Below, in pieces: positions 1-64,000 of a stretch of DNA of 64,000 bases. Position numbers and translations under genes: made by a program. The stretch lies in contig WION01000083.1 of assembly GCA_015039365.1 (NCBI GenBank), positions 62,001 through 126,000 on the forward strand. The letters run 5' to 3'. Each line of letters starts with the position of its first letter. Position 1 is the stretch's first letter. The notes beneath the pieces are model-generated. The model was not told the origin of the DNA. It did not search any database and saw only the letters and a list, made by a program, of their open reading frames with translations. The stretch is from Amanita rubescens (lineage: Eukaryota; Basidiomycota; Agaricomycetes; Agaricales; Amanitaceae).

Positions 1-89
1 ACAAGTACAGGTGTGCATTGAGGTTGAAAAGAACTGACTAAAGAGCAACGACAAGACGCGCCAGGGGTCGAAAGAGGTTTGGTCATGGG

Positions 90-1211
90 TAGGGCTGCGG
101 GAAAAACCTCTGCGGCCTAATTCCCCGGTAACGTACCGGTTGGGACCAGAATCTAGAGTTTTTCCCCTGTAAATTACAGGTAAATTACGTTCACATGATC
201 ATACACGTGACCCAAAATCATCGCGTTTCCGAGAATTTTTTCCGCCGTGCGGCAATGGGGTATACATGCAAAGAACTAGATATTAGAATACCACTCAGAA
301 TCGAAATCAATGAGCGAATGAGTTCGCGCCTCGAGGGGAATTTCCGGGGATAACTCAGCCTCATCCTCGTCTCCGGGTTTGTCAGATTCCAATTATTTCC
401 AGCCTCGTCCTCGTTTAAATGGCAGGCTCACTAGTTCATCAGGCCAGCTCGACGCCGAATGGTCCAAGCGGCTACAGGTGAAGGCAAAGCTTCTCGTCCC
501 ACAACTCCCGTTTCTTCTGCCCGAGCCTGCCCCCAACTTGAATCTGGACGAACGAGGAAGTGGTGGTGAAAGCCCAAATTCGGACTCATCATACGTGCAG
601 CAGCGCCAGCCTCATCGCTCAGCGCATCGAATACGCCATCGCTCAACGGCAATCGCCAATAGCGCTCCTCCACCTCCCTCAATGTGGGTAACACCTCCAA
701 TGCCAATTTCCTGACGAGGATAGCCTAGAGGGATTACCGGCACCTTTCTTCTGATGCTTCTACATGACTTGATTGTGCATTTGTGAAGTGTTCAGAGCTA
801 TTCTCCTGGACCTCGTTACAGGGAGTGTCAAGAACGGGTCCAGGATGCTGGGGGGAGGATTCGAAGCAAGAGATGGAACTCTCAGGGTCCTGGATTGCAG
901 AATTGGAGTGGCTCCGGGTTGCGCGAAATGGACCATTCTTCGGAGTTGAATACTTTACCAGCCAAAACCTAATAAACACTCCGTTAGTGCCTTTTGAAGA
1001 TGACGACTCGACAAGATGATGCGGGACGACTTCAGTTTCATCCATGACCATATATAGCTATTTATACCATATATGGTAATCACGTGATATGGTAAATTAC
1101 TTGGCCCAAATTTTTCCGGCGATGTGGGAGGTAAGTTACCAGTACGGTACCGGTAACGAACCAGGGAAAAACTGGTCCGGGGAAAAACATCCCCTTTTTC
1201 CCGCAACCCTA
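90..1211. mobile_element. non-autonomous hAT-type DNA transposon
   Basis: The two ends are inverted copies: TAGGGCTGCGGGAAAAA at the left, and TAGGGTTGCGGGAAAAA when the right end is reverse-complemented (one mismatch). The element is flanked by a perfect 8-bp direct repeat, GTCATGGG, at 82-89 and 1212-1219. An 8-bp target duplication and TAGGG-type termini are the hallmark of the hAT superfamily. Subterminal segments also mirror each other, for example the GGTAACGTACCGG-like blocks near 130 and 1150. No open frame inside resembles a hAT transposase, so it would have to be mobilised in trans. Short frames inside it, such as 379-714, show no family resemblance and are not called as genes. Confidence 0.8.
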
Positions 1212-1219
1212 GTCATGGG

Positions 1220-1822
1220 TACGCGTTATTTGCAGTTGTTGTCATCATTGGACGATGATCGATGATCACATGACGGGCTACTCCTCGTTCAACACCTTCT
1301 CAGCTTTTTTTTAGCTGATCCACCCGTGATCCACTTTTCTGGCGAGTCTGGGTTTGCAGAGGAGGGTACAGGAACGCAACGCCGATTAGGGAACTGAAAG
1401 GTACTGGTGATTGGTGATGGGGGCCGTTTTATGGATCATGGCGAATGTCATGTTTCCAGACGCTCAGCAAGATGACCCAGAGGTGTTCAGGTTCAATTGG
1501 TTCAGCGGCCGGGTTCATGGGTATGTGGACTAGTGCAAAGTTAATGCTTGAGCACTCAGGGAGATCCGATTGGGCCGAGTAGTGTATAGTTACGCAATAT
1601 CTATATGCATGTATGCGACAGCTTTTTCCTTGAAGCCATAGAGGTTGCGTCAGTTGTGTGAGAGGGAGAGTGACCGTTACCATACACTTTGACGAAAGCG
1701 CCGATCAAACTCACTCTCTCACGATTATTCTACAGGGTAAACTTTTCGCGTCCAGCTCATCCCTACGTTTATGCTCAGTCAGGGGTCACAATCGTGCCGC
1801 GTTTTCAATCCCACTGATCGAT
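1220..1822. other. intergenic, no feature seen
   Basis: Between the hAT element and the F-box gene I see no gene, repeat or RNA. The 5' part of the F-box reading frame is open back to 1658 but without an ATG, so it may be leader sequence. Confidence 0.4.
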
Positions 1823-2890
1823 ATGCACTATCGGTGCATCGACGACTCTATCGCCGACATATCAGAAGAAGACGCACTCATGCATCAAACCGTCATAGCT
1901 GAAGAACAATATGTCTCCGCGCGCAAAGAAGAAAATCAACACAGGACGACAGCTTTCCCAGCGCTGCCGTCTCACTACATCGAGTTTCCGGAAGGTGTCT
2001 TGCGAATCATCTTCAACCTCTTCTGCCAGTTAATGCGCGATTCCAACTTTCGGATCCTCGTATCTCCTGTTCTGACTTTGTCACATGTATGCTCCGCATG
2101 GCGGCGCATCATATTGGACATGCCTCAGATGTGGGCCCAGATTCCGTTCTTCGTACGGCTGCATAGTACCGAAGACTCATGCCCTCGCAATGATTACTGC
2201 ATGAACTACCAGAAATTACGTTTAATCCGCCTATGGCTAACCCGCGGCGGCTCCCATCCTAGGAGAGAACTGATAGTCGACCACCGCAATATCCATGGAC
2301 GTTCCTCTGACGTGGTGGAGCAGCTAGTTGCACCTTTCCCGTTTACGAGACTAATCCTTGGGCTCGAATTCGACGACATAATTACCATAACAAAAATCCC
2401 ACCCGAGCACATGCTACACTTGCAATCTCCCTCCATTGGATATCGCAGAAAGCGCCCAACTCTCTATGGAACCCGCATAACTATTCCTGCTGGCACTTTG
2501 CGCCTCCCAGAGAAACTTCCAAACCTCGAAATTCTTTCCCTCTGCGACTGCTTCGCAGAGGATCTTGGAAAAGTCGTCACGGCCGTGCCTTGGCATAATT
2601 TGACGCAACCCCGTCTTCAATTCGACATACCTTCTACGACGTGCCTTAACGTAATCTTACGCCAAGGAACGTCTCTTTTCTCTTGCCATCTAAAGCCTAC
2701 TTCCGATATTGCGTTTTCTAGGCTTCCGGATACTGAGCCCCTGCTTGTCCTTTCAAATATGTGCACATTAGCGTTGCATTGTAGCAGCCAAGCAGACGTT
2801 GCAATATTCAATCGTTTAGTGTTGACCCCAAAGGCACTTGTTCGGCATATCAAGACGTATGCTTATTATGAGCCTGACGTATCTTTATGA
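1823..2890 (+). CDS. F-box-like protein
   Basis: The first in-frame ATG is at 1823, giving about 355 aa; the frame is open further upstream but lacks an ATG. Residues about 50-110 match the agaricomycete F-box pattern: LPSHYIEFPEGVLRIIF, then LSHVCSAWRRIILDMPQMW. F-box proteins are substrate receptors of SCF ubiquitin ligases, the F-box helix bundle binding Skp1. The rest has leucine-rich segments (LEILSLCDCF and similar) like the divergent LRR-like part of this family. The protein is short for the family (often about 450-600 aa). A further open frame at about 3180-3391 (ending ALLEGLQIALKAPA) may be its detached C-terminus, which would make this a truncated member. The start is uncertain. 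Confidence 0.65.
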   Translation: MHYRCIDDSIADISEEDALMHQTVIAEEQYVSARKEENQHRTTAFPALPSHYIEFPEGVLRIIFNLFCQLMRDSNFRILVSPVLTLSHVCSAWRRIILDMPQMWAQIPFFVRLHSTEDSCPRNDYCMNYQKLRLIRLWLTRGGSHPRRELIVDHRNIHGRSSDVVEQLVAPFPFTRLILGLEFDDIITITKIPPEHMLHLQSPSIGYRRKRPTLYGTRITIPAGTLRLPEKLPNLEILSLCDCFAEDLGKVVTAVPWHNLTQPRLQFDIPSTTCLNVILRQGTSLFSCHLKPTSDIAFSRLPDTEPLLVLSNMCTLALHCSSQADVAIFNRLVLTPKALVRHIKTYAYYEPDVSL

Positions 2891-3522
2891 TTTTGTAAAG
2901 TAGTATGTCCATTATCCAATTATCCCCATTTCATTTCAGCGAAAGGTGATTGTAACGACAACGGTACACAAAATGGATCAGAATCTTGACCAGAGAAGAA
3001 TGGTGTAACTCAAGTAGACTGGCAGCTTGTTGCTCAACAATCTCTTCCTCGTTCCTTCGCTGGCAGCTCTAAGAGTCTAGGCGCTCCTTGCGCTAGAGAC
3101 CTTCAAGAGGCTTTCTCATTCATGGCAACGAAATGCCACATGTATTTTACGACGGGCTCTCGCCCCGGCCTTCTTAAACATCCACGGGAACCTTTCGCGT
3201 CGTATGTCTCGAGACCTTCAATGTCCATCGGAACACATCGCTGCACGATTTCTTCTTGTGCGAGTAACCACACTGGTCTACTATGAGGTTTCTAAACGAT
3301 TTGGCATTGAAAGAATGTACGACAGTGAAGAAAATAGGGCGTTGTTAGAAGGCCTCCAGATCGCCTTGAAAGCACCTGCGTAGCGTTGCTACTGCCCGAG
3401 GCCGTGTGTCTGCAGCAGCAGGGACCAAATCAGATGGAGCGGAGTAGGCGGCAGGCAGACATGAACGAAGCTGGTGGCTGGATTACGTTTGACGACATAC
3501 CATGGGCCTGAAGTACGCGTCA
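2891..3522. other. intergenic with a possible F-box 3' relic
   Basis: There is no complete gene. On the plus strand about 69 codons ending at the stop near 3391 are open and could be remains of the preceding F-box gene, but no motif confirms this. The stretch 3411-3474 is a repeat shared with 15066-15129 and is listed separately. Confidence 0.35.
3411..3474. repeat. fragment shared with 15066-15129
   Basis: About 64 bp starting TGCAGCAGCAGG and ending GAAGCTGG recur at 15066-15129 with roughly 90% identity in the same orientation. On the minus strand both copies keep a similar reading (RSCLPAAYSAPSDLVPAAAD here, RSCRPAAYSIPSGLAPAAAD there). The copy lies just past the broken 3' end of the Lon pseudogene, so the two loci have exchanged sequence. 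Confidence 0.7.
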
Positions 3523-4094
3523 CTAGCGGCTGGCTAGTTTGGCGATTTCTTCGTCGAATACTTTGCGAACGGCTTCTAGGATTTTGAGTGCTGCAGCGCG
3601 TTCTTTGAATTTTTCGATTATTTTGTCTTTTCCGTCGCTCTCCGTGCCGAATTCTTTCTTGATCAGTTGCTCCATGAGGTGATACTGGCGTTGTCTCTTT
3701 GTGATCTTGCTCTCAACGTCCCTACTGAGCTTGCTCTGCATCTAAGCGTTGATAAAAAGAAGAGATTTTCGGAGACGATCGTCAACTATGAGGGATTCAA
3801 GTACATCCTGTAGCTCCCGGACTTCGCCTGTAGAGAGTGCTGCGGCGAAATCGACCAGCTTGTCGGGCTCGTCGAAAACGTTTGGCGTGACCTGATTGAT
3901 GGAAAAGTTGGTAATCTGGTCACGGAATAACGGGTTCAATTGGGCGATATCCTTGAAAACCGACATAATTTCTGACATGAAGGCACGAATGTATTGGTCA
4001 TCTTTGTTGTGCGGTTGAGTGACTAGATTCTCGACACTGACGACGGAGACGGTATGATTGTGAATGGGACCTGCGTGTGCGTGAGTAAGATGAT
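3523..4094 (-). pseudogene. Lon protease-like pseudogene, downstream part
   Basis: This is the second half of a minus-strand gene interrupted by the copia element. It reads SVENLVTQPHNKDDQYIRAF, then FKDIAQLNPLFRDQITNFSI, then a Q-to-stop TAG at 3742-3744, then [20 protein letters not shown] and [19 protein letters not shown]. This is the N-terminal and coiled-coil part of the mitochondrial Lon (Pim1-type) ATP-dependent protease. Two small in-frame deletions are visible against the family (around LLFINA and EQLIKK). The frame ends at a stop at 3523, before the AAA+ ATPase and Ser-Lys protease domains, which are absent from the window. It cannot encode a working protease; the active Lon gene must lie elsewhere. 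Confidence 0.85.
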
Positions 4095-4498
4095 TGACGA
4101 AGTTATCTTATCTAATCTAAGATAACAAGGAGATCTTATCTTATCTGCTTACTAAGCAGATTAGGATATATATAGATAGAACCTTGTAGAAGGTTCTAGT
4201 ACGCTTGCGTCATCCTTACTGCGGATGGCGCCATATGACACCATAGCTGCGCATGACATCAGCGCAGCTCCATATTTCCATATATGAGTATGACATATGT
4301 AGTTACATATATTTACCTATGTTGTTACCTATTAGGACACAGACAGTATATAAACCTGCCATGTACCGTAGAATAGGAACAAGTTCTCTTAACCTCATAC
4401 CACCATCTTCTCAGCTGAGTGGTCAGCTACTGTACACATCGGGTAAGCTATCGCTTTAACTCCTCGACACTGCGCTACTGGGCGTTTCCCTTTCGTCA
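4095..4498 (+). repeat. copia-1 5' LTR
   Basis: The LTR is 404 bp, TGACGAAG...CTTTCGTCA. A TATATAA box at 4347-4353 is the likely promoter of the genomic RNA, placing the start about 25-35 bp downstream. It shares its first 20 or so bases and its last part (CTGCGCTNCTGGGCG) with the LTR of copia-2. Confidence 0.95.
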
Positions 4499-5333
4499 GG
4501 TTATGGGCCCCGACATGGTATTGCTTGTCGACGCTATCGCCAACGACGTACGCGATGTGTGAACACAGGTATAGTATCGTGCGGGTCTGTGTACTTGTAG
4601 CACCGTTGATTACAGCTAACACCTTGCACCTGTTATAAGAGCTAATGACATGCGCCCGGACCCTAGGGCTAAGGGGGATCTCCTAGACACCCAGGGATAA
4701 GGGTACCGCCTACGTTTCTCAGGGCTGGCATGGCAACCCTGACCCCCACGGAGTTTTACTTGCCCTCCGTGACGTGATTGGGGTATTAATGCACGATATA
4801 ACATCATAAGCCCATTGGAGGCTTTATAATACAATATGGCTCGTACATAGCTATTCTAGTATAAAGGACGTGCTGACATCCCATTTGGGGTGGTACACGC
4901 AGTCTATTGAGGATGCGCCCTTAGGGACTCCTCTAGTCGGAATGTTCTATAGGAACATTCTAAGTTTAGGCTCTGTGGTGATCCCACAATCCTATCTAGA
5001 TAGCTTCATATTGTTTACCGGTCGTGCTTACATAGCTGTCTGGGGGGTTTATGGACCAGAAGCTATTTCTATTCCTGGAACAAACTGTTCTCCCCCGTTC
5101 AAGGGGATCCAGGGGAGAAATGCCGTTTTGCGCGCTCCCAGTTCCAGGACCATATGCATGTCATCTCTTACAGGTAGCACATTCACACACACGGGTACAC
5201 GTCCAAGGTGGTAGCGTCCAGGCATGTCCATGCTTGGAAGCAGCTCATAAGCTGCACGAATGGGTTGTTGTCGTTTTCGTAATGACACCTCATTAATTGT
5301 TCCAATTTTAGATATAAATCTTCGCTCCAGCCT
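4499..5333 (+). promoter_or_regulatory. copia-1 primer-binding site and leader
   Basis: Directly after the LTR, GGTTATGGGCCCC (4499-4511) is the reverse complement of GGGGCCCATAACC. That matches the anticodon stem-loop of eukaryotic initiator tRNA-Met rather than a tRNA 3' end, the arrangement used for half-tRNA priming by Drosophila copia. The rest of the leader is non-coding with several short upstream ATGs. Blocks at about 4640-4780 and 4860-4910 are strongly conserved in the leader of copia-2 (about 35870-36140), which suggests dimerisation or packaging signals. Confidence 0.75.
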
Positions 5334-5897
5334 ATGAGCCGTCGAGCTAGAAGATATAATAGATTAGCAGAAGACCTAAATAGGTTAAACCACCTATTCC
5401 CAAGTTCATCATCCGATAGTGAACTTGAATCGCTAACTGCAAACTTTGCAAGCAGTTCAGCTCGAATTACTACTCGGCCAGTTAACCGAATAGTACCTAC
5501 ATACCCATCTGCTTCATCATCCGAGGACGAATTAGATCGTGATCCAAACGATTATTACGTCCCTAGAGCAGATACTCCTCTTCCTGTATATTTACCAGGA
5601 ACAGCTCGTCATTCAGCAGGTGTCCATACCTCGCTGATAAATCGTCAGTACAGACTTGAAACTGACACCTTTCGATCCGGTTTTACGTTAACCGACGAAA
5701 TCCAGTTCCGAAGATCTTTAATCGAAGATCGAGGACCTGATTATAGCGAGGTAGAACCGTTCTCGCAACACAGTTCAAGTTCGTTCAGCTCATTAGCTGA
5801 ACCAAACCAAATCATCATCCAACAAAGGTTCCGAAGAACCTTTTTACAACTCTTTCTTGCCGCCTTCCTCGCATCACTCTCAATCTTTGTCATCTAA
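5334..5897 (+). CDS. extra retrotransposon ORF with C-terminal hydrophobic segment (ORF0)
   Basis: This is a 187-aa frame upstream of gag, starting ATG at 5334 and stopping TAA at 5895-5897; gag starts six bases later at 5904. The N-terminus is basic (MSRRARRYNRLAEDLNR). The middle is Ser/Asp/Glu-rich with SSSDSELESL and SSSEDELDRD patches, and the last 20 or so residues are hydrophobic (FLQLFLAAFLASLSIFVI), consistent with a tail anchor. I recognise no domain. Ty1/copia elements do not normally carry a gene here; env-like genes, where present, follow pol. The short stop-to-start distance suggests reinitiation onto gag. Copia-2 has no counterpart. The frame is clearly open; the function is unknown. 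Confidence 0.7.
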   Translation: MSRRARRYNRLAEDLNRLNHLFPSSSSDSELESLTANFASSSARITTRPVNRIVPTYPSASSSEDELDRDPNDYYVPRADTPLPVYLPGTARHSAGVHTSLINRQYRLETDTFRSGFTLTDEIQFRRSLIEDRGPDYSEVEPFSQHSSSSFSSLAEPNQIIIQQRFRRTFLQLFLAAFLASLSIFVI

Positions 5898-5903
5898 AGA
5901 AAG

Positions 5904-8900
5904 ATGTCCGAAGATTCAGCATCACTCTCCACTGTCCCCTTACTTAAGGGAGACAATTACCGCTTGTGGGCTCGCAAAATGACGGCCTACTTACAAGTAA
6001 AAGGAATCTACAAATACATGAGAGATTCCTTCATCCAACCTCTAGATCTAAACGCCACCGAGCAGGCAACGCTCGAGGCTCATGACTTCGACGCTGTATT
6101 GCCTGCAGTAGAAGGTGAAGCTCCACTGCTGGCCCCAATACCAGCAAATATCCAAGCTTTATTAGATCAGAGAGACACATATTTAGAGTGGCTCTCTGAT
6201 AACGAGAAAGCCCTGGGTTCAATTATGCTCCGTTTGAGCGATTCTATCGCGGAGATATATGACACAGGTGCTCATCTCAATGCAAGGGTCCTTTGGGTCG
6301 CCTTGCGACAAAGATATGGGGATACCGGCCGAACCGGTACTTTCAACGAATTCCAGGCTGCCCTGGATTGGAAGCTTGATGAAAGAAGGGACCCTGAACA
6401 GTCCCTTAATGAAATAATCGCCAAATTTGAGCGATTAAGTGGACAGGGTTTCTCGCTACCCGAAGAACAAAAAGCGATGATAATTGTCCGCGGTGTACCG
6501 CATCGTTGGGACAATTTTGTAGGAGCCGTTTTGGCAACTGCACCAGCGGCTGGTCTAACAGTCCAGCACGTTGCAATTCAGATCAGGGAAGAATGGAGAA
6601 GGCGACACTCGGCTGTCGCACATACGACCGCACAGATGGCGCGGGGTGACCTGCAACAAAGAATTGGTGGACAGGCACCCTGGCAAGGTCATGGGCGAGG
6701 ACGTGGACGAGGCCGCGGAGGATTCCGAGGCCGTGGACGTGGTCGTGGTGGTTTTCAACCATACACACCACAAAACCAGCAACCAGTAGTGGGAGCTGGT
6801 AATGCTCCGAGGTTACCGGAGCAACAGCAGCAGTGGCAGGGTCAAATGACCAATCAAACACGTGGCCGTAACTGGCAACGTAATAGGCAACTTCGCCAAA
6901 CTGCGAAGGCCAACCGAGCGGCAGCACGAGCTGACGCTCATCAAGTAACCTCTGGCATGACCTATACTGGGCAAAACCAAACTCAGTATACTGCTGCACC
7001 GGCCATACTTGGCCACCATTCCATTGTACCATTTGTACAAGGATCGTCCACTGGGAGGATAGAAGAAGTTACTCCCATGCAAGAAGAACCCCTTATAGAA
7101 GGGGCATATGATGATCAGCCGAACGATAACTTCACGGCTTTTGACGATTATGATATGAAGAATTATGATGATTCTGCATATGATGATTACTATAATGACG
7201 AGTGGGTAAAATCTTATTTTAGTGCGGACTGGGCTAACTCTTATTCAGTGGACGTATGTAAAACAATCGCAGATTCTGTAATTGTATATAACATGGAATG
7301 TAATAAAGATTCATGTAAATCTAAAAACGTCCCTATAAGAGTTAGCCCCATAAGTCCAAACTATAAACATAAGGTTCATGTCGCCTATCCAATACATACA
7401 ACGGGAAATCAACATCAGCATATAATATGTGCTGGTAGAACGGACAATTGCAAATGTCCTTCCTGTTGTACAGAACGGACTGGAGAAACACTATGGATGT
7501 GTGACTCTGGTGCATCTGAACATTTTACCTTTAATCTGAACGATTTTTCAGATTATAAACCTTTTGATAAAGTAAAACTGGTAAAAACAGCAGATGGCAC
7601 ATCCGACCTAATTGGACAAGGCACTGTTATTTTTATTCATAAATTATCTAATGGAACAAGCCACCTTGTGAAACTGTACCCCGTGTTATACATGCCACGT
7701 CTTAACATACGACTTGTTTCGAATGGCATGTTGTGTAAGCAAGGGTTACTAGCGTCACAAGACGATCAACGGATCACCTTTTCCTATAAAGATGGTAAAA
7801 AGGAAATATATCTTGAAGCAAGTTATCGCAATCAAGATACATTAACTTTATGCACAGGACGTATCATTCATAAAAACGTCCACAAAGTGCCACCATTCTT
7901 TGAAAGAGAATCTGTCAATACATATACACACGTTGATAAGGCTCCACCTGTTGAAACTTATACAGTAAATGAAAGTGTATCAACGTACGATATATGGCAT
8001 AAACGTCTAGGTCACCCTAGTAAAGACGTGTTCCAACATCTGAAGGGACACGTAAAAGGGTTTGAAAAAGGCGATCTTCCCAAACCATCCCCAAATCTTC
8101 GATGTGAAGGATGCTTAAAAGGAAAAATGAAGGCAAAAACTTATAAAGAATCCAAAAAGCGGGCAACACGTCCGCTTGAAATGATCCACATGGACTTAAA
8201 AGAGTTTCCAACTCAGTCTTATCACAAATACAAGTATATACTTGTTGTGGTCGATGATTATTCATCGTATGTATGGATCGGATTTCTTAAAAACAAGTCA
8301 GATACAACTGAAGTGTTCCAGCGATGGTTCATGAAAGTTTCTGCACTTAATAAACGAATACTCTACCTCCGTTCCGATCGAGGGGGGGAATTCGTAAATA
8401 AAACCTTTAAAAATTTCCTTGACAAAAATGGCATTCAACACCAAACATCGGCACCTCATATACATCAGCAAAATGGACGAGCTGAACGGATGATTCAGAC
8501 TTTAAATAATAAGTCTGAAGCTATGCGGCTCGATGCATGTATACCGAGATCATGGTGGGAATTTTCAATCGAAACAGCTGTACACGTATACAATAGAACC
8601 CCAATTGTGCGTGGCAACTGGAAAACGCCTTGGGAACTTTTATATAGTTCCCTTCCTGACGTTCAATACTTTAAAGTATTTGGATGTGAAGCTTGGGTCT
8701 TTATCCCAGTTGAAAAACGTTCTGATAAACTATCTCCAAAATCAGAACTTATGACCTTTGTCGGGTATGAACTAGGATCAAAAGCATATAAATTTATGGA
8801 TTCCAATAATACGCTAGTCATATCCGCCCAAGCCACATTCTTTGAAGACAGATTTCCTCGTAAAGGAAAAAGTGATATTATTATAACTAAAGATCTTGCA

Positions 8901-11900
8901 CCAATCCTTCTCGATAATCGAGACACTAACAATGGTATTCCATCCCCTTCCCCTGTTAGGGGAAGACAACTTGGTCGCAGGCGCACACAATCTCCTCTAC
9001 CAGCTGACTCTGTAGAGGGAGGAGATCCTGAAAGCGACTCAAGCTCCAGCTCAGGTCACTCGGGCGATAAACCGGCATCAGTAAAACGAGAATCTTTATC
9101 ACCCCTATCAGATGGTCTTAAAACTCCGTCTTGGGGATTAAAATCTCGTAGTCCAACACCGGATGAAGCTGATAGACCGGATAGTCCTGATATCAGAAAA
9201 GGTTCCACCATGGATGATCTTAGAAGGAGATTCCAAGAAACCATGAGGAACATTGACGATGAACTAGAGGACCTTGATGCAGGAGAAAGAACTCGCCTGC
9301 TGGAACAGGACAGTGGACTTCGTGACAGGCACACGAATATAGAAATTCGTAAACGCAATGCGGATGAACTCCTAAAAAGATTCATTCCTGACAGAAGTCC
9401 ACCACGTACGAATACTAGAGAACAAGTCTTAGATATTAGAAAAAGACTTGCAGAAAGATTCGCACCAGATAGGAATCTTGAACGAATTAGTAAAGATCGT
9501 AAATCAATCTCTGAATTTAAAAAGGAGATTGATGAACAAATTCCGATACCAGATCTAACTTTTAATAAAGTTAGAGAGGAATTTGGCAAACGATCAACCG
9601 TTCAAAAGCCTATAAATCCAGCAGATTATATCCCTGAATCAATTAAACCATCATCTAAAGCCATGGGAAAACGTAGAGAAAGATCCAAATCTTTAGATAG
9701 ATCTCATAGACCTCGTAGTAGACAGAGGCTAAATGAACCCACTCCAGTGGTACCCCCACCGGCAGTAGTTCCCCGGAGATCTAATCGCGTTCCCAAGCCA
9801 ATTATACGTAAAGACAATGCGTATGGTGAAAAGAAAGCAGTTGAAATAGAAAAAGAAATTCTCAGACAAAGAGATCTGATTAAATTTCAGATTGACAATT
9901 ACGAGAATGACTTTGGTGGTCGTATCCCAAATAAGGATGCGGCTGCACGTTTCAACCCAACTGCTAAAACACCACCCTCAAGATCTATGGATATAGATCC
10001 AAAGGCGACGATGGCTAGGATGATCAAAGAGTGTGGAAATGACTTTATGCATTTCCTACTCGCGAATATGATACCGAGAGAAGAAATTCGAACGTATCAA
10101 TATAGGGATATATATAAGATCAAAGGTGAAAATATTGATCTATATAAGCAGTGGCGAACTGCAATGGAAGACGAGTTCAAATCTCTACAAAATAGAGATA
10201 TATGGGAATTAATGGAATTACCAAAAGGGCGTAACCCAATAAAGTGTCGTTGGGTTTATGATATTAAGTCGGATGGCCGTAAAAAGGCACGACTTGTCGC
10301 CAAAGGCTTTAGCCAACGCCCGGGATTGGATTATGATGAAACATTCTCGCCGGTAGCGAGATATGAAACCATTAGACTTCTTCTGGCAACAAGTGCTTTA
10401 GAAAATTGGGATATTGAAGCACTTGACGTTAAAACTGCTTTCCTCTATGGCGACTTAGACGAGGAAATATATATGCAACAACCAGAAGGTTTCATCATTA
10501 AAGGACAAGAATCTAAAGTATATAAACTTAAGAAAGCTATTTATGGCTTAAAACAAGCATCGTACGCTTGGAATAAACAAGCAGACAAATCCTTGAAGTC
10601 CCTAGGATTTAAACGATGCTTAGCCGATTCTGGCATATATGTCAGAACCACAGATAAAGATATTACCATATGCGTAATATATGTGGATGATATACTTTTC
10701 ATGGGAGACAAAACCGAAACAATTTCATATATCAAAAAGGAGTTTATGAAAATGTGGGAATGTCGTGACCTAGGAAAAGTCAAAGAATACTTGGGCATCA
10801 GAATCAATTACGACCGAGCGATTGGTACGCTTGTAATAGATCAAGCTGCCTATGCAAAGACAGTCGTCGAACGCTTTGGCTTGTTAAATTGCAAGCCGGT
10901 GTCAACTCCTTTACCTGCAGGATATGTACCTGCTAAAAACACCTCTGAAGCATCCTCCGAAGATAGATCCTATTATCAACAAATAATTGGATCGTTATTA
11001 TATCTCGCCTTAGGAACTAGGCCTGATATTGCTTATGCTGTCATTTTAATGTCACAATTTTCTGTTAATCCATCTTACGACCACATCCAAAGGGCGCTTT
11101 ATATAGTAAAATATATAGCACACACCCTTGACACACGAATCACCTATTCCAGAAATGGGAAAGGCTTCGTTGCCTATGCAGACGCAGATTGGGCGTCTGA
11201 CAGAGAGACTAGAGTCTCGGTTACAGGCTATGCCTTAACTTTGGCAGGGGGTGCAGTTTGTTGGGTTTCTCGAAAACAGAAAACAGTTGCGTTGTCATCA
11301 ACGGAAGCTGAATATATGGCAATGTCCGATGCCTCACGTCAAATAATGTGGGTGCTAAACCTATACCAAGAATTAGGTTTCCCCTTGGGCGGCATTGACC
11401 TTCTTTGCGACAATCAGGGTGCGATATTTCTGGCATCAAACCCTGCACAACAGCACAAGTCAAAACACATTTCCATTCGCTATCATTATATTAGGGAACG
11501 TGTTGAACAAAAAGAGATCAATCTCTATTACGTTCCCACCAATCAACAAATAGCGGACTTAATGACTAAGAACCTGAATAGAGAGAAAATTCAGTTCTTT
11601 ATAAATGAATTAGGAATCACCGTTAATGTTACTCCATATCCCACTATCAAAATGCATAGTGCAAGTCACTGGATACACCTTTCAGCTGAAGGGTTAAATG
11701 GAGTTGAAGCAACATTCATGTATACGAACAAGCGACAAAATTTCATTCGTGATATGCTTGATCCGAAAGTACCAAAGGATACGTTCATGAATAGAAAAGA
11801 AGATCTTCTACCGAAACCAGTTAGAGATCGTATTATGAAGATATACGAACCTATAAGACAGTCGAAGATCAAAAGATCCTTTAAACGAGAAGACATTAAT

Positions 11901-11999
11901 ATGTTGGACTCGTGGAATCTTTTAGAAACATTGACGGATGAAAATAAATTCCTAGTAGAGTTCATTAAGAAGAAATGGCGAATAAATGTTCTAGGATGA
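5904..11999 (+). CDS. Ty1/copia Gag-Pol polyprotein
   Basis: One uninterrupted 2031-aa frame. Gag (about 1-420) starts with the copia Gag motif GDNYRLWARKMTAYLQ and has an RGG-rich basic region at about 265-285; no CCHC zinc knuckle is visible. The aspartic protease has DSGA with D534. Integrase has an HHCC finger (H699, H704, C734, C737) and a DDE core at D764, D825 and E861 (DX60DX35E). A charged linker of about 400 aa follows. Reverse transcriptase has YVDD at 1593-1596 and RNase H has YADADWASD at about 1758 with STEAEYMA. All catalytic residues look intact, so the product should be active. About 110 residues follow RNase H (ending KKKWRINVLG), an extension I do not recognise. There is no frameshift between gag and pol, as usual for copia. 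Confidence 0.97.
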   Translation: MSEDSASLSTVPLLKGDNYRLWARKMTAYLQVKGIYKYMRDSFIQPLDLNATEQATLEAHDFDAVLPAVEGEAPLLAPIPANIQALLDQRDTYLEWLSDNEKALGSIMLRLSDSIAEIYDTGAHLNARVLWVALRQRYGDTGRTGTFNEFQAALDWKLDERRDPEQSLNEIIAKFERLSGQGFSLPEEQKAMIIVRGVPHRWDNFVGAVLATAPAAGLTVQHVAIQIREEWRRRHSAVAHTTAQMARGDLQQRIGGQAPWQGHGRGRGRGRGGFRGRGRGRGGFQPYTPQNQQPVVGAGNAPRLPEQQQQWQGQMTNQTRGRNWQRNRQLRQTAKANRAAARADAHQVTSGMTYTGQNQTQYTAAPAILGHHSIVPFVQGSSTGRIEEVTPMQEEPLIEGAYDDQPNDNFTAFDDYDMKNYDDSAYDDYYNDEWVKSYFSADWANSYSVDVCKTIADSVIVYNMECNKDSCKSKNVPIRVSPISPNYKHKVHVAYPIHTTGNQHQHIICAGRTDNCKCPSCCTERTGETLWMCDSGASEHFTFNLNDFSDYKPFDKVKLVKTADGTSDLIGQGTVIFIHKLSNGTSHLVKLYPVLYMPRLNIRLVSNGMLCKQGLLASQDDQRITFSYKDGKKEIYLEASYRNQDTLTLCTGRIIHKNVHKVPPFFERESVNTYTHVDKAPPVETYTVNESVSTYDIWHKRLGHPSKDVFQHLKGHVKGFEKGDLPKPSPNLRCEGCLKGKMKAKTYKESKKRATRPLEMIHMDLKEFPTQSYHKYKYILVVVDDYSSYVWIGFLKNKSDTTEVFQRWFMKVSALNKRILYLRSDRGGEFVNKTFKNFLDKNGIQHQTSAPHIHQQNGRAERMIQTLNNKSEAMRLDACIPRSWWEFSIETAVHVYNRTPIVRGNWKTPWELLYSSLPDVQYFKVFGCEAWVFIPVEKRSDKLSPKSELMTFVGYELGSKAYKFMDSNNTLVISAQATFFEDRFPRKGKSDIIITKDLAPILLDNRDTNNGIPSPSPVRGRQLGRRRTQSPLPADSVEGGDPESDSSSSSGHSGDKPASVKRESLSPLSDGLKTPSWGLKSRSPTPDEADRPDSPDIRKGSTMDDLRRRFQETMRNIDDELEDLDAGERTRLLEQDSGLRDRHTNIEIRKRNADELLKRFIPDRSPPRTNTREQVLDIRKRLAERFAPDRNLERISKDRKSISEFKKEIDEQIPIPDLTFNKVREEFGKRSTVQKPINPADYIPESIKPSSKAMGKRRERSKSLDRSHRPRSRQRLNEPTPVVPPPAVVPRRSNRVPKPIIRKDNAYGEKKAVEIEKEILRQRDLIKFQIDNYENDFGGRIPNKDAAARFNPTAKTPPSRSMDIDPKATMARMIKECGNDFMHFLLANMIPREEIRTYQYRDIYKIKGENIDLYKQWRTAMEDEFKSLQNRDIWELMELPKGRNPIKCRWVYDIKSDGRKKARLVAKGFSQRPGLDYDETFSPVARYETIRLLLATSALENWDIEALDVKTAFLYGDLDEEIYMQQPEGFIIKGQESKVYKLKKAIYGLKQASYAWNKQADKSLKSLGFKRCLADSGIYVRTTDKDITICVIYVDDILFMGDKTETISYIKKEFMKMWECRDLGKVKEYLGIRINYDRAIGTLVIDQAAYAKTVVERFGLLNCKPVSTPLPAGYVPAKNTSEASSEDRSYYQQIIGSLLYLALGTRPDIAYAVILMSQFSVNPSYDHIQRALYIVKYIAHTLDTRITYSRNGKGFVAYADADWASDRETRVSVTGYALTLAGGAVCWVSRKQKTVALSSTEAEYMAMSDASRQIMWVLNLYQELGFPLGGIDLLCDNQGAIFLASNPAQQHKSKHISIRYHYIRERVEQKEINLYYVPTNQQIADLMTKNLNREKIQFFINELGITVNVTPYPTIKMHSASHWIHLSAEGLNGVEATFMYTNKRQNFIRDMLDPKVPKDTFMNRKEDLLPKPVRDRIMKIYEPIRQSKIKRSFKREDINMLDSWNLLETLTDENKFLVEFIKKKWRINVLG

Positions 12000-12014
12000 C
12001 TTAGCGAGGGGGTG

Positions 12015-12418
12015 TGACGAAGTTATCTTATCTAATCTAAGATAACAAGGAGATCTTATCTTATCTGCTTACTAAGCAGATTAGGATATATATAGATAGA
12101 ACCTTGTAGAAGGTTCTAGTACGCTTGCGTCATCCTTACTGCGGATGGCGCCATATGACACCATAGCTGCGCATGACATCAGCGCAGCTCCATATTTCCA
12201 TATATGAGTATGACATATGTAGTTACATATATTTACCTATGTTGTTACCTATTAGGACACAGACAGTATATAAACCTGCCATGTACCGTAGAATAGGAAC
12301 AAGTTCTCTTAACCTCATACCACCATCTTCTCAGCTGAGTGGTCAGCTACTGTACACATCGGGTAAGCTATCGCTTTAACTCCTCGACACTGCGCTACTG
12401 GGCGTTTCCCTTTCGTCA
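12015..12418 (+). repeat. copia-1 3' LTR
   Basis: 404 bp, appearing identical by eye to the 5' LTR at a constant offset of 7920. It is preceded by the polypurine tract GCGAGGGGGTG (12004-12014) and followed by the target duplication ATGAT (12419-12423). Confidence 0.95.
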
Positions 12419-13209
12419 ATGATGACCTGTGTAATGATTTTTGTTGAACGTACCGGGAGGGGATTGTTCAAGCTTTTGACTTTCTGGGGCGGGCTGGGAT
12501 TCCCATCTGACGTCGTCGATCTGCCATGCTCGAGGGTGATCCTGATCCTTCTGTGGGGGTATAAAACTGCTGTCAAGCTTTCACCCGGTGCACCATCTGA
12601 AGACGGGGCGGTGAAGACGCTAGTGATTTGTGCAAACACTCCGACTTGGTGAACCTGATTGATGTCTGTTATAACGTCCGCGTCCGTGTTTTCATCCTTG
12701 AGAAGGAAAGCGTCGAGGTAGGGTTGGCCGCGTTTCATCATCTCTTTGATGGCAACGACGACGGCGGGGTTGCGTAAGACGACTGCTTTGTAAAATCCGG
12801 GATAAACTTTTCTGGCTATGGAACCTGGTGGAGGACTAGAGGAAGATGGAGGTGGCGGAGCGGGAGGTGGTTGAGAATCGGATGGAGGCTCGGCTGGAGC
12901 CACCGAAGAAGAGGAAGGGGAATTCTTGTGCTTGTCTGTGTGATTGTTTCCATGCTCGTCTTTGTTCTACTTGCTGTCGTCCTCTTTGTTATTCTTTGGG
13001 TTGACCCAACGCGGTGAATACAACAATGGTGGCGTTGGACGAGCAAAAGCGAGCGATCTTGAGGTTAAAACTGACCTGTGAGCTAGAGAACGGCGTGATA
13101 GAGAGGCACGACATTGTTTGCAGTTGTTGTCATCATTTGGCGTCGAGCACGTCGTCGTCGTCGAAGACATCAACGAAGCCATCCGGCTATTCCCCATCAC
13201 GCAACGCAT
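12419..13209 (-). pseudogene. Lon protease-like pseudogene, upstream part
   Basis: This is the first half of the copia-split gene. An arginine-rich, possibly mitochondrial leader (SRRSLAHRSVLTSRSLAFAR) runs into an in-frame TAG at 12967-12969. The frame then continues through a proline/serine-rich linker into the Lon substrate-binding domain: YPGFYKAVVLRNPAVVVAIK, KRGQPYLDAFLLKDENTDAD, VITDINQVHQVGVFAQITSV and LTAVLYPHRRIRIT. A GTACGT donor after LNNPLP pairs with an acceptor beyond the retrotransposon to give a 54-nt intron; splicing exactly there puts the next Lon-like exon out of frame by one base, another sign of decay. The ATG at 13209 is only a guess. Confidence 0.85.
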
Positions 13210-15020
13210 GACGGGTACCGCGGGGAGGATTTGAAGGCAGGAGAATACTTGTCAGTGGTATAGTAGATGAACTATATTATACTACGATGCCGCCACGGGA
13301 AACGCGCAAACTGTCTTGTGTGTGGGGTTAAAGCTTGGGCCGCTGATATGGCCATTAGTTTTGATCTCGCTGTGAAATCCTGTATCGATGTGCGGGCCGA
13401 GAAGTGCGTCCAGTGAATAGTTTCTATCTCGTGATACGTTTTTGACGTTCCCCCCCTCTAGTCATAGAAGAAGCTTTCGTTGTCTACGCCAAAAAGAAGA
13501 TTTACCTCCGAGCTCCACCGCAGTTGGAAAAAGCCACCCAGCCGAATTTGGAAAAAAGGTGTGGGGGGGCTCGTATCAGAGTGACGGCGAGTATGTTTTC
13601 CACAAACGGCTGCTCGGGTGTGGATTATTTCCACATACTGATCTATACCTCATCGTGATCCGAGCGCGATCCCTCATCTTGGTGCACGATGAATTGTAGT
13701 ACCTCGTCAGAGAGGAAGTGGGGAGTTTGGGATCACAGAACTGAGTGTCGGTAGTTTGTCGATCCAAGACGACAGCTTGAAAGCGCAGGCAGCTCAGGGG
13801 CTTGTACAAGAAGTTCATGGTGTCAAGTTTGAAGGTGGGATTGGGGGGTAACCGGGAGCGAAAGGCCTTGATTGGCTGAGTGAATACGAGTTATGACGGA
13901 ATGAGTATCGTTATCGGTGTAATTTATGTTAATTTTTCGGAATAAGGAAGAAAAAGTTGTTATACAGTCTGTACGTAATACCAGTGCTAAGACCCAGGCA
14001 GGAATGAGGTCCTTCCTCGTGAACACATTCTAGCGAAGGGAAATAATTTCCTTACTCTTCGCATTTGCGCTATGGTTGTACAAATCTGACCGCACCAAAC
14101 TGTCGGAGGTCATTAGGTTGAGCGAGAAGGAGTAGTAATGATTTGTGGGTGCTCTTTGTGTTTTTGTACGGGAGCCTTGGTGTCGATCATGGTGTGATTA
14201 AAGGATAGCGAGTGATGATGAATATGCGGTTATAATCGCTGTTACACTCGGTAGTTAGATTGGACAGATAAGGGCGAGGAGGATATGAACCGAACTAACT
14301 ATTGAGATTTGCGCTTCGTATGACCGGTGCATCGGGTAGCTCTTCCGATTCATGAGGCGACAGTGGGAAGACACGGGTGCGGCCTCAGTAGTCATTGGGG
14401 ACTCGTAGTGAGTGGGTTCTGGCATAGTAATGGGGCCGGGAGGAAGGAGGTCGTCGGCCGGCTATTCCTTGATTTGGACCATAAAAGAGAATCAGTAGGC
14501 TGGGATTCGGAAGGGATCGTTCGTAGAGGCACATGATCCGGTGTGCATCACTGAGGTAGTGGATTAGGCATCATGGACCATCCATTGTACGAGGAGTAAA
14601 CGACTTACTGTCTAAAGTTGTCATCGTCTTAACCACTCTGCATCTCGACGCGATATCTTCTGGGGTGGATTTGTCATGGACTAGGGTGACGTCGACTTCG
14701 ACCGAGTTTTCTCTTCCTATTTCCTTGTTACTACGGCAGGAAGAGAAGGGGACAGCCGGTGCATAAGCAGAATGGAATGCGCGAGAGGCGCAGGAAGCGG
14801 CTGTATGACGGAATCTGTGGAAGGGCGAGGTCGGTAATCTGCAAATGAAACGAGAGATACGCGTTTACCGGAAGCAATAGCATAGCCAGAGCGGCATTTC
14901 GCGGACCTGTACTTCGAGAGCAGATCTGAGCCAGTAGGGTCTGCAGTCATGCGGAGGGAGGAGGAAGAGGAGAGTAAGTAGAATGCGGCAGCGATGATTT
15001 TTTCCGTGGGAAGAAGAAAG
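13210..15020. other. gene-poor stretch
   Basis: I find no frame with a recognisable domain or convincing exon chain. Short frames on both strands (for example 14327-14536) have low-complexity or arbitrary translations. The sequence at 13110-13215 resembles that at 1222-1270 (TTTGCAGTTGTTGTCATCAT and a CATGACGGG end), pointing to an old dispersed repeat. Confidence 0.35.
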
Positions 15021-15614
15021 TTAGGAGGCAGCAGAGGAAGATGAGGCCGTGTTGAGAGATATATCTGCAGCAGCAGGGGCCAAACCAGATGGAATGGAGT
15101 AGGCGGCAGGCCGACATGAACGAGGCTGGTAGAGGCTGTATTTCGTTCGACGCCTGTGCGCGTCGGTATTTTTCAGGTTGGATCGTGACGTACGGATATC
15201 AGGAGATGGCGCCGATATGGAGTTTATAGACGTTGATGGGCGCATGAAGGACCTGACTCGGAAGCCTGAGGAAGGGGGTCAGTCAAGGTTTTGATACGGA
15301 AAGAGATGAATGCACCTTCGTATGTGTTGGTCCCTACTGTCCGTCTCTGTCGTTTGCGTGTAGCGCCGTAAAGCCTGTTCGGAACAGCTCGCATGCCCCG
15401 TCCTCCGCATATCGCCAGTAGCTCGATTATAAGATTGGTTAGGTTTCAATGAACTGGCCGAGACGCGAATAGAAGATGGCGGTTGGGGTGGACAATTTGT
15501 AGTAGTCTCTGGAAGCACCGTGGTAGGCGAGCGCCCGTCCGTATTGTTGCGTAACTTGCCCGATGATAGTCCGTAGTCTCGAGAAAGAGCTAGAATGGCC
15601 TCAGGAAGACCCAC
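15021..15614 (-). CDS. hypothetical protein, low confidence
   Basis: Two consecutive minus-strand frames, 15614-15279 (111 aa, starting MGLPEAILALSRDYGLSSGK) and 15245-15021 (about 74 aa), might be exons of one gene. No domain is recognised and the composition is Ser/Pro/Arg-rich. The only support beyond openness is that the segment at 15066-15129 has a diverged copy at 3411-3474 that keeps the same frame. It may equally be non-coding. Confidence 0.2.
15066..15129. repeat. fragment shared with 3411-3474
   Basis: The second copy of the roughly 64-bp repeat found beyond the broken end of the Lon pseudogene. Differences are scattered substitutions without indels. It lies within the weak hypothetical minus-strand gene. 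Confidence 0.7.
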
Positions 15615-16133
15615 GTTGCCAAATGGAGAAGTTACCTAAATATGTATGACTGGGCCCGAGAGCAGCCTGGTTCCTGGGGTCAGTGCTGCCTCGCACGTGA
15701 ACTTATAGTAGTCCTGCGCGCTCTCAATCCTTTGACAAGACGGCCATTTGATTTCGCTTGTACCCAGAGTGCACTCGCATCGCTCCGTGCGCTCTCAAGT
15801 CTTAACCAACAGCAAACGCATCATCTCTAACCAGCTCTTGCCTTTCACACGGTCATCTGACTGTATTGCAACTCACTTTGCCCGCACACACCATCTACGC
15901 CTCACGAACTAGTAGGTCAAGCCACATCATGGAACCACCATGGCTGCTTGCTGATCTCTTGATCCAGGATCCAGACACATCATCCATTTCCTCATCCAAG
16001 TCTCCGGTACACAATCCCCTCTTGATTCACACACCCAGCTATCACTGCTTTTTCCATATCTCCAGTGGCAAGCATCATTTCCATTTCACCACCCCCTCAA
16101 TCAAACAATCTGATCTTGATCCTAGCTCAAGCT

Positions 16134-19100
16134 ATGGCAGCCACAACTGGTGCACCTGGATCTTTGAGTAGGCTAATTTATTATTTTATGTGAATCAGCA
16201 TCTCTAATCCTTGACAATAGCAGATCAAGATGAGACACATCTTCAAATAATCAAAGAACGCTATCTATGCCCACACTTTCGCATCCTTGTCATTGGGAGG
16301 GCTAATGCAGGCAAGACAACCATCCTTGAGAAGGTTTGTGGTGTAGCCAAGGGGACAAAGCCCATCATATATGGCAAGGATGGTAAGTCAATCTGAGTTT
16401 TGTGCTTCCAAGTTTGGCTGCTGAGTTTCTTGCAGGTAATCAGCTTGAACAGTCTGTGAATCATTTGATGCCATCAATTGAGGTGAGTCAGATAATGATG
16501 TATGGATGTACCCATTTACATGCAACAATATCAGAGAGGCCTGCATGATATTGAGCATCAAATTACATACCCTGGAAGTAACTTTATCTTCCATGACTCT
16601 CAGGGTTTTGAATCTGGTTCAACTGAGGAATTGGAGATTGCTTGGAAGTTCATTGAAAAGAAGTCTGCAGAAACTGAGCTGAAAAACCAGCTGCATGCAA
16701 TTTGGTATCTTGCTCTATCCCTTTACAGCACTGGCTGACCTGGCTTCCTCTAGGTACTGTATACCCATGGACAGTCCTCGTCCCATTCTACCTGCAGAAC
16801 TTGAATTCTTCAATGAAGGGACAGGCAGAGGTAAGCCCTAATGAATTCATATCTCATCTTGTAACTTCAAGTTGGTTTTGGAGAGATTGGTTATGTTACC
16901 TCCTTTCCATTGGCCAACTTGCCACAAATCTACTAGTACTGACTAGTAAATATTTCCTTTACAGTCCCTTTGGTGGTTATATTCACTAAATTTGATGGTC
17001 AAATAGCCAGTGAATATGTCAACTTGACTGATGCAAAGGATGAGGATAAGTGGGAGAGAGCCAAGGAAATTGCTGAAATCACTTTTAGGAAAGTTTATCT
17101 TCCTAAAGTTTCAGATGCCAAATATCCTCCCAAGGCATATGTGAAATTGGAAGGTGAGAATGATGAGGATTTCTTCCTAAAAAACAGGAGTAATGTTGTT
17201 TCATAGACATGGATTTACCAGAGAAGAATTGTGCTGAATTAACTCAGCAAACTGCTGATGCAATAGATGATGACAGCATACATGAGCTGTTTGTTTCAAC
17301 ACAGATGAATAATCTTGACCTTTGTGTTAAATCTGCACTTCAGTGAGGGTCACATTCACATCTTTGTCACTTACTAACATTGACATTGTTCAGACAAGTT
17401 CTGAAATATAAAGATCGGAAATGGAATGATGTCATTTTCATAGTTTTTTCAAAATTTCCACATTTTTGGGTATGCATTTTTGTCAAACTGCACATAGCAT
17501 AGGAAAATTTAAATGGAAATAGGTGGACAGGGAGGTAGGTGACCTTCATATGGAATGATAAATACTTGCAAATGTTCATCAGGTGGTAAGTAGCACTCCA
17601 ATGCCTTCACATGAAACCAAAATTAGTCATGCTTCAGATGGCCAATGAACAACTGAGTGAAGCACAGGTTAGTCACAGTGTCACCATATTCAAGTTGGCA
17701 GCAGGATCTGATGATATTGATCTCAGTGGGTAAGTGGCATTGGACTACATAGCATAGATCTGATATATTGTCTCATGACAACAGTTTGTGAGTAATGCTT
17801 CCTTTTGTGATCAGCACTCTTGTCCCATAATCTACAGGAAGTGAGTGACATGACTCAATTTTGATTTTTGGTAAATGATCCCATGGTGCACCATATGGCC
17901 AATAGCAAGTGAGTTGATCTATCATTGTAAGCAGACTTGTCAATCCAGTCGTTCATGGACAGGGAGTGAGTAATACAATGTTCCTTCACACTACATCTGA
18001 CCTGCTTAAAGAAAGTAAGCAACATTGATGTTTGCACAGCTTATCAGACATACTACTCAATGAGCAACAGAAAGTTGGTAACATATTATTATCTGAAAGA
18101 GAGTCTCAACAAATTTCATTGGATTAATAACAGGAAGTAAGTAACATTTACTTTCTGTCTGCTTATAAACATTATATGATGTCCCAAAACAACAGACAGT
18201 AAATATTTCTCCTTTTCAAAGTCTCTTCACAAGCTATTGTGAAATAAACAGGATGTATGTGATCCTTCTGTGACATGTGAATTCATCATATGAAATACAG
18301 CAAAAGAGAGTCAGTGGCATTGTTTTCTTTTTTTTCAACTCCTCATGATACTAATTCATTCTAAAAGGAAGTGAGTGATGCTGGCCATTTGGCTAGAGGA
18401 CAATTTGGACACATTATTTTGTTCTACAGATTGTGGGTGATATTGCAAGTTTTGTGAAAAGCAGTGAAATCACATCTTTTCCTATAAACATAGAAGGTTA
18501 GCAGCATGTCATGCTGATTTAGTGGTTCAAAAGATGACCTTACCAAATTTTCGCCTATGTCTAACAGTATGTGAGTGACATTGCACATTTTGTGAAAGGC
18601 AGTCTCATCACATCTTTTCCTATGACCAACAGGGAGTGAGTGACATTGCACATTTTGTGAAAGGCAGTCTCATCACATCTTTTCCTATGACCAACAGGAC
18701 GTGAGTGACATTGCACATTTTGTGAAAGGCAGTCTCATCACATCTTTTCCTATGACCAACAGGAAGTGAGTGACATTGCACATTTTGGGAAAGGCAGTCT
18801 CATCACATCTTTTCCTATGACCAACAGCTTGTGAGTGACATTGCACATTTTGTGAAAGGCAGTCTCATCACATCTTTTCCTATGACCAACAGGAAGTGAG
18901 TGACATTGCACATTTTGTGAAAGGCAGTCTCATCACATCTTTTCCTATGACCAACAGCTTGTGAGTGACATTGCACATTTTGTGAAAGGCAGTCTCATCA
19001 CATCTTTTCCTATGACCAACAGGCAGTGAGTGACATTGCACATTTTGTGAAAGGCAGTCTCATCACATCTTTTCCTATGACCAACAGCGAGTGAGTGACA

Positions 19101-21758
19101 TTGCACATTTTGTGAAAGGCAGTCTCATCACATCTTTTCCTATGGCCAACAGCTTGTGAGTGACATTGCACATTTTGTGAAAGGCAGTCTCATCACATCT
19201 TTTCCTATGACCAACAGCGAGTGAGTGACATTGCACATTTTGTGAAAGGCAGTCTCATCACATCTTTTTCTATGACCAACAGCGAGTGAGTGACATTGCA
19301 CATTTTGTGAAAGGCAGTCTCATCACATCTTTTCCTATGACCAACAGATCGTGAGTGACATTGCACATTTTGTGAAAGGCAGTCTCATCACATCTTTTCC
19401 TATGACCAACAGATCGTGAGTGACATTGCACATTTTGTGAAAGGCAGTCTCATCACATCTTTTCCTATGACCAACAGCAAGTGAGTGACATTGCACATTT
19501 TGTGAAAGGCAGCCTCATCACATCTTTTCCTATGACCAACAGCGAGTGAGTGACATTGCACATTTTGTGAAAGGCAGTCTCATCACATCTTTTCCTATGA
19601 CCAACAGATCGTGAGTGACATTGCACATTTTGCGAAAGACAGTCTCATCACATCTTTTCCTATGACCAACAGGATGTGAGTGACATTGCACATTTTGCGA
19701 AAGGCAGTCTCATCACATCTTTTCCTATGACCAACAGGGAGTGAGTGACATTGCACATTTTGTGAAAGGCAGTCTCATCACATCTTTTCCTATGACCAAC
19801 AGGCAGTGAGTGACATTGCACATTTTGTGAAAGGCAGTCTCATCACATCTTTTCCTATGACCAACAGCGAGTGAGTAACATTGCACATTTTGTGAAAGGC
19901 AGTCTCATCACATCTTTTCCTATGACCAACAGGGAGTGAGTGACATTGCACATTTTGTGAAAGGCAGTCTCATCACATCTTTTCCTATGACCAACAGGGA
20001 GTGAGTGACATTGCACATTTTGTGAAAGGCAGTCTCATCACATCTTTTCCTATGACCAACAGCAAGTGAGTGACATTGCACATTTTGTGAAAGGCAGTCT
20101 CATCACATCTTTTCCTATGACCAACAGCGAGTGAGTGACATTGCACATTTTGTGAAAGGCAGTCTCATCACATCTTTTCCTATGACCAACAGCGAGTGAG
20201 TGACATTGCACATTTTGTGAAAGGCAGTCTCATCACATCTTTTCCTATGACCAACAGCGAGTGAGTGACATTGCACATTTTGTGAAAGGCAGTCTCATCA
20301 CATCTTTTCCTATGACCAACAGGAAGTGAGTGACATTGCACATTTTGTGAAAGGCAGTCTCATCACATCTTTTCCTATGACCAACAGCAAGTGAGTGACA
20401 TTGCACATTTTGTGAAAGGCAGTCTCATCACATCTTTTCCTATGACCAACAGATCGTGAGTGACATTGCACATTTTGTGAAAGGCAGTTTCATCACATCT
20501 TTTCCTATGACCAACAGCTCGTGAGCGACATTGCACATTTTGTGAAAGGTAGTCTCATCACATCTTTTCCTATGACCAACAGGGAGTGAGTGACATTGCA
20601 CATTTTGTGAAAGGCAGTCTCATCACATCTTTTCCTATGACCAACAGCTCGTGAGCGACATTGCACATTTTGTGAAAGGCAGTCTCATCACATCTTTTCC
20701 TATGACCAACAGATCGTGAGTGACATTGCACATTTTGTGAAAGGCAGTCTCATCACATCTTTTCCTATGACCAACAGGGAGTGAGTGACATTGCACATTT
20801 TGTGAAAGGCAGTCTCATCACATCTTTTCCTATGACCAACAGCTTGTGAGTGACATTGCACATTTTGTGAAAGGCAGTCTCATCACATTTTTTCCTATGA
20901 CCAACAGCTTGTGAGTTCCTTTGCAATTTTTTTGACCTGCATTCTCAGCATACCTCAATTCATGAATGTTTGATATATCATTACATCCTATTTACACATA
21001 TCAGAAAGTGAGCATATTGCCTTATCTTTTCCATGTCATCCTTTTACATTATTATCATCATAGAATGTAAGATTTCATTTCAGCTCACCCACTCCCACCT
21101 CATGTGATTATTCTGTATTCTCTATCTCATACTACATAACTAGCATGAATTTTTCTCGATGTTTGGAAACAGGCAAAGGAACTTTGCAGTCAAGGTGTTT
21201 TTCTTTTTTCTTTTTGGGTAATACAAAACTGATGCCATTGCAACAAGCCTACTGGTTGCCAGGTCTTAGTTTGTAAATCACTCCTTTTCATGTACTGAAT
21301 TTATGCTTAAACCTTGGAGCAATTATTATCATTGCCAAGCTATCCTTTTGGATCAATAAACCATTTCTGCCATCAGTCACAGAGGCCTTGGATCAATACA
21401 AGCAAAAAGGCTATGCTCAGAAGCTGAAGACTGACATTACTCCTGACTTTATGCACTCTGGTCATCAAGATTTTGTCACATTACTCAATAGGCAGGTGTC
21501 TCACATTGATGGTATGTGCTTCGTCTAGTCATGCATTAGTTATGAACAATTCATGGCAGGGTGAAACACACAGTATGATATCCAGTCAGTGATATATTGG
21601 CTGCATTGCCTTTGCATTGAGATCATATTTATTTGTACATAGTAGATCACTTCTCATATGCATTCTCATATGCATTCCCTTTGTTGTTCATGCATCTGTA
21701 ATATTTTCTTCCTGATGTACTAGACATTAATGTGGATTACATACCTATATATGTATAA
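16134..21758 (+). CDS. P-loop GTPase gene with about 66 introns, many exons of one codon
   Basis: Seven ordinary exons (16134-16167, 16221-16382, 16436-16482, 16535-16704, 16754-16830, 16965-17153, 17207-17342) join in frame from MAATTGAPGSL to LCVKSALQ. They encode a G domain of the kind common in agaricomycetes: G1 GRANAGKT (residue about 38), G3 DSQG, G4 TKFD. After a short stretch whose splicing is unclear (17343-17522) come exons VDRE (17523-17534), V (17583-17585), MANEQLSEAQ (17638-17667), then a long run of 3-nt exons from 17727 to 21066. Three normal exons end it: 21173-21194, 21383-21511 and 21724-21758, reading AKELCSQ-EALDQYKQKGY...SHID-DINVDYIPIYV and stop TAA at 21756. The predicted protein is about 400 aa. 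The G domain should bind and hydrolyse GTP; its cellular role is unknown. The microexon part is inferred from splice consensus alone. Confidence 0.75.
17583..18570 (+). other. older single-codon exon series with diverged introns
   Basis: Here acceptor-AG, three bases and donor-GT recur with introns of 46-71 nt that share little sequence except at their ends. Putative 3-nt exons are GTG 17583, TGG 17727, TTT 17785, GAA 17838, CAA 17906, GGA 17963, AAA 18012, AAA 18071, GAA 18134, ACA 18196, GAT 18252, GAA 18368, ATT 18430, AAG 18494 and TAT 18568. Two longer exons, 30 nt at 17638 and 9 nt at 18301, are also multiples of three. Donors are mostly GTGAGT or GTAAGT, acceptors CAG or TAG. The intron at 18433-18493 is a recognisable diverged copy of the 62-bp array intron. 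Conserved splice ends in otherwise diverged introns argue that these are really spliced. Confidence 0.65.
18571..20907 (+). repeat. tandem array of 36 identical-length introns separated by 3 bases
   Basis: Exactly 36 units of 65 bp (18568 to 20908 is 36 x 65). Each unit is a 62-bp block beginning GTGAGTGACATTGCACATTT and ending TCCTATGACCAACAG, followed by three variable bases. By eye only about a dozen to fifteen substitutions occur in about 2230 bp of repeat body, while the three bases take 10 different values in the units after the initial TAT: CGA 8, GGA 6, CTT 5, ATC 5, GAA 3, CAA 3, GCA 2, CTC 2, GAC 1, GAT 1. Each block has a donor, a TATGAC branch-like site after a pyrimidine tract, and a CAG acceptor. 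Read in phase 0 the triplets give YGDELELARLRRIIQRI and onward without a stop. Confidence 0.95.
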
Positions 21759-22045
21759 TTTTTTCCTGGAAGTAAAGATATCACATCAGGATTTTGGCTG
21801 GAGTCTGGTATAACTAGATAGTGTTATGATCACGTTGATCTCCACCTATGATGCATCCACACTAAGAGCATTTGACAAAGTAGACTAAGTCCAATGGACA
21901 AGTCAAACAATAGGTGAATGGATAAGCTAAGTAATAAGATGAGTAGAAGAAGTCTTATACTTGAGAGTAATAATGAACAGAGTATGAATGGTGTTCTTAG
22001 GCGAGACAAAGCGATGTTAGCTAACAAACTAGGAGAGTTTGTATT

Positions 22046-22720
22046 TGTAAGGACGGTGATCCTAATTGGGACGGAGCCCGGGAACTAAGCCGCGGACGGG
22101 GAAGGGTGGAGTATAACGGAGTCCGGGACGTAGTGGGGAAAGGCTAGGCTTCAGCGTGCAAGCTGCGCCGTGCTAACGTACGTCTTGCCTAAACTTCTGG
22201 AGAACGCTCTGGAGTCCAGGATGGAGTCCGGGACCGGAGTCCGAAGGGCGAGCGGTCTGGATGAGGTTGAGACGATGAAAGACAGGGAGTCAATACGAGT
22301 TGGGGCACAATCCAAGTCGATATTCGGACTACTGTATGAATACAAGTGAGGCCTTATATACATAGTCCGACAAGGGGTTCTATGGCCGTGTTCTGATAAG
22401 CGAGGAAACCATAGAGATATGGAACAGGAAGTGGAGTAGAGCATATGGTACGAAGGGATAATGATACCAGTGATACCCAAGATGAAACAAGAGGTGAAAC
22501 AAGTATGGAAAATATGTAGAAAGGAACTTAGCAAATATGCACGGAGTTGTGACGGAGTCCGTCACGGAGTTTGTCACGGAGTTGTCACGGAGTTTTCGGA
22601 GTTTTGGCATAGGCTTGATATGAGATGCAACATGGGTGGAAAGTGGTCATGGGTATAGTCAGGAGTCCATCGGGGTCCGAGGTCATGGAGTTTGGGTGGA
22701 GTCTGGAACGGGATATGACA
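22046..22720 (-). repeat. gypsy-type element, left LTR (3' LTR)
   Basis: 675 bp. It contains tandem CACGGAGT-type repeats near 22550-22590, where it is 23 bp longer than the other LTR. On the minus strand it starts TGTCATATCCCG and ends CCGTCCTTACA. Confidence 0.88.
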
Positions 22721-23709
22721 GTATTCCCCCTTTAAGGCCGAGCCCTCGAGGCCATTGTCGATGAGAGAATGAGTACGAGGTTCAATAAGTCGCAACAAAC
22801 ATTGCCAAAGAGAGAATGAGAGAGGATGAGGGAGGATAAGAGAGGACAAGGGAGGATGTCAGAACAGTGAAGTCCGGAGTTTTTCGGGGTTTTTCGGAGT
22901 CCAGAGATGTCCTGTATGGAGGTCTGGGAATTTCCGGAGTTTTTTCGGGGTTTTTCGGGGTTTTTTCGGAGTTGTTCTGTCAAAGGGAGGTGTCGTATAA
23001 GGAGGTGTATGAAGTCTGGAAATTTCGGAGTTTTTTCGGAGTTTTTCGGGGTTTTTCGGAGTCCAGAGGACCATTGGAGATGGAGGCTGGCATTTGGGAG
23101 AAGTTGGGGAAGAAGTCGGATGAAGAAGGAGAAAAAATGGGGTCTGAAGGAGTGTGGGGTATAGTAGCTGAATGGGTCTGGGGTTTTTTCGGGGCTGTCA
23201 AGTAAGTCCGAAAATATTCAGTTACGGTAGTCAGATTAACGTCAGAGGCGTCAGGCAGCGCTGAGGTCAAGGGGATAGTAGGTAGTCGGAGCCAGAGATT
23301 AGGCTTTGACAAGGGGGGATATCCTAGGGGTGTTGGCACCGTAATATGACAGAGGTCCGGAATATGGTGATGCTCCATCCGGTCAATCAACGGATTGTGT
23401 TGGTGGGGTCATCGGTGTCTGAGAACGAGTGGCAGTTCAGGTCCAACGGAAAGAAGAACAATTCACCTGGGGTGAGACAACCAGCAAGTTGGCGTCAGAT
23501 CCATCCACAAGGTGGAGGCAGATAGGTGATATTGGTTGTATAGGGGTGAGAGGCGAAGAGATGGGAATGGGGTTGTAACGGAGTCCAAGATAAAAAGCCG
23601 AGATAACAAGCAAGTCCGGGTCGTCGAAAATGGCCACATTGAGGTAACCACTAGCACTAGTGACTGGAGTCGACGCAACTCCTAGTTAGTGCAATCCAGA
23701 GGACGCCAG
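22721..23709 (-). other. gypsy-type element, non-coding interior
   Basis: About 1 kb between gag and the polypurine tract. It is rich in short repeats of TTTTTCGG(A/G)GTTTT type, which on the minus strand give proline/lysine-rich open stretches (KPRKTPKKLR), probably an expansion of simple sequence. No protease or RT motif is visible. The frame near 23437-23637 may be a last trace of a downstream gag-pro region, but I cannot support that. Confidence 0.5.
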
Positions 23710-24903
23710 TTATTCGTCTGAGTCAGATGACTCCAATGGGGTCATATACACTGATTCAGAGTCCGAAGTTTTGGAATTTGGGCTGGGGGGTGTGGGGTCC
23801 GAAGTTTCGGAGTTTGGACTGGAGGGTGTGGAGTCCAGAATTTCGGGGTTTGGGCTGGACATTGCAAAGTCCGGAATTTCGGAGTTGGGACTGGAGGGTG
23901 TGGAGTCCGAAATTTCGGGGTTTGGACTGGACGGTGCAAAGTCCGGAGTTTCAGGGTTTGGGATTGGGGAGTTGGGTGATGAATGTGAGACTGAGGAATG
24001 AGATCCGGAACTGTGAGTGGAGTGATTGTCGGGGGTAGTGGCAGAATGGTCAGTGTCATTGGCAAGTTCATTCTTGGTCAACCAATAAGCCTGATCAATT
24101 TGTTGGGCCTTGAGACGCATCTTGACAAGTGTCTTCGGCTTGCCACCACGGAGTAATTCAATCCGGATACGAGTCGGGAGTCCACGGAAAAAGTGATCAC
24201 GGAGTGCCGGTTCATTCCATTCGGTACGAGAAGTGAGTTTGTTGAAGTCGACAATGTATGTAGTGACATGGTGATGATCCTTCATGGTGAGGTTGCTGAG
24301 TGCAGTTTCGGCGTCCCCACGGAAATCGTAAGGTCCGAAATGGTCCGTGAGCTCTTTGACAAAAGCATTAAAATCATAGAGCCAGTCGGGAATGTCATCA
24401 ATATCACCCATAATGACAGGTTCAAACCAATCTAAAGCCGCACCTTTGAGGTAGGAAATCGCATAGCGGACCATCCTTTCATCTTTCCTGAACAAGTCTG
24501 GACGGTCTGAGAACACAAGACTGCATGAAACTAGAAATTCTCGGAGTTTGCTGGGGTCCATGCCATCAAATGGCTTGGGGTCCGGAATTTCGGCAGATGA
24601 AGGGTGCTGGAGTTTTCGGAGTCCACGGTTAAGATTCTGAATGGCGTTGGCTAGTAGGAGGTTGGAATTCGGAGGGTTGGTTGGTGGAGGAGGATGGTTG
24701 TCTTCTTGGCCGGAGTCTGAGATGTCTGTGTGCACGGAGTTGGGCGATTTCTCACCTTTGGAGCTGGAGTTTCCGTGTACAGAAGGAGACAACCTGGGCT
24801 TGCCTCTGCGATGAAAGAGCACTGAGATTGAAGGGGCAGAGACATTGGAGATGGCATAACGGCCAACGAGGGAGGGGCCTGTCTTTGATTGAGTGTTGGG
24901 CAT
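23710..24903 (-). CDS. retrotransposon Gag (gypsy type)
   Basis: A 397-aa frame from the ATG at 24903. Residues about 100-260 carry the retrotransposon Gag capsid pattern: KLREFLVSCSLVFSDRPDLF, YLKGAALDWFEPVI, FVKELTDHFG, and FRGLPTRIRIEL. The tail is a run of about ten degenerate 12-13-residue repeats (PSSPNSEIPDFA and variants), acidic and proline-rich, and ends in SSDSDE. There is no CCHC zinc knuckle. Gag would form the virus-like particle shell of the element. The open frame in an element without pol implies selection for, or very recent loss from, a mobile lineage. Confidence 0.85.
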   Translation of the reverse strand: MPNTQSKTGPSLVGRYAISNVSAPSISVLFHRRGKPRLSPSVHGNSSSKGEKSPNSVHTDISDSGQEDNHPPPPTNPPNSNLLLANAIQNLNRGLRKLQHPSSAEIPDPKPFDGMDPSKLREFLVSCSLVFSDRPDLFRKDERMVRYAISYLKGAALDWFEPVIMGDIDDIPDWLYDFNAFVKELTDHFGPYDFRGDAETALSNLTMKDHHHVTTYIVDFNKLTSRTEWNEPALRDHFFRGLPTRIRIELLRGGKPKTLVKMRLKAQQIDQAYWLTKNELANDTDHSATTPDNHSTHSSGSHSSVSHSSPNSPIPNPETPDFAPSSPNPEISDSTPSSPNSEIPDFAMSSPNPEILDSTPSSPNSETSDPTPPSPNSKTSDSESVYMTPLESSDSDE

Positions 24904-24935
24904 GGTTGGACGCACGCGCACAAGTCCGAATATAC

Positions 24936-25587
24936 TGTAAGGACGGTGATCCTAATTGGGACGGAGCCCGGGAACTAAGCCGCGGACGGGGAAGGGTGGA
25001 GTATAACGGAGTCCGGGACGTAGTGGGGAAAGGCTAGGCTTCAGCGTGCAAGCTGCGCCGTGCTAACGTACGTCTTGCCTAAACTTCTGGAGAACGCTCT
25101 GGAGTCCAGGATGGAGTCCGGGACCGGAGTCCGAAGGGCGAGCGGTCTGGATGAGGTTGAGACGATGAAAGACAGGGAGTCAATACGAGTTGGGGCACAA
25201 TCCAAGTCGATATTCGGACTACTGTATGAATACAAGTGAGGCCTTATATACGTAGTCCGACAAGGGGTTCTATGGCCGTGTTCTGATAAGCGAGGAAACC
25301 ATAGAGATATGGAACAGGAAGTGGAGTAGAGCATATGGTACGAAGGGATAATGATACCAGTGATACCCGAGATGAAACAAGAGGTGAAACAAGTATGGAA
25401 AATATGTAGAAAGGAACTTAGCGAATATGCACGGAGTTGTGACGGAGTTTGTCACGGAGTTTTCGGAGTTTTGGCATAGGCTTGATATGAGATGCAACAT
25501 GGGTGGAAAGTGGTCATGGGTATAGTCAGGAGTCCATCGGGGTCCGAGGTCATGGAGTTTGGGTGGAGTCTGGAACGGGATATGACA
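24936..25587 (-). repeat. gypsy-type element, right LTR (5' LTR)
   Basis: 652 bp. The gag ATG lies about 33 bp inside it, so the leader is very short. The bases next to the LTR on the minus strand, GTATATTCGGACTTG, should be the primer-binding site, but I cannot assign a tRNA. Confidence 0.85.
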
Positions 25588-25804
25588 GTATTGGACAACT
25601 AAGTTGAACTTAGGGTTCAACTCTACAAGTACAGCAGCTTAAATACATAGACAAGGAGTGGGGCATAGGGAAATGGAATGGGTATGATAAGGGAATGAGG
25701 TAGTCTGTATGGGGTGAACATACAGGTAGTTGAACTACAGTGTATTAAGTAACTTGCTATAGTGAACGCAGTGAGTCACTCAGGAGAAAAATCTGCATTA
25801 TTTG

Positions 25805-26953
25805 TAGTGATTGGAGGTTCAGTTATGTAACCACAAATTAACCGTAACTTAACTGAACCTAACTGATAATTAACTGGTTGAGCAGTTAAGGTTACAGTTG
25901 TGGACAATCAAAGTCCACCTGTTTCCCCATCTCATTTCTGTGGCTTCAGAAATTATCAGAGTATGTCTATTACTGTATAATAGGCTATCTAGGATTATTA
26001 TGAGGAGATTTACACGAGCCAATTGTTGATTTTCAACTTTTTTTTTTTTCACCCCCAAAAATTGGCCATCCCCCCAGATTTGCTCCAAAAATCATGAAAA
26101 AATAGCCAAATGCTTCCTTAATTCTGAAAAAAAATCAGCAATTCCACGTAGTGATTGGAGGTTAAGTTATGTAACTGCAATTAACCGTAACTTAACTGAA
26201 CCTAACTGCTTGACCAGTTAATTATCAGTTAAGGTTAGGCCCTTTCCCTAACCTTAACCGGACTGGTTATGACCGGTTAAATTGTGCAACCTTGTAGAGC
26301 TGGTCCTTAGCTTCATTTTGAGCCCTTATTCATGTAATTTGGCCCAGTGGTTCATGAGATATGAAGTATTTTGTGAAGGGATGTCAAAATTATTGTGTTT
26401 CTCATTAGCAATGTGGTCCATGACATGCAAAAAGCAATATACAATTAGTTTCTCATGTTCAATCTGCTAGCTATTTCCCTCACCACACTCAGAAACATAG
26501 TTCTCTGGGATGCTGATGAGGAGCAAAGTTTTGCATGGCTGTTGTGAGGCTCTAATTTGTATGCAATTTTCATTATGTTTATCATTCTGTATTGGACAAT
26601 ATACTTCTGACTTAGGCTGTTGGCATTTGGGACTTGTTTCTGACTTATATTGATCAGTTATGAGCATCATAGACAACATTGCTAATGGGAAACCAATCAT
26701 CTTGACATCACTCACAAAACACTTCATATCTCATGAACCACTGGTCCAAATTACATGAATAGGGGCTCAAAATGATGCTAATAACCTGCTCTACCAGATT
26801 ACATAATTTTAATCAGTTATAATCGGTCACAACCGGTCATAACTGGTCCAGTTAAGGTTAAGGAAATTCTGGGTCATCGGTTAATTGATCAGTTACAGTT
26901 AATCATTGAATTTTGGGGCAATTAACTGGACTTAACCTAACCTCACAACACTA
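25805..26953. mobile_element. hAT-like element with long inverted arms
   Basis: The left end TAGTGATTGGAGGTT and the right end (reverse complement TAGTGTTGTGAGGTTA) are inverted, and are flanked by ATTATTTG (25797-25804) and GTTATTTG (26954-26961), an 8-bp duplication with one mismatch. Inside, about 250 bp at 26210-26430 and 26630-26880 form a second inverted pair, with shared stretches such as TTCATGAGATATGAAGT. The left-end sequence is repeated at 26149. Many GGTTA/TAACC motifs, typical of transposase-binding subterminal repeats, lie in the arms. No transposase frame exists. The superfamily call rests on the 8-bp duplication. Confidence 0.6.
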
Positions 26954-26961
26954 GTTATTTG

Positions 26962-28715
26962 GCCTAGCAGGCCCACTAGGAAAATGGCAACTAGTAATTG
27001 GTAGTAGGATAGCATCTTGAGATTATACTGTTACAAACATGACATGTCACATCTTTTCCTCAGCCACCACAGCCACCATTCTCTCTTATTCTGAGGACGA
27101 CTGAAAGGAGTAATTGGTTTTTTTAACGACGTGTTTTGTAACACTTTAACCTGCCATTGATGGCCGAGACCTTCTAAAAAAAACAAACTAATTAAAATGC
27201 TTTTTGCCGATGTTACTTGCATCTGTTCCTCACAAAAGTTATACATATAGGTCTACAAATTTATATAATAAGATCTAGCTAGTCATATTTAGAGATCATA
27301 AGTTTTCCGAGCCTCATTTTTTATTTATTTCATTCTGGAATCGCTTCCAAACTGTAGTGGCAAATACCGACTCGCGACTTGGCAAGCATGATCAAATAGT
27401 GTTGTGTGGTAGCGTTGCCGTATCACGTCAGCAGCCATTACGTCCCTGCTGCCATAAAATATTAGTAAGGATGTCCTCGGACGTGCCACACGAAGTGGTG
27501 GCCCACATCACCAAGTTAATGTAGATTTTATACCTATATATGTATAATAAAGAACCATTATACAGCTTTTTATAACACTAATGCTATAAACATATCATCA
27601 ATTTTTTCAAATGTTATTGTATCAATGAAAAGGTATCATATACCACTTACTAACCCTGCAACAGCTAAGAAATCAGGGGTCCAGTTTGTCAGTTATTGAG
27701 CCTTCAATATTGGCCAAGTTGTGACTTGTACTAGTGACATATAGGTCACAACAGCAGGAGCGCTTAGTACCCTCTGCTCTCCACTGCTGCCACACCCCTC
27801 TGAACTGTTCAATTAGAGTGTATTGTATAAGGAAATGTCCTTTTTTGATCAGAAATAAATGAGGAGGTGTAGAAATGGCAGCAGCAATGGTGAAATGCTA
27901 AGAGGCAGTCAATGTTAAATATACAGTGTACACTACAATGGCTGGACTATCTCAAACTTATCAGATATGTCATTGGGATGTCCTCAATCAAGATTACAAT
28001 GGGTTTGAGGTGTAAGGAGTGACCAGAAAGGGAATGACATTTTGCTAAGTTAATAAGGAACTGATGCATCAATGATGCAAAGTTATTGTTGTGTAAGTGG
28101 GAGGACAACAGTGGCTAATTAGTGAGGATTAAGCATTACAGGATGTGTCTAATTACAGAGATTGATGTCCTTTTCTTGTCAACATAGTGACAGTCTCAAA
28201 AAGGACTGTAAGGACTGTCACCATGGCAGAGTTTGAAGAAAAAATCCCCATTATTTGCCATGTTTTTCATCTGCAGTGCCTCCATTGTGATATTCTTACA
28301 TACATGAAGGCAGCTACTTAACCATCTGGACATCCCATCCATCTCAGTAAGAATGTTACAATTGGGGGAGTATCCCAGCAGTTTCCTAGTGTCAATCATC
28401 AGTGATTTGCCATACATACACCACAATACCTATGGTCTCAACTTTTCTTTCACTATGATTATGAAGAAGTCTCATCTGAGCCTAAGGTTCAGAGGGGCAA
28501 ACACTCATAAGTTGTCACACACCTTAAGTTAATTAACAAGGTTCTCAAAGATGGCATTTTGGGCCTTGGCTGACACTAGTACTCATAGGGCCAAGTTGAT
28601 TAAAGGCAGCTTCACTGTTGCTGCCAAGCCAGGCTGTACAATTTCGAGTATAAGGATCAGGTGGGACAGGGGAGTTGAAATCGAATTAAATCAAAAGTTA
28701 TACATATACATTGAA
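26962..28715. other. gene-poor AT-rich stretch
   Basis: I find no convincing gene. At 27518-27550 a stretch (TTAATGTAGATTTTATACCT and onward to TATATGTATAAT) is about 85% identical to the last exon and stop region of the GTPase gene at 21727-21760, suggesting a detached copy of its 3' end. A weak hairpin pair (CTGCTGCCACACC near 27785 with GGTGTAGAAATGGCAGCAG near 27865) is also present. Short minus-strand frames around 28200-28430 show no domain. Confidence 0.35.
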
Positions 28716-29702
28716 CTAGATATATGATTTATGTGTTTGCGCTTTGCTCCAGAACAGATGTGACCACCACTCTCCAGGTAGTTTGACAGGTCTCGTCTTC
28801 CTCCCACCCGTGTTTGGAATCTTGCATTCCTCCAAATACCAAAGATCTTTGACGCCAGCCGATAGCAAATACTCTTTCGTCAAATCATAGTTGAGACCGA
28901 CTGCGTGTGGACCATGTGAATCATCCGACAACGTAAGTCTGCCTCCTTCCTGAAGTATAATCTAATCACGGGCGTTACCCTTCTGACTGTATGGACGTGA
29001 AGAAAAACTCACCTCGAGCACGTCTCTTCCCGGATACGGCGTCTTCCAATTCTTCCTAAACGCAGCCGCGTTGACTTCAAACAACGCTCCATACCGTATC
29101 GCATACCGGACATTTCTCGTCAATTTTTCCAGTGCTCGAGGAAAAGAGGAAAAAACCAGATCGGGGGTGTACAACCGGCATAGATCGATATGGCCGATGA
29201 TTTCAGGGTGGAAGCGGTCTAACAGCTCGTATTGTGCGTCGAGATACGATACGAGGAAATCTTCCAGGCTCGAGCGGTCTACGGCCCTCTGGTAGGTCTC
29301 CACGTCAAAATCGATCGGAATCTCGTTCACGTGGTGCACCGAACCGACGAGGTATTGAATCCTCTCTCCATAGGTTTGGAGAGTGAGATGTAACATGTCC
29401 AAGTCTAGGGTAGTGATGTACTCCGTTTCGAGGCCGACGAGGAGGGAGATTTTGGGTTCGTAGAGAGATTTGAGGCGGTGGGCTTCTTGTACGAAGTCGT
29501 TGAATTGTGAAACTAGTTGAGTTAGCGCCTGCTCGGACTCTCCTCTCTCCTCTGGATAGAGATCTTGAGATCTGTACCTCGGAACATGTTCAGAAAGGCC
29601 GTAAACTTGGAAATCGCTTTTTATGGCAGAGAGAACGACTTGCTCAAGATCGCCCTTTGCGTGTTTGCAGAATTGACCCGAGTGAGAGTGTTGACTGATC
29701 AT
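28716..29702 (-). CDS. HIS2: histidinol-phosphatase (PHP family)
   Basis: Two exons, 29702-29013 and 28949-28716, joined over a 63-nt GTGAGT...CAG intron in phase 0, give 307 aa, close to the roughly 335 aa of the yeast enzyme. The PHP phosphoesterase signature opens the protein: HSHSGQFCKHAKGDLEQVVL and YGLSEHVPRY, with metal-binding histidines. Further conserved parts are GLETEYI, LVGSVHHVNEIPIDFD, GHIDLCRLY and, after the intron, GRLTLSDDSHGPHAVGLNYD. It hydrolyses L-histidinol phosphate to histidinol, the penultimate part of histidine biosynthesis. The ATG at 29702 sits directly before the His motif; the frame is open upstream, but the family starts here. It is divergent from SSU72 with 227 bp between the starts. 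Confidence 0.93.
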
Positions 29703-29929
29703 TTGTTTACATTTGTTTGTTTGTCTCTCACTCTTTCCCAGGTACATTCCATTTCTCTGTTCTTTTGGACGAACGTGATGATTCAGAGTGGAAACTGTCA
29801 TCAACCCAATCTTGGGGTTGCAAAGATGACCACATTGTTCTAGATACTGCTGATTTTCTTCTGTCTTCGAGCCTTGTTTCGTAACAGAAGCCTTCGCTAA
29901 CTGGGTCTTTTTCTTTTTTGCTTAGGAAC
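29703..29929. promoter_or_regulatory. shared HIS2/SSU72 promoter region
   Basis: The 227 bp between two divergent start codons must hold both promoters and leaders. Pyrimidine-rich runs (CTTTTTCTTTTTTGC) precede the SSU72 start and TTTGTTTGT-type runs flank the HIS2 start. No TATA box is evident. Confidence 0.5.
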
Positions 29930-30979
29930 ATGGACCCCCGTCGTGCCCGCGACCCAAGACTAGCCAGAGCCGATCCCCGTTTGCAGCGCGTCCCATCAAA
30001 TCCGCCACCAGCAGAAACCAACTACACCAATTGGTCAGAGAATGATGGAACGCCCGCGGAACCTATGCAGGAAGACAACACCCAAGAAAGTCTACCGCAA
30101 AACCTTAACGCCCCAGAGCCTTACAGAGCACGTCCCCTTTTCTGCATAGTCTGCGCCAGCAATCAGGTACCGTCTCTCCGACGATCATCGGCCGAGGTTC
30201 GCTTACCGCCTCACTCTTCAAGAATCGATCTATGGAAGGCCATCACGTGTTAGCGTAAGCACCTTCTTATTGACACGCATATCAAAGTCATAACCACCGT
30301 TTTCTTCAAAGAAAAGCAGGTTATCGCGTCATTTCGTCCGGGACAGGTTCGGCCGTACGTTTACCTGGTCCGTCAATAGACAAACCCAATATATACCCTT
30401 TTGGAACACCCTACAACACGATTTATGAAGAATTGAATGGCAAGGATTTTCGCTTGTGAGTCGTGCCTATCAAGGTTCATCACGCGGATCTTGTTTGACC
30501 CAGCCCTAGGTACACCGCAAATGGTCTTTTGCAGATGCTCGACCGCAATCGGAGAATCAAACTTGCGCCCGAACGATGGCAGGAGAACAGGACGGTTGCT
30601 GATATCGTGATCACCTGTGAAGAACGATGTTTTGATGCCGTTTGCGATGGTTCGTTGCAATTTCTCGTTCCAACCCCAATGTCCCCTAATCCCGATCGCA
30701 GACCTGATGGCTCGAGGAGGCGAATTCAACAAGCCTGTACATATCATCAATATGGAAATCAAGGATAATCACGAGGAAGCTTTGATCGCAGGGAAAGCAA
30801 TGCTAGATCTAGCCTCGGCGGTGAGTCTCTTTCCGAACATCACCGGTCTCTGATCGAAAGGGGATCGTCTTACTCAGATTGAGGGCGCGGATGATATCGA
30901 TGAGAATATTGACCACATTTTACTTGCCCAACAAGAGAAACACCCTCACAGTCTTGTACACGCCGTCGCGTATTATTGA
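29930..30979 (+). CDS. SSU72: RNA polymerase II CTD phosphatase Ssu72
   Basis: Six exons (29930-30166, 30223-30254, 30312-30455, 30510-30649, 30702-30820, 30878-30979) sum to 774 nt, 257 aa, in one frame. The active-site loop is [13 protein letters not shown] (CX5R, split by intron 1). Then come [91 protein letters not shown] and a C-terminus [12 protein letters not shown]. Ssu72 removes phosphate from Ser5/Ser7 of the polymerase II tail and works in 3'-end processing and termination. The first 65 or so residues are a family-atypical basic and proline-rich N-terminal extension ([19 protein letters not shown]). The 32-nt exon 2 is notably small. Confidence 0.95.
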
Positions 30980-31195
30980 GCCTATATGCGTCTCAGGAAT
31001 TCCCACTGTATACCACCCATCAGTAATATGTACATCATCTGTCGTTGATAAGGGGTCAGGTGTCGTTTTTAAACTCAAGATTACGGTCGATCACGCAATA
31101 TAAACGCAAGTGTCTGAAACAAACGTGGGAAAGCTCTTGGCCGCTCCAATGTATTTAATACAACTCGCTCCATAGGAGCAAATCAAAACACAAAA

Positions 31196-32205
31196 ATGCC
31201 TTCTCTCCGTCTTGGAAGCATCGCGCCCGACTTCGAGGCTGTAACCACGCAAGGACCTATCCGATTCCACGAATGGATCGGTGATTCCTGGGTGCGAGCC
31301 CGATTTTAACTTTGAGCTTTAAAAGTTTATGACTCACGAAACGCCCGCCAGGCCATCTTGTTTTCTCACCCAGCGGATTTCACCCCCGTATGCACAACGG
31401 AACTAGGCGAAGTCGCCCGTCGCGCACCTGACTTTGCGAAGCGCAACGTCAAAGTGATCGGAATTTCTGCGAACAAATTGGACGATCACAATAAATGGCT
31501 CGAGGATATCAACGATTATGGGACGAAGAACGTTGGACCGACGAACGTCCAGTTCCCCATCGTGAGCAGAGCCAAGCCCCCTTTGTTTGAGCTAACAAAA
31601 TCGGTGTGTATGCACTAGATCGCCGATCCGGATAGGAAGATTTCGGCTCTTTATGATATGCTTGACGCTCAAGATATCACCAACGTCGACGCCAAGGGCA
31701 TTCCTTTCACCGTGAGTATACCGAATCTCCCATACGTCCGACTGACCCTTTCGTCCAGGTCCGAACCGTATTCGTCGTTGACCCTAAGAAAGTCATCCGA
31801 TTGACCATCTCTTACCCCGCTTCGACTGGACGCAACTTTGACGAAGTCATTCGGTAAGCCACCCCCTCCCTACTGATGACGTCAACCTAAACGAGAATTT
31901 GACTTTTCTCTTGTCCAGGGTCATCGATTGTGAGAACTCGCGGGTTTCATTTCTTCGAGATTCGACACTGACAGGGTGTTACAGCTCTCCAAGTCGGCGA
32001 CAAGCACCGCATCACTACGCCCGTCAACTGGAACAGGGGCGACGATGTCATCGTTCATCCAGGTGTCTCCAACGAAGAGGCAAAGACGCTCTTCCCCGGT
32101 TACACGATTCACAAGGTGACTGTTTTTTTATGGTACTGCTGACCCGAAGCGAACCTGACCGCGTTGTAGCCATACTTGAGGACTACGCCCCTCAAGATAG
32201 ACTAA
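31196..32205 (+). CDS. 1-Cys peroxiredoxin (Prx6 type)
   Basis: Seven exons (31196-31291, 31352-31561, 31619-31711, 31759-31853, 31919-31929, 31985-32115, 32170-32205) give 672 nt, 223 aa. The peroxidatic cysteine is C46 in [15 protein letters not shown]. Further Prx6-type motifs are [70 protein letters not shown] and [19 protein letters not shown]. It reduces hydrogen peroxide and organic hydroperoxides; mitochondrial or cytosolic location cannot be told, as no clear presequence is seen. Exon 5 is only 11 nt, yet the conserved protein sequence requires it, which shows that very small exons are recognised in this genome. Confidence 0.95.
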
Positions 32206-32397
32206 GCCAACCCGCTCGCGCATATCACAAAAAGCTTTTTGTATTATTACATATGTATAAATGAAAAAGTGATCAGCCAGGGGACTGGTGTGCATTGACG
32301 CTATATATAACCTTCCTTATCGAAGACTACCATGCGGTGCCCCGGCCGGCACCCCATTCAAACCCTTTTCCTCTTGTACAAAAAGATATTTGTTCCG

Positions 32398-32603
32398 TTA
32401 GTGGGCCCGGCCCATAGTAAGATTCTTGATTTCTTTTGCTTTTATGTCTTGCGGAGGACTCTTCTCCTGTTTCAGACGTAGCTATATGTACGTACTTCAT
32501 TAAGCAAGCTTTCGACTGTAACCTGACTGTGGTCGGAGCCTACAGGCAGAGCGAACGCGACGGAGAAGATGATAAAGAGGACTGCAATAAATGAGAAGCG
32601 CAT
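32398..32603 (-). CDS. putative small secreted protein
   Basis: From the ATG at 32603 a signal peptide is evident: MRFSFIAVLFIIFSVAFALP, then VGSDHSQVTVESLLNE. It matches the N-terminus of the secreted protein at 57732 (MRLSFIAVFFIALCTGLALP). Unspliced, the frame stops at 32472 (43 aa). A GTACGT...GAAACAG intron of only 29 nt, with the same ends as the intron in the 57 kb gene, would give about 58 aa ending at 32398. The body of the 57 kb protein is missing, so this may be a truncated relic that keeps its secretion signal. Confidence 0.45.
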
Positions 32604-33097
32604 GTTTGGGTATTTCGCAGTGGGGGTGAATGAGCTGTGCACCTGGTTTGTAGTCGATTGCTAACCTCGCATATATGGAACTTTGTATTTTGGCATGCAT
32701 ATTCCTTTTCTCAGTCGTCGTGTTATTGATCGAAGCTGGGTGAATTTAAGTCGAGGTTCAGCCCAAGAACGCCCAAGACCTTGGTGCTGGTCATACCGCC
32801 AAGCAGGAGACGATTCGCATCTGACAAGATGTCACCATCATCGTACATTCTATCTCCATGATTTAGTACTGTTCTTTATGTAACAGACATTTGACGACGT
32901 ACGAAGGTGTCCGTTGTTAGTCAATTGACGCATTTTGACGTGGACAGCGATGATGTTAACATTATCCACCGTTGTCATCCGAGTCCTCTCTTCCCCTAAT
33001 TCGAGAAAAGCCCACGTATAGGTAAAACAACTATAATGTAGTGCAAGAAATGGTGATGTAGCCTACAAAGTACGTTTGGAATCACGATCGAAGAAAG
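32604..33097. other. intergenic, no feature seen
   Basis: This lies between the small secreted frame and the 3' end of gene A. I see no coding frame, RNA or repeat. Confidence 0.4.
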
Positions 33098-34673
33098 TTA
33101 AAGTCGAGAGAACAAGCTTAGATCGAAGAACTGAATGTACACAATTGGATCTATGAGTCCCTTGATCATTAAGATGTCATTGGTGCTCATGCCACCAATG
33201 ACACCTCTCTCGAAGGAACCAGGGATTAGAGGGAGGGGTTCTGGCACGGATTCGGTAACTTGCTCATACCATGATAAGATATCTGAAGATGAGGGGCCAG
33301 TTGAAGGTTTTTCCTCGACGTCCTCCATGCCATCGATGTCGTCGGAAGTCGAGTCCGTGCCCTCGATGGTCTGAACATCCCAAGTCCCGGATGTCACTGG
33401 TGAGCTCATGGCATCAGTAACGATTCCCGTGTCTGCGCACTGTACATCCCCCGTCTCCGCTAACCCTTCGTGCCTGGGTGTGAACAGCAGCCTGCCTCCG
33501 TCCCAGGAGAGGGAAGGGATCGTTCCAATAGGTTGCTTCGTTAAGAATGGGGTACCATTGCGGGATTGATGATGTATAGGATAGGGTTTGGCGCTTCGAG
33601 TGCCGTCACACTGGTTTTGGGCATTTTTCTGAAGACGGATTTTCTCTGATTTTTCGATCAGGTCAGGCGGCGGATCCCACCACCACAAACTGACAATTTC
33701 GAGGCCCATTGTAACGAGTTGCCGTTGGTAAACACTGGTTGGCACAATTGCAGCCAAGCGAGGAAGGTAGTGGAGAAGGGAGAATGGTATAGAAAGAAGG
33801 GTATCGATGATAGGGAATGGCTTCCGACTGGTTGGGTCATCGATGCCAGGACAATCCTGGTGCTCATAGACATGTAATGCTCTGACTTGGCCGTTGCCCT
33901 CATTCCTTAAGAAAGGGCTAAGGCTGTTTGCGGCGTGGAAGCGATGTTGTGTGGATTGTGTACCACCGAATACCTGAAGTACTGGTGAGGCATGACACCC
34001 GAATGAATGAAGACGACCACTCGCCTCTTCGTATGTTGGTCTGCCAGGATCACCTCGCCCAGCTTCCAGTTCTGTAATCCTCCACTGATGTAGGTCCTGC
34101 TCGTAGGCAAGAGTGCGTGCCAAGATATCTTCGTGAAGGAAGAGCGTCGCGAGCGGCGGCCACTCATCCAGAGCACTGTGGTGGTCGGCTCTAACTTTCC
34201 CCAGTCAGAAACCAACCGCCTTGAAAAGAAATAAGGATGTACGCGGCACAACATTTTCCTGCACTTCAGCGGCATGTCGGGGATGTCGATCCTGACGCAG
34301 TTTGCGCACAAGCATCTGCGAAAGCTAATAGGTACATCTTCAGCGTCATCGCACAAGATAACATGAGAGATTGACTCGCGCGTTCATTGCAAGGGTGTAG
34401 AGACTGCGAAACGTCACCGCTGGGTTCAACACCCGTACACTCTGGCTTGAAGCTATTATCGGGTCCAACAATCCATTCCCTTACCCGCTTCGGATTCAGC
34501 ATCGCCAACTGTCGTTCGGAACTGCGATCGACTGCATCCAGGATGTGAGACCATTCCACGCTACCCGACATCAACGAGATGACACATTTTTTGCCGCCGT
34601 AAAAATTTGTCATTGCGTCGATCTCAGCATGAGGGTAGGTGTGGGTGGTCGTTTGGACTGATGGGATTGTCAT
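33098..34673 (-). CDS. hypothetical protein, paralogue A1
   Basis: This is a minus-strand gene whose start (MTIPSVQTTTHTYPHAEIDA, ATG at 34673) and body are paralogous to the plus-strand gene at 43368-44913. The body (34123-33098) carries LFLHEDILARTLAYEQDLHQ, FPIIDTLLSIPFSLLHYLPR, VSLWWWDPPPDLIEKSEKIR and a serine/acidic stretch before FERGVIGGMSTNDILMIKGL. No known domain is recognised. Compared with its paralogue, the first exon keeps about 130 extra bases (around 34395-34530), and the first intron has a GC donor (GCGAGT) where the other has GTAAGT. Exon joins between about 34120 and 34330 are uncertain, so it could be a decaying copy. Confidence 0.5.
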
Positions 34674-34825
34674 GATGAATGAATTCAAGCGAAAATGTTA
34701 AACAACAACCACGCACGAAGGTATTGGCATTTGTTTGTACAATGTCACAGCTACACTGTCGGTGAAACAGTTGAACAAACACAATTAGAATATACATACA
34801 ACGGAAGGAAACTTCTGTAAGGACG

Positions 34826-35235
34826 TCAATGTCCATATACCTGCTCTGCTAACATCCGCAACGTCATCGGCATCATATTATCGTTGTAATGTTCTTGAAT
34901 ATCCGGCTTCTCCACGACATGATGAATGCAGGACCATTTCGTTTTGTCTACCGCGCGCTCCTCACAAACCCTACGTTTCTCTACATTCCACCACTTTGGC
35001 AAAACACCAGTCCTGCTCTCGGCAAGGTTGAGAAAGGAATGAAAGTCGAGTATGGGATTCTTGGGCTCGCCATATAAGCCATGACATTCGCCCCGATACA
35101 TAAGATCGTCCTCGACGCGCAGTCTGTATGCGTCAATCAACCGGTTCATCGCTTCCTCCTGTGTCGGGACGGTATCGAGATAGATGTTGGTTGCAAGCGC
35201 CTCAATCAGGCACTGAAACTTGTGGTACCGCTTCC
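34826..35235 (-). pseudogene. MYND-finger gene, 3' part (split by copia-2)
   Basis: The downstream part of a minus-strand gene whose first 198 nt lie at 43189-42992. It continues the finger after DWK with RYHKFQCLIEALATNIYLD and ends GVLPKWWNVEKRRVCEERAV...MPMTLRMLAEQVYGH, collinear with the intact paralogue at 45052-45726. If the 5-bp target duplication CTTCC is counted once, the two parts add up to 603 nt, exactly 201 codons with no other lesion. The insertion is therefore the only visible defect. Confidence 0.85.
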
Positions 35236-35713
35236 TGTTAAAGTTATCTTATCTAATCATATAAAATAACGTATATCTTATCTTATCTCATATAAGATAA
35301 CACATCATATCTTATCCTATAGATTAGGATATACAGATTAGATGTACATACATGTATATTCATATATACATGTACATATACATACATACATAGGATACTG
35401 GAATATCCTATAGTCGCTTGCGTCATCCCATTACTGCGGTAAACGCGTCATAGCTGCGCTAGACGTCATATCATACGTCATGCACAGCTCTTCCTCTATT
35501 TACTATACTTTGTACTTATTAAGATACTAGTAGTATATAAGACTACCTGTACGTAGGTACAAAAAAGAACCTTCCTTCTCCTCTTACCACCACATCCTAT
35601 ATCCATAGGATAGTGAGTTATCGTTTGAGGTCGTCACCGCCACTCTACACTCCACTCTAAGTAAGTATTCACTTTAATACTTAGACGCTGCGCTGCTGGG
35701 CGTATCTTCGTCA
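35236..35713 (+). repeat. copia-2 5' LTR
   Basis: 478 bp, TGTTAAAG...CTTCGTCA. TATATAA at 35534-35540. The interior is rich in ATACAT/ATGTAT motifs around 35340-35395. It shares ends and the CGCTTGCGTCATCC block with the copia-1 LTR but is otherwise diverged. Confidence 0.92.
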
Positions 35714-36740
35714 GGTTATGGGCCCCGACATGGTATTGCTTGCATCACCATCGCCTCCAGGCATGTTACCATGCAAGATGTGTGAACAGGTATAGTATTG
35801 TGCGGGTCGGAGACCTGAGTGGCATCCGTAAATTTAACTGAGTTCTTGTACCTGACATACGAGCTTATGACATGCGCCCGGACCCTAGGGCTTTAGGGGG
35901 ATCTCCTTGCACCCAGGGATAAGGGTACCACCTATGTTTCTCAAGGCTGGCATGGCAACCTTGACCCCCACGGAGTTATACTTGCCCTCCGTGATGTGAC
36001 TGGGGTATTCATGCACGATATTCCATTATAAGGCCCTTAGAGCCTTTAGTTACCGTATATAGATCATATGGCCTGTAGTAACTTTCACAAAGTATAAAGG
36101 TCGTGCTGGGGTCCCATTGTGGACCATACACGCAGACTATTAGGCGTCCACTCCTAGAGAGCGCCTTAGATTAGCCGTTGGCTCTGCTCAAAAGGCATCC
36201 ACGTATACTTTCATATTGTTACTGGGAGTGCTTATAAAGGTGGTCACGGACGGTTTATGGACCGGACACCTTTCATTTTCCAAAGACAACTGGTACCTCT
36301 TGGGACCAGGCAGTTGCCGCAGGCGCACTGCAGTCCGCGGACCTTATGCATGTCATACTCGTTTACAGGTCAGGCACACAAGTCTGGTACATGTTCCTCG
36401 GATCGATCCTGGTGCTAGGCATTATCATGCTTGGCTGTAGCTCATAACGCTGCACGCAAGGTTGTTGTCGTATTCGTTATGACACCCTCGCCTATGAAGT
36501 CGTTGTCGTTTATGTAATGACACCTTCATTAATAAAAATCCTTAAATAGATATAAATCATTGAATTTATAAATAATCCATCAAAACGATCAATTGATTTC
36601 ACCTCAATCAATCGTTCCATCATCAAGAAGCAAGAAATAACATTTCTCGCTCACCCATCTCTATACAAGGCAATCAAACCTTGTTACCGACATTTCCATA
36701 AGGTTTTATATAAAAATAAACCTTTATCAACATTCTTGTC
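35714..36740 (+). promoter_or_regulatory. copia-2 primer-binding site and leader
   Basis: It starts with the initiator-tRNA anticodon-loop complement GGTTATGGGCCCC. Blocks such as GACATGCGCCCGGACCCTAG, CACCCAGGGATAAGGGTACC and GGCTGGCATGGCAACC are almost the same as in copia-1, although the LTRs have diverged strongly. No equivalent of the 187-aa extra ORF is present before gag. Confidence 0.7.
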
Positions 36741-37889
36741 ATGTCTTCTTTTACCAAAGAAGAAGACAGCGCTTTATGTTCCCTTGTCACCGAATTACAA
36801 GGAGACAACTATCGTGCCTGGGCACGACAAATAACGGCATACTTTCAGATCTCAAATCTGATGGTATTCATGTGTCCCGTTATCCCCAATGCAATCCCTG
36901 CTCACCTCAAAGCAGTAATTGCGCCGATCACTGCCACCAATAAGGCAGCAATCATCATACAAGCTGATGAGCTTGTACAAAACGAGAAGGCGTTGCACGC
37001 CATTAAGCTCAGATTGTCCTTTACAATCTTTGAGCTTTATCAACACGTTTATAACGCAAGACTCCTATGGATGTTCTTGCAAGAACGTTACAAAGATGAT
37101 TCGCCAGCAATCCTCGACGGATCACTGGACAAAATAGATCATGATCGATCTATAAATAAAATCATCACTCGTTATAGACACATAGCAGCACAGGGACATC
37201 AACTTCCGGCTGCTCATCTAAATAAAGCACTTACGACCATTAGGGCTGTTCCATTTAAATGGATCAACCAAACAGCGGCTACATCATCTGTTACCGCTAT
37301 CAATACGAATTACTCTAGCCCTACGGCAGTACGTTCAGGAAACACTGCCACACAAGTTGGACCAATCACAGTCCAGCAACTTGCTAGTGAAATTCGTTCG
37401 GCATGGTCGTCACGGCATAATGCTATAAAACAATCACCTCCGTCAAAGCAAGACCCTAACTTGCATACGGAACATTGTTTAGCTAATGCCTCCTTAACAA
37501 ACAAGGGCAAAGGCCGCTGCAGATGCTCGCCGCATCCACAGCCTACACATTTGCGCTGGGAAGACTTTAAAAATAGTAGCAAGCCTGATTATATCAGGGG
37601 AGGATCTCCACTATTAGTCCAACAGCCCGAATCTGATCCGGAATCAGATTCCACACATGATTCATTTAAATCATGTAAATCAAATGTTTCCACGCCTTCA
37701 CCTTTATCACACGAGCCTTTAACAGACTCGTTGAATACAAGAATAACAAATTCCCAGGAGGAATTTTATGATGCTCATGAAGATTTCGAGCGTCATTATG
37801 GAAATTTCATGGCTATGAATAGCTATGATCAATGGGTAGAAGAACAATATAGCATAGACTTAGATTATTTCTGGAAGAAATATATGTAA
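36741..37889 (+). CDS. Ty1/copia-type Gag, stand-alone
   Basis: A 382-aa frame from the ATG at 36741 to TAA. The N-terminus LQGDNYRAWARQITAYFQIS matches copia-1 Gag (LKGDNYRLWARKMTAYLQVK), and the region VQNEKALHAIKLRLS parallels NEKALGSIMLRLS. It lacks the RGG-rich tail of copia-1 and has no regular CCHC knuckle; the C-terminus is acidic (DSFKSCKS, FYDAHEDFERHYG). It should assemble particles, perhaps mixed with Gag of a helper. The frame is intact, in contrast to the non-coding sequence after it. Confidence 0.88.
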   Translation: MSSFTKEEDSALCSLVTELQGDNYRAWARQITAYFQISNLMVFMCPVIPNAIPAHLKAVIAPITATNKAAIIIQADELVQNEKALHAIKLRLSFTIFELYQHVYNARLLWMFLQERYKDDSPAILDGSLDKIDHDRSINKIITRYRHIAAQGHQLPAAHLNKALTTIRAVPFKWINQTAATSSVTAINTNYSSPTAVRSGNTATQVGPITVQQLASEIRSAWSSRHNAIKQSPPSKQDPNLHTEHCLANASLTNKGKGRCRCSPHPQPTHLRWEDFKNSSKPDYIRGGSPLLVQQPESDPESDSTHDSFKSCKSNVSTPSPLSHEPLTDSLNTRITNSQEEFYDAHEDFERHYGNFMAMNSYDQWVEEQYSIDLDYFWKKYM

Positions 37890-40800
37890 TATATAAATTG
37901 TCGTCAACACAAGAGTATCGTGAAGGATCACTCCTTATAAATCCGATTACTTGTCATACAATTTATATTCAAAATAAGGAAATCGTGTAGGCATATGCCT
38001 TGCAATCCCGATTACTTATATATAAAGGTCTTTCTGGTGGTATTAAGCAAGGATCATCATCATTGCCATAATATACCGCGTTCAAGGGAATTTCGATCAC
38101 TTGAAGAAAGATCATCAAGCTTGTCATCACATACAAGCATCAAACACATATAATCTTCGTCATTCAGAAATATCTATAATGTCTACACTATAAAAACAAT
38201 ATCTTTAAAGCTCTCCACAAATGCAAACCGATGTTTATAGCCTATAAACGGCTATAATCTATTTGCAGATAACAGTAATGTGTTACCTTTGAGAAAGGTT
38301 CCTTGCCGTTGAAACTTACACGGTTTTGAAAACGTCTCATAATACGGTTTCCTACACTTGAGAAGGCTCCTTGCCGTTGAAACTTATACGGTTTCGAAAG
38401 TATCTCATAACACTGTAGTCACGATAGCAGTTTCATACTGCTGAACATTATCTGTTGGAGATAACAAATTCCTTGAATACTGTCGCATACAAGGGAATTT
38501 CGATCACTTGTATAAGAATAGACTTCTATGCTTGTCTATACAAGCATCTATAAACGTCCAGAGTATTTTTGTACTCAACCTATAAATTGAATTGTACGGC
38601 GGCGCTATGCGCTCATCCCCTTTTCATATTAAAAATAGGTTTTCCAATAACAGGACAGACGTAATTAAAATACCTTGAAATAATTCTTATAGCTTTAAGA
38701 ATTGTGGATTATAATTCTAAATGATTATCTATAGGAACCAGATCATCCTTGAGTGAAATACATGTACCATGACCATATACGTTGACCAACGTCGTTATGT
38801 TGGATAATGTATTGTGTGAAACACAAGAACGGTTACATCTTTTTATAAAGATGATAAATTGACGAAATCATTGATTTCTTTAAATACATGAAAATGATTT
38901 TTATAAATCATCACATGTTAAAAATAAGAATACTGTTCATATCACATCAATCTATATGTGATAAATAGATCATGTCAAAAATATACATGATTCTATCAGG
39001 CTAAATTACGCAATATCAATCCCTGTCTTGATTGAGGGGGAATCATTGCAAATAAACAAGCCATTACGACTTGTATAAATGACCAATCAAAACAAGTATT
39101 CGATATAACTTGTAAACAAATACAATCATGGATGCGTATTAAATATAGGCCCATATTGTACATTATGGTTGCGTATTAGACATAGGCCCATAATTATAAT
39201 GGTCATCAACTGTATTAGAGGAGGAAGCTCCCTCGATAATATACAGATGCCTGAACACGAACAAATATATGTATTGGAGTTTTATCCCCGTCTATTGTAT
39301 AGAGAAGGCTCCTTGCCGTTGAAACTTATACGGTCTTGAAAGCGTCTCGTCTTTACAATATGACATTACACTCCTGACAAATATCCTAGTCAGGAACGTG
39401 TATCATATGGAATGCCAGGTTAATGCATATCTCAAATAAGCCTGTCTTATGGCTTATCGCAAACAACCTCACATATCCTCTCCATACATATAACAGTATT
39501 TCTTTATAAGAATCAATGGTAGCTTAAAAACAAAGAAATAGATTATGTTAATCTTGCGCCAATTCTTTTCAAAATACAGATTCCCAAATATCGTTCATAC
39601 GATATTACGGTTGGATTATTGGAATACATTTAGTTCCTTGCACAGATCTTAGCCCTCAAAAGCGAAAGATAGGAACACCTTGCGTATAATCCAACACCCT
39701 CTTTAATTAACTCTAGTTCTTGGTTTCATCCGAACAATGGAGAATTTCCTTACACAAGTTTTGACGGTTTTCAGGTTGGTTAACAATATTTAAATATTGT
39801 TGATCACTTGGGGATACAGCAGACCCAATACTGCTACGAATATAAACTTGTACAAGTCAACCTTTGAATGGGTAGCAATATTTATATATTGTGGGTTATT
39901 CAGTGGCACAACAGACCCAATACTGTTATGACTTCGAAATATCGTTATGATCTTCCTGGCGGTATTAGCAAGGACATCATGTCATTGCCAAAATATACCG
40001 TATATGAATGAGCTTCGGCCAACTCATAAGGAGGATCTTTATAAATAACGAATTTCGGTTTAATGTTATCATTATACATTGAACATCAAAAAGGATATTC
40101 AAAATCATTCGACGAGACTTCCCCGTTTGTATTCTATACTCTTATTGCATCTGGATAATGCATAAAGATAAAATAGAACCAGGGCAGAACAAGAATTAAC
40201 AGAGTTAAGAGGACATTACTTGCCAACGGACTACACGTAACAGAGGAATAATCCTTGTTTAAGGATTAATATAGGCTGTACTGAAAAGGAAACCTATATC
40301 GGATAACGTCGCAGTTATACCTTCCCAGTAGACGTGTTCATGTTGAATATATCGTCCAAAAAGATAGTCATTGACACTTAAATGACTTAGAGGTTAAAAT
40401 CTCGTTCATACGAGATATTATATAAGTGTTTGTCCTTCTATACAAACACTTATAATTATACTTGTCGTCAATACAAGTAAATCCTCTTCGTCATAAAAAT
40501 CTATATCAAAAATAGATTCTATATGCTATAAATGGGGTGGCGCCTGCCTTGCGCAAATCCCCAAATATACAAGTATGAGTGAATGCGGAACGTCGATCGT
40601 TCTCGGATCCTCTATTAAAACTTGTCATGACAACGGTCGTATCCCTGTGGGTGTAGACCTTTAAAGTCATATTCGTATCTTGTACCCACACACAAGTAAC
40701 GATAAATATAGCATAATAAATACAAGAATAAACTTCTTGTACACAGTGTCCAACAAAGGATTACATCATTAATGATCGTCGGGTACGGCAGACACAATAC

Positions 40801-42502
40801 TGCCAGCAAATTATCTTTACATTAAGATAAAATGCGCCGGGCACTTATAGCAGTTCTCACTGCTAATCATACATGGTAAAACCCTTTTATAATGATTACC
40901 AAGATATATTACAAATGTGGATGACCACCACGTATAAGTCAAGTAGGGAATCACATCTGTATGAGCATCCAGTAAAATGTATCTGGATTCACTTACATGA
41001 TTAAAACAAGAAAGCTTATCACATATAAGCTCATGTTTAATAATCATCACACATGCTCAGGAATTGGATAATGATGAAGTTCATTTCGTTATTACGAAAT
41101 CAGGAGATTCGTCTCCCCGCTGGTGTTGTGCGTTCCTATCAAAATAGGGATATATGGAATCACAACCAAATACAATCCTTTACGAAAGTGATTATAAAGG
41201 ATTTAATGATATGCAAAATCATCATACCAGACGGATTATCATCATTTACAAAAGACAAGATATACACACATATCTATAGAAGGGAACATTCGTTGTTCTA
41301 TAACAGACGGGTCAAATGCTTTGAAAGCATAAAGTCCTTTAAAGGCCCAAGAACTTCGCTCTGTTGAACAACATAGATATTCTTTAAGACACATGGTTGA
41401 ACTCTTTATCAAAATTTAAAAAGGAGTTTTTATTGATATAACAGAGATGTAAACCATGATGTATAAGAATTATCTGGGCAACCGTCTATAATATAATTCG
41501 CTTGTCGACACACTTGTATTTACAAGGACGAGCAATTATATTAGACCATAAACAATTGGTACACTTGTTGTTACAAGTAAAATTGTCACGCGTGCAACTT
41601 GCCGATCAAGTGAACACGCCACATCATATTCTCGTATTGCTGTGCAAAGAGAATATATACTCCTTTACGATTTAAGGTGCTAGTCACCTTTACACCACAT
41701 AAGGCGTTGGACGCCTTTAAATATAATAGGAGAACACACGAGTCAGCGTACATAATCAGAACTTGTAAAGAAACAAGGAATGATTATTGCACTCGTTACA
41801 CATACGAGCAAAGAGTATTTGCAAGGGAGGAAGCTCCCCTTGTAGAGATACTACACTCGTCTAAATAGTTTATTTAGGAAGACATATCAAGTTTTTACTT
41901 GATAATGCGACATATACACACTCGCATATCCATCAGAGGATTCTTTTCACACAAAGAATCATCATCATATATCTTGCTATTTACATAGCTTGATATTTAT
42001 GCAAGTTGTTAAACGTTATCGTTTACCTGCCAAAAATATTCATTTAGCACTTAAGGATATATTCTTATCCTTTATCAAACAAAGTAATAAATCATATCAG
42101 AGACAGCGAAGGCAGTAGAACAAGCCCCTTCTCGATAAATATGATTTCACACACTTTGTAAGGCTTGAAGCCTGGGGGTGCTTTTATAATGGATATTATC
42201 AATACGACAGGAAACTTGATTTTTGATAAATCAATTCAAACAATATACGTCATTGTATTGGCTTTTCGATAAAGTCATATCCTATACCTTTAGGATCAAA
42301 CAATGATAAATATTGTATAACGTATACAACAAGCATTATAGGAATATCAAAGAAATATATATACAAGGGATTAAGGTGAAAGCAGCATATAGTCTGGATC
42401 CCCATACTTGTACACGAAACGAGAGATCTTCCGTGAAGACTTTCAAGTCTTACAATTCCGGTGACTCGTATAAAAATATTTCATATATTCCTGGATAACT
42501 TA
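37890..42502 (+). other. copia-2 long non-coding interior with repeats and hairpins
   Basis: 4.6 kb of AT-rich sequence, about as long as copia-1 pol, without a domain-bearing frame. One weak trace (VVRSYQNRDIW near 41120) resembles the linker before RT in copia-1 (IRTYQYRDIY). Repeats inside: a 49-bp block, GAGAAGGCTCCTTGCCGTTG onward, at 38291, 38360 and 39302; a GGTATT(A)GCAAGGA(T)CATCAT block near 38038 and 39960; and a hairpin CAAG-GGAATTTCGATCA-CTTG at 38081-38105 and 38487-38513. CTTGT/ACAAG stems recur (39846-39857, 41513-41526, 41563-41578). Confidence 0.7.
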
Positions 42503-42513
42503 GCGAGGGGGTG

Positions 42514-42991
42514 TGTTAAAGTTATCTTATCTAATCATATAAAATAACGTATATCTTATCTTATCTCATATAAGATAACACATCATATCTTATCCTATAG
42601 ATTAGGATATACAGATTAGATGTACATACATGTATATTCATATATACATGTACATATACATACATACATAGGATACTGGAATATCCTATAGTCGCTTGCG
42701 TCATCCCATTACTGCGGTAAACGCGTCATAGCTGCGCTAGACGTCATATCATACGTCATGCACAGCTCTTCCTCTATTTACTATACTTTGTACTTATTAA
42801 GATACTAGTAGTATATAAGACTACCTGTACGTAGGTACAAAAAAGAACCTTCCTTCTCCTCTTACCACCACATCCTATATCCATAGGATAGTGAGTTATC
42901 GTTTGAGGTCGTCACCGCCACTCTACACTCCACTCTAAGTAAGTATTCACTTTAATACTTAGACGCTGCGCTGCTGGGCGTATCTTCGTCA
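42514..42991 (+). repeat. copia-2 3' LTR
   Basis: 478 bp, appearing identical by eye to the 5' LTR at a constant offset of 7278, and followed by the CTTCC duplication. Confidence 0.92.
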
Positions 42992-43189
42992 CTTCCAGTC
43001 TGCAGATTGACACTCGCGCGAACAATAGAGGGCGTCGCGGCAGCGGGAGCACACTTTGAGCTTCTGCTTTGCAGTGGGGGTCTTTGGTTCGCGTTTTTTG
43101 CAGAGGCGGCATGCACGCTTAGCCTTCCCTGGGTTTTTAGGGAGAGGAAAGCCGAGCTCTGCTGCGATCCTCTCCTGAAAATTGTTCAT
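42992..43189 (-). pseudogene. MYND-finger gene, 5' part (split by copia-2)
   Basis: From the ATG at 43189 it reads MNNFQERIAAELGFPLPKN and then most of a MYND zinc finger: CRLCKKREP, CSRCRDALYCSRECQSADWK. The frame then runs into the LTR, where a stop follows at once. The last finger ligands (H and C) lie in the other part, 7.8 kb away at 35235. The start parallels MDESNLLFAKMLAEDLDLP of the intact paralogue. Confidence 0.85.
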
Positions 43190-43367
43190 CCTGGAAGTCT
43201 TATAGAAACTGAAATGCAACAGGTGAACACGCTTACACCAAGGAAGATTCGGTTAATGCGAAATTAGTTTGTACGTATTTGGATCCAACTTTAGCTTTCG
43301 CGCCATTTCAGCACCTGAGAGAGACATGGGCTACTAAACCCTGAATTTTCACTTGAATTCATTCATC

Positions 43368-44913
43368 ATGACAATCCCATCAGTCCAAACGACCACCCAC
43401 ACCTACCCTCAGGCTGAGCTCGACGCAATGACAAATTTTTACGGCGGCAAAAGATGTGTCATCTCGTTGATGCGCACATGGGTGGAATGGTCTCACACCC
43501 TGGACGCAGCCCTAGAGTCCAGCGATGAACGCGTAAGTCAATCTCTCATTTTATCCTGTGCGATGACGCTGAAGCTGTACCTATTAGCTTTCGCAAATGT
43601 TTATGCGCAAACTGCGTCAGGATCGACATCCCCGACATGCCGCTGAAGTGCAGGAAAATATTGTGCCACGTACATCTTTATTTCTTTTCAAATAGGTCGA
43701 TTCCTGACTAGGCCAAGTTAATATCCACCACCACAGATCTGTGGATGAGCAGCCCCCGGGCGCGACGCTCTTCCTTCACGAAGATATCTTGGCACGCACT
43801 CTTGCCTATGAGCAGGACCTACATCAGTGGAGGATTACAGAACTGGAAGCTGGGCGAGGTGATCCTGGCAGACCAACATACGAAGAGGCGAGTGGTCGTC
43901 TTCATTCATTCGGGTGTCATGCCTCACCAGTACTTCAGGTATTCGGTGGTACACAACCCACACAACATCGCTTGCACACCGCAGACAGCTTTGAGCCTTT
44001 CGTAAGGAATGAGGGCGGCCCAGTCAGACCAGTGTATGAGCATCATGATTGTCCTGGCATCGATGACCCAACCAGTCAGAGGCCATTCCCTATCATCGAT
44101 ACCCTTCTTTCTATACCGTTCTCCCTTCTCCACAACCTTCCTCGCTTGGTTGCAATTGTGCCAATCAGTGTTTACCAACAGCAACTCATTACAATGGGCT
44201 CCGAAATTGTACGCTTGTGGTGGTGGGATCCGCCGCCCGACCTGATCGAAAAATCAGAGAAAATCCGTCTTCAGAAAAATGCCCAAAACCAGCATGACGG
44301 CACTCGAAGTGCCAAACCCTATCCTATACATCATCAATCCCGCAATGGTACCACATTCTTAACGAAGCAACCTATTATTACCTATGGCACCCCATCCACG
44401 CACTCTTCTAACCAAGATGCGCGCACCTTCGAGCTTCCCTCAGGCCAGATTTTACTTGGAACGATCCCTTCCCTCTTCTGGGACGGAGACGGGCTGCTGC
44501 TCACACCCGGGCACGAAGGGTTAGCGGAGATGGTGGATGTGCAGCACGCGGACAAGGGAATCAATACCGGTGCCATGAGCTCACCAGTGGCATCCGAGGC
44601 TTGGGATGTTCAGACCATCGAGGGCACAGACTCGACTTCCGACGACATCGATGGCATGGAGGACGTCGAGGAAAAACCTTCAACTGGCCCCTCATCTTCA
44701 GAAATCTTATCATGGTATGAGCAAGTTGCCGAATCCGCGCCAGAACCCCTCCCTCTAATCCCTGGTTCCTTCGAGAGAGGTGTCATTGGTGGCATGAGCA
44801 CCAATGACGTCTTAATGATCAAGGGACTCATAGATCCACCTGTGTACATTCAGTTCCTTGACCTAAGCTCGGTCTCTAAGTTCTTCGATCGTGATTCCAA
44901 ACGTACTTTGTAG
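43368..44913 (+). CDS. hypothetical protein, paralogue A2
   Basis: The plus-strand counterpart of A1. Exon 1 runs from the ATG at 43368 (MTIPSVQTTTHTYPQAELDA) to a GTAAGT donor near 43532. A short exon around 43589-43695 follows, then the main exon, open to the stop at 44913. Conserved blocks are TLFLHEDILARTLAYEQDLH, FPIIDTLLSIPFSLLHNLPR, VRLWWWDPPPDLIEKSEKIR and FERGVIGGMSTNDVLMIKGL. It has about 25 residues more than A1 before FWDGDGLLLTPGHEGLAEM and lacks about 130 bp in exon 1. There is no recognised domain, signal peptide or membrane segment. The exact frame across the middle exon is unresolved. It sits head-to-tail with a MYND gene, as A1 does in a different order. Confidence 0.55.
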
Positions 44914-45051
44914 TCTACATCACCATTTCCGATGATCTGCCACCCTGAATGTGGGAAACTCGTGCCATTACATATTCTTTCTCCGAATAGTTCAACTCGA
45001 GGCCAACACGCTCACCTCCTTGCGTCTCCAGCTCGCAGATCTTCTTTCAAC

Positions 45052-45726
45052 ATGGACGAATCTAACCTCCTTTTCGCCAAAATGCTCGCAGAGGACCTCG
45101 ACCTCCCTTTGGACTCGTCCTTTCTAGAGCCCATATGTGCCCATTGCAAAAAACGCGAACCGGAGGATGCCACCAGGGAGCAAAAGCTCCTAAAATGCTC
45201 TCGTTGCCAAGACACCCTCTACTGTTCGCGCGAGTGTCAAGTCGCAGACTGGAAGCGCGGTCACAAAGTGAAATGCAAACTCATAGTGTCCGCGAACAAA
45301 GCTTTCAACGAAGCTGTCCAAAGAGAGGAGGAGGAGGTGATGCCGTCTAGCCCAAACATCTCTTACCTGGATTCCATCCCGACAGAGGAGGAAGCGATGG
45401 ACAGACTCATCGATGCGTACAGACTGCGCGTTGAGGACGATTATGTCTACAAGGGTGACAATCGCGGTTTATATGGGTTAGAGGACCCATACCCCGACTT
45501 TCGTCATTTTCTCAACCTCGCCGAGAAAAGGACGGGTGTCTTGCCAAAGTGGTGGAACAAAAAAAAGCGCAAGGAATGCGAGAGGCGTGCGCTCAATGAG
45601 GATAACTGGTGTTGCATCTCGTTTGCCGTCGAAAAATCGGATATCCAGGAACATTACAAGGATAATTTCATGCCGATGACGTTGCGGATGTTGGCGGAGA
45701 AGATATACGGGCAAAGTTTGATGTGA
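45052..45726 (+). CDS. MYND zinc-finger protein
   Basis: A 224-aa single-exon gene, ATG at 45052. The MYND finger at residues about 28-75 has the full C6HC set: CAHCKKREP, LKCSRCQDTLYCSRECQVAD, then WKRGHKVKC. MYND fingers bind proline-rich partners, but nothing here tells the partner. After it come an acidic stretch (EEEEVMPSS), then DRLIDAYRLRVEDDYVYKGD, GVLPKWWNKKKRKECERRAL and MPMTLRMLAEKIYGQ, a C-terminal domain often attached to MYND fingers in mushrooms. It is paralogous to the copy split by copia-2 and probably supplies the surviving function. It lies 138 bp after gene A2 on the same strand. Confidence 0.85.
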   Translation: MDESNLLFAKMLAEDLDLPLDSSFLEPICAHCKKREPEDATREQKLLKCSRCQDTLYCSRECQVADWKRGHKVKCKLIVSANKAFNEAVQREEEEVMPSSPNISYLDSIPTEEEAMDRLIDAYRLRVEDDYVYKGDNRGLYGLEDPYPDFRHFLNLAEKRTGVLPKWWNKKKRKECERRALNEDNWCCISFAVEKSDIQEHYKDNFMPMTLRMLAEKIYGQSLM

Positions 45727-46084
45727 ATCTTTTACGTTCTATACCAGACACTTGCGCAATGTTACCTTGACAGTAATACCTTTTTTTCTTCTTGACATGG
45801 TAGTTTGTTTATGTAAAATGCGACGCATCCTCGGTCTATATCCTTCCATGTCCAGGTGACTATCCGTCATTCTTTTCCTCCCGAGCAAACGGGGAATAGC
45901 AGGCTTTTGCGTGAACGTGTAGATCATCAGCCTTCCCGATGTGCACTTGACATGTTTGACCTTTTGTAGATGCAATGACTCCCACTCTAACTTTTACTCT
46001 CTCTCACTTCTCTCACACGCGGCATCGCGGAGCATTATAGATTATAAGGTTTTCTGTCTAGTCACGAGAGCTCACACCGGCGAT
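45727..46084. other. intergenic between convergent genes
   Basis: This is the shared 3' region of the MYND gene and UBA3. I see no coding frame. Confidence 0.4.
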
Positions 46085-47755
46085 TCAAGTATATATGATA
46101 CGAAGGGAAAGACTAAACGGTAACGTACTCGCCGTGACGGTAATCTCTCCTCCCGGGGGTACGAGCTCCGATACCTTCTTTGCCAAATTCGGCCGGGTAG
46201 CTTCTTCCAACTGCGGCGGAGCCTGGAGATAAATCTGCTTGTTAGGTGTAGACAATGATGGTTTCTTGATCTGGCTAATGGGGGTGAAGAAAGAAAAGGC
46301 CACGTCAAAAAGGTTTTAGAGATTGAAGCTACCACCGGCCGGACGTACATGTCTTGCTTCTCAATTAGCATATTGATAAGGTCTTCTACAGTGAGATCGG
46401 GGCTGATGGATATGTCGATGGCTTCACCCCCACAAACTGGGCAGTCGGCGCGTTTCTCGTATTCAAACGTGTACGAGTATACGCCGTCTGTGCCGATTAG
46501 CATGAAGTAATTGTTCAAATATGCCGCTGAGCTTGTGGCGATCTTGAATGCCTCATTGCAGCAGGATGCTGAGGAGGGGTAGTATGTAGATATTCAGCTG
46601 TATGTAGCTAGACACGTACCGGCAATGATCGCGTTCGTAGACGCGATGGCAGGAATGATATTCTTGACGACGCCTTGAGTGAGCGACCACGTCACGCCCT
46701 CGATCTTGAACTCTTGCGCACGATTCAGCGCAGTTTTATACAACCAAGTGATATGTTCCGGATCATCCGTATCCATCTTTTTATCTAAAAAACGTTCAAT
46801 CATTGCCACCGGTGAGCGCATATACGTACCCCCATGTACTCGCGACCACTCCAACACAGATGCCCACTCTATACAATGTTCAGGGAGCCTAGGCGTATTG
46901 GCAATCGTGCAAATCGGAAAAGCGGTAGGTTTGTTCAACATGTCCAACGAACATTCATAGCATGACGTGATAGTCGGGAGGATTACCCTCGCTTGGCCTT
47001 TAAATCCTGAAAGCCACGGTCGTTATGTTGCCGGGAAAACGCGGTTGAGAGTTAGTACGCACCTTCAGTTCCACCATCAATGAGTGGCTTCAAGCTCTCT
47101 GGGTTATCGGGGTCCACCATATTGACCAAAGTCGCGTTTATCCACCGCCTTGCCTCGACAGAGTCCAAACCGCATATAATGAGGTTAAATTGCAGATAGT
47201 AGTCCTCTCCCTTATCTTGTATCTTTCCAAAGTATCTGCGATGGTTCGTTTGTCTCACGATAGTCATAACGAACGGGACTAGTAACTTACGGAGTGACAT
47301 TCACACCCGGAACGCGCTTCATAATAAACTCAGCTGCAACCGTCGCTTTGGGTTTACCGACGTCTTTCTGCCTACGATGCAATTCAGCATTTATACTCGC
47401 AGCGACTGGCGACGCACGCACCTGAACAGAAACTGCCGATTCAGATTACTGATATCAATCGTGTCCATATCTATAACGTGAATATCCTTGAATCCGGTTA
47501 AAGCCAAGTTCGCCAAGATCTCGCAACCCAAGCCACCGGCGCCGATGACGAGGATTTTGGCATTGTTCCGGAGAAAGTCTTTGACCTCGATTAGGGGAAT
47601 GAATTTGGGTGTGGTAAGAGTGATGGGAAATCTATACTACGCACTTCGTTTCCAGCAGAGAACTGAGGATCTGTGCGAGGCCCTGGAGCGTCGAGGATTT
47701 GGTCAATGTGGTGGTATCGACCAGGCCAGTCTTGTGTTGAAGCAAGTGATGCCAT
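46085..47755 (-). CDS. UBA3: NEDD8-activating enzyme E1 catalytic subunit
   Basis: A multi-exon minus-strand gene. Exon 1 (47755-47645) encodes [20 protein letters not shown] and onward. Next comes the ThiF/E1 nucleotide-binding fold with [20 protein letters not shown] and [20 protein letters not shown], then [20 protein letters not shown] and PLIDGGTEG. The catalytic-cysteine region is [20 protein letters not shown], followed by [60 protein letters not shown] and the CPVCGGE zinc site. The C-terminal E2-binding domain ends at 46085. With Ula1/APP-BP1 it adenylates NEDD8/Rub1 and passes it to Ubc12 for cullin neddylation, which activates SCF ligases. Several introns of about 50-70 nt; some inner joins were not worked out base by base. 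Confidence 0.92.
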
Positions 47756-47798
47756 CGTCGTACATAAAGACAAATAATGTTCATATTACGCAATACAA

Positions 47799-48400
47799 CT
47801 ATACTTTTAATCCGCGCACGAAAAATTTATTCCCCTGTGTGAAGATTTCAATCTCCCTCGGAGGGTTAGCGGAGTATTCGTAACTCTCATGAGCCTGATT
47901 ATGCGTGTGAGACACGTCAAAGAGAACAAGTTATAGTCTACCAACCTCTTCTTTAGCGAACTTCCACACCCCATTAATCGCCGTCGCCGTCGCCTGTGCC
48001 CAAGGGTCAACTTGATAAGTTGTTTCCCCTTGCGATTCCCACTTCCCACTACTTTTAGACATTCGGTTATGAATCACCGATTGAATAGAACTGTAGTGGC
48101 TATTCGGCAGGAACAGGATATACGTCATTGAGTCCTGTCGAGTCGAAATATGAGCGCGTTAGTTTGAAAACAACAACTTGAAGGAGTGGCACTGACCCCG
48201 TCTTTCCTCCCATAACGAGCTTCAGTGAGCAAGGTTGCCTTGGACAGCGCGATAGGGTTAGGTTCAAACTGTTTATGTGGCACTTGTACGTCACTCCGCG
48301 TGGTTATATCTTGAGAGCCACCGAGACCATCAATAGGAGCGCCCATCACAGAACTTGAAGTGCCAAGCAGGAATAAAAGAAGAGAGTACGAGAACAACAT
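47799..48400 (-). CDS. secreted modular protein S1
   Basis: Three exons (48400-48197, 48134-47946, 47894-47799), all joins in phase 0, give 162 aa. A signal peptide opens it: MLFSYSLLLFLLGTSSSVMG. It then carries YGRKDG-DSMTYILFLPNSHY in the middle and ends FTQGNKFFVRGLKV. The signal peptide (LLLFLLGTSS) and three-exon layout match S2-S4 on the same strand, although the GYWV motif is not evident here. The family is unknown to me; it is probably an extracellular protein of a local expansion. It is convergent on nothing and lies 44 bp from the UBA3 start, so their regulatory regions overlap. A TATA element (48483-48488) and the family motif (48445-48460) precede it. Confidence 0.65.
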
Positions 48401-48444
48401 GAATTTGAATGGAGAAGTACGACGTGCGTAGGGGAGTTTTCAAT

Positions 48445-48488
48445 GGAGACCTGCTCTGAGGTACGTTGGGAGATCATGCTGATTTTAT
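48445..48488 (-). promoter_or_regulatory. TATA box plus shared promoter-proximal motif of S1
   Basis: On the minus strand a TATAAA at 48488-48483 is followed about 25 bp downstream by CTCAGAGCAGGTCTCC (48460-48445). The same order occurs before S3 (TATAAA 54220-54215, CTCAGAGCCGGTCTCC 54192-54177) and S4 (TATAAA 56123-56118, CCCAGAGCTGGTCTCT 56096-56081). The distance suits a start-site or 5'-leader element. Confidence 0.6.
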
Positions 48489-48882
48489 ACCTTTTTTTTT
48501 TTTGCCGAGCACCCGCAGGCTGCAGCCGTGCCGGTAGGGTAAAATGTTATTGACAAAGCTGTTGCGAAAATGCTCTCCTAGCTTCTCCTAGCCACTGAAA
48601 CGGGGAAGGGCACAGTGCTCGCAATGCGTTTCAGTACGGGCATGGGTGCGGCTGAAGGACAAAGTTGGCAACCTGGTAGTCACGCACCGCCACTATGTAT
48701 ACGATCGTCAGACAACGCATGATATGGTAAAATTAATTTTGATGCTTTCGAATAGTAATGATACAAATTTTCCTGGGCATCTCCAAATCCAAGCGTCAAC
48801 CGGGCTTCCTGCTGCCCGTCCCAAGAATACTAATATTGTACACAAACAGATACATAGTAACATACACTCTACCCATAGATCA

Positions 48883-50612
48883 CTAATTATAACCCTGCTC
48901 TCTCAATCTATCCCTAACCCTCATCAGCGCCTTCCCCATCTCATTCGAACCATTCCCATCATCGCCATCACCCCACCAAGAATCTGTATAATCATGAAAG
49001 ACCAGCTGTGCATGACCCGTATCGAGGAGAAGCCTCCTCACAGACTCATGCTGCTCCATTTTCGACTGCAACACTTGTTCCATCTGTCATAATAACACCC
49101 ATCATCATCACAAACCCAGCGGAAAAACAACGACAACACTTACCGCGGGTAAAAACACTCCAGGATCCCTCCTCCACTCCAACATTCCTTTACCCTCATC
49201 CCTTGCTCTCGAAGTCGCTCTAAACACTCCCGTCAAATCTGTCTGAGGTATTTGCCGGATCGCCTCCGCCGTCTCTGGGAACCGGTCCATAAACTCCATA
49301 GCGTGGAAGAGGTGCATCGCAGTCGGGTAATCTTTGCCTTGGTACGTGATAGAGTGCGGAGAGCGAAGAGAGAGGTCAGAGTTGGGTCCCGTATTGCTAT
49401 AGCGAAGTGGCGGTTGGGGTGATGTCGACGTCGCAGCAGCAGTAGATGCGGATGTGGATGGGTTATTGGAAAGAGCTGCCTGCGGGACGAACGAACTAGG
49501 AGGGACAGCACTAGTCGAGGCTTGCATACCGCCGCTAGCCATCACGGCAACGGGTATAACCCTCGCTACGGGTATCAACGACGCTAACCCACCGCTATTC
49601 TCCGGCATTTTCTGCTGGGCTTTACTCCGCCTACTAAACACGCGCATCAACCCCGATCTCCGTTTTTGCGTCCCTCCACCACCACCTGCTCCGATTCCCG
49701 CGATTCCCGCATCACCAATAGCAGGACCAAGAGTGGTAGCAGTGGCCGCGGTCAACGCCGTAAGCGTCGAATTCACAGCAGCCACGTACGGAGGCCCGCT
49801 GATAGGCAAATCCGTCAAACGCTTGAAAGGTGTACGTTCGAACAAAACTTTCGGCGGTTCAGGAAGCGGGTTCGGTCGTCTCTGAGGAGGAGGAGGGTTA
49901 TAAGTCGGTACTTGGAAAAGCATAGGAGCGGGCATCGATGCAGTTTGTCGGTGTCTGCTCCTATTATGACCGGTCGTGGACGGTATGACGGGAGCAGAAT
50001 CAGCACTATCAGAGTCGGACTCGTCATCTTCGTCATCCTGTGGTTGGCGAGGTACAAAAGGTGTAGGTGCTCTTCGGCTAGGTCCGTGACCGTGACTGCT
50101 GCTAGCTCCGGGTACAACGTTGGCTGCGGGTATCTGTGGAGAAGGGAAACTGGTGAGGTGTTGAGAGTTGTTGGGACCTGGGGTGAACAGAGGTGGTGGT
50201 TGCCCCTGGGAGGTAGTGCGGCTCATGGAAGTGGGGATAACGGGCTGAGACCCAGACTGTACAAAACCATTTGGAACTGTGGACATTTTGTGCGTATGGA
50301 TTCGGTGGACAGCTAATCTGCTAGTTATAAGCGCTTACCGAAGCCAACAGGTAGACCCGACGTAGTCTGATCACGATCCCGTTTTCGTCCGCTCCGTCTG
50401 CGTGTCCGTTTTCTTCTCCGTTTGTATGTTGGTTGATTCGCAGGCCATGGAAGGGTCGATGGTACGAAACCTGGATGAACATATCCGGGTGGAACTACAC
50501 CCATCTGTGGGCCAGGCCAGTAGCCTGGATATGGTGGATATTGATACGGTGGATAAGAGTGTTGGCCATGACGGTTTCCGTCTTTTTTGGTGCGAGAGAG
50601 TTGGACACCCAT
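48883..50612 (-). CDS. NADAR (YbiA-like) domain protein
   Basis: Three exons (50612-50339, 50276-49144, 49083-48883) total 1608 nt, 535 aa. The N-terminal two thirds is disordered and proline/serine-rich (SYPPYQYPPYPGYWPGPQMG, acidic DDEDDESDSDSAD), with a basic patch KRRRKRTRRRSGRKRDRD. The C-terminus is a NADAR domain: SPHSITYQGKDYPTAMHLFH, ETAEAIRQIPQTDL, KGMLEWRRDPGVFLPA, QSKMEQHESVRRLLLDTG and DSWWGDGDDGNGSNEMGKAL. NADAR enzymes cleave N-glycosidic bonds of ADP-ribose or riboflavin-pathway intermediates. The typical E in YPTAEHLF is replaced by M here (YPTAMHLF), so activity is not certain. The start could instead be the upstream ATG at 50666. Its basic stretch suggests a nuclear location. 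Confidence 0.85.
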
Positions 50613-50855
50613 GAGGATGCGTGAGAAGGTTCGAATCGGAATAATGCCCACGAGGCGTGTAATCAATCGATCAAAAATGACGTTGTTTCAGCAGAGTAAC
50701 CTCTAGTAACCTTGGTCAACCTGCTAAGCAACCAACATCGAGCTGGCAGGAGTTTGAGAACCCTGGCGACCAAACAAAAAAACTATGCACCGGCACCAAA
50801 CGTGATGATAAGTAAAATATATTTCATTTCACTGAACCACAGTCGCTAGTATGTA

Positions 50856-51451
50856 TCACCCAAACACCGCAGTGCCAGGTGATAATCGGAAGGGCCTCGA
50901 GCGATTTCCCGGCGGCGCGACGTCCGGATTGATAAGGGTCATCGTGATTCCCGTTTGGCTCGCCTCCATGTGAATCATGAAGTTACGATACTCCAAGGGA
51001 ATGTCAGCCTGTAAATTTGCCGTTAAGTGAGGCCCTAAGATTGTCGAATTGCACTGGACCACTGACAGTTGGCATCCGAGTCCAGACGTCGACCAGACGG
51101 ATTAATTGTCTCCTTGTTGTGAGGCGATTTACCTTGAGGGTCAGGACCCCGAGCCTATTAGTCATACGATACAGCTGCAGCCGCGCTTCACCGATGTATA
51201 AAACATCGTAACGGCCGTCCGCTGGTGTAGTCTGTCACATGAGTGGAAACACGTTCAAACTCGGTTTGACTTAAAGTTGAGCTTACAGCTGAGATTCTGC
51301 GAACCCAGTAACCGTCTATTCGTGCATTATGCCTAGGTTGACCCATAACTGGAACCGGACCATCATGACGGATGGAACTTTGACCGCGAGGAGGAACCGC
51401 GACCACAAAAGTGCCGAATAGGAAGAAAAGCAAAACTTGCGATAATAACAT
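50856..51451 (-). CDS. secreted modular protein S2
   Basis: Three exons (51451-51287, 51231-51067, 51008-50856), each a whole number of codons, give 160 aa. The signal peptide is MLLSQVLLFFLFGTFVVAVP. Module 1 ends in DGYWVRRISA, module 2 is TTPADGRYDVLYIGEARLQL through DVWTRMPT, and module 3 is ADIPLEYRNFMIHMEASQTG to the end. Module ends (GYWV..., ...PT) are shared with S3 and S4. Function unknown. The single-module layout may be the ancestral form of the larger S3 and S4. Confidence 0.7.
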
Positions 51452-52369
51452 TGATATCTGTAATAAACATTGCCAGTTAGTCGAAGGCGGAATGAGTATC
51501 GAATTACTCGCAAGCTGGTGGACAACGAGATTTTAAGAGTAACGAAGGCCAGCTCCGCAGTGAGTGACGGGAAATGAAACGCAGATAATGATATATATAA
51601 TAATATTCGTTGCTTAGCACGTGCCGCTGCTTATGTTTAAAACGTTTATCTGTCTTGAATGTCGCGGGTAACAAGAGGTAACAAGGGGCAATTTCCAAGG
51701 CTAGATCTGGCGCGAGACGGCACGGTGGTACATTGCACCGTAGCATATGGTACTGGTCTTCGATTATCCCCTTTCGGCACCTTGAGCAGGGGTACTTGAA
51801 CCAAGCCTGATGCAGAATCGCGAGCCATTCAGTCGATTCCTAACGATTGATCAATCCTAAGGCGTTGAACGACTTGAACGTACTACCATCTTCTGCTCAT
51901 CAGGTTTTGGGAACCTCCCTGAAACAAGGATACGATGAACGTGCAGTGATGTATGCACAGAGGAAAGCGCGAGTCAGGCCAGGGTCAAGCCGTCGTCTTC
52001 ACGTTTCTCAATCAACCAGGCCGTGACAGAGAGTGAAATTTTAGCTGATGTCTTTTTCCCTAATCCAAGGCTAGCTAAATGTTCGACTTGCCGATTTGTG
52101 GCTTCTTGATTGTAGATCCACGCAAACGCGGCGTATGATGCTAGTAAGAATTTGGAACCGAGGTGCTTGCATTGCCATGCTGTACGATTTGCAGCGTACA
52201 TGAAACGCCTGCAGGATATTCAACTTGCAGTAGACCACTTACAAACGGAAATGACCACCTCCCGCCCCCGGTCCAAAATCAAATAACTCTGAATTCAGCA
52301 TTTAGACGGAATAGCGTGTATGCTCCGTTATTATTTCATTTCGGCTGGTTGTATGACCCTCCTATCATA

Positions 52370-52690
52370 TCACCGAGGACCCAGTAACTTTTCCCAAAGT
52401 GTTCAACTTGGCGACTGTCATCGTGACGGCTGGGCATCTGAGACCGCGGTTCCCGACAGATTTCAGTAAGGCGGAGTTCAATAGTGATTCCATATCCGTT
52501 GGGGTTGATTATGAGCTCCTTGAAACGATCCGCTGATCTGTGGAAGCCTATAAAATTTGCAGGCAGGTGAGACGCTTTGAAAAATAGTCAAAACGCAGTA
52601 GACCACTGACCGTCGCTGGTGTAGACGCCACACCAAACGACTTGAGAGGGTTTGATTCAAATATCGGATGACGTTCGGGCGGATTCGGAA
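52370..52690 (-). pseudogene. relic of a secreted modular gene
   Basis: Read on the minus strand, remnants of a module 2 end (VASTPAT, with a GTCAGTGG donor at about 52615), then an intron, then module 3 (ADRFKELIINPNGYGITIEL) running into KSYWVLGDM are recognisable by comparison with S3 and S4. No signal peptide exon is found in place and no continuous gene can be drawn. Surrounding intergenic sequence (51936, 54400) also repeats, so the cluster grew by tandem duplication. Confidence 0.55.
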
Positions 52691-53033
52691 TCGGAGAGAT
52701 CCGAACAGAGCCGAATCTGCACGATTCCCGTCATGCACTCGAACGATTGATTTTGCATGGTCCATTTGCCGAACACTATCAAGGCTTTGGCTAAGCTGCT
52801 TAAGTAGTATGGAGCTCTCCGAACGTAAAAAAGGTCCGGGAACAACCGACGAAGCGTCTGACAGAAGGTATCGAAGAGAATGATATCGTTCTCGTTACTA
52901 GCCAGCAAGATCTATGCTCTCTATTAAAGAATAGTACAAAAATGCCCGCGTCTCCAGCACGTTGAACTGTAAGTATCAAAATACTAGATCGACTAGATTG
53001 CGATAGCAAGGGAAATTTTAGATGTGTCTTCGC

Positions 53034-54112
53034 TTATCGTGTGTTCCAGACGTCGACGTAATCTCCTTCCTGATTGAAGATGTTCAAAGAATAGCCCGGG
53101 TGTACGTGTATTGGTTGGTAGGTGAGGATGTCGAAACGCTGATAGGGTAGCGTGCCATCGTCGTGCTACAAAATCCGTCACGACGTGAGACACTTGAAAG
53201 ATAGTAACAGAAGGCAACTGACAATCGGAATCCGAAAATAACGGCCTGAATTAATCGCTTGTAGCGCAGAAGCACCAATGACCTCAACGACGCGATTATG
53301 ATAGCGAGGAACGGTGAAAAGATCCTCCAGTTGGAAAGTTTGGTATACTCCGTTATTGACACGCAAAATTTCATACCAAGATGTAAGCGTCTGATGCTGT
53401 GACGTGCATGAGAAACCTTACACACGTAGTGTAAAAGAAAGCATTCCGCTTACTGCTGTCATATCGCCGAGGACCCAGTAACCATTTGTTTGCTGATTAT
53501 TTGTTACCTCGTATCCACCGGGAGGATTCCACCACTGAACTCCACGAGTGTCGAGGAATTGCAAAACGATGTTCCCGGGCCGCCTCTCGTCGGGGTTGAT
53601 CCTGAGCTCGCGGAAACGGTGTTCAGCTGGAGTACCAAGCTGCAAAATTCGCTCGTTAAGAGACACTTGAAACATAGTCAATTTTTTGCAGACAACTGAC
53701 AGTTGGAATCTGGGTATAAGAGCCAACCAAACCCAGCTTAAGGTTCCCTGTGACCCTCATCGGATTTTGGCGGTACCTAAGCTGATTGTTTAACGTGAAA
53801 ACATTATAAATTCCATCATTGATGCGTAAAACCCGTTCAGGGTATCCATTCCCTTGCTGTGACATGAGTGAGACACTTAAAATCTCGGTTTAAATGTATT
53901 CCACTTGCCTGAGGTCTCTTTAGAACCCAATAGCCATCCTCCGGGCGACGTTGACTGGTGGCCGGCCGATGCCCTAAACTCGTAGCTGAACGTTGAATGC
54001 CATGCCCCTGAGGACGACGCCCTTGACCTGGGGCGGGAGTATTACTGCGAAGAGGAGTTGAGACCACAGAGTTACAAAATAAGAAGAAAAGCAATGCGTA
54101 GAAAAACAACAT
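53034..54112 (-). CDS. secreted modular protein S3, two-module form
   Basis: Five exons (54112-53909, 53856-53701, 53639-53454, 53396-53223, 53165-53034), all phase 0, give 283 aa. The signal peptide is MLFFYALLFFLFCNSVVSTP. A low-complexity linker leads to DGYWVLKRPQ. Then come module 2 (RVLRINDGIYNVFTLNNQLR...GSYTQIPT), module 3 (LGTPAEHRFRELRINPDERR) and a second NGYWVLGDMTA. A second module 2 (YEILRVNNGVYQTFQLEDLF...GRYFRIPI) and a last exon ending NIFNQEGDYVDVWNTR follow. Intron 1 has a GC donor (GCAAGT). The repeat of modules inside one protein shows internal duplication by exons. There are few cysteines and no known domain. Confidence 0.72.
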
Positions 54113-54878
54113 GATCAATGTCCTGCGCGTGGAGTTATATACCCACAAGGTAGATGAGGGGATGTATAGAAAAGAAGGAGACCGGCTCTGAGGACTGAGG
54201 GGATTCAACACAGATTTATACAGTTTTACTCACCACATGACACATCACGATGATGTTAAGCATTGGTCTTGAAACTTGATACCAGCTCGCGCACTGGTCC
54301 ATGTCGTCAAACCTGGCATCAATTGCGTCAGCGATAAGATCCTGAAACGACCTCGCGACATCTGATTCAAAAATCTTTCCTTAACCCATCGAACTCGAGG
54401 AACGTGCAGTGATGCATACACAGAAGGGGAAAGAGGAAGGCGGTTCCGAAGACGACGTTCGAGTTCGGAATCGGAGAGATCCCAGCACAGTTCCCACGCC
54501 GCGCTCTCTCAGGCTTCAACGGTTATCAACTGGGGCTCAAACGGTTGCTCGCGGCTTTTTACATCACATAAACAAGTTTCGCCAAGCGCTCTTGGAAACC
54601 TGGATGAGCGCGTCTGGTTGACATCACAGTCAAGGGAATTACAGACGAACCTTGGCTGGCCATAGTACCAAATCTGAGAAAAAGGTTGATAAAACCTCTG
54701 GCAGCAAGAATAGTTCACAAAATTCAAGTTCGTTGTCATGGCATGATTTGTATGTAAAAAGAGTTTGCAAGTACATAATAAAGCACACATGTCTATCGAA
54801 TTAAATAAAAATGAATCCGAACGTCGTATTCCGACTCGCAGCCGTCCCAAGGCCGATGATACACAAATTATCTCATTG
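54113..54878. other. intergenic region of the secreted cluster
   Basis: It contains the S3 promoter (TATA 54215-54220, shared motif 54177-54192) and, at about 54395-54500, sequence repeated near 51936 and 52670 (CGGAATCGGAGAGATC). No gene is seen. Confidence 0.45.
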
Positions 54879-55985
54879 CTACGGGATGTTGATGCCGGGT
54901 TGCGGCATGTAGGAGGTTGTCAATGAGATTCCCTCTGGCTGGGTGGCGTCGTGTCTAATGCTGAGCTTCGTGTAACGAACCTGTATTTGGAAATGGATGC
55001 CTTCCTATGAGGTTCGACGATAGGTGAGACACTTGAATGGTGATCAAATTGCAGTAGACCACTGACATATGGAGCCCGAACATAATCGCCAACCAAACGC
55101 GCCAACTCTTGCGGCGTTCCGAGTGTGAATGCGCCTAAACTGGTCATCCAACATGAAAGTTTTATGAGATCCTGAACCGTCAATTTGCAAAATCTTCTTC
55201 CAAGCGTGATCTGATGTGTCCTGTGATATGAGGGAGAGTTTATAAGCCCGAAGCAGAAGCAAATATCCCGCCTACCCTTGTCATTTCGGTAGCGACCCAG
55301 TACCCGTCCATGGGCAGGAGTACATTATGTTCAGGGGGATCGGGCATGATATCCAACTCAGAGAATGGGGAAGGAATAATTTGGGCAACAAGTGTAGGGA
55401 CTGGATGATCGCTATGTTCATCGGTATAGATAGCGATGACCAGCTCCTTGAAACGATCGTCTGCGGGGCTATTAACCTGCAAAAACCGTCTGTAGGTGAA
55501 CACTGATAGCCGAACTCCAGAAGATCACTCACAGTTGGAACCCGAACCCAGGTGCCAACCAAATGTGCCTTGTCTGCACGCGTTTCGAGCACACGACGTC
55601 GAATGATCGCGAAATTTGCATCAACACGGACAAGTATATATGCTCCGCCGTCATAGTGTAACAGATAACCAGCGAATCGCTGTGACTGGGGCATGAATGA
55701 GTATAAATTCGAGTCCAAAGTAAGTATCCTGCTTACTCGTAGCAACTTGGCGGTCCAGAGGCCATTACGGCCGTCGGGGACAGGATAAATTTTCCTGTGA
55801 CCAGAAAGAGCTGTTTGGGGTCTCGAGATGAGAGGGGGTGGAGTGGAGCTCTGATCGGTAGATCCGTATGAAATAACAACATTATTTTTGTTTCTTCTAG
55901 AGCTTCTGCTAGAAGATTCGCCAGCAGGTAAAGCAACCACAGAAGTGCCAAATAGGAAGAAAAGCCATGCGTATATGAACAGCAT
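54879..55985 (-). pseudogene. secreted modular protein S4, frameshifted in exon 4
   Basis: Five exons laid out as in S3 (55985-55737, 55679-55533, 55476-55276, 55220-55067, 54980-54879). The signal peptide is MLFIYAWLFFLFGTSVVALP. Then follow NGLWTAKLLR, module 2 ending HLVGTWVRVPT, module 3 (VNSPADDRFKELVIAIYTDE) ending in DGYWVATEMTR, a second module 2, and VRYTKLSIRHDATQPEG to the stop. Exon 4 is 154 nt, not a multiple of three. Its first half reads LDDQFRRIHTRNAARVGAF in one frame and its second half ELARLVGDYVRAPY in another, both matching S3. So one base has been gained or lost near 55095, which truncates the product. It could still be expressed as a shorter secreted protein. Confidence 0.65.
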
Positions 55986-57226
55986 GATTGATGTCCTTGA
56001 TAGACAGCGTTAATTGGGCGATGGCGGAACGCGTGTCGAAGTACGAAAAAGATAGAGGCGAAGTAGTGTTAGAAAAGAACAGAGACCAGCTCTGGGGCGT
56101 CCAAAAAACTGACACAATTTTATATTTTTTTTCGCTCAAGATGTGCCACCCACGATGATGGTGTCACCTCCTGACATTTGATGCACGTTGCATGGGGTAC
56201 TAGCGGCTGGCAGAGGACGACGGAGGAGAACGGGACAGTTGCGGGGGAGGAAACTCGGATCAGCGCACAGTGATGGCCGATTCAGATATCTCTAGCGTGA
56301 CCGGTGACCATCGATTGCGCTCAGCGAAGGCTACTAGCAATTCATGAACATGACGCCATCATTACAAGTCTGCAGGACTATTTACCGCATTGCCAGCCCG
56401 GCCCAGCCAAGGTGTAGCGTGACAATTTATAGCAAGTATTGAAGTAATGGTAACAATAAACATGGCCAGAGCGTGAGAGCATCCAAGAAAGGAAATGGTG
56501 CTCCACTTCAACTCTCGCTAGTTCTTACGTGGGTTTGCTCGCGGCCGAGGATGTCATACAACGTAGGGAATTGAGAAGTGCTCTCAGGAGTCCGATGACC
56601 AACTTTGCATCTGGCCATTGCATGCAGCATACACTGCCGTGCGTAGTTTGTTTTCGTAATTGTTTTCCTGACCGACCTTTGTTATACAGTCCCTCATTAC
56701 ACTCATATGATTAGGATTCAGCTTTCGCTTCCTTGAGGAAAATCAACCGTTGGCGTTATTAATGGCATATAAAACGATACGCGCATAGTGCATGGATGGC
56801 CGGATGTCGAGGAGCTGGGTTAGAAATGACGTAGTTATCCATCATTTCTCCCAACAGGCCTGCGCATCAAGTGTAACGCTTATGCGCTCGACTGGGATGC
56901 GAACGAGCATATCTTGCTGGAATTGTGCCCTAACCTAGCGACACGGTTCTTTGATCTCTTTTCTTCCAAGGGCGACTCGGGAGACATTTTCGTGGACGTT
57001 TTTTGTCATTCAATGCTAGCGCTCCATCTCCGCCGGGAACGCATATAATAGCCAGGTTTCTCATTACGCTGCTCTACTGCAGTTTGATTTCTTGCTTCTC
57101 TGTTTACATTTGAAGCGTTACAAGCGCCGCAGGCTCTGTGAGGTGCACCAAGAGCACCATGTTCCAACCCCTGAACTCAAAGCATATCAAGTACGCGCAT
57201 ATCCGTGTCATTATCTTCAGATTCAA
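55986..57226. other. intergenic, one possible isolated exon
   Basis: The S4 promoter lies at 56081-56123. At about 56860-57046 a plus-strand frame following a CAACAG acceptor reads GLRIKCNAYALDWDANEHIL, then LELCPNLATRFFDLFSSKGD, with no start and no known domain. It looks like the last exon of a lost gene. Nothing else is seen. Confidence 0.35.
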
Positions 57227-57732
57227 CTAATGCCTGTTTCCATGAAGTACCACCTGATGTCCCCTTTGATCCTTCGAAGGTATCTGCTGAAGATAAACGA
57301 CGTAACCCTTAGTCTCGTCTATCCACCAATGTATTAACCTGTCTTGAGACGCCTCGAGATAATTAAGAACTTGGTAAAATTGGTCGTGCGCCCCGACTTT
57401 CTCCTCCATGTACCAAGGGTTATTATTCATTGATACTCGGCGGTGTTTGAAAAACGAATCTTCACTCCAATATCCCTCACCATCTGATTGACGATACGTT
57501 CTCAGCAAGTAATTCTGTTCTTTCTTATCCTTCAGCATTTTACTTTCCACTGCTTCCAAGGGTTGGTTTGGATAATGCTCCTGTTTCAATAGATTATTAA
57601 TTGTTAAAGTTAATAATGGACACAACAATATGTACGTACCCAGGAAGCTTGATTCTGATCATTAGTGGGCACGGGCAAGGCGAGTCCGGTGCAGAGGGCG
57701 ATAAAGAAGACAGCAATGAAAGAAAGACGCAT
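57227..57732 (-). CDS. small secreted protein
   Basis: Two exons (57732-57640 and 57580-57227) with a 59-nt GTACGT...CAG intron in phase 0 give 148 aa. The signal peptide is MRLSFIAVFFIALCTGLALP, then VPTNDQNQASW. The mature part is charged and rich in aromatic residues: RTYRQSDGEGYWSEDSFFKH, NNNPWYMEEKVGAHDQFYQV and DRLIHWWIDETKGYVVYLQQ. There are no cysteines in the mature part and no recognised domain. A defective copy lies at 61205-61540, and its signal peptide is shared with the small frame at 32603. It is probably a lineage-specific extracellular protein. Confidence 0.65.
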
Positions 57733-59162
57733 GTTTGTTTCTGCAGGGCCAGCCTGTTGAAATTCCGGCTGAGCCATGGCTATTTAACTGCACCATCGCT
57801 CGCCATGGGTATGACGGATTACTTATTGAGCTTTAAACTTTAAGATTGATGGTCGCCAAGCATCTTGTTCATCATGTTCCTGGATCAGCGGTAGTGTGGG
57901 GAAGAACATCAGGAGTCATACTACACCGTCGAAGCAGTTCAACATACTTGACCAGAAAAAAGAGAGTACAAATAAGAATCGCTGGGAAGATAAGACCACT
58001 ATTATTATTGACGCACACGGATAGGGAGAGAACTGAATGATTGATGATCACCAAGCATTCATGAATGGTTCGGGTTCGTCCGTCCATGGCCATCTATATA
58101 GTCGCCGACCTATCTCCGTCCCCGCCAATCTCCAGCGTCGAGGAGGCTGGCGATTCATAAATGTACGTTGCAGGAACCTGAGGAGGAAAAGCAAAAGGTT
58201 AGAAACCTGGCGAGGTCAGATGACGCCTCCTCCAACAGCGAAAATAAACCCGCGCTCTGAAATCAAAGAACTTGTTGATGGCAACCCTTCGTTCACGATG
58301 CATCGCATGATGTGTTAAATGTGTAATATTTAGCATGTGGCCGATGAGTCGCTGACCCATCGTCTTGGGGAAAATCAATCGTTAGGGGTAGTGTTATAAC
58401 CGGCATTAGGCGTCCTTGAACTCGAACGCGATGAGGTCCTTGCAATCCGCCAAGTGAAATGATAGCCAATGATATCGTGGCATGCGTTTCCCACGCCGTC
58501 CTGCCACACGTTGTGCTCGTTCGTCGACTCGCTGCAAGACAACATCAACTCTGAACGCTCGGAGAATTCCAAATCTCAAGTCGAGGTGCCGTTAGTATCA
58601 CATGATGGCCTATTTACCACTACTCAGCATTTCAGGAATGAAGAGAGACGGTCTATCTACGCATGTAGATAGATTCGATAACTTTGCCATTTCCGAATAT
58701 CTTTGTGAACATTTGAACTGGGGGATTGAAGACAAGGTGAATGGAATGCCACTTTACCCCTTCTGATTTCAGCTGCGAGCCCTTATCGTTTTCATCGATT
58801 ATCTTGTCGCGGCCTTGCTGGGAGAATTAGAACAATATCAAGATAGGTGATTCGAGAACGTTCGCGATTTGGAGATGCCCTGTGTCCTCATGTCCGTTTA
58901 ACCTAGACGTATGCGGAAACGCGTATGAAACTGTATGAACAGTATGACTTTGCCGGGAACATCATGACAGATTGCATGGTCAAATCCCCAGAAGGATAAG
59001 ACTGGTTGTCCGACCATAAACGGTGTAATCAGTGCGCTGAAAATGCATAAAATAGAGGTGTATTGGCTCTATTCATCACCAAACTTTCAGACCCCTTCTA
59101 CATAGTGGTGCGCTCTCTCCCGCTTCCGTACCCATACATCCGCTTATCAGGAACTTAGAATT
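57733..59162. other. intergenic, duplicated sequence
   Basis: No gene is found. From about 58120 onward it belongs to the local duplication (GTCGAGGAGGCTGG at 58137 and 61583; ATGTGGCCGATG at 58333, 59674 and 61772). A TATA-like GCATAAAATAG near 59046 precedes the small gene at 59163 by about 110 bp and is kept before all three copies. Confidence 0.5.
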
Positions 59163-59459
59163 ATGTCTTGCTCAGCCCCAGGTCATATGACTTGTGATGG
59201 TGCCAACGTCTCGGGCAAATTTGAGGGATTCAACGGCCAGCACGAATTCAAGAGCAGCCTTTCCCAGCATATTCCCCAGTTTCGGGCCTCAGGGGCAGTA
59301 TACACTTTTAACGACGTTTCAGACTTTAAAGGAAAGTTTACGGGCACTGTTGGACCGGAGGAATTTCGTATTCAGTTCGCAAATTCTCGTGCGAGAATAG
59401 TTGGCACGCTTGATGCTCCTATTTCTACAACGCACGAACTCGTCGGACACTCTTCCTAG
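59163..59459 (+). CDS. 98-aa protein of local family, copy 1
   Basis: A single exon, 98 aa, MSCSAPGHMTCDGANVSGKF to THELVGHSS. Alternating hydrophobic residues and glycines (GAVYTFNDVSDFKGKFTGTV, GPEEFRIQFANSRARIVGTL) suggest a small beta-sheet domain. No signal peptide, so probably cytosolic. I do not recognise the family. Two further copies at 60522 and 62746 keep length and frame while intergenic sequence between the units shows many changes, which supports real coding function. It is the most divergent copy. Confidence 0.7.
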   Translation: MSCSAPGHMTCDGANVSGKFEGFNGQHEFKSSLSQHIPQFRASGAVYTFNDVSDFKGKFTGTVGPEEFRIQFANSRARIVGTLDAPISTTHELVGHSS

Positions 59460-60521
59460 CTTCTATTCCTTCGGTTGGTCTATTCCCATTAACGAGTTGC
59501 GACGCCTAATCTCAATCATACAGTGGATGACAATCTCAATCCATAGGGGTTGATATGGCAACCTGCTTTGTAAATTGAATTACATGTGAAATCTCTTGGT
59601 TTCGTATTCATGCCCTGTTGCTTGTGGACTGCATCGCCTGAAGGCTGATGTGTTAAATGTGTAGCATTTAACATGTGGCCGATGAGTCGCTGACCCATCG
59701 TCTTGGGGAAAATCAGTCGTCAATGATCGTTTTATAACTAGCATTGCCCTTGAACTCGAACGCGATGAGGTCCTTGCAATCCGCCAAGTGAAATGATACG
59801 GGGTATACGTTTCCCACGCCGTCGGGCCACGTCCTGCCACCATACCTACTACTGCCCGCCACGTTGTGACTCGTTCGTCGACTCGCTGCAGGACAACATC
59901 AACTCTGAACGCTCGGGGAATTCCAAATGCCAAGTCGAGGTCCCGTCAGTATCACATGACGGCCTATTTACCACTTCTCAGCATTTTAGAGTTTATCTAC
60001 GCATGTCGATAGATTCGATAACTTTGCCATTTCCGAATATCCTTGTGAACATTTGAACCGCCGGGGATTGAAAACAAGGTGAATGGAATACCACTTTACC
60101 CCTTCTGATTTCAGCTGCGAAGTCCTATCGATTTCATCGATTATCTTGTCGCGGCCTTGGTGGGAGAATTAGAGCATGGATCTTGTCAAATATCAAGATA
60201 GGTGATCCGAGAACGTTCGCGATTTGGAGATGGGCCCTGTGTCGTCATGTTCGTTTAAGCTAGCCGTCGTAGCAAATGCGGAAACGCGTATGAACCGTGT
60301 ATGACTTCATGCCGGGAACGTTATGACAGATTGCATGATCAAATCCCCAGAAAGATAAGACTGGTTGTCAGACCATAAATAGTATAATGAATGCGCTGAA
60401 GATGCATAAAATGGAGGCGTATTGGCTCTATTCACCACCAAACTTTCCGACCCCTTCTGCATAGTGGTGTGTTCTCTTCCGCTTCCGTACTCATACATCC
60501 GCTTATCAGGGACTCAGAATT
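59460..60521. other. intergenic, duplicated sequence
   Basis: No gene; this is the copy-2 version of the duplicated spacer, with the shared promoter segment (GCATAAAATGGAGGCG near 60400). Confidence 0.5.
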
Positions 60522-60821
60522 ATGTCTCGCTCAGGCCAAGGCAAGCTGACTTGCAGTGATGGTACCCACCTCACGGGCGGATTTGAAGGACTCGACGGCC
60601 GGCACGAATTCAAAAGCGCCTTTGGCGATCCTATTACCCAGTTTCGGATCTCAGCGGCAGTATTCACTTATGACAACGTTGCAAGTTTGAAAGGAGGGTA
60701 TTCGTGCACCGTTGGACCGGAGGAGTTCAATATTCAGTTCTTACATTCTAATGCGAGCATAGTTGGTAGACTTGATGAACCTATGTCTACAACGCACGAA
60801 CTTCTCGGATACGCTTACTAG
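60522..60821 (+). CDS. 99-aa protein of local family, copy 2
   Basis: MSRSGQGKLTCSDGTHLTGG to THELLGYAY, 99 aa, one residue longer than the others near position 13. Conserved core: HEFKSAFGDPITQFRISAAV, FTYDNVASLKGG, VGPEEFNIQFLHSNASIVGR. Same start context (GAATTATGTC) as the other copies. Function unknown. Confidence 0.7.
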   Translation: MSRSGQGKLTCSDGTHLTGGFEGLDGRHEFKSAFGDPITQFRISAAVFTYDNVASLKGGYSCTVGPEEFNIQFLHSNASIVGRLDEPMSTTHELLGYAY

Positions 60822-61204
60822 TGTCTAGTCCTTCGGTTGGTCTATTTTTCCATTAACGAGTCGCGATGCCTAATCTCAATCATACAGTGAATGACAATCT
60901 AAATCCATAGTAGTTGATATTTGGAAACCTGCTTTGTAAATTGAATTAAATGTGAATCGGTGCAAACATCTCTTTGTTTCGTATTCATGTCCTGTGCTTG
61001 TGGGACAATCACTATACTGAAACCGTCTGGCTAAAACACCATCTCCAATCTTGTCAGACTCTCGGTTGTCGCCTGTGCACAACCCTACTCACATTCCGCA
61101 ACGCACCTAAATCAATTGTAAGCTGGAGTTACTGAGTCTCCCACAACGGACGATAGCGGACTCGAACCGCGCTTTAGTTCCCGGGCTGAACAAATTCAAG
61201 TCAG
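60822..61204. other. intergenic, no gene seen
   Basis: A duplicated tail sequence. The segment near 61140-61165 has a T-arm-like GGTTCGAGTCC on the minus strand but no other tRNA parts. Confidence 0.45.
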
Positions 61205-61540
61205 CATTTGGTCAGCATCCGCTGAAGATAAACGACGTAACCCTTAGTCTCATCTATCCACCAATGTATTAACCTGTCTTGAGACGCCTCGAGGTAATTA
61301 AGAACTTGGTAAAACCGGTCGTGCACCCCGACTGTCTCCTCCATGTACCAAGGGTTATTATTCATTGTTACTCAGTGTCTGAAAACCGAATCTTCGCTCC
61401 AATATCCCTCACCATCTGATTGACGATACGTTCTAAGCAAGTTATTCTGTTCTTTCTCATCCTTTAGCGTTTTACTTTTCGCTGCTTCCAAGGGTTGTTT
61501 TGAATGATTCTCCTGTTTCAATGGATTATTAACTGTTAAA
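61205..61540 (-). pseudogene. copy of the 57 kb secreted gene, defective
   Basis: It corresponds to exon 2 of the gene at 57227-57732: ENHSKQPLEAAKSKTLKDEK, EQNNLLRTYRQSDGEGYWSE, DSVFRH, then a TGA stop at 61372-61374 in place of two arginine codons, after which NNNPWYMEETVGVHDRFYQV continues in frame. The signal-peptide exon is missing: after about 38 bp of the old intron the sequence turns into an unrelated duplicated spacer. No secreted product can be made. Confidence 0.75.
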
Positions 61541-62745
61541 GTCAATGATTCAGTCATTTTCTCCGTCCCCGGCAATATCCAGCGTCGAGGAGGCTGGGGA
61601 TTCATTGCAGGAACCTGAAGAAGAAAAGCAAAAAGTTAGAAACCTGGCGAGGTCGGATGACGCCTCCTCCAACGGCGAAAATAAATTCGCGATCAGAAAT
61701 CAAAGAACTTGCTGGATCATGATGACAACCCTTTGTTCATCGCATGATGTGTTAAATGTGTTGCATTTAGCATGTGGCCGATGGGTTGCTGACCCATCGT
61801 CTTGGGGAAAATCAGTCGTTAGTGGTCGTTTTATAACCAGCATTAGGCGTCCTTGAACTCGAACGCGATGGCTCGGGGGTCCTTGCAACCCGCCGAGTGA
61901 AATGATAGTCAACTTTGATATCGATGAAGCGTGGTATACGTTTCCCACGCTGTCACCCATTACCATGCCTACTACCCACCACGTTGTGACTCACGTTCGT
62001 CGACTCGCTGCAGGACAACATCAACTCTGAACTCGAGGAATTCCAAATGCCAAGTTGAGGTGCCGTAAGTATCACATTCCCCTACCATGCGAGCATTCGC
62101 GATGGGGGCTAAACAGGAATAAAAATAAAAAAATAAAAAAGTATCACATGACGACCTATTTGCCACTACTCGGCATTTTAGGAATGAAGCTTGAAGAGAA
62201 ACGGTTTATCTCATCTATGCATGTCGATAGATTTTGATAACTTTGCCACTTCCGAATATCTTTGTGAACGTTTGAACCGGGGGATTGAAAACAAGGTGAA
62301 TGGAATGACACTTTACCCCTTCTGATTTCAGCTGCGAAGCCCTATCGATTTCATCGATTATCCTGTCGCGGCCTTGTTGGGAGAATTAGAACATGGATCT
62401 TGTCAAATATCATATAGGTGATTCGAGAACGTTTCGCGATTTGGAGATGGGCCCTGTGTCCTCATGTCCGTTTAAACTAGCCGTCGTGGCAAATGCGGAA
62501 ACGCGTATGAACCTGGATGAACAGTATGACTTCATGCCGGGAACGTTATGACAGATTGCATGGTCAAATCCCAGAAGGATAAGACTGGTTGTCAGACCAT
62601 AAACGGTGTAATGAGTACGCTGAAAATGCACAAAATAGAGGCGCATTGGCTCTATTCACCACCAAACTTTCAGACCCCTTCTGCATAGTGGTGCGCTCTC
62701 TCCCGCTTCCGTACCCATACATCCGCTCATCAGGGACTCAGAATT
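61541..62745. other. intergenic, duplicated sequence
   Basis: Unit 3 spacer. No gene. An A-rich insertion (AATAAAAATAAAAAAATAAA) at about 62117-62140 is absent from the other units. Confidence 0.5.
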
Positions 62746-63042
62746 ATGTCTCGCTCAGCCCAAGGCCAGCTGACTTGTGATGGTGCCAACGTCTGGGGCC
62801 CATTTGACGGACACGACGGCCAGCACGAATTCAAATGCAACCTTAACGGTCGTATTACCCAGTTTCGGATCTCAGCGGCAATATACACTTATGACAACGT
62901 TGCAAGTTTGAAAGGAGGGTTTACGGGCAGTGTTGGACCGAAGGAGTTCAGTGTTCGATTCTTACATTCTAATGCGGCCATAGTTGGCACACTTGATGCT
63001 CCTATTTCTACAACGCACGAACTCCTCGGATACGCTTTCTAG
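62746..63042 (+). CDS. 98-aa protein of local family, copy 3
   Basis: MSRSAQGQLTCDGANVWGPF to THELLGYAF, 98 aa. It is closest to copy 2 in the core (QFRISAAIYTYDNVASLKGG, FLHSNAAIVGTL) and to copy 1 near the start (TCDGANV) and end (GTLDAPISTTHEL), which suggests gene conversion among the three. No signal peptide or known domain. Confidence 0.7.
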   Translation: MSRSAQGQLTCDGANVWGPFDGHDGQHEFKCNLNGRITQFRISAAIYTYDNVASLKGGFTGSVGPKEFSVRFLHSNAAIVGTLDAPISTTHELLGYAF

Positions 63043-64000
63043 CGTCTAGTCCTTCGGTTGGTCTATTTTCCCATTAACGAGTCGCGATGTCTAATCTCAA
63101 TCATACAGTGAATGACAATCTAAATACATAGGAGTTGATATGGCAACCTGCTTTGTAAATTGAATTAAATGTGAATCAATGCAAATATCTCTTGGTTTCG
63201 TATTCATGTCCTGTGCTTGTGGGACAGTCACTATACTGAAACCGTCTACCACTCAAGTGTGATGAGCACATGTAAGTTTCGGTGGCCCGGGGAGCCTGGC
63301 CGCTTTGAGTTTCTTCGCGCTGTGGATGAACATGAACGGCTAAAACTTTCAAATTGTTTAGCATCAAGCTGCTAAAACACCATCTCCAATCTGGTCAGAC
63401 TCTCGGTTGTCGCCTGTGCACCACCCTACTCACATTCCGCAACGGACCTAAATCCGTTGTAAGCTGGAGTTACTGAGTCTCCCACAACGGACGATAGGAA
63501 ACTCGAACCGCGCTTTAGTTCCTGGGACTGAACAAATCCAAGTCAGCATAGCACACGATCCCCTATCGAGGGCAAATGGAGTCGATCTTCTGTCACTCCC
63601 ACTTAGCTCGGTGCGGGATGCAACTCCCATCCCACTTTTCCTGATAGCCACGATTCGCGATTTATCTCCTAAATTTTGTCTTCTGTGTGTTGTACAACTC
63701 TCGGGCACCTCGTACTTCCACATTGGTGGCAGGTGCAACTGGTCTCCGGTAGATCATCACTGTATATACAACCCTGTAAGGCGCTCAGCTTGGGTCCCAG
63801 AATCACTGTTTCTTCAGCCAGAAGTAAATTTCAATCAGGAAGCAAGTGAACCGTCGGGGTGCTGCATCGCGGTTCTATCTATTACTGCCATGGGCCTTCC
63901 TAGTGAAAGCATCGCTCTATGCACGTTGGATATCTTCCTCAGTTCGTCACTGATAACCTGAAACAGGTATGAGCTTCGCTGCAGAATTCTTTTCATGTGT
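63043..64000. other. window end, no gene seen
   Basis: The duplicated tail of unit 3 continues to about 63540 (including the second CCCACAACGGACGATAG block at 63481). Beyond it no frame with a domain is seen; short frames on both strands look arbitrary. A gene may begin or end outside the window. Confidence 0.35.

Follow-up and report, generated by a model that had tools for sequence, protein, structure and literature searches.

Putative single-codon exon arrays with a constant 62-nt intron and variable codon series in a GTPase-domain gene family of Amanita rubescens

Fifty-three exons of exactly 3 nt have been identified at positions 17583–21066 of a 64,000-nt stretch of Amanita rubescens DNA (the window, C769:62001–126000 within the 75.7-Mb genome), both by direct reading and with a semi-Markov splice parser that assigns equal prior to all exon lengths from 1 to 12 nt. 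This agrees with a preliminary description of about 53 consecutive single-codon exons, and the two longer exons listed there among the triplets, of 30 and 9 nt, are also found by the parser. Judging from the genomic sequence, each triplet is very probably a single-codon exon, and splicing would assemble these codons in frame to a flexible linker that connects the GTPase part of the product with its C-terminal helical part. What is new is that 16 long arrays, young or old, have one 62-nt consensus intron, while the codon series vary by locus.

Results

Gene Structure

The gene model (Table 1) comprises 68 exons, 67 introns and 441 aa without an internal stop, correcting the earlier estimate of about 66 introns and a 400-aa protein. 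All 67 introns are of the GT–AG type and 45–212 nt long, and 53 of the 68 exons are 3 nt long; the introns between the single-codon exons span 46–71 nt, with one of 94 nt. The flanking exons had been described as compatible with phase 0. This holds once two previously unlisted exons, of 76 and 12 nt, are added, as with them the frame arrives at phase 0; the original exon list was thus incomplete, and at the 3' flank the exons of 45 and 10 nt are needed as well. Both upstream exons match HVLKHK.WTWEDVIVIVFGKFPHFWVDR-like stretches of homologous proteins P0003, P0004, and P0039. The first gene model, with a 4-nt exon at 17531–17534 and a 22-nt exon, has been replaced; homologous proteins show the 76 + 12-nt and 45 + 10-nt exons.

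Table 1. Features of the gene in the window (positions are those of the window).
Feature	Position	Strand	Basis or remark
N-terminal GTPase domain, exons 1–7	16134..17342	+	Intact frame, every intron GT–AG; homologues in Amanita and other basidiomycetes
Exons 1–7, individually	16134–16167, 16221–16382, 16436–16482, 16535–16704, 16754–16830, 16965–17153, 17207–17342	+	
Exon of 76 nt, QVLKYKDRKWNDVIFIVFSKFPHFW	17394–17469	+	Splice parser; resembles homologous proteins
Exon of 12 nt, VDRE	17523–17534	+	Splice parser; resembles homologous proteins
Single-codon exon GTG	17583–17585	+	Parser and gene model
Exon of 30 nt, MANEQLSEAQ	17638–17667	+	Unbroken MANKQLSEAQ in P0039, TNEQLSETK in P0004
Proximal conserved block, W F E Q G K K E T D R E I K Y	17727..18570	+	One exon per residue; related loci have identical or similar codons here
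Exon of 9 nt, CAAAAGAGA, or 3-nt AGA exon (18307–18309) with AAG acceptor	18301..18309	+	
Variable array, 36 single-codon exons (GDELELARLRRIIQRIDGARGGQRRREQILGLIGLL) alternating with 36 copies of the 62-nt master intron	18571..20910	+	
First master intron copy, GTGAGTGACATT...CCTATGACCAACAG	18571..18632	+	
Final two single-codon exons, AAA (21005–21007) and AAT (21064–21066)	21005..21066	+	
C-terminal exons, 21173–21217 (45 nt), 21263–21272 (10 nt), 21377–21511, 21724–21758 (TAA)	21173..21758	+	

The N-terminal domain contains GTPase motifs (G1 GRANAGKTT, and TKFD), and the first, 402-aa gene model scores below the Pfam cut-off for MMR_HSR1 (18.2 vs. 21.9 bits). In the proximal block the introns are 46–71 nt long and unrelated to one another in sequence. 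The 9-nt exon within this block is more likely a 3-nt AGA exon, because many loci and the intron-free P0004 carry only R at this place; several other loci have GAT–(~55-nt intron)–AGA, and P0004 reads D-R-E-I. Further downstream, Tandem Repeats Finder reports 36.3 copies of a 65-bp unit at 18571–20930. In 10 of the 15 loci with sequence of the array end, the array closes with AAA followed by ATT or AAT.

SFW and ALDQYKQKGYAQKLKTDIT from the C-terminal exons align to the C-termini of P0044, P0048, and P0053. The use of the last intron is uncertain: if it is unused, the gene has 67 exons and stops at TAG (21528), closer than the TAA end to the termini of P0044, P0048, P0053, and P0070.

The gene is one of many. 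The first half of it has at least 40 long genomic matches, itself included (the best 40 of 241 candidates), some of which are likely haplotypes, and the array has at least 79 matches, several per array (the best 40 of 230 candidates). The assembly contains a mixture of haplotypes and paralogues.

Elsewhere in the window, an imperfect palindrome at 33107–44877, with inverted arms of 128–495 nt that are 91–97% complementary, flanks a 7.6-kb element that has an identical direct repeat of 300 bp at either end (35236–35535 and 42514–42813), as a young LTR-type element would look. The region 22001–26000 has strong GC skew (0.275–0.388) and short tandem repeats such as TTTCGGAGTT.

Splice-Site Grammar and Reading Frame

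The preference for 3-nt exons is seen throughout the family. Among exons of up to 12 nt in the window and 33 related loci, 1301 out of 1417 are 3 nt long (near-duplicate loci and exons downstream of arrays included, nothing dropped), compared to 36 out of 519 in dinucleotide-shuffled sequence. Scanning of the whole genome for junctions of the CAACAG–N(0–12)–GTGAGTGACATTGCAC type yields 967, and 935 of them enclose exactly 3 nt.

The triplets behave as codons. No stops are observed among 658 nonredundant array triplets, with 27 expected if positions were independent (near-duplicates C79, C239, C228:2144, C254, C106, C470, and C557 were left out of these counts), and none among 174 triplets of four later arrays. 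Triplets starting with T never end in RA (0 of 63), while 387 of 595 triplets with other first bases do (Fisher test, 5e-27); genome-wide, TRA accounts for one of 140 T-first triplets, compared to 533 of 795 for VRA, TAG being outside this count. Two more types of triplets are avoided. NGT is absent from the nonredundant set (0 of 658, 61 expected) and rare both genome-wide (5 of 935) and in the four later arrays (4 of 174); NYA is found 24 times in 658 with 134 expected, or nine times in 580 with 112 expected if C13, C599, and C749 are excluded. We infer that both reflect splicing constraints, as NGT would place a donor 2 nt early, and NYA would create a YAG that ends one base inside the intron.

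Among 390 introns of 18 older arrays, 184 deviate from the length of 62 nt (with remainders modulo three of 73, 68, and 43), and five of 390 exons are parsed with a length not divisible by three. All five are 7 nt long, and each is compatible with a 3-nt exon and a GC donor (GCAAGT in four cases, GCGAGT in one) of an intron of 61–62 nt. In this parsing, intron length appears to drift, yet no exon need have lost the frame.

Divergence in the proximal block, estimated for 22 of 31 loci (those distinct and with a clean block), is 0.055 per site in the first nine codons vs. 0.102 in their introns. Conservation is highest at the third codon base (0.020, vs. 0.076 and 0.069 at the other two), which would fit a constraint from splicing rather than the usual freedom of synonymous sites. 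One or more of the first 16 exons, counted from TGG, are not parsed as 3 nt in 10 of the 31 loci.

Some arrays contain irregular exons. In those of C190 and C229 (loci L025 and L027), ordinary introns enclose exons of two codons, CAATCT and CAATAT, such as would remain after the exact loss of one intron. In C13, C254, C599, and C749, exons of 1, 2, and 4 nt and triplets that break the rules (CTA, TTA) adjoin perfect introns; these may be decayed copies, or errors of assembly or consensus.

Homologous Proteins and Predicted Product

Two homologous proteins contain the proximal block in contiguous form. P0004, encoded by a JGI contig of 1446 bases, reads WFEKGKKESDREIEY unbroken, with 12 of 15 residues identical to those of the window's 15 single-codon exons, and P0039, from a JGI contig of 1903 bases, reads WFEHGKKDTDKQIVY, with 10 of 15 identical; common to both is WFExGKKExDREIxY. 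These intron-less contigs are most simply explained as cDNA, an intron-less retrocopy being possible as well, and the evidence they provide concerns the proximal block, not the window's master-intron array. The core of the preliminary description, consecutive single-codon exons that keep the frame, is thus strongly supported by the statistics of frame and stops, the grammar of the splice sites, the conserved proximal codons and the homologous proteins in which they are contiguous.

The WF block is present at the matching place in six of 21 homologous proteins (P0004, P0037, P0039, P0044, P0048, and P0053), and P0004, P0037, and P0039 do not reach the family C-terminus. P0031, P0062, and P0063 depart from the family sequence near FPHFW, soon after it or before it, as would result from retained introns. 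Among annotated A. rubescens proteins, P0086 passes from FPHYWV straight to the C-terminal part without the block, and P0002, P0008, and P0013 end at ...CVKSAL, before the array; P0003 extends approximately two exons past these ends. P0048 and P0053 are nearly identical in the GTPase part and differ at the array position in both sequence and length. A second protein search, with a rearranged query, gave no match at E of 1.

The structure model of P0044 (mean pLDDT 79.5) comprises a GTPase part and two helical parts, one of them C-terminal. Residues 317–359, a joining stretch with pLDDT below 50, contain WFESADD and a glycine-rich part at the array position; therefore the array codons are likely to form a flexible linker, of variable length. 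It had been suggested that the codons read as an amphipathic charged helix. This is not borne out: the best 18-residue helical hydrophobic moment of the window array is 1.23, with 1.20 obtained when the order is shuffled (p = 0.44), the corresponding part of P0044 is predicted to be disordered, and out of 14 arrays tested only C311 has p below 0.05 (0.012). Foldseek matches the P0044 model best to the bacterial dynamin-like protein BDLP, GM4951, and Irga6, with TM-scores of approximately 0.2–0.4 and identity of 10–13% (E of 2.9e-6 with TM-score 0.27), and the best hit of the PDB sequence search has E of 0.03. The predicted likeness to dynamin-like or immunity-related GTPases is a lead only, and membership in these families cannot be claimed from it.

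Master Intron and Codon Series

The consensus of the 62-nt introns in the window is identical to that in 12 of the 15 other long arrays, and in the remaining three it differs at one site (16 long arrays were compared, near-duplicates included, using introns of exactly 62 nt). The same consensus is obtained whether the introns of an array differ by 0.1% (C604) or 10% (C190 and C311), and 419 exact copies of its first 44 bases are present in the genome. Solo master introns outside codon arrays were looked for in three places, and all three candidates proved to be codon arrays again. In the C8 array (L052), five of eight introns are 53 nt long and all eight are 76–82% similar to the master intron, perhaps constituting a second intron subfamily.

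The codons between these introns vary far more. In the variable array of the window the mean pairwise difference is 0.0115 per site in introns and 0.640 in codons, that is, 56 times higher in codons, and in ten arrays with less than 2% intron divergence the ratio ranges from 34 to 291. Introns of old arrays are only about 79–91% alike. In six older arrays, similarity is barely higher between adjacent than between distant introns (differences from –0.002 to 0.013, e.g., 0.848 vs. 0.843), as would be expected if each had aged alone from one source.

The codon series differ from locus to locus, and sharing clearly beyond chance is observed in nine long-array pairs, all of them direct duplicates. 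The next best among the 22 pairs shown have alignment scores of 8–10 (four to six codons); three of these lie 2 above the best of 60 shuffles, a margin that we attribute to chance, given the many pairs. Renewal of introns under an old codon series was also considered and rejected, the nine related pairs found by local codon-series alignment being all direct duplicates with introns of like age. C228:48728 and C257 are 98.6% identical over 1.4 kb upstream, and have near-perfect introns and different codon series.

Identical neighboring codons are in excess in young arrays (70 vs. 47.8 expected in eight arrays, p = 0.00025) and close to expectation in old ones (39 vs. 37.9, eight arrays); C79, C239, C228:2144, and C254 were left out of this test, as well as L064, L065, and C229 for the old arrays. 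When arrays are tested one by one, the excess is significant in C13 only (p = 0.026). In C82, GGA GTT GTT is repeated three times. C667 and C79 are one whole CGA unit apart, with none of 267 codon sites changed, and C667, C79, and C239 agree codon by codon across their overlap except for one added unit. The neighbor excess, the repeats in C82 and the C667/C79 unit difference indicate that units duplicate in tandem. Tandem duplication alone does not explain how codons vary while introns stay constant.

In three old duplicated array pairs, codon and intron sites have changed at the same rate (12 of 396, or 0.030, vs. 228 of 8023, or 0.028; ratio 1.07, p = 0.76), hence the amino acid identity of array residues is hardly constrained. 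Purifying selection on array amino acids is unsupported by these pairs, and they give no sign of continuing codon hypermutation. Without C190/C229 the other two pairs contribute 3 of 228 codon sites vs. 106 of 4612 intron sites, numbers too small for a conclusion.

Discussion

The closest known kind is the micro-exon genes, of which the A. rubescens array is an extreme variant. Micro-exon genes (MEG) of Schistosoma have very short exons of 3–81 bp (the available part of PMC10526429), and, like them, the present genes form a family with very short exons, mostly multiples of three. Unlike them, with exons varying in size and introns of up to 5 kb, the Amanita genes have exons of nearly always one codon and no long introns, the array introns being short copies of one sequence. 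The bicycle/megacycle genes of aphids constitute a large, fast-evolving family with microexons of uniform phase, and a megacycle gene has more than 100 of them; there the exon phase is 2, and the excerpts of PMC9168663 on which this comparison relies mention neither single-codon arrays nor a common intron. The preliminary description considered the present structure to be far beyond any known gene structure, which in view of the aphid genes is too strong for the number of introns. Dozens of single-codon exons in a row were not matched in the searches: among the open-licence PMC papers listed there was no account of single-codon exon arrays, and no paper combining Amanita and microexon. Isolated exons of 3 nt or 1 nt have been described in Drosophila hth (micro-Ex8), Arabidopsis APC11, and Fusarium CYP621A (the accessible portions of PMC7392893, PMC4674806, and PMC12940212), so that spliceosomes, the fungal one included, can splice such exons; as far as these portions go, they occur one per gene, not dozens consecutively. 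Many near-identical introns derived from one source are known as introners, or introner-like elements (parts of PMC9860276 and PMC4457414). The A. rubescens genome resembles these in the number of near-identical introns, with the difference that introners are spread over many genes, while the master intron, in the few places examined, was always part of a codon array with fixed 3-nt spacing.

If the triplets are spliced as single-codon exons, each short intron would be recognized singly, across the intron. Neighboring introns could not be occupied at once, because their splice sites are 3 nt apart, and the introns would therefore be removed one after another. Skipping would drop codons without breaking the frame, because every array exon is one phase-0 codon; such frame-safe skipping would make a long array tolerable, and may be why such arrays survive.

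How often all exons are included is a separate matter. The exons may be real and seldom all retained, any donor pairing with any downstream acceptor to produce a swarm of in-frame linker variants per gene. The near-identity of donors and acceptors in the window array and the common phase 0, with skipped forms staying in frame, are in line with this, as is the lack of amino acid constraint in old arrays beyond frame and stops, whereas conservation of the proximal block argues for inclusion of at least those exons; on balance, we consider predominantly partial inclusion rather unlikely.

As for the origin, single-codon exon arrays might have been assembled out of newly made copies of a single, invariant 62-nt master intron, with one codon between the copies. 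In a young array, units and short blocks would duplicate in tandem, and recombination among paralogues would mix the codons; as the array ages, each intron would mutate independently, and selection would keep the frame. Codon diversity that precedes intron divergence is left unaccounted for by this scheme.

Two other origins have been considered. A mobile introner-like intron could have inserted itself between the codons of an older continuous exon, a scenario compatible with the other readings. One consensus across 16 long arrays with a mean intron divergence from 0.1% to 10%, the near-independence of intron similarity from distance in the six older arrays and the 3–9-bp target duplications of some introner families (an excerpt of PMC9860276) speak for it. 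However, an inserted intron would be neutral in any phase, leaving the exact 3-nt spacing unexplained, no copy was found outside a codon array in the three places examined, and the excess of identical neighbors in young arrays points to unit duplication; this origin seems doubtful. The second scenario, in which the codon–intron unit duplicates in a burst and its codons then hypermutate or diversify under very strong selection, would account for identical neighboring codons and blocks in young arrays such as C82, for the one-unit difference between C667 and C79, and for the unlike codon series behind like upstream flanks in C228:48728 and C257. It would require codons to change tens to hundreds of times faster than introns, and only at birth, while codon change is not in excess either in older duplicated arrays or between C667 and C79, and of single arrays only C13 has a significant neighbor excess; we would not regard this scenario as probable.

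Could the whole array instead be a minisatellite within one long intron, removed entire from 17668 to 21172, with noncoding triplets? The 65-bp tandem structure with near-identical units has this appearance, and annotated proteins that stop before the array (P0002, P0008, and P0013) or skip it (P0086) would be natural products of such a gene. A noncoding repeat would not be expected to lack stops, to have few NGT triplets and to hold exon length fixed as introns drift; moreover, contiguous homologous proteins include the single codons of the proximal block, and P0048 and P0053 differ at the array position, which makes this reading very improbable. An artefact of long-read assembly in a repeat, suggested by the irregular exon lengths, and the codons that break the rules, next to perfect introns in C13, C254, C599, and C749, is hardly credible, as the structure recurs in all 34 parsed loci and in L059–L065, is present in old arrays with divergent introns, has its proximal block in independent proteins, and is reproduced, one added unit aside, in C667, C79, and C239.

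Given single-codon exons, we tentatively suggest, as a possibility rather than a probability, that these loci represent a new class of gene regions, split codon by codon, where every codon forms a cassette together with a master intron copy of its own. Such a region would act as a fast-evolving, frame-proof generator of linker diversity: its array would be rewritten in the DNA between paralogues that are nearly identical, and skipping in the RNA would yield many in-frame protein variants per gene.

As the annotated models examined end before the array or skip it, similar genes may hide elsewhere. The family is a natural experiment in intron origin, with constant introns, changing codons and arrays of many ages in one genome. 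If RNA confirms the splicing of these arrays, the spliceosome would work here with almost no exon to recognize, which would provide a test of exon vs. intron definition.
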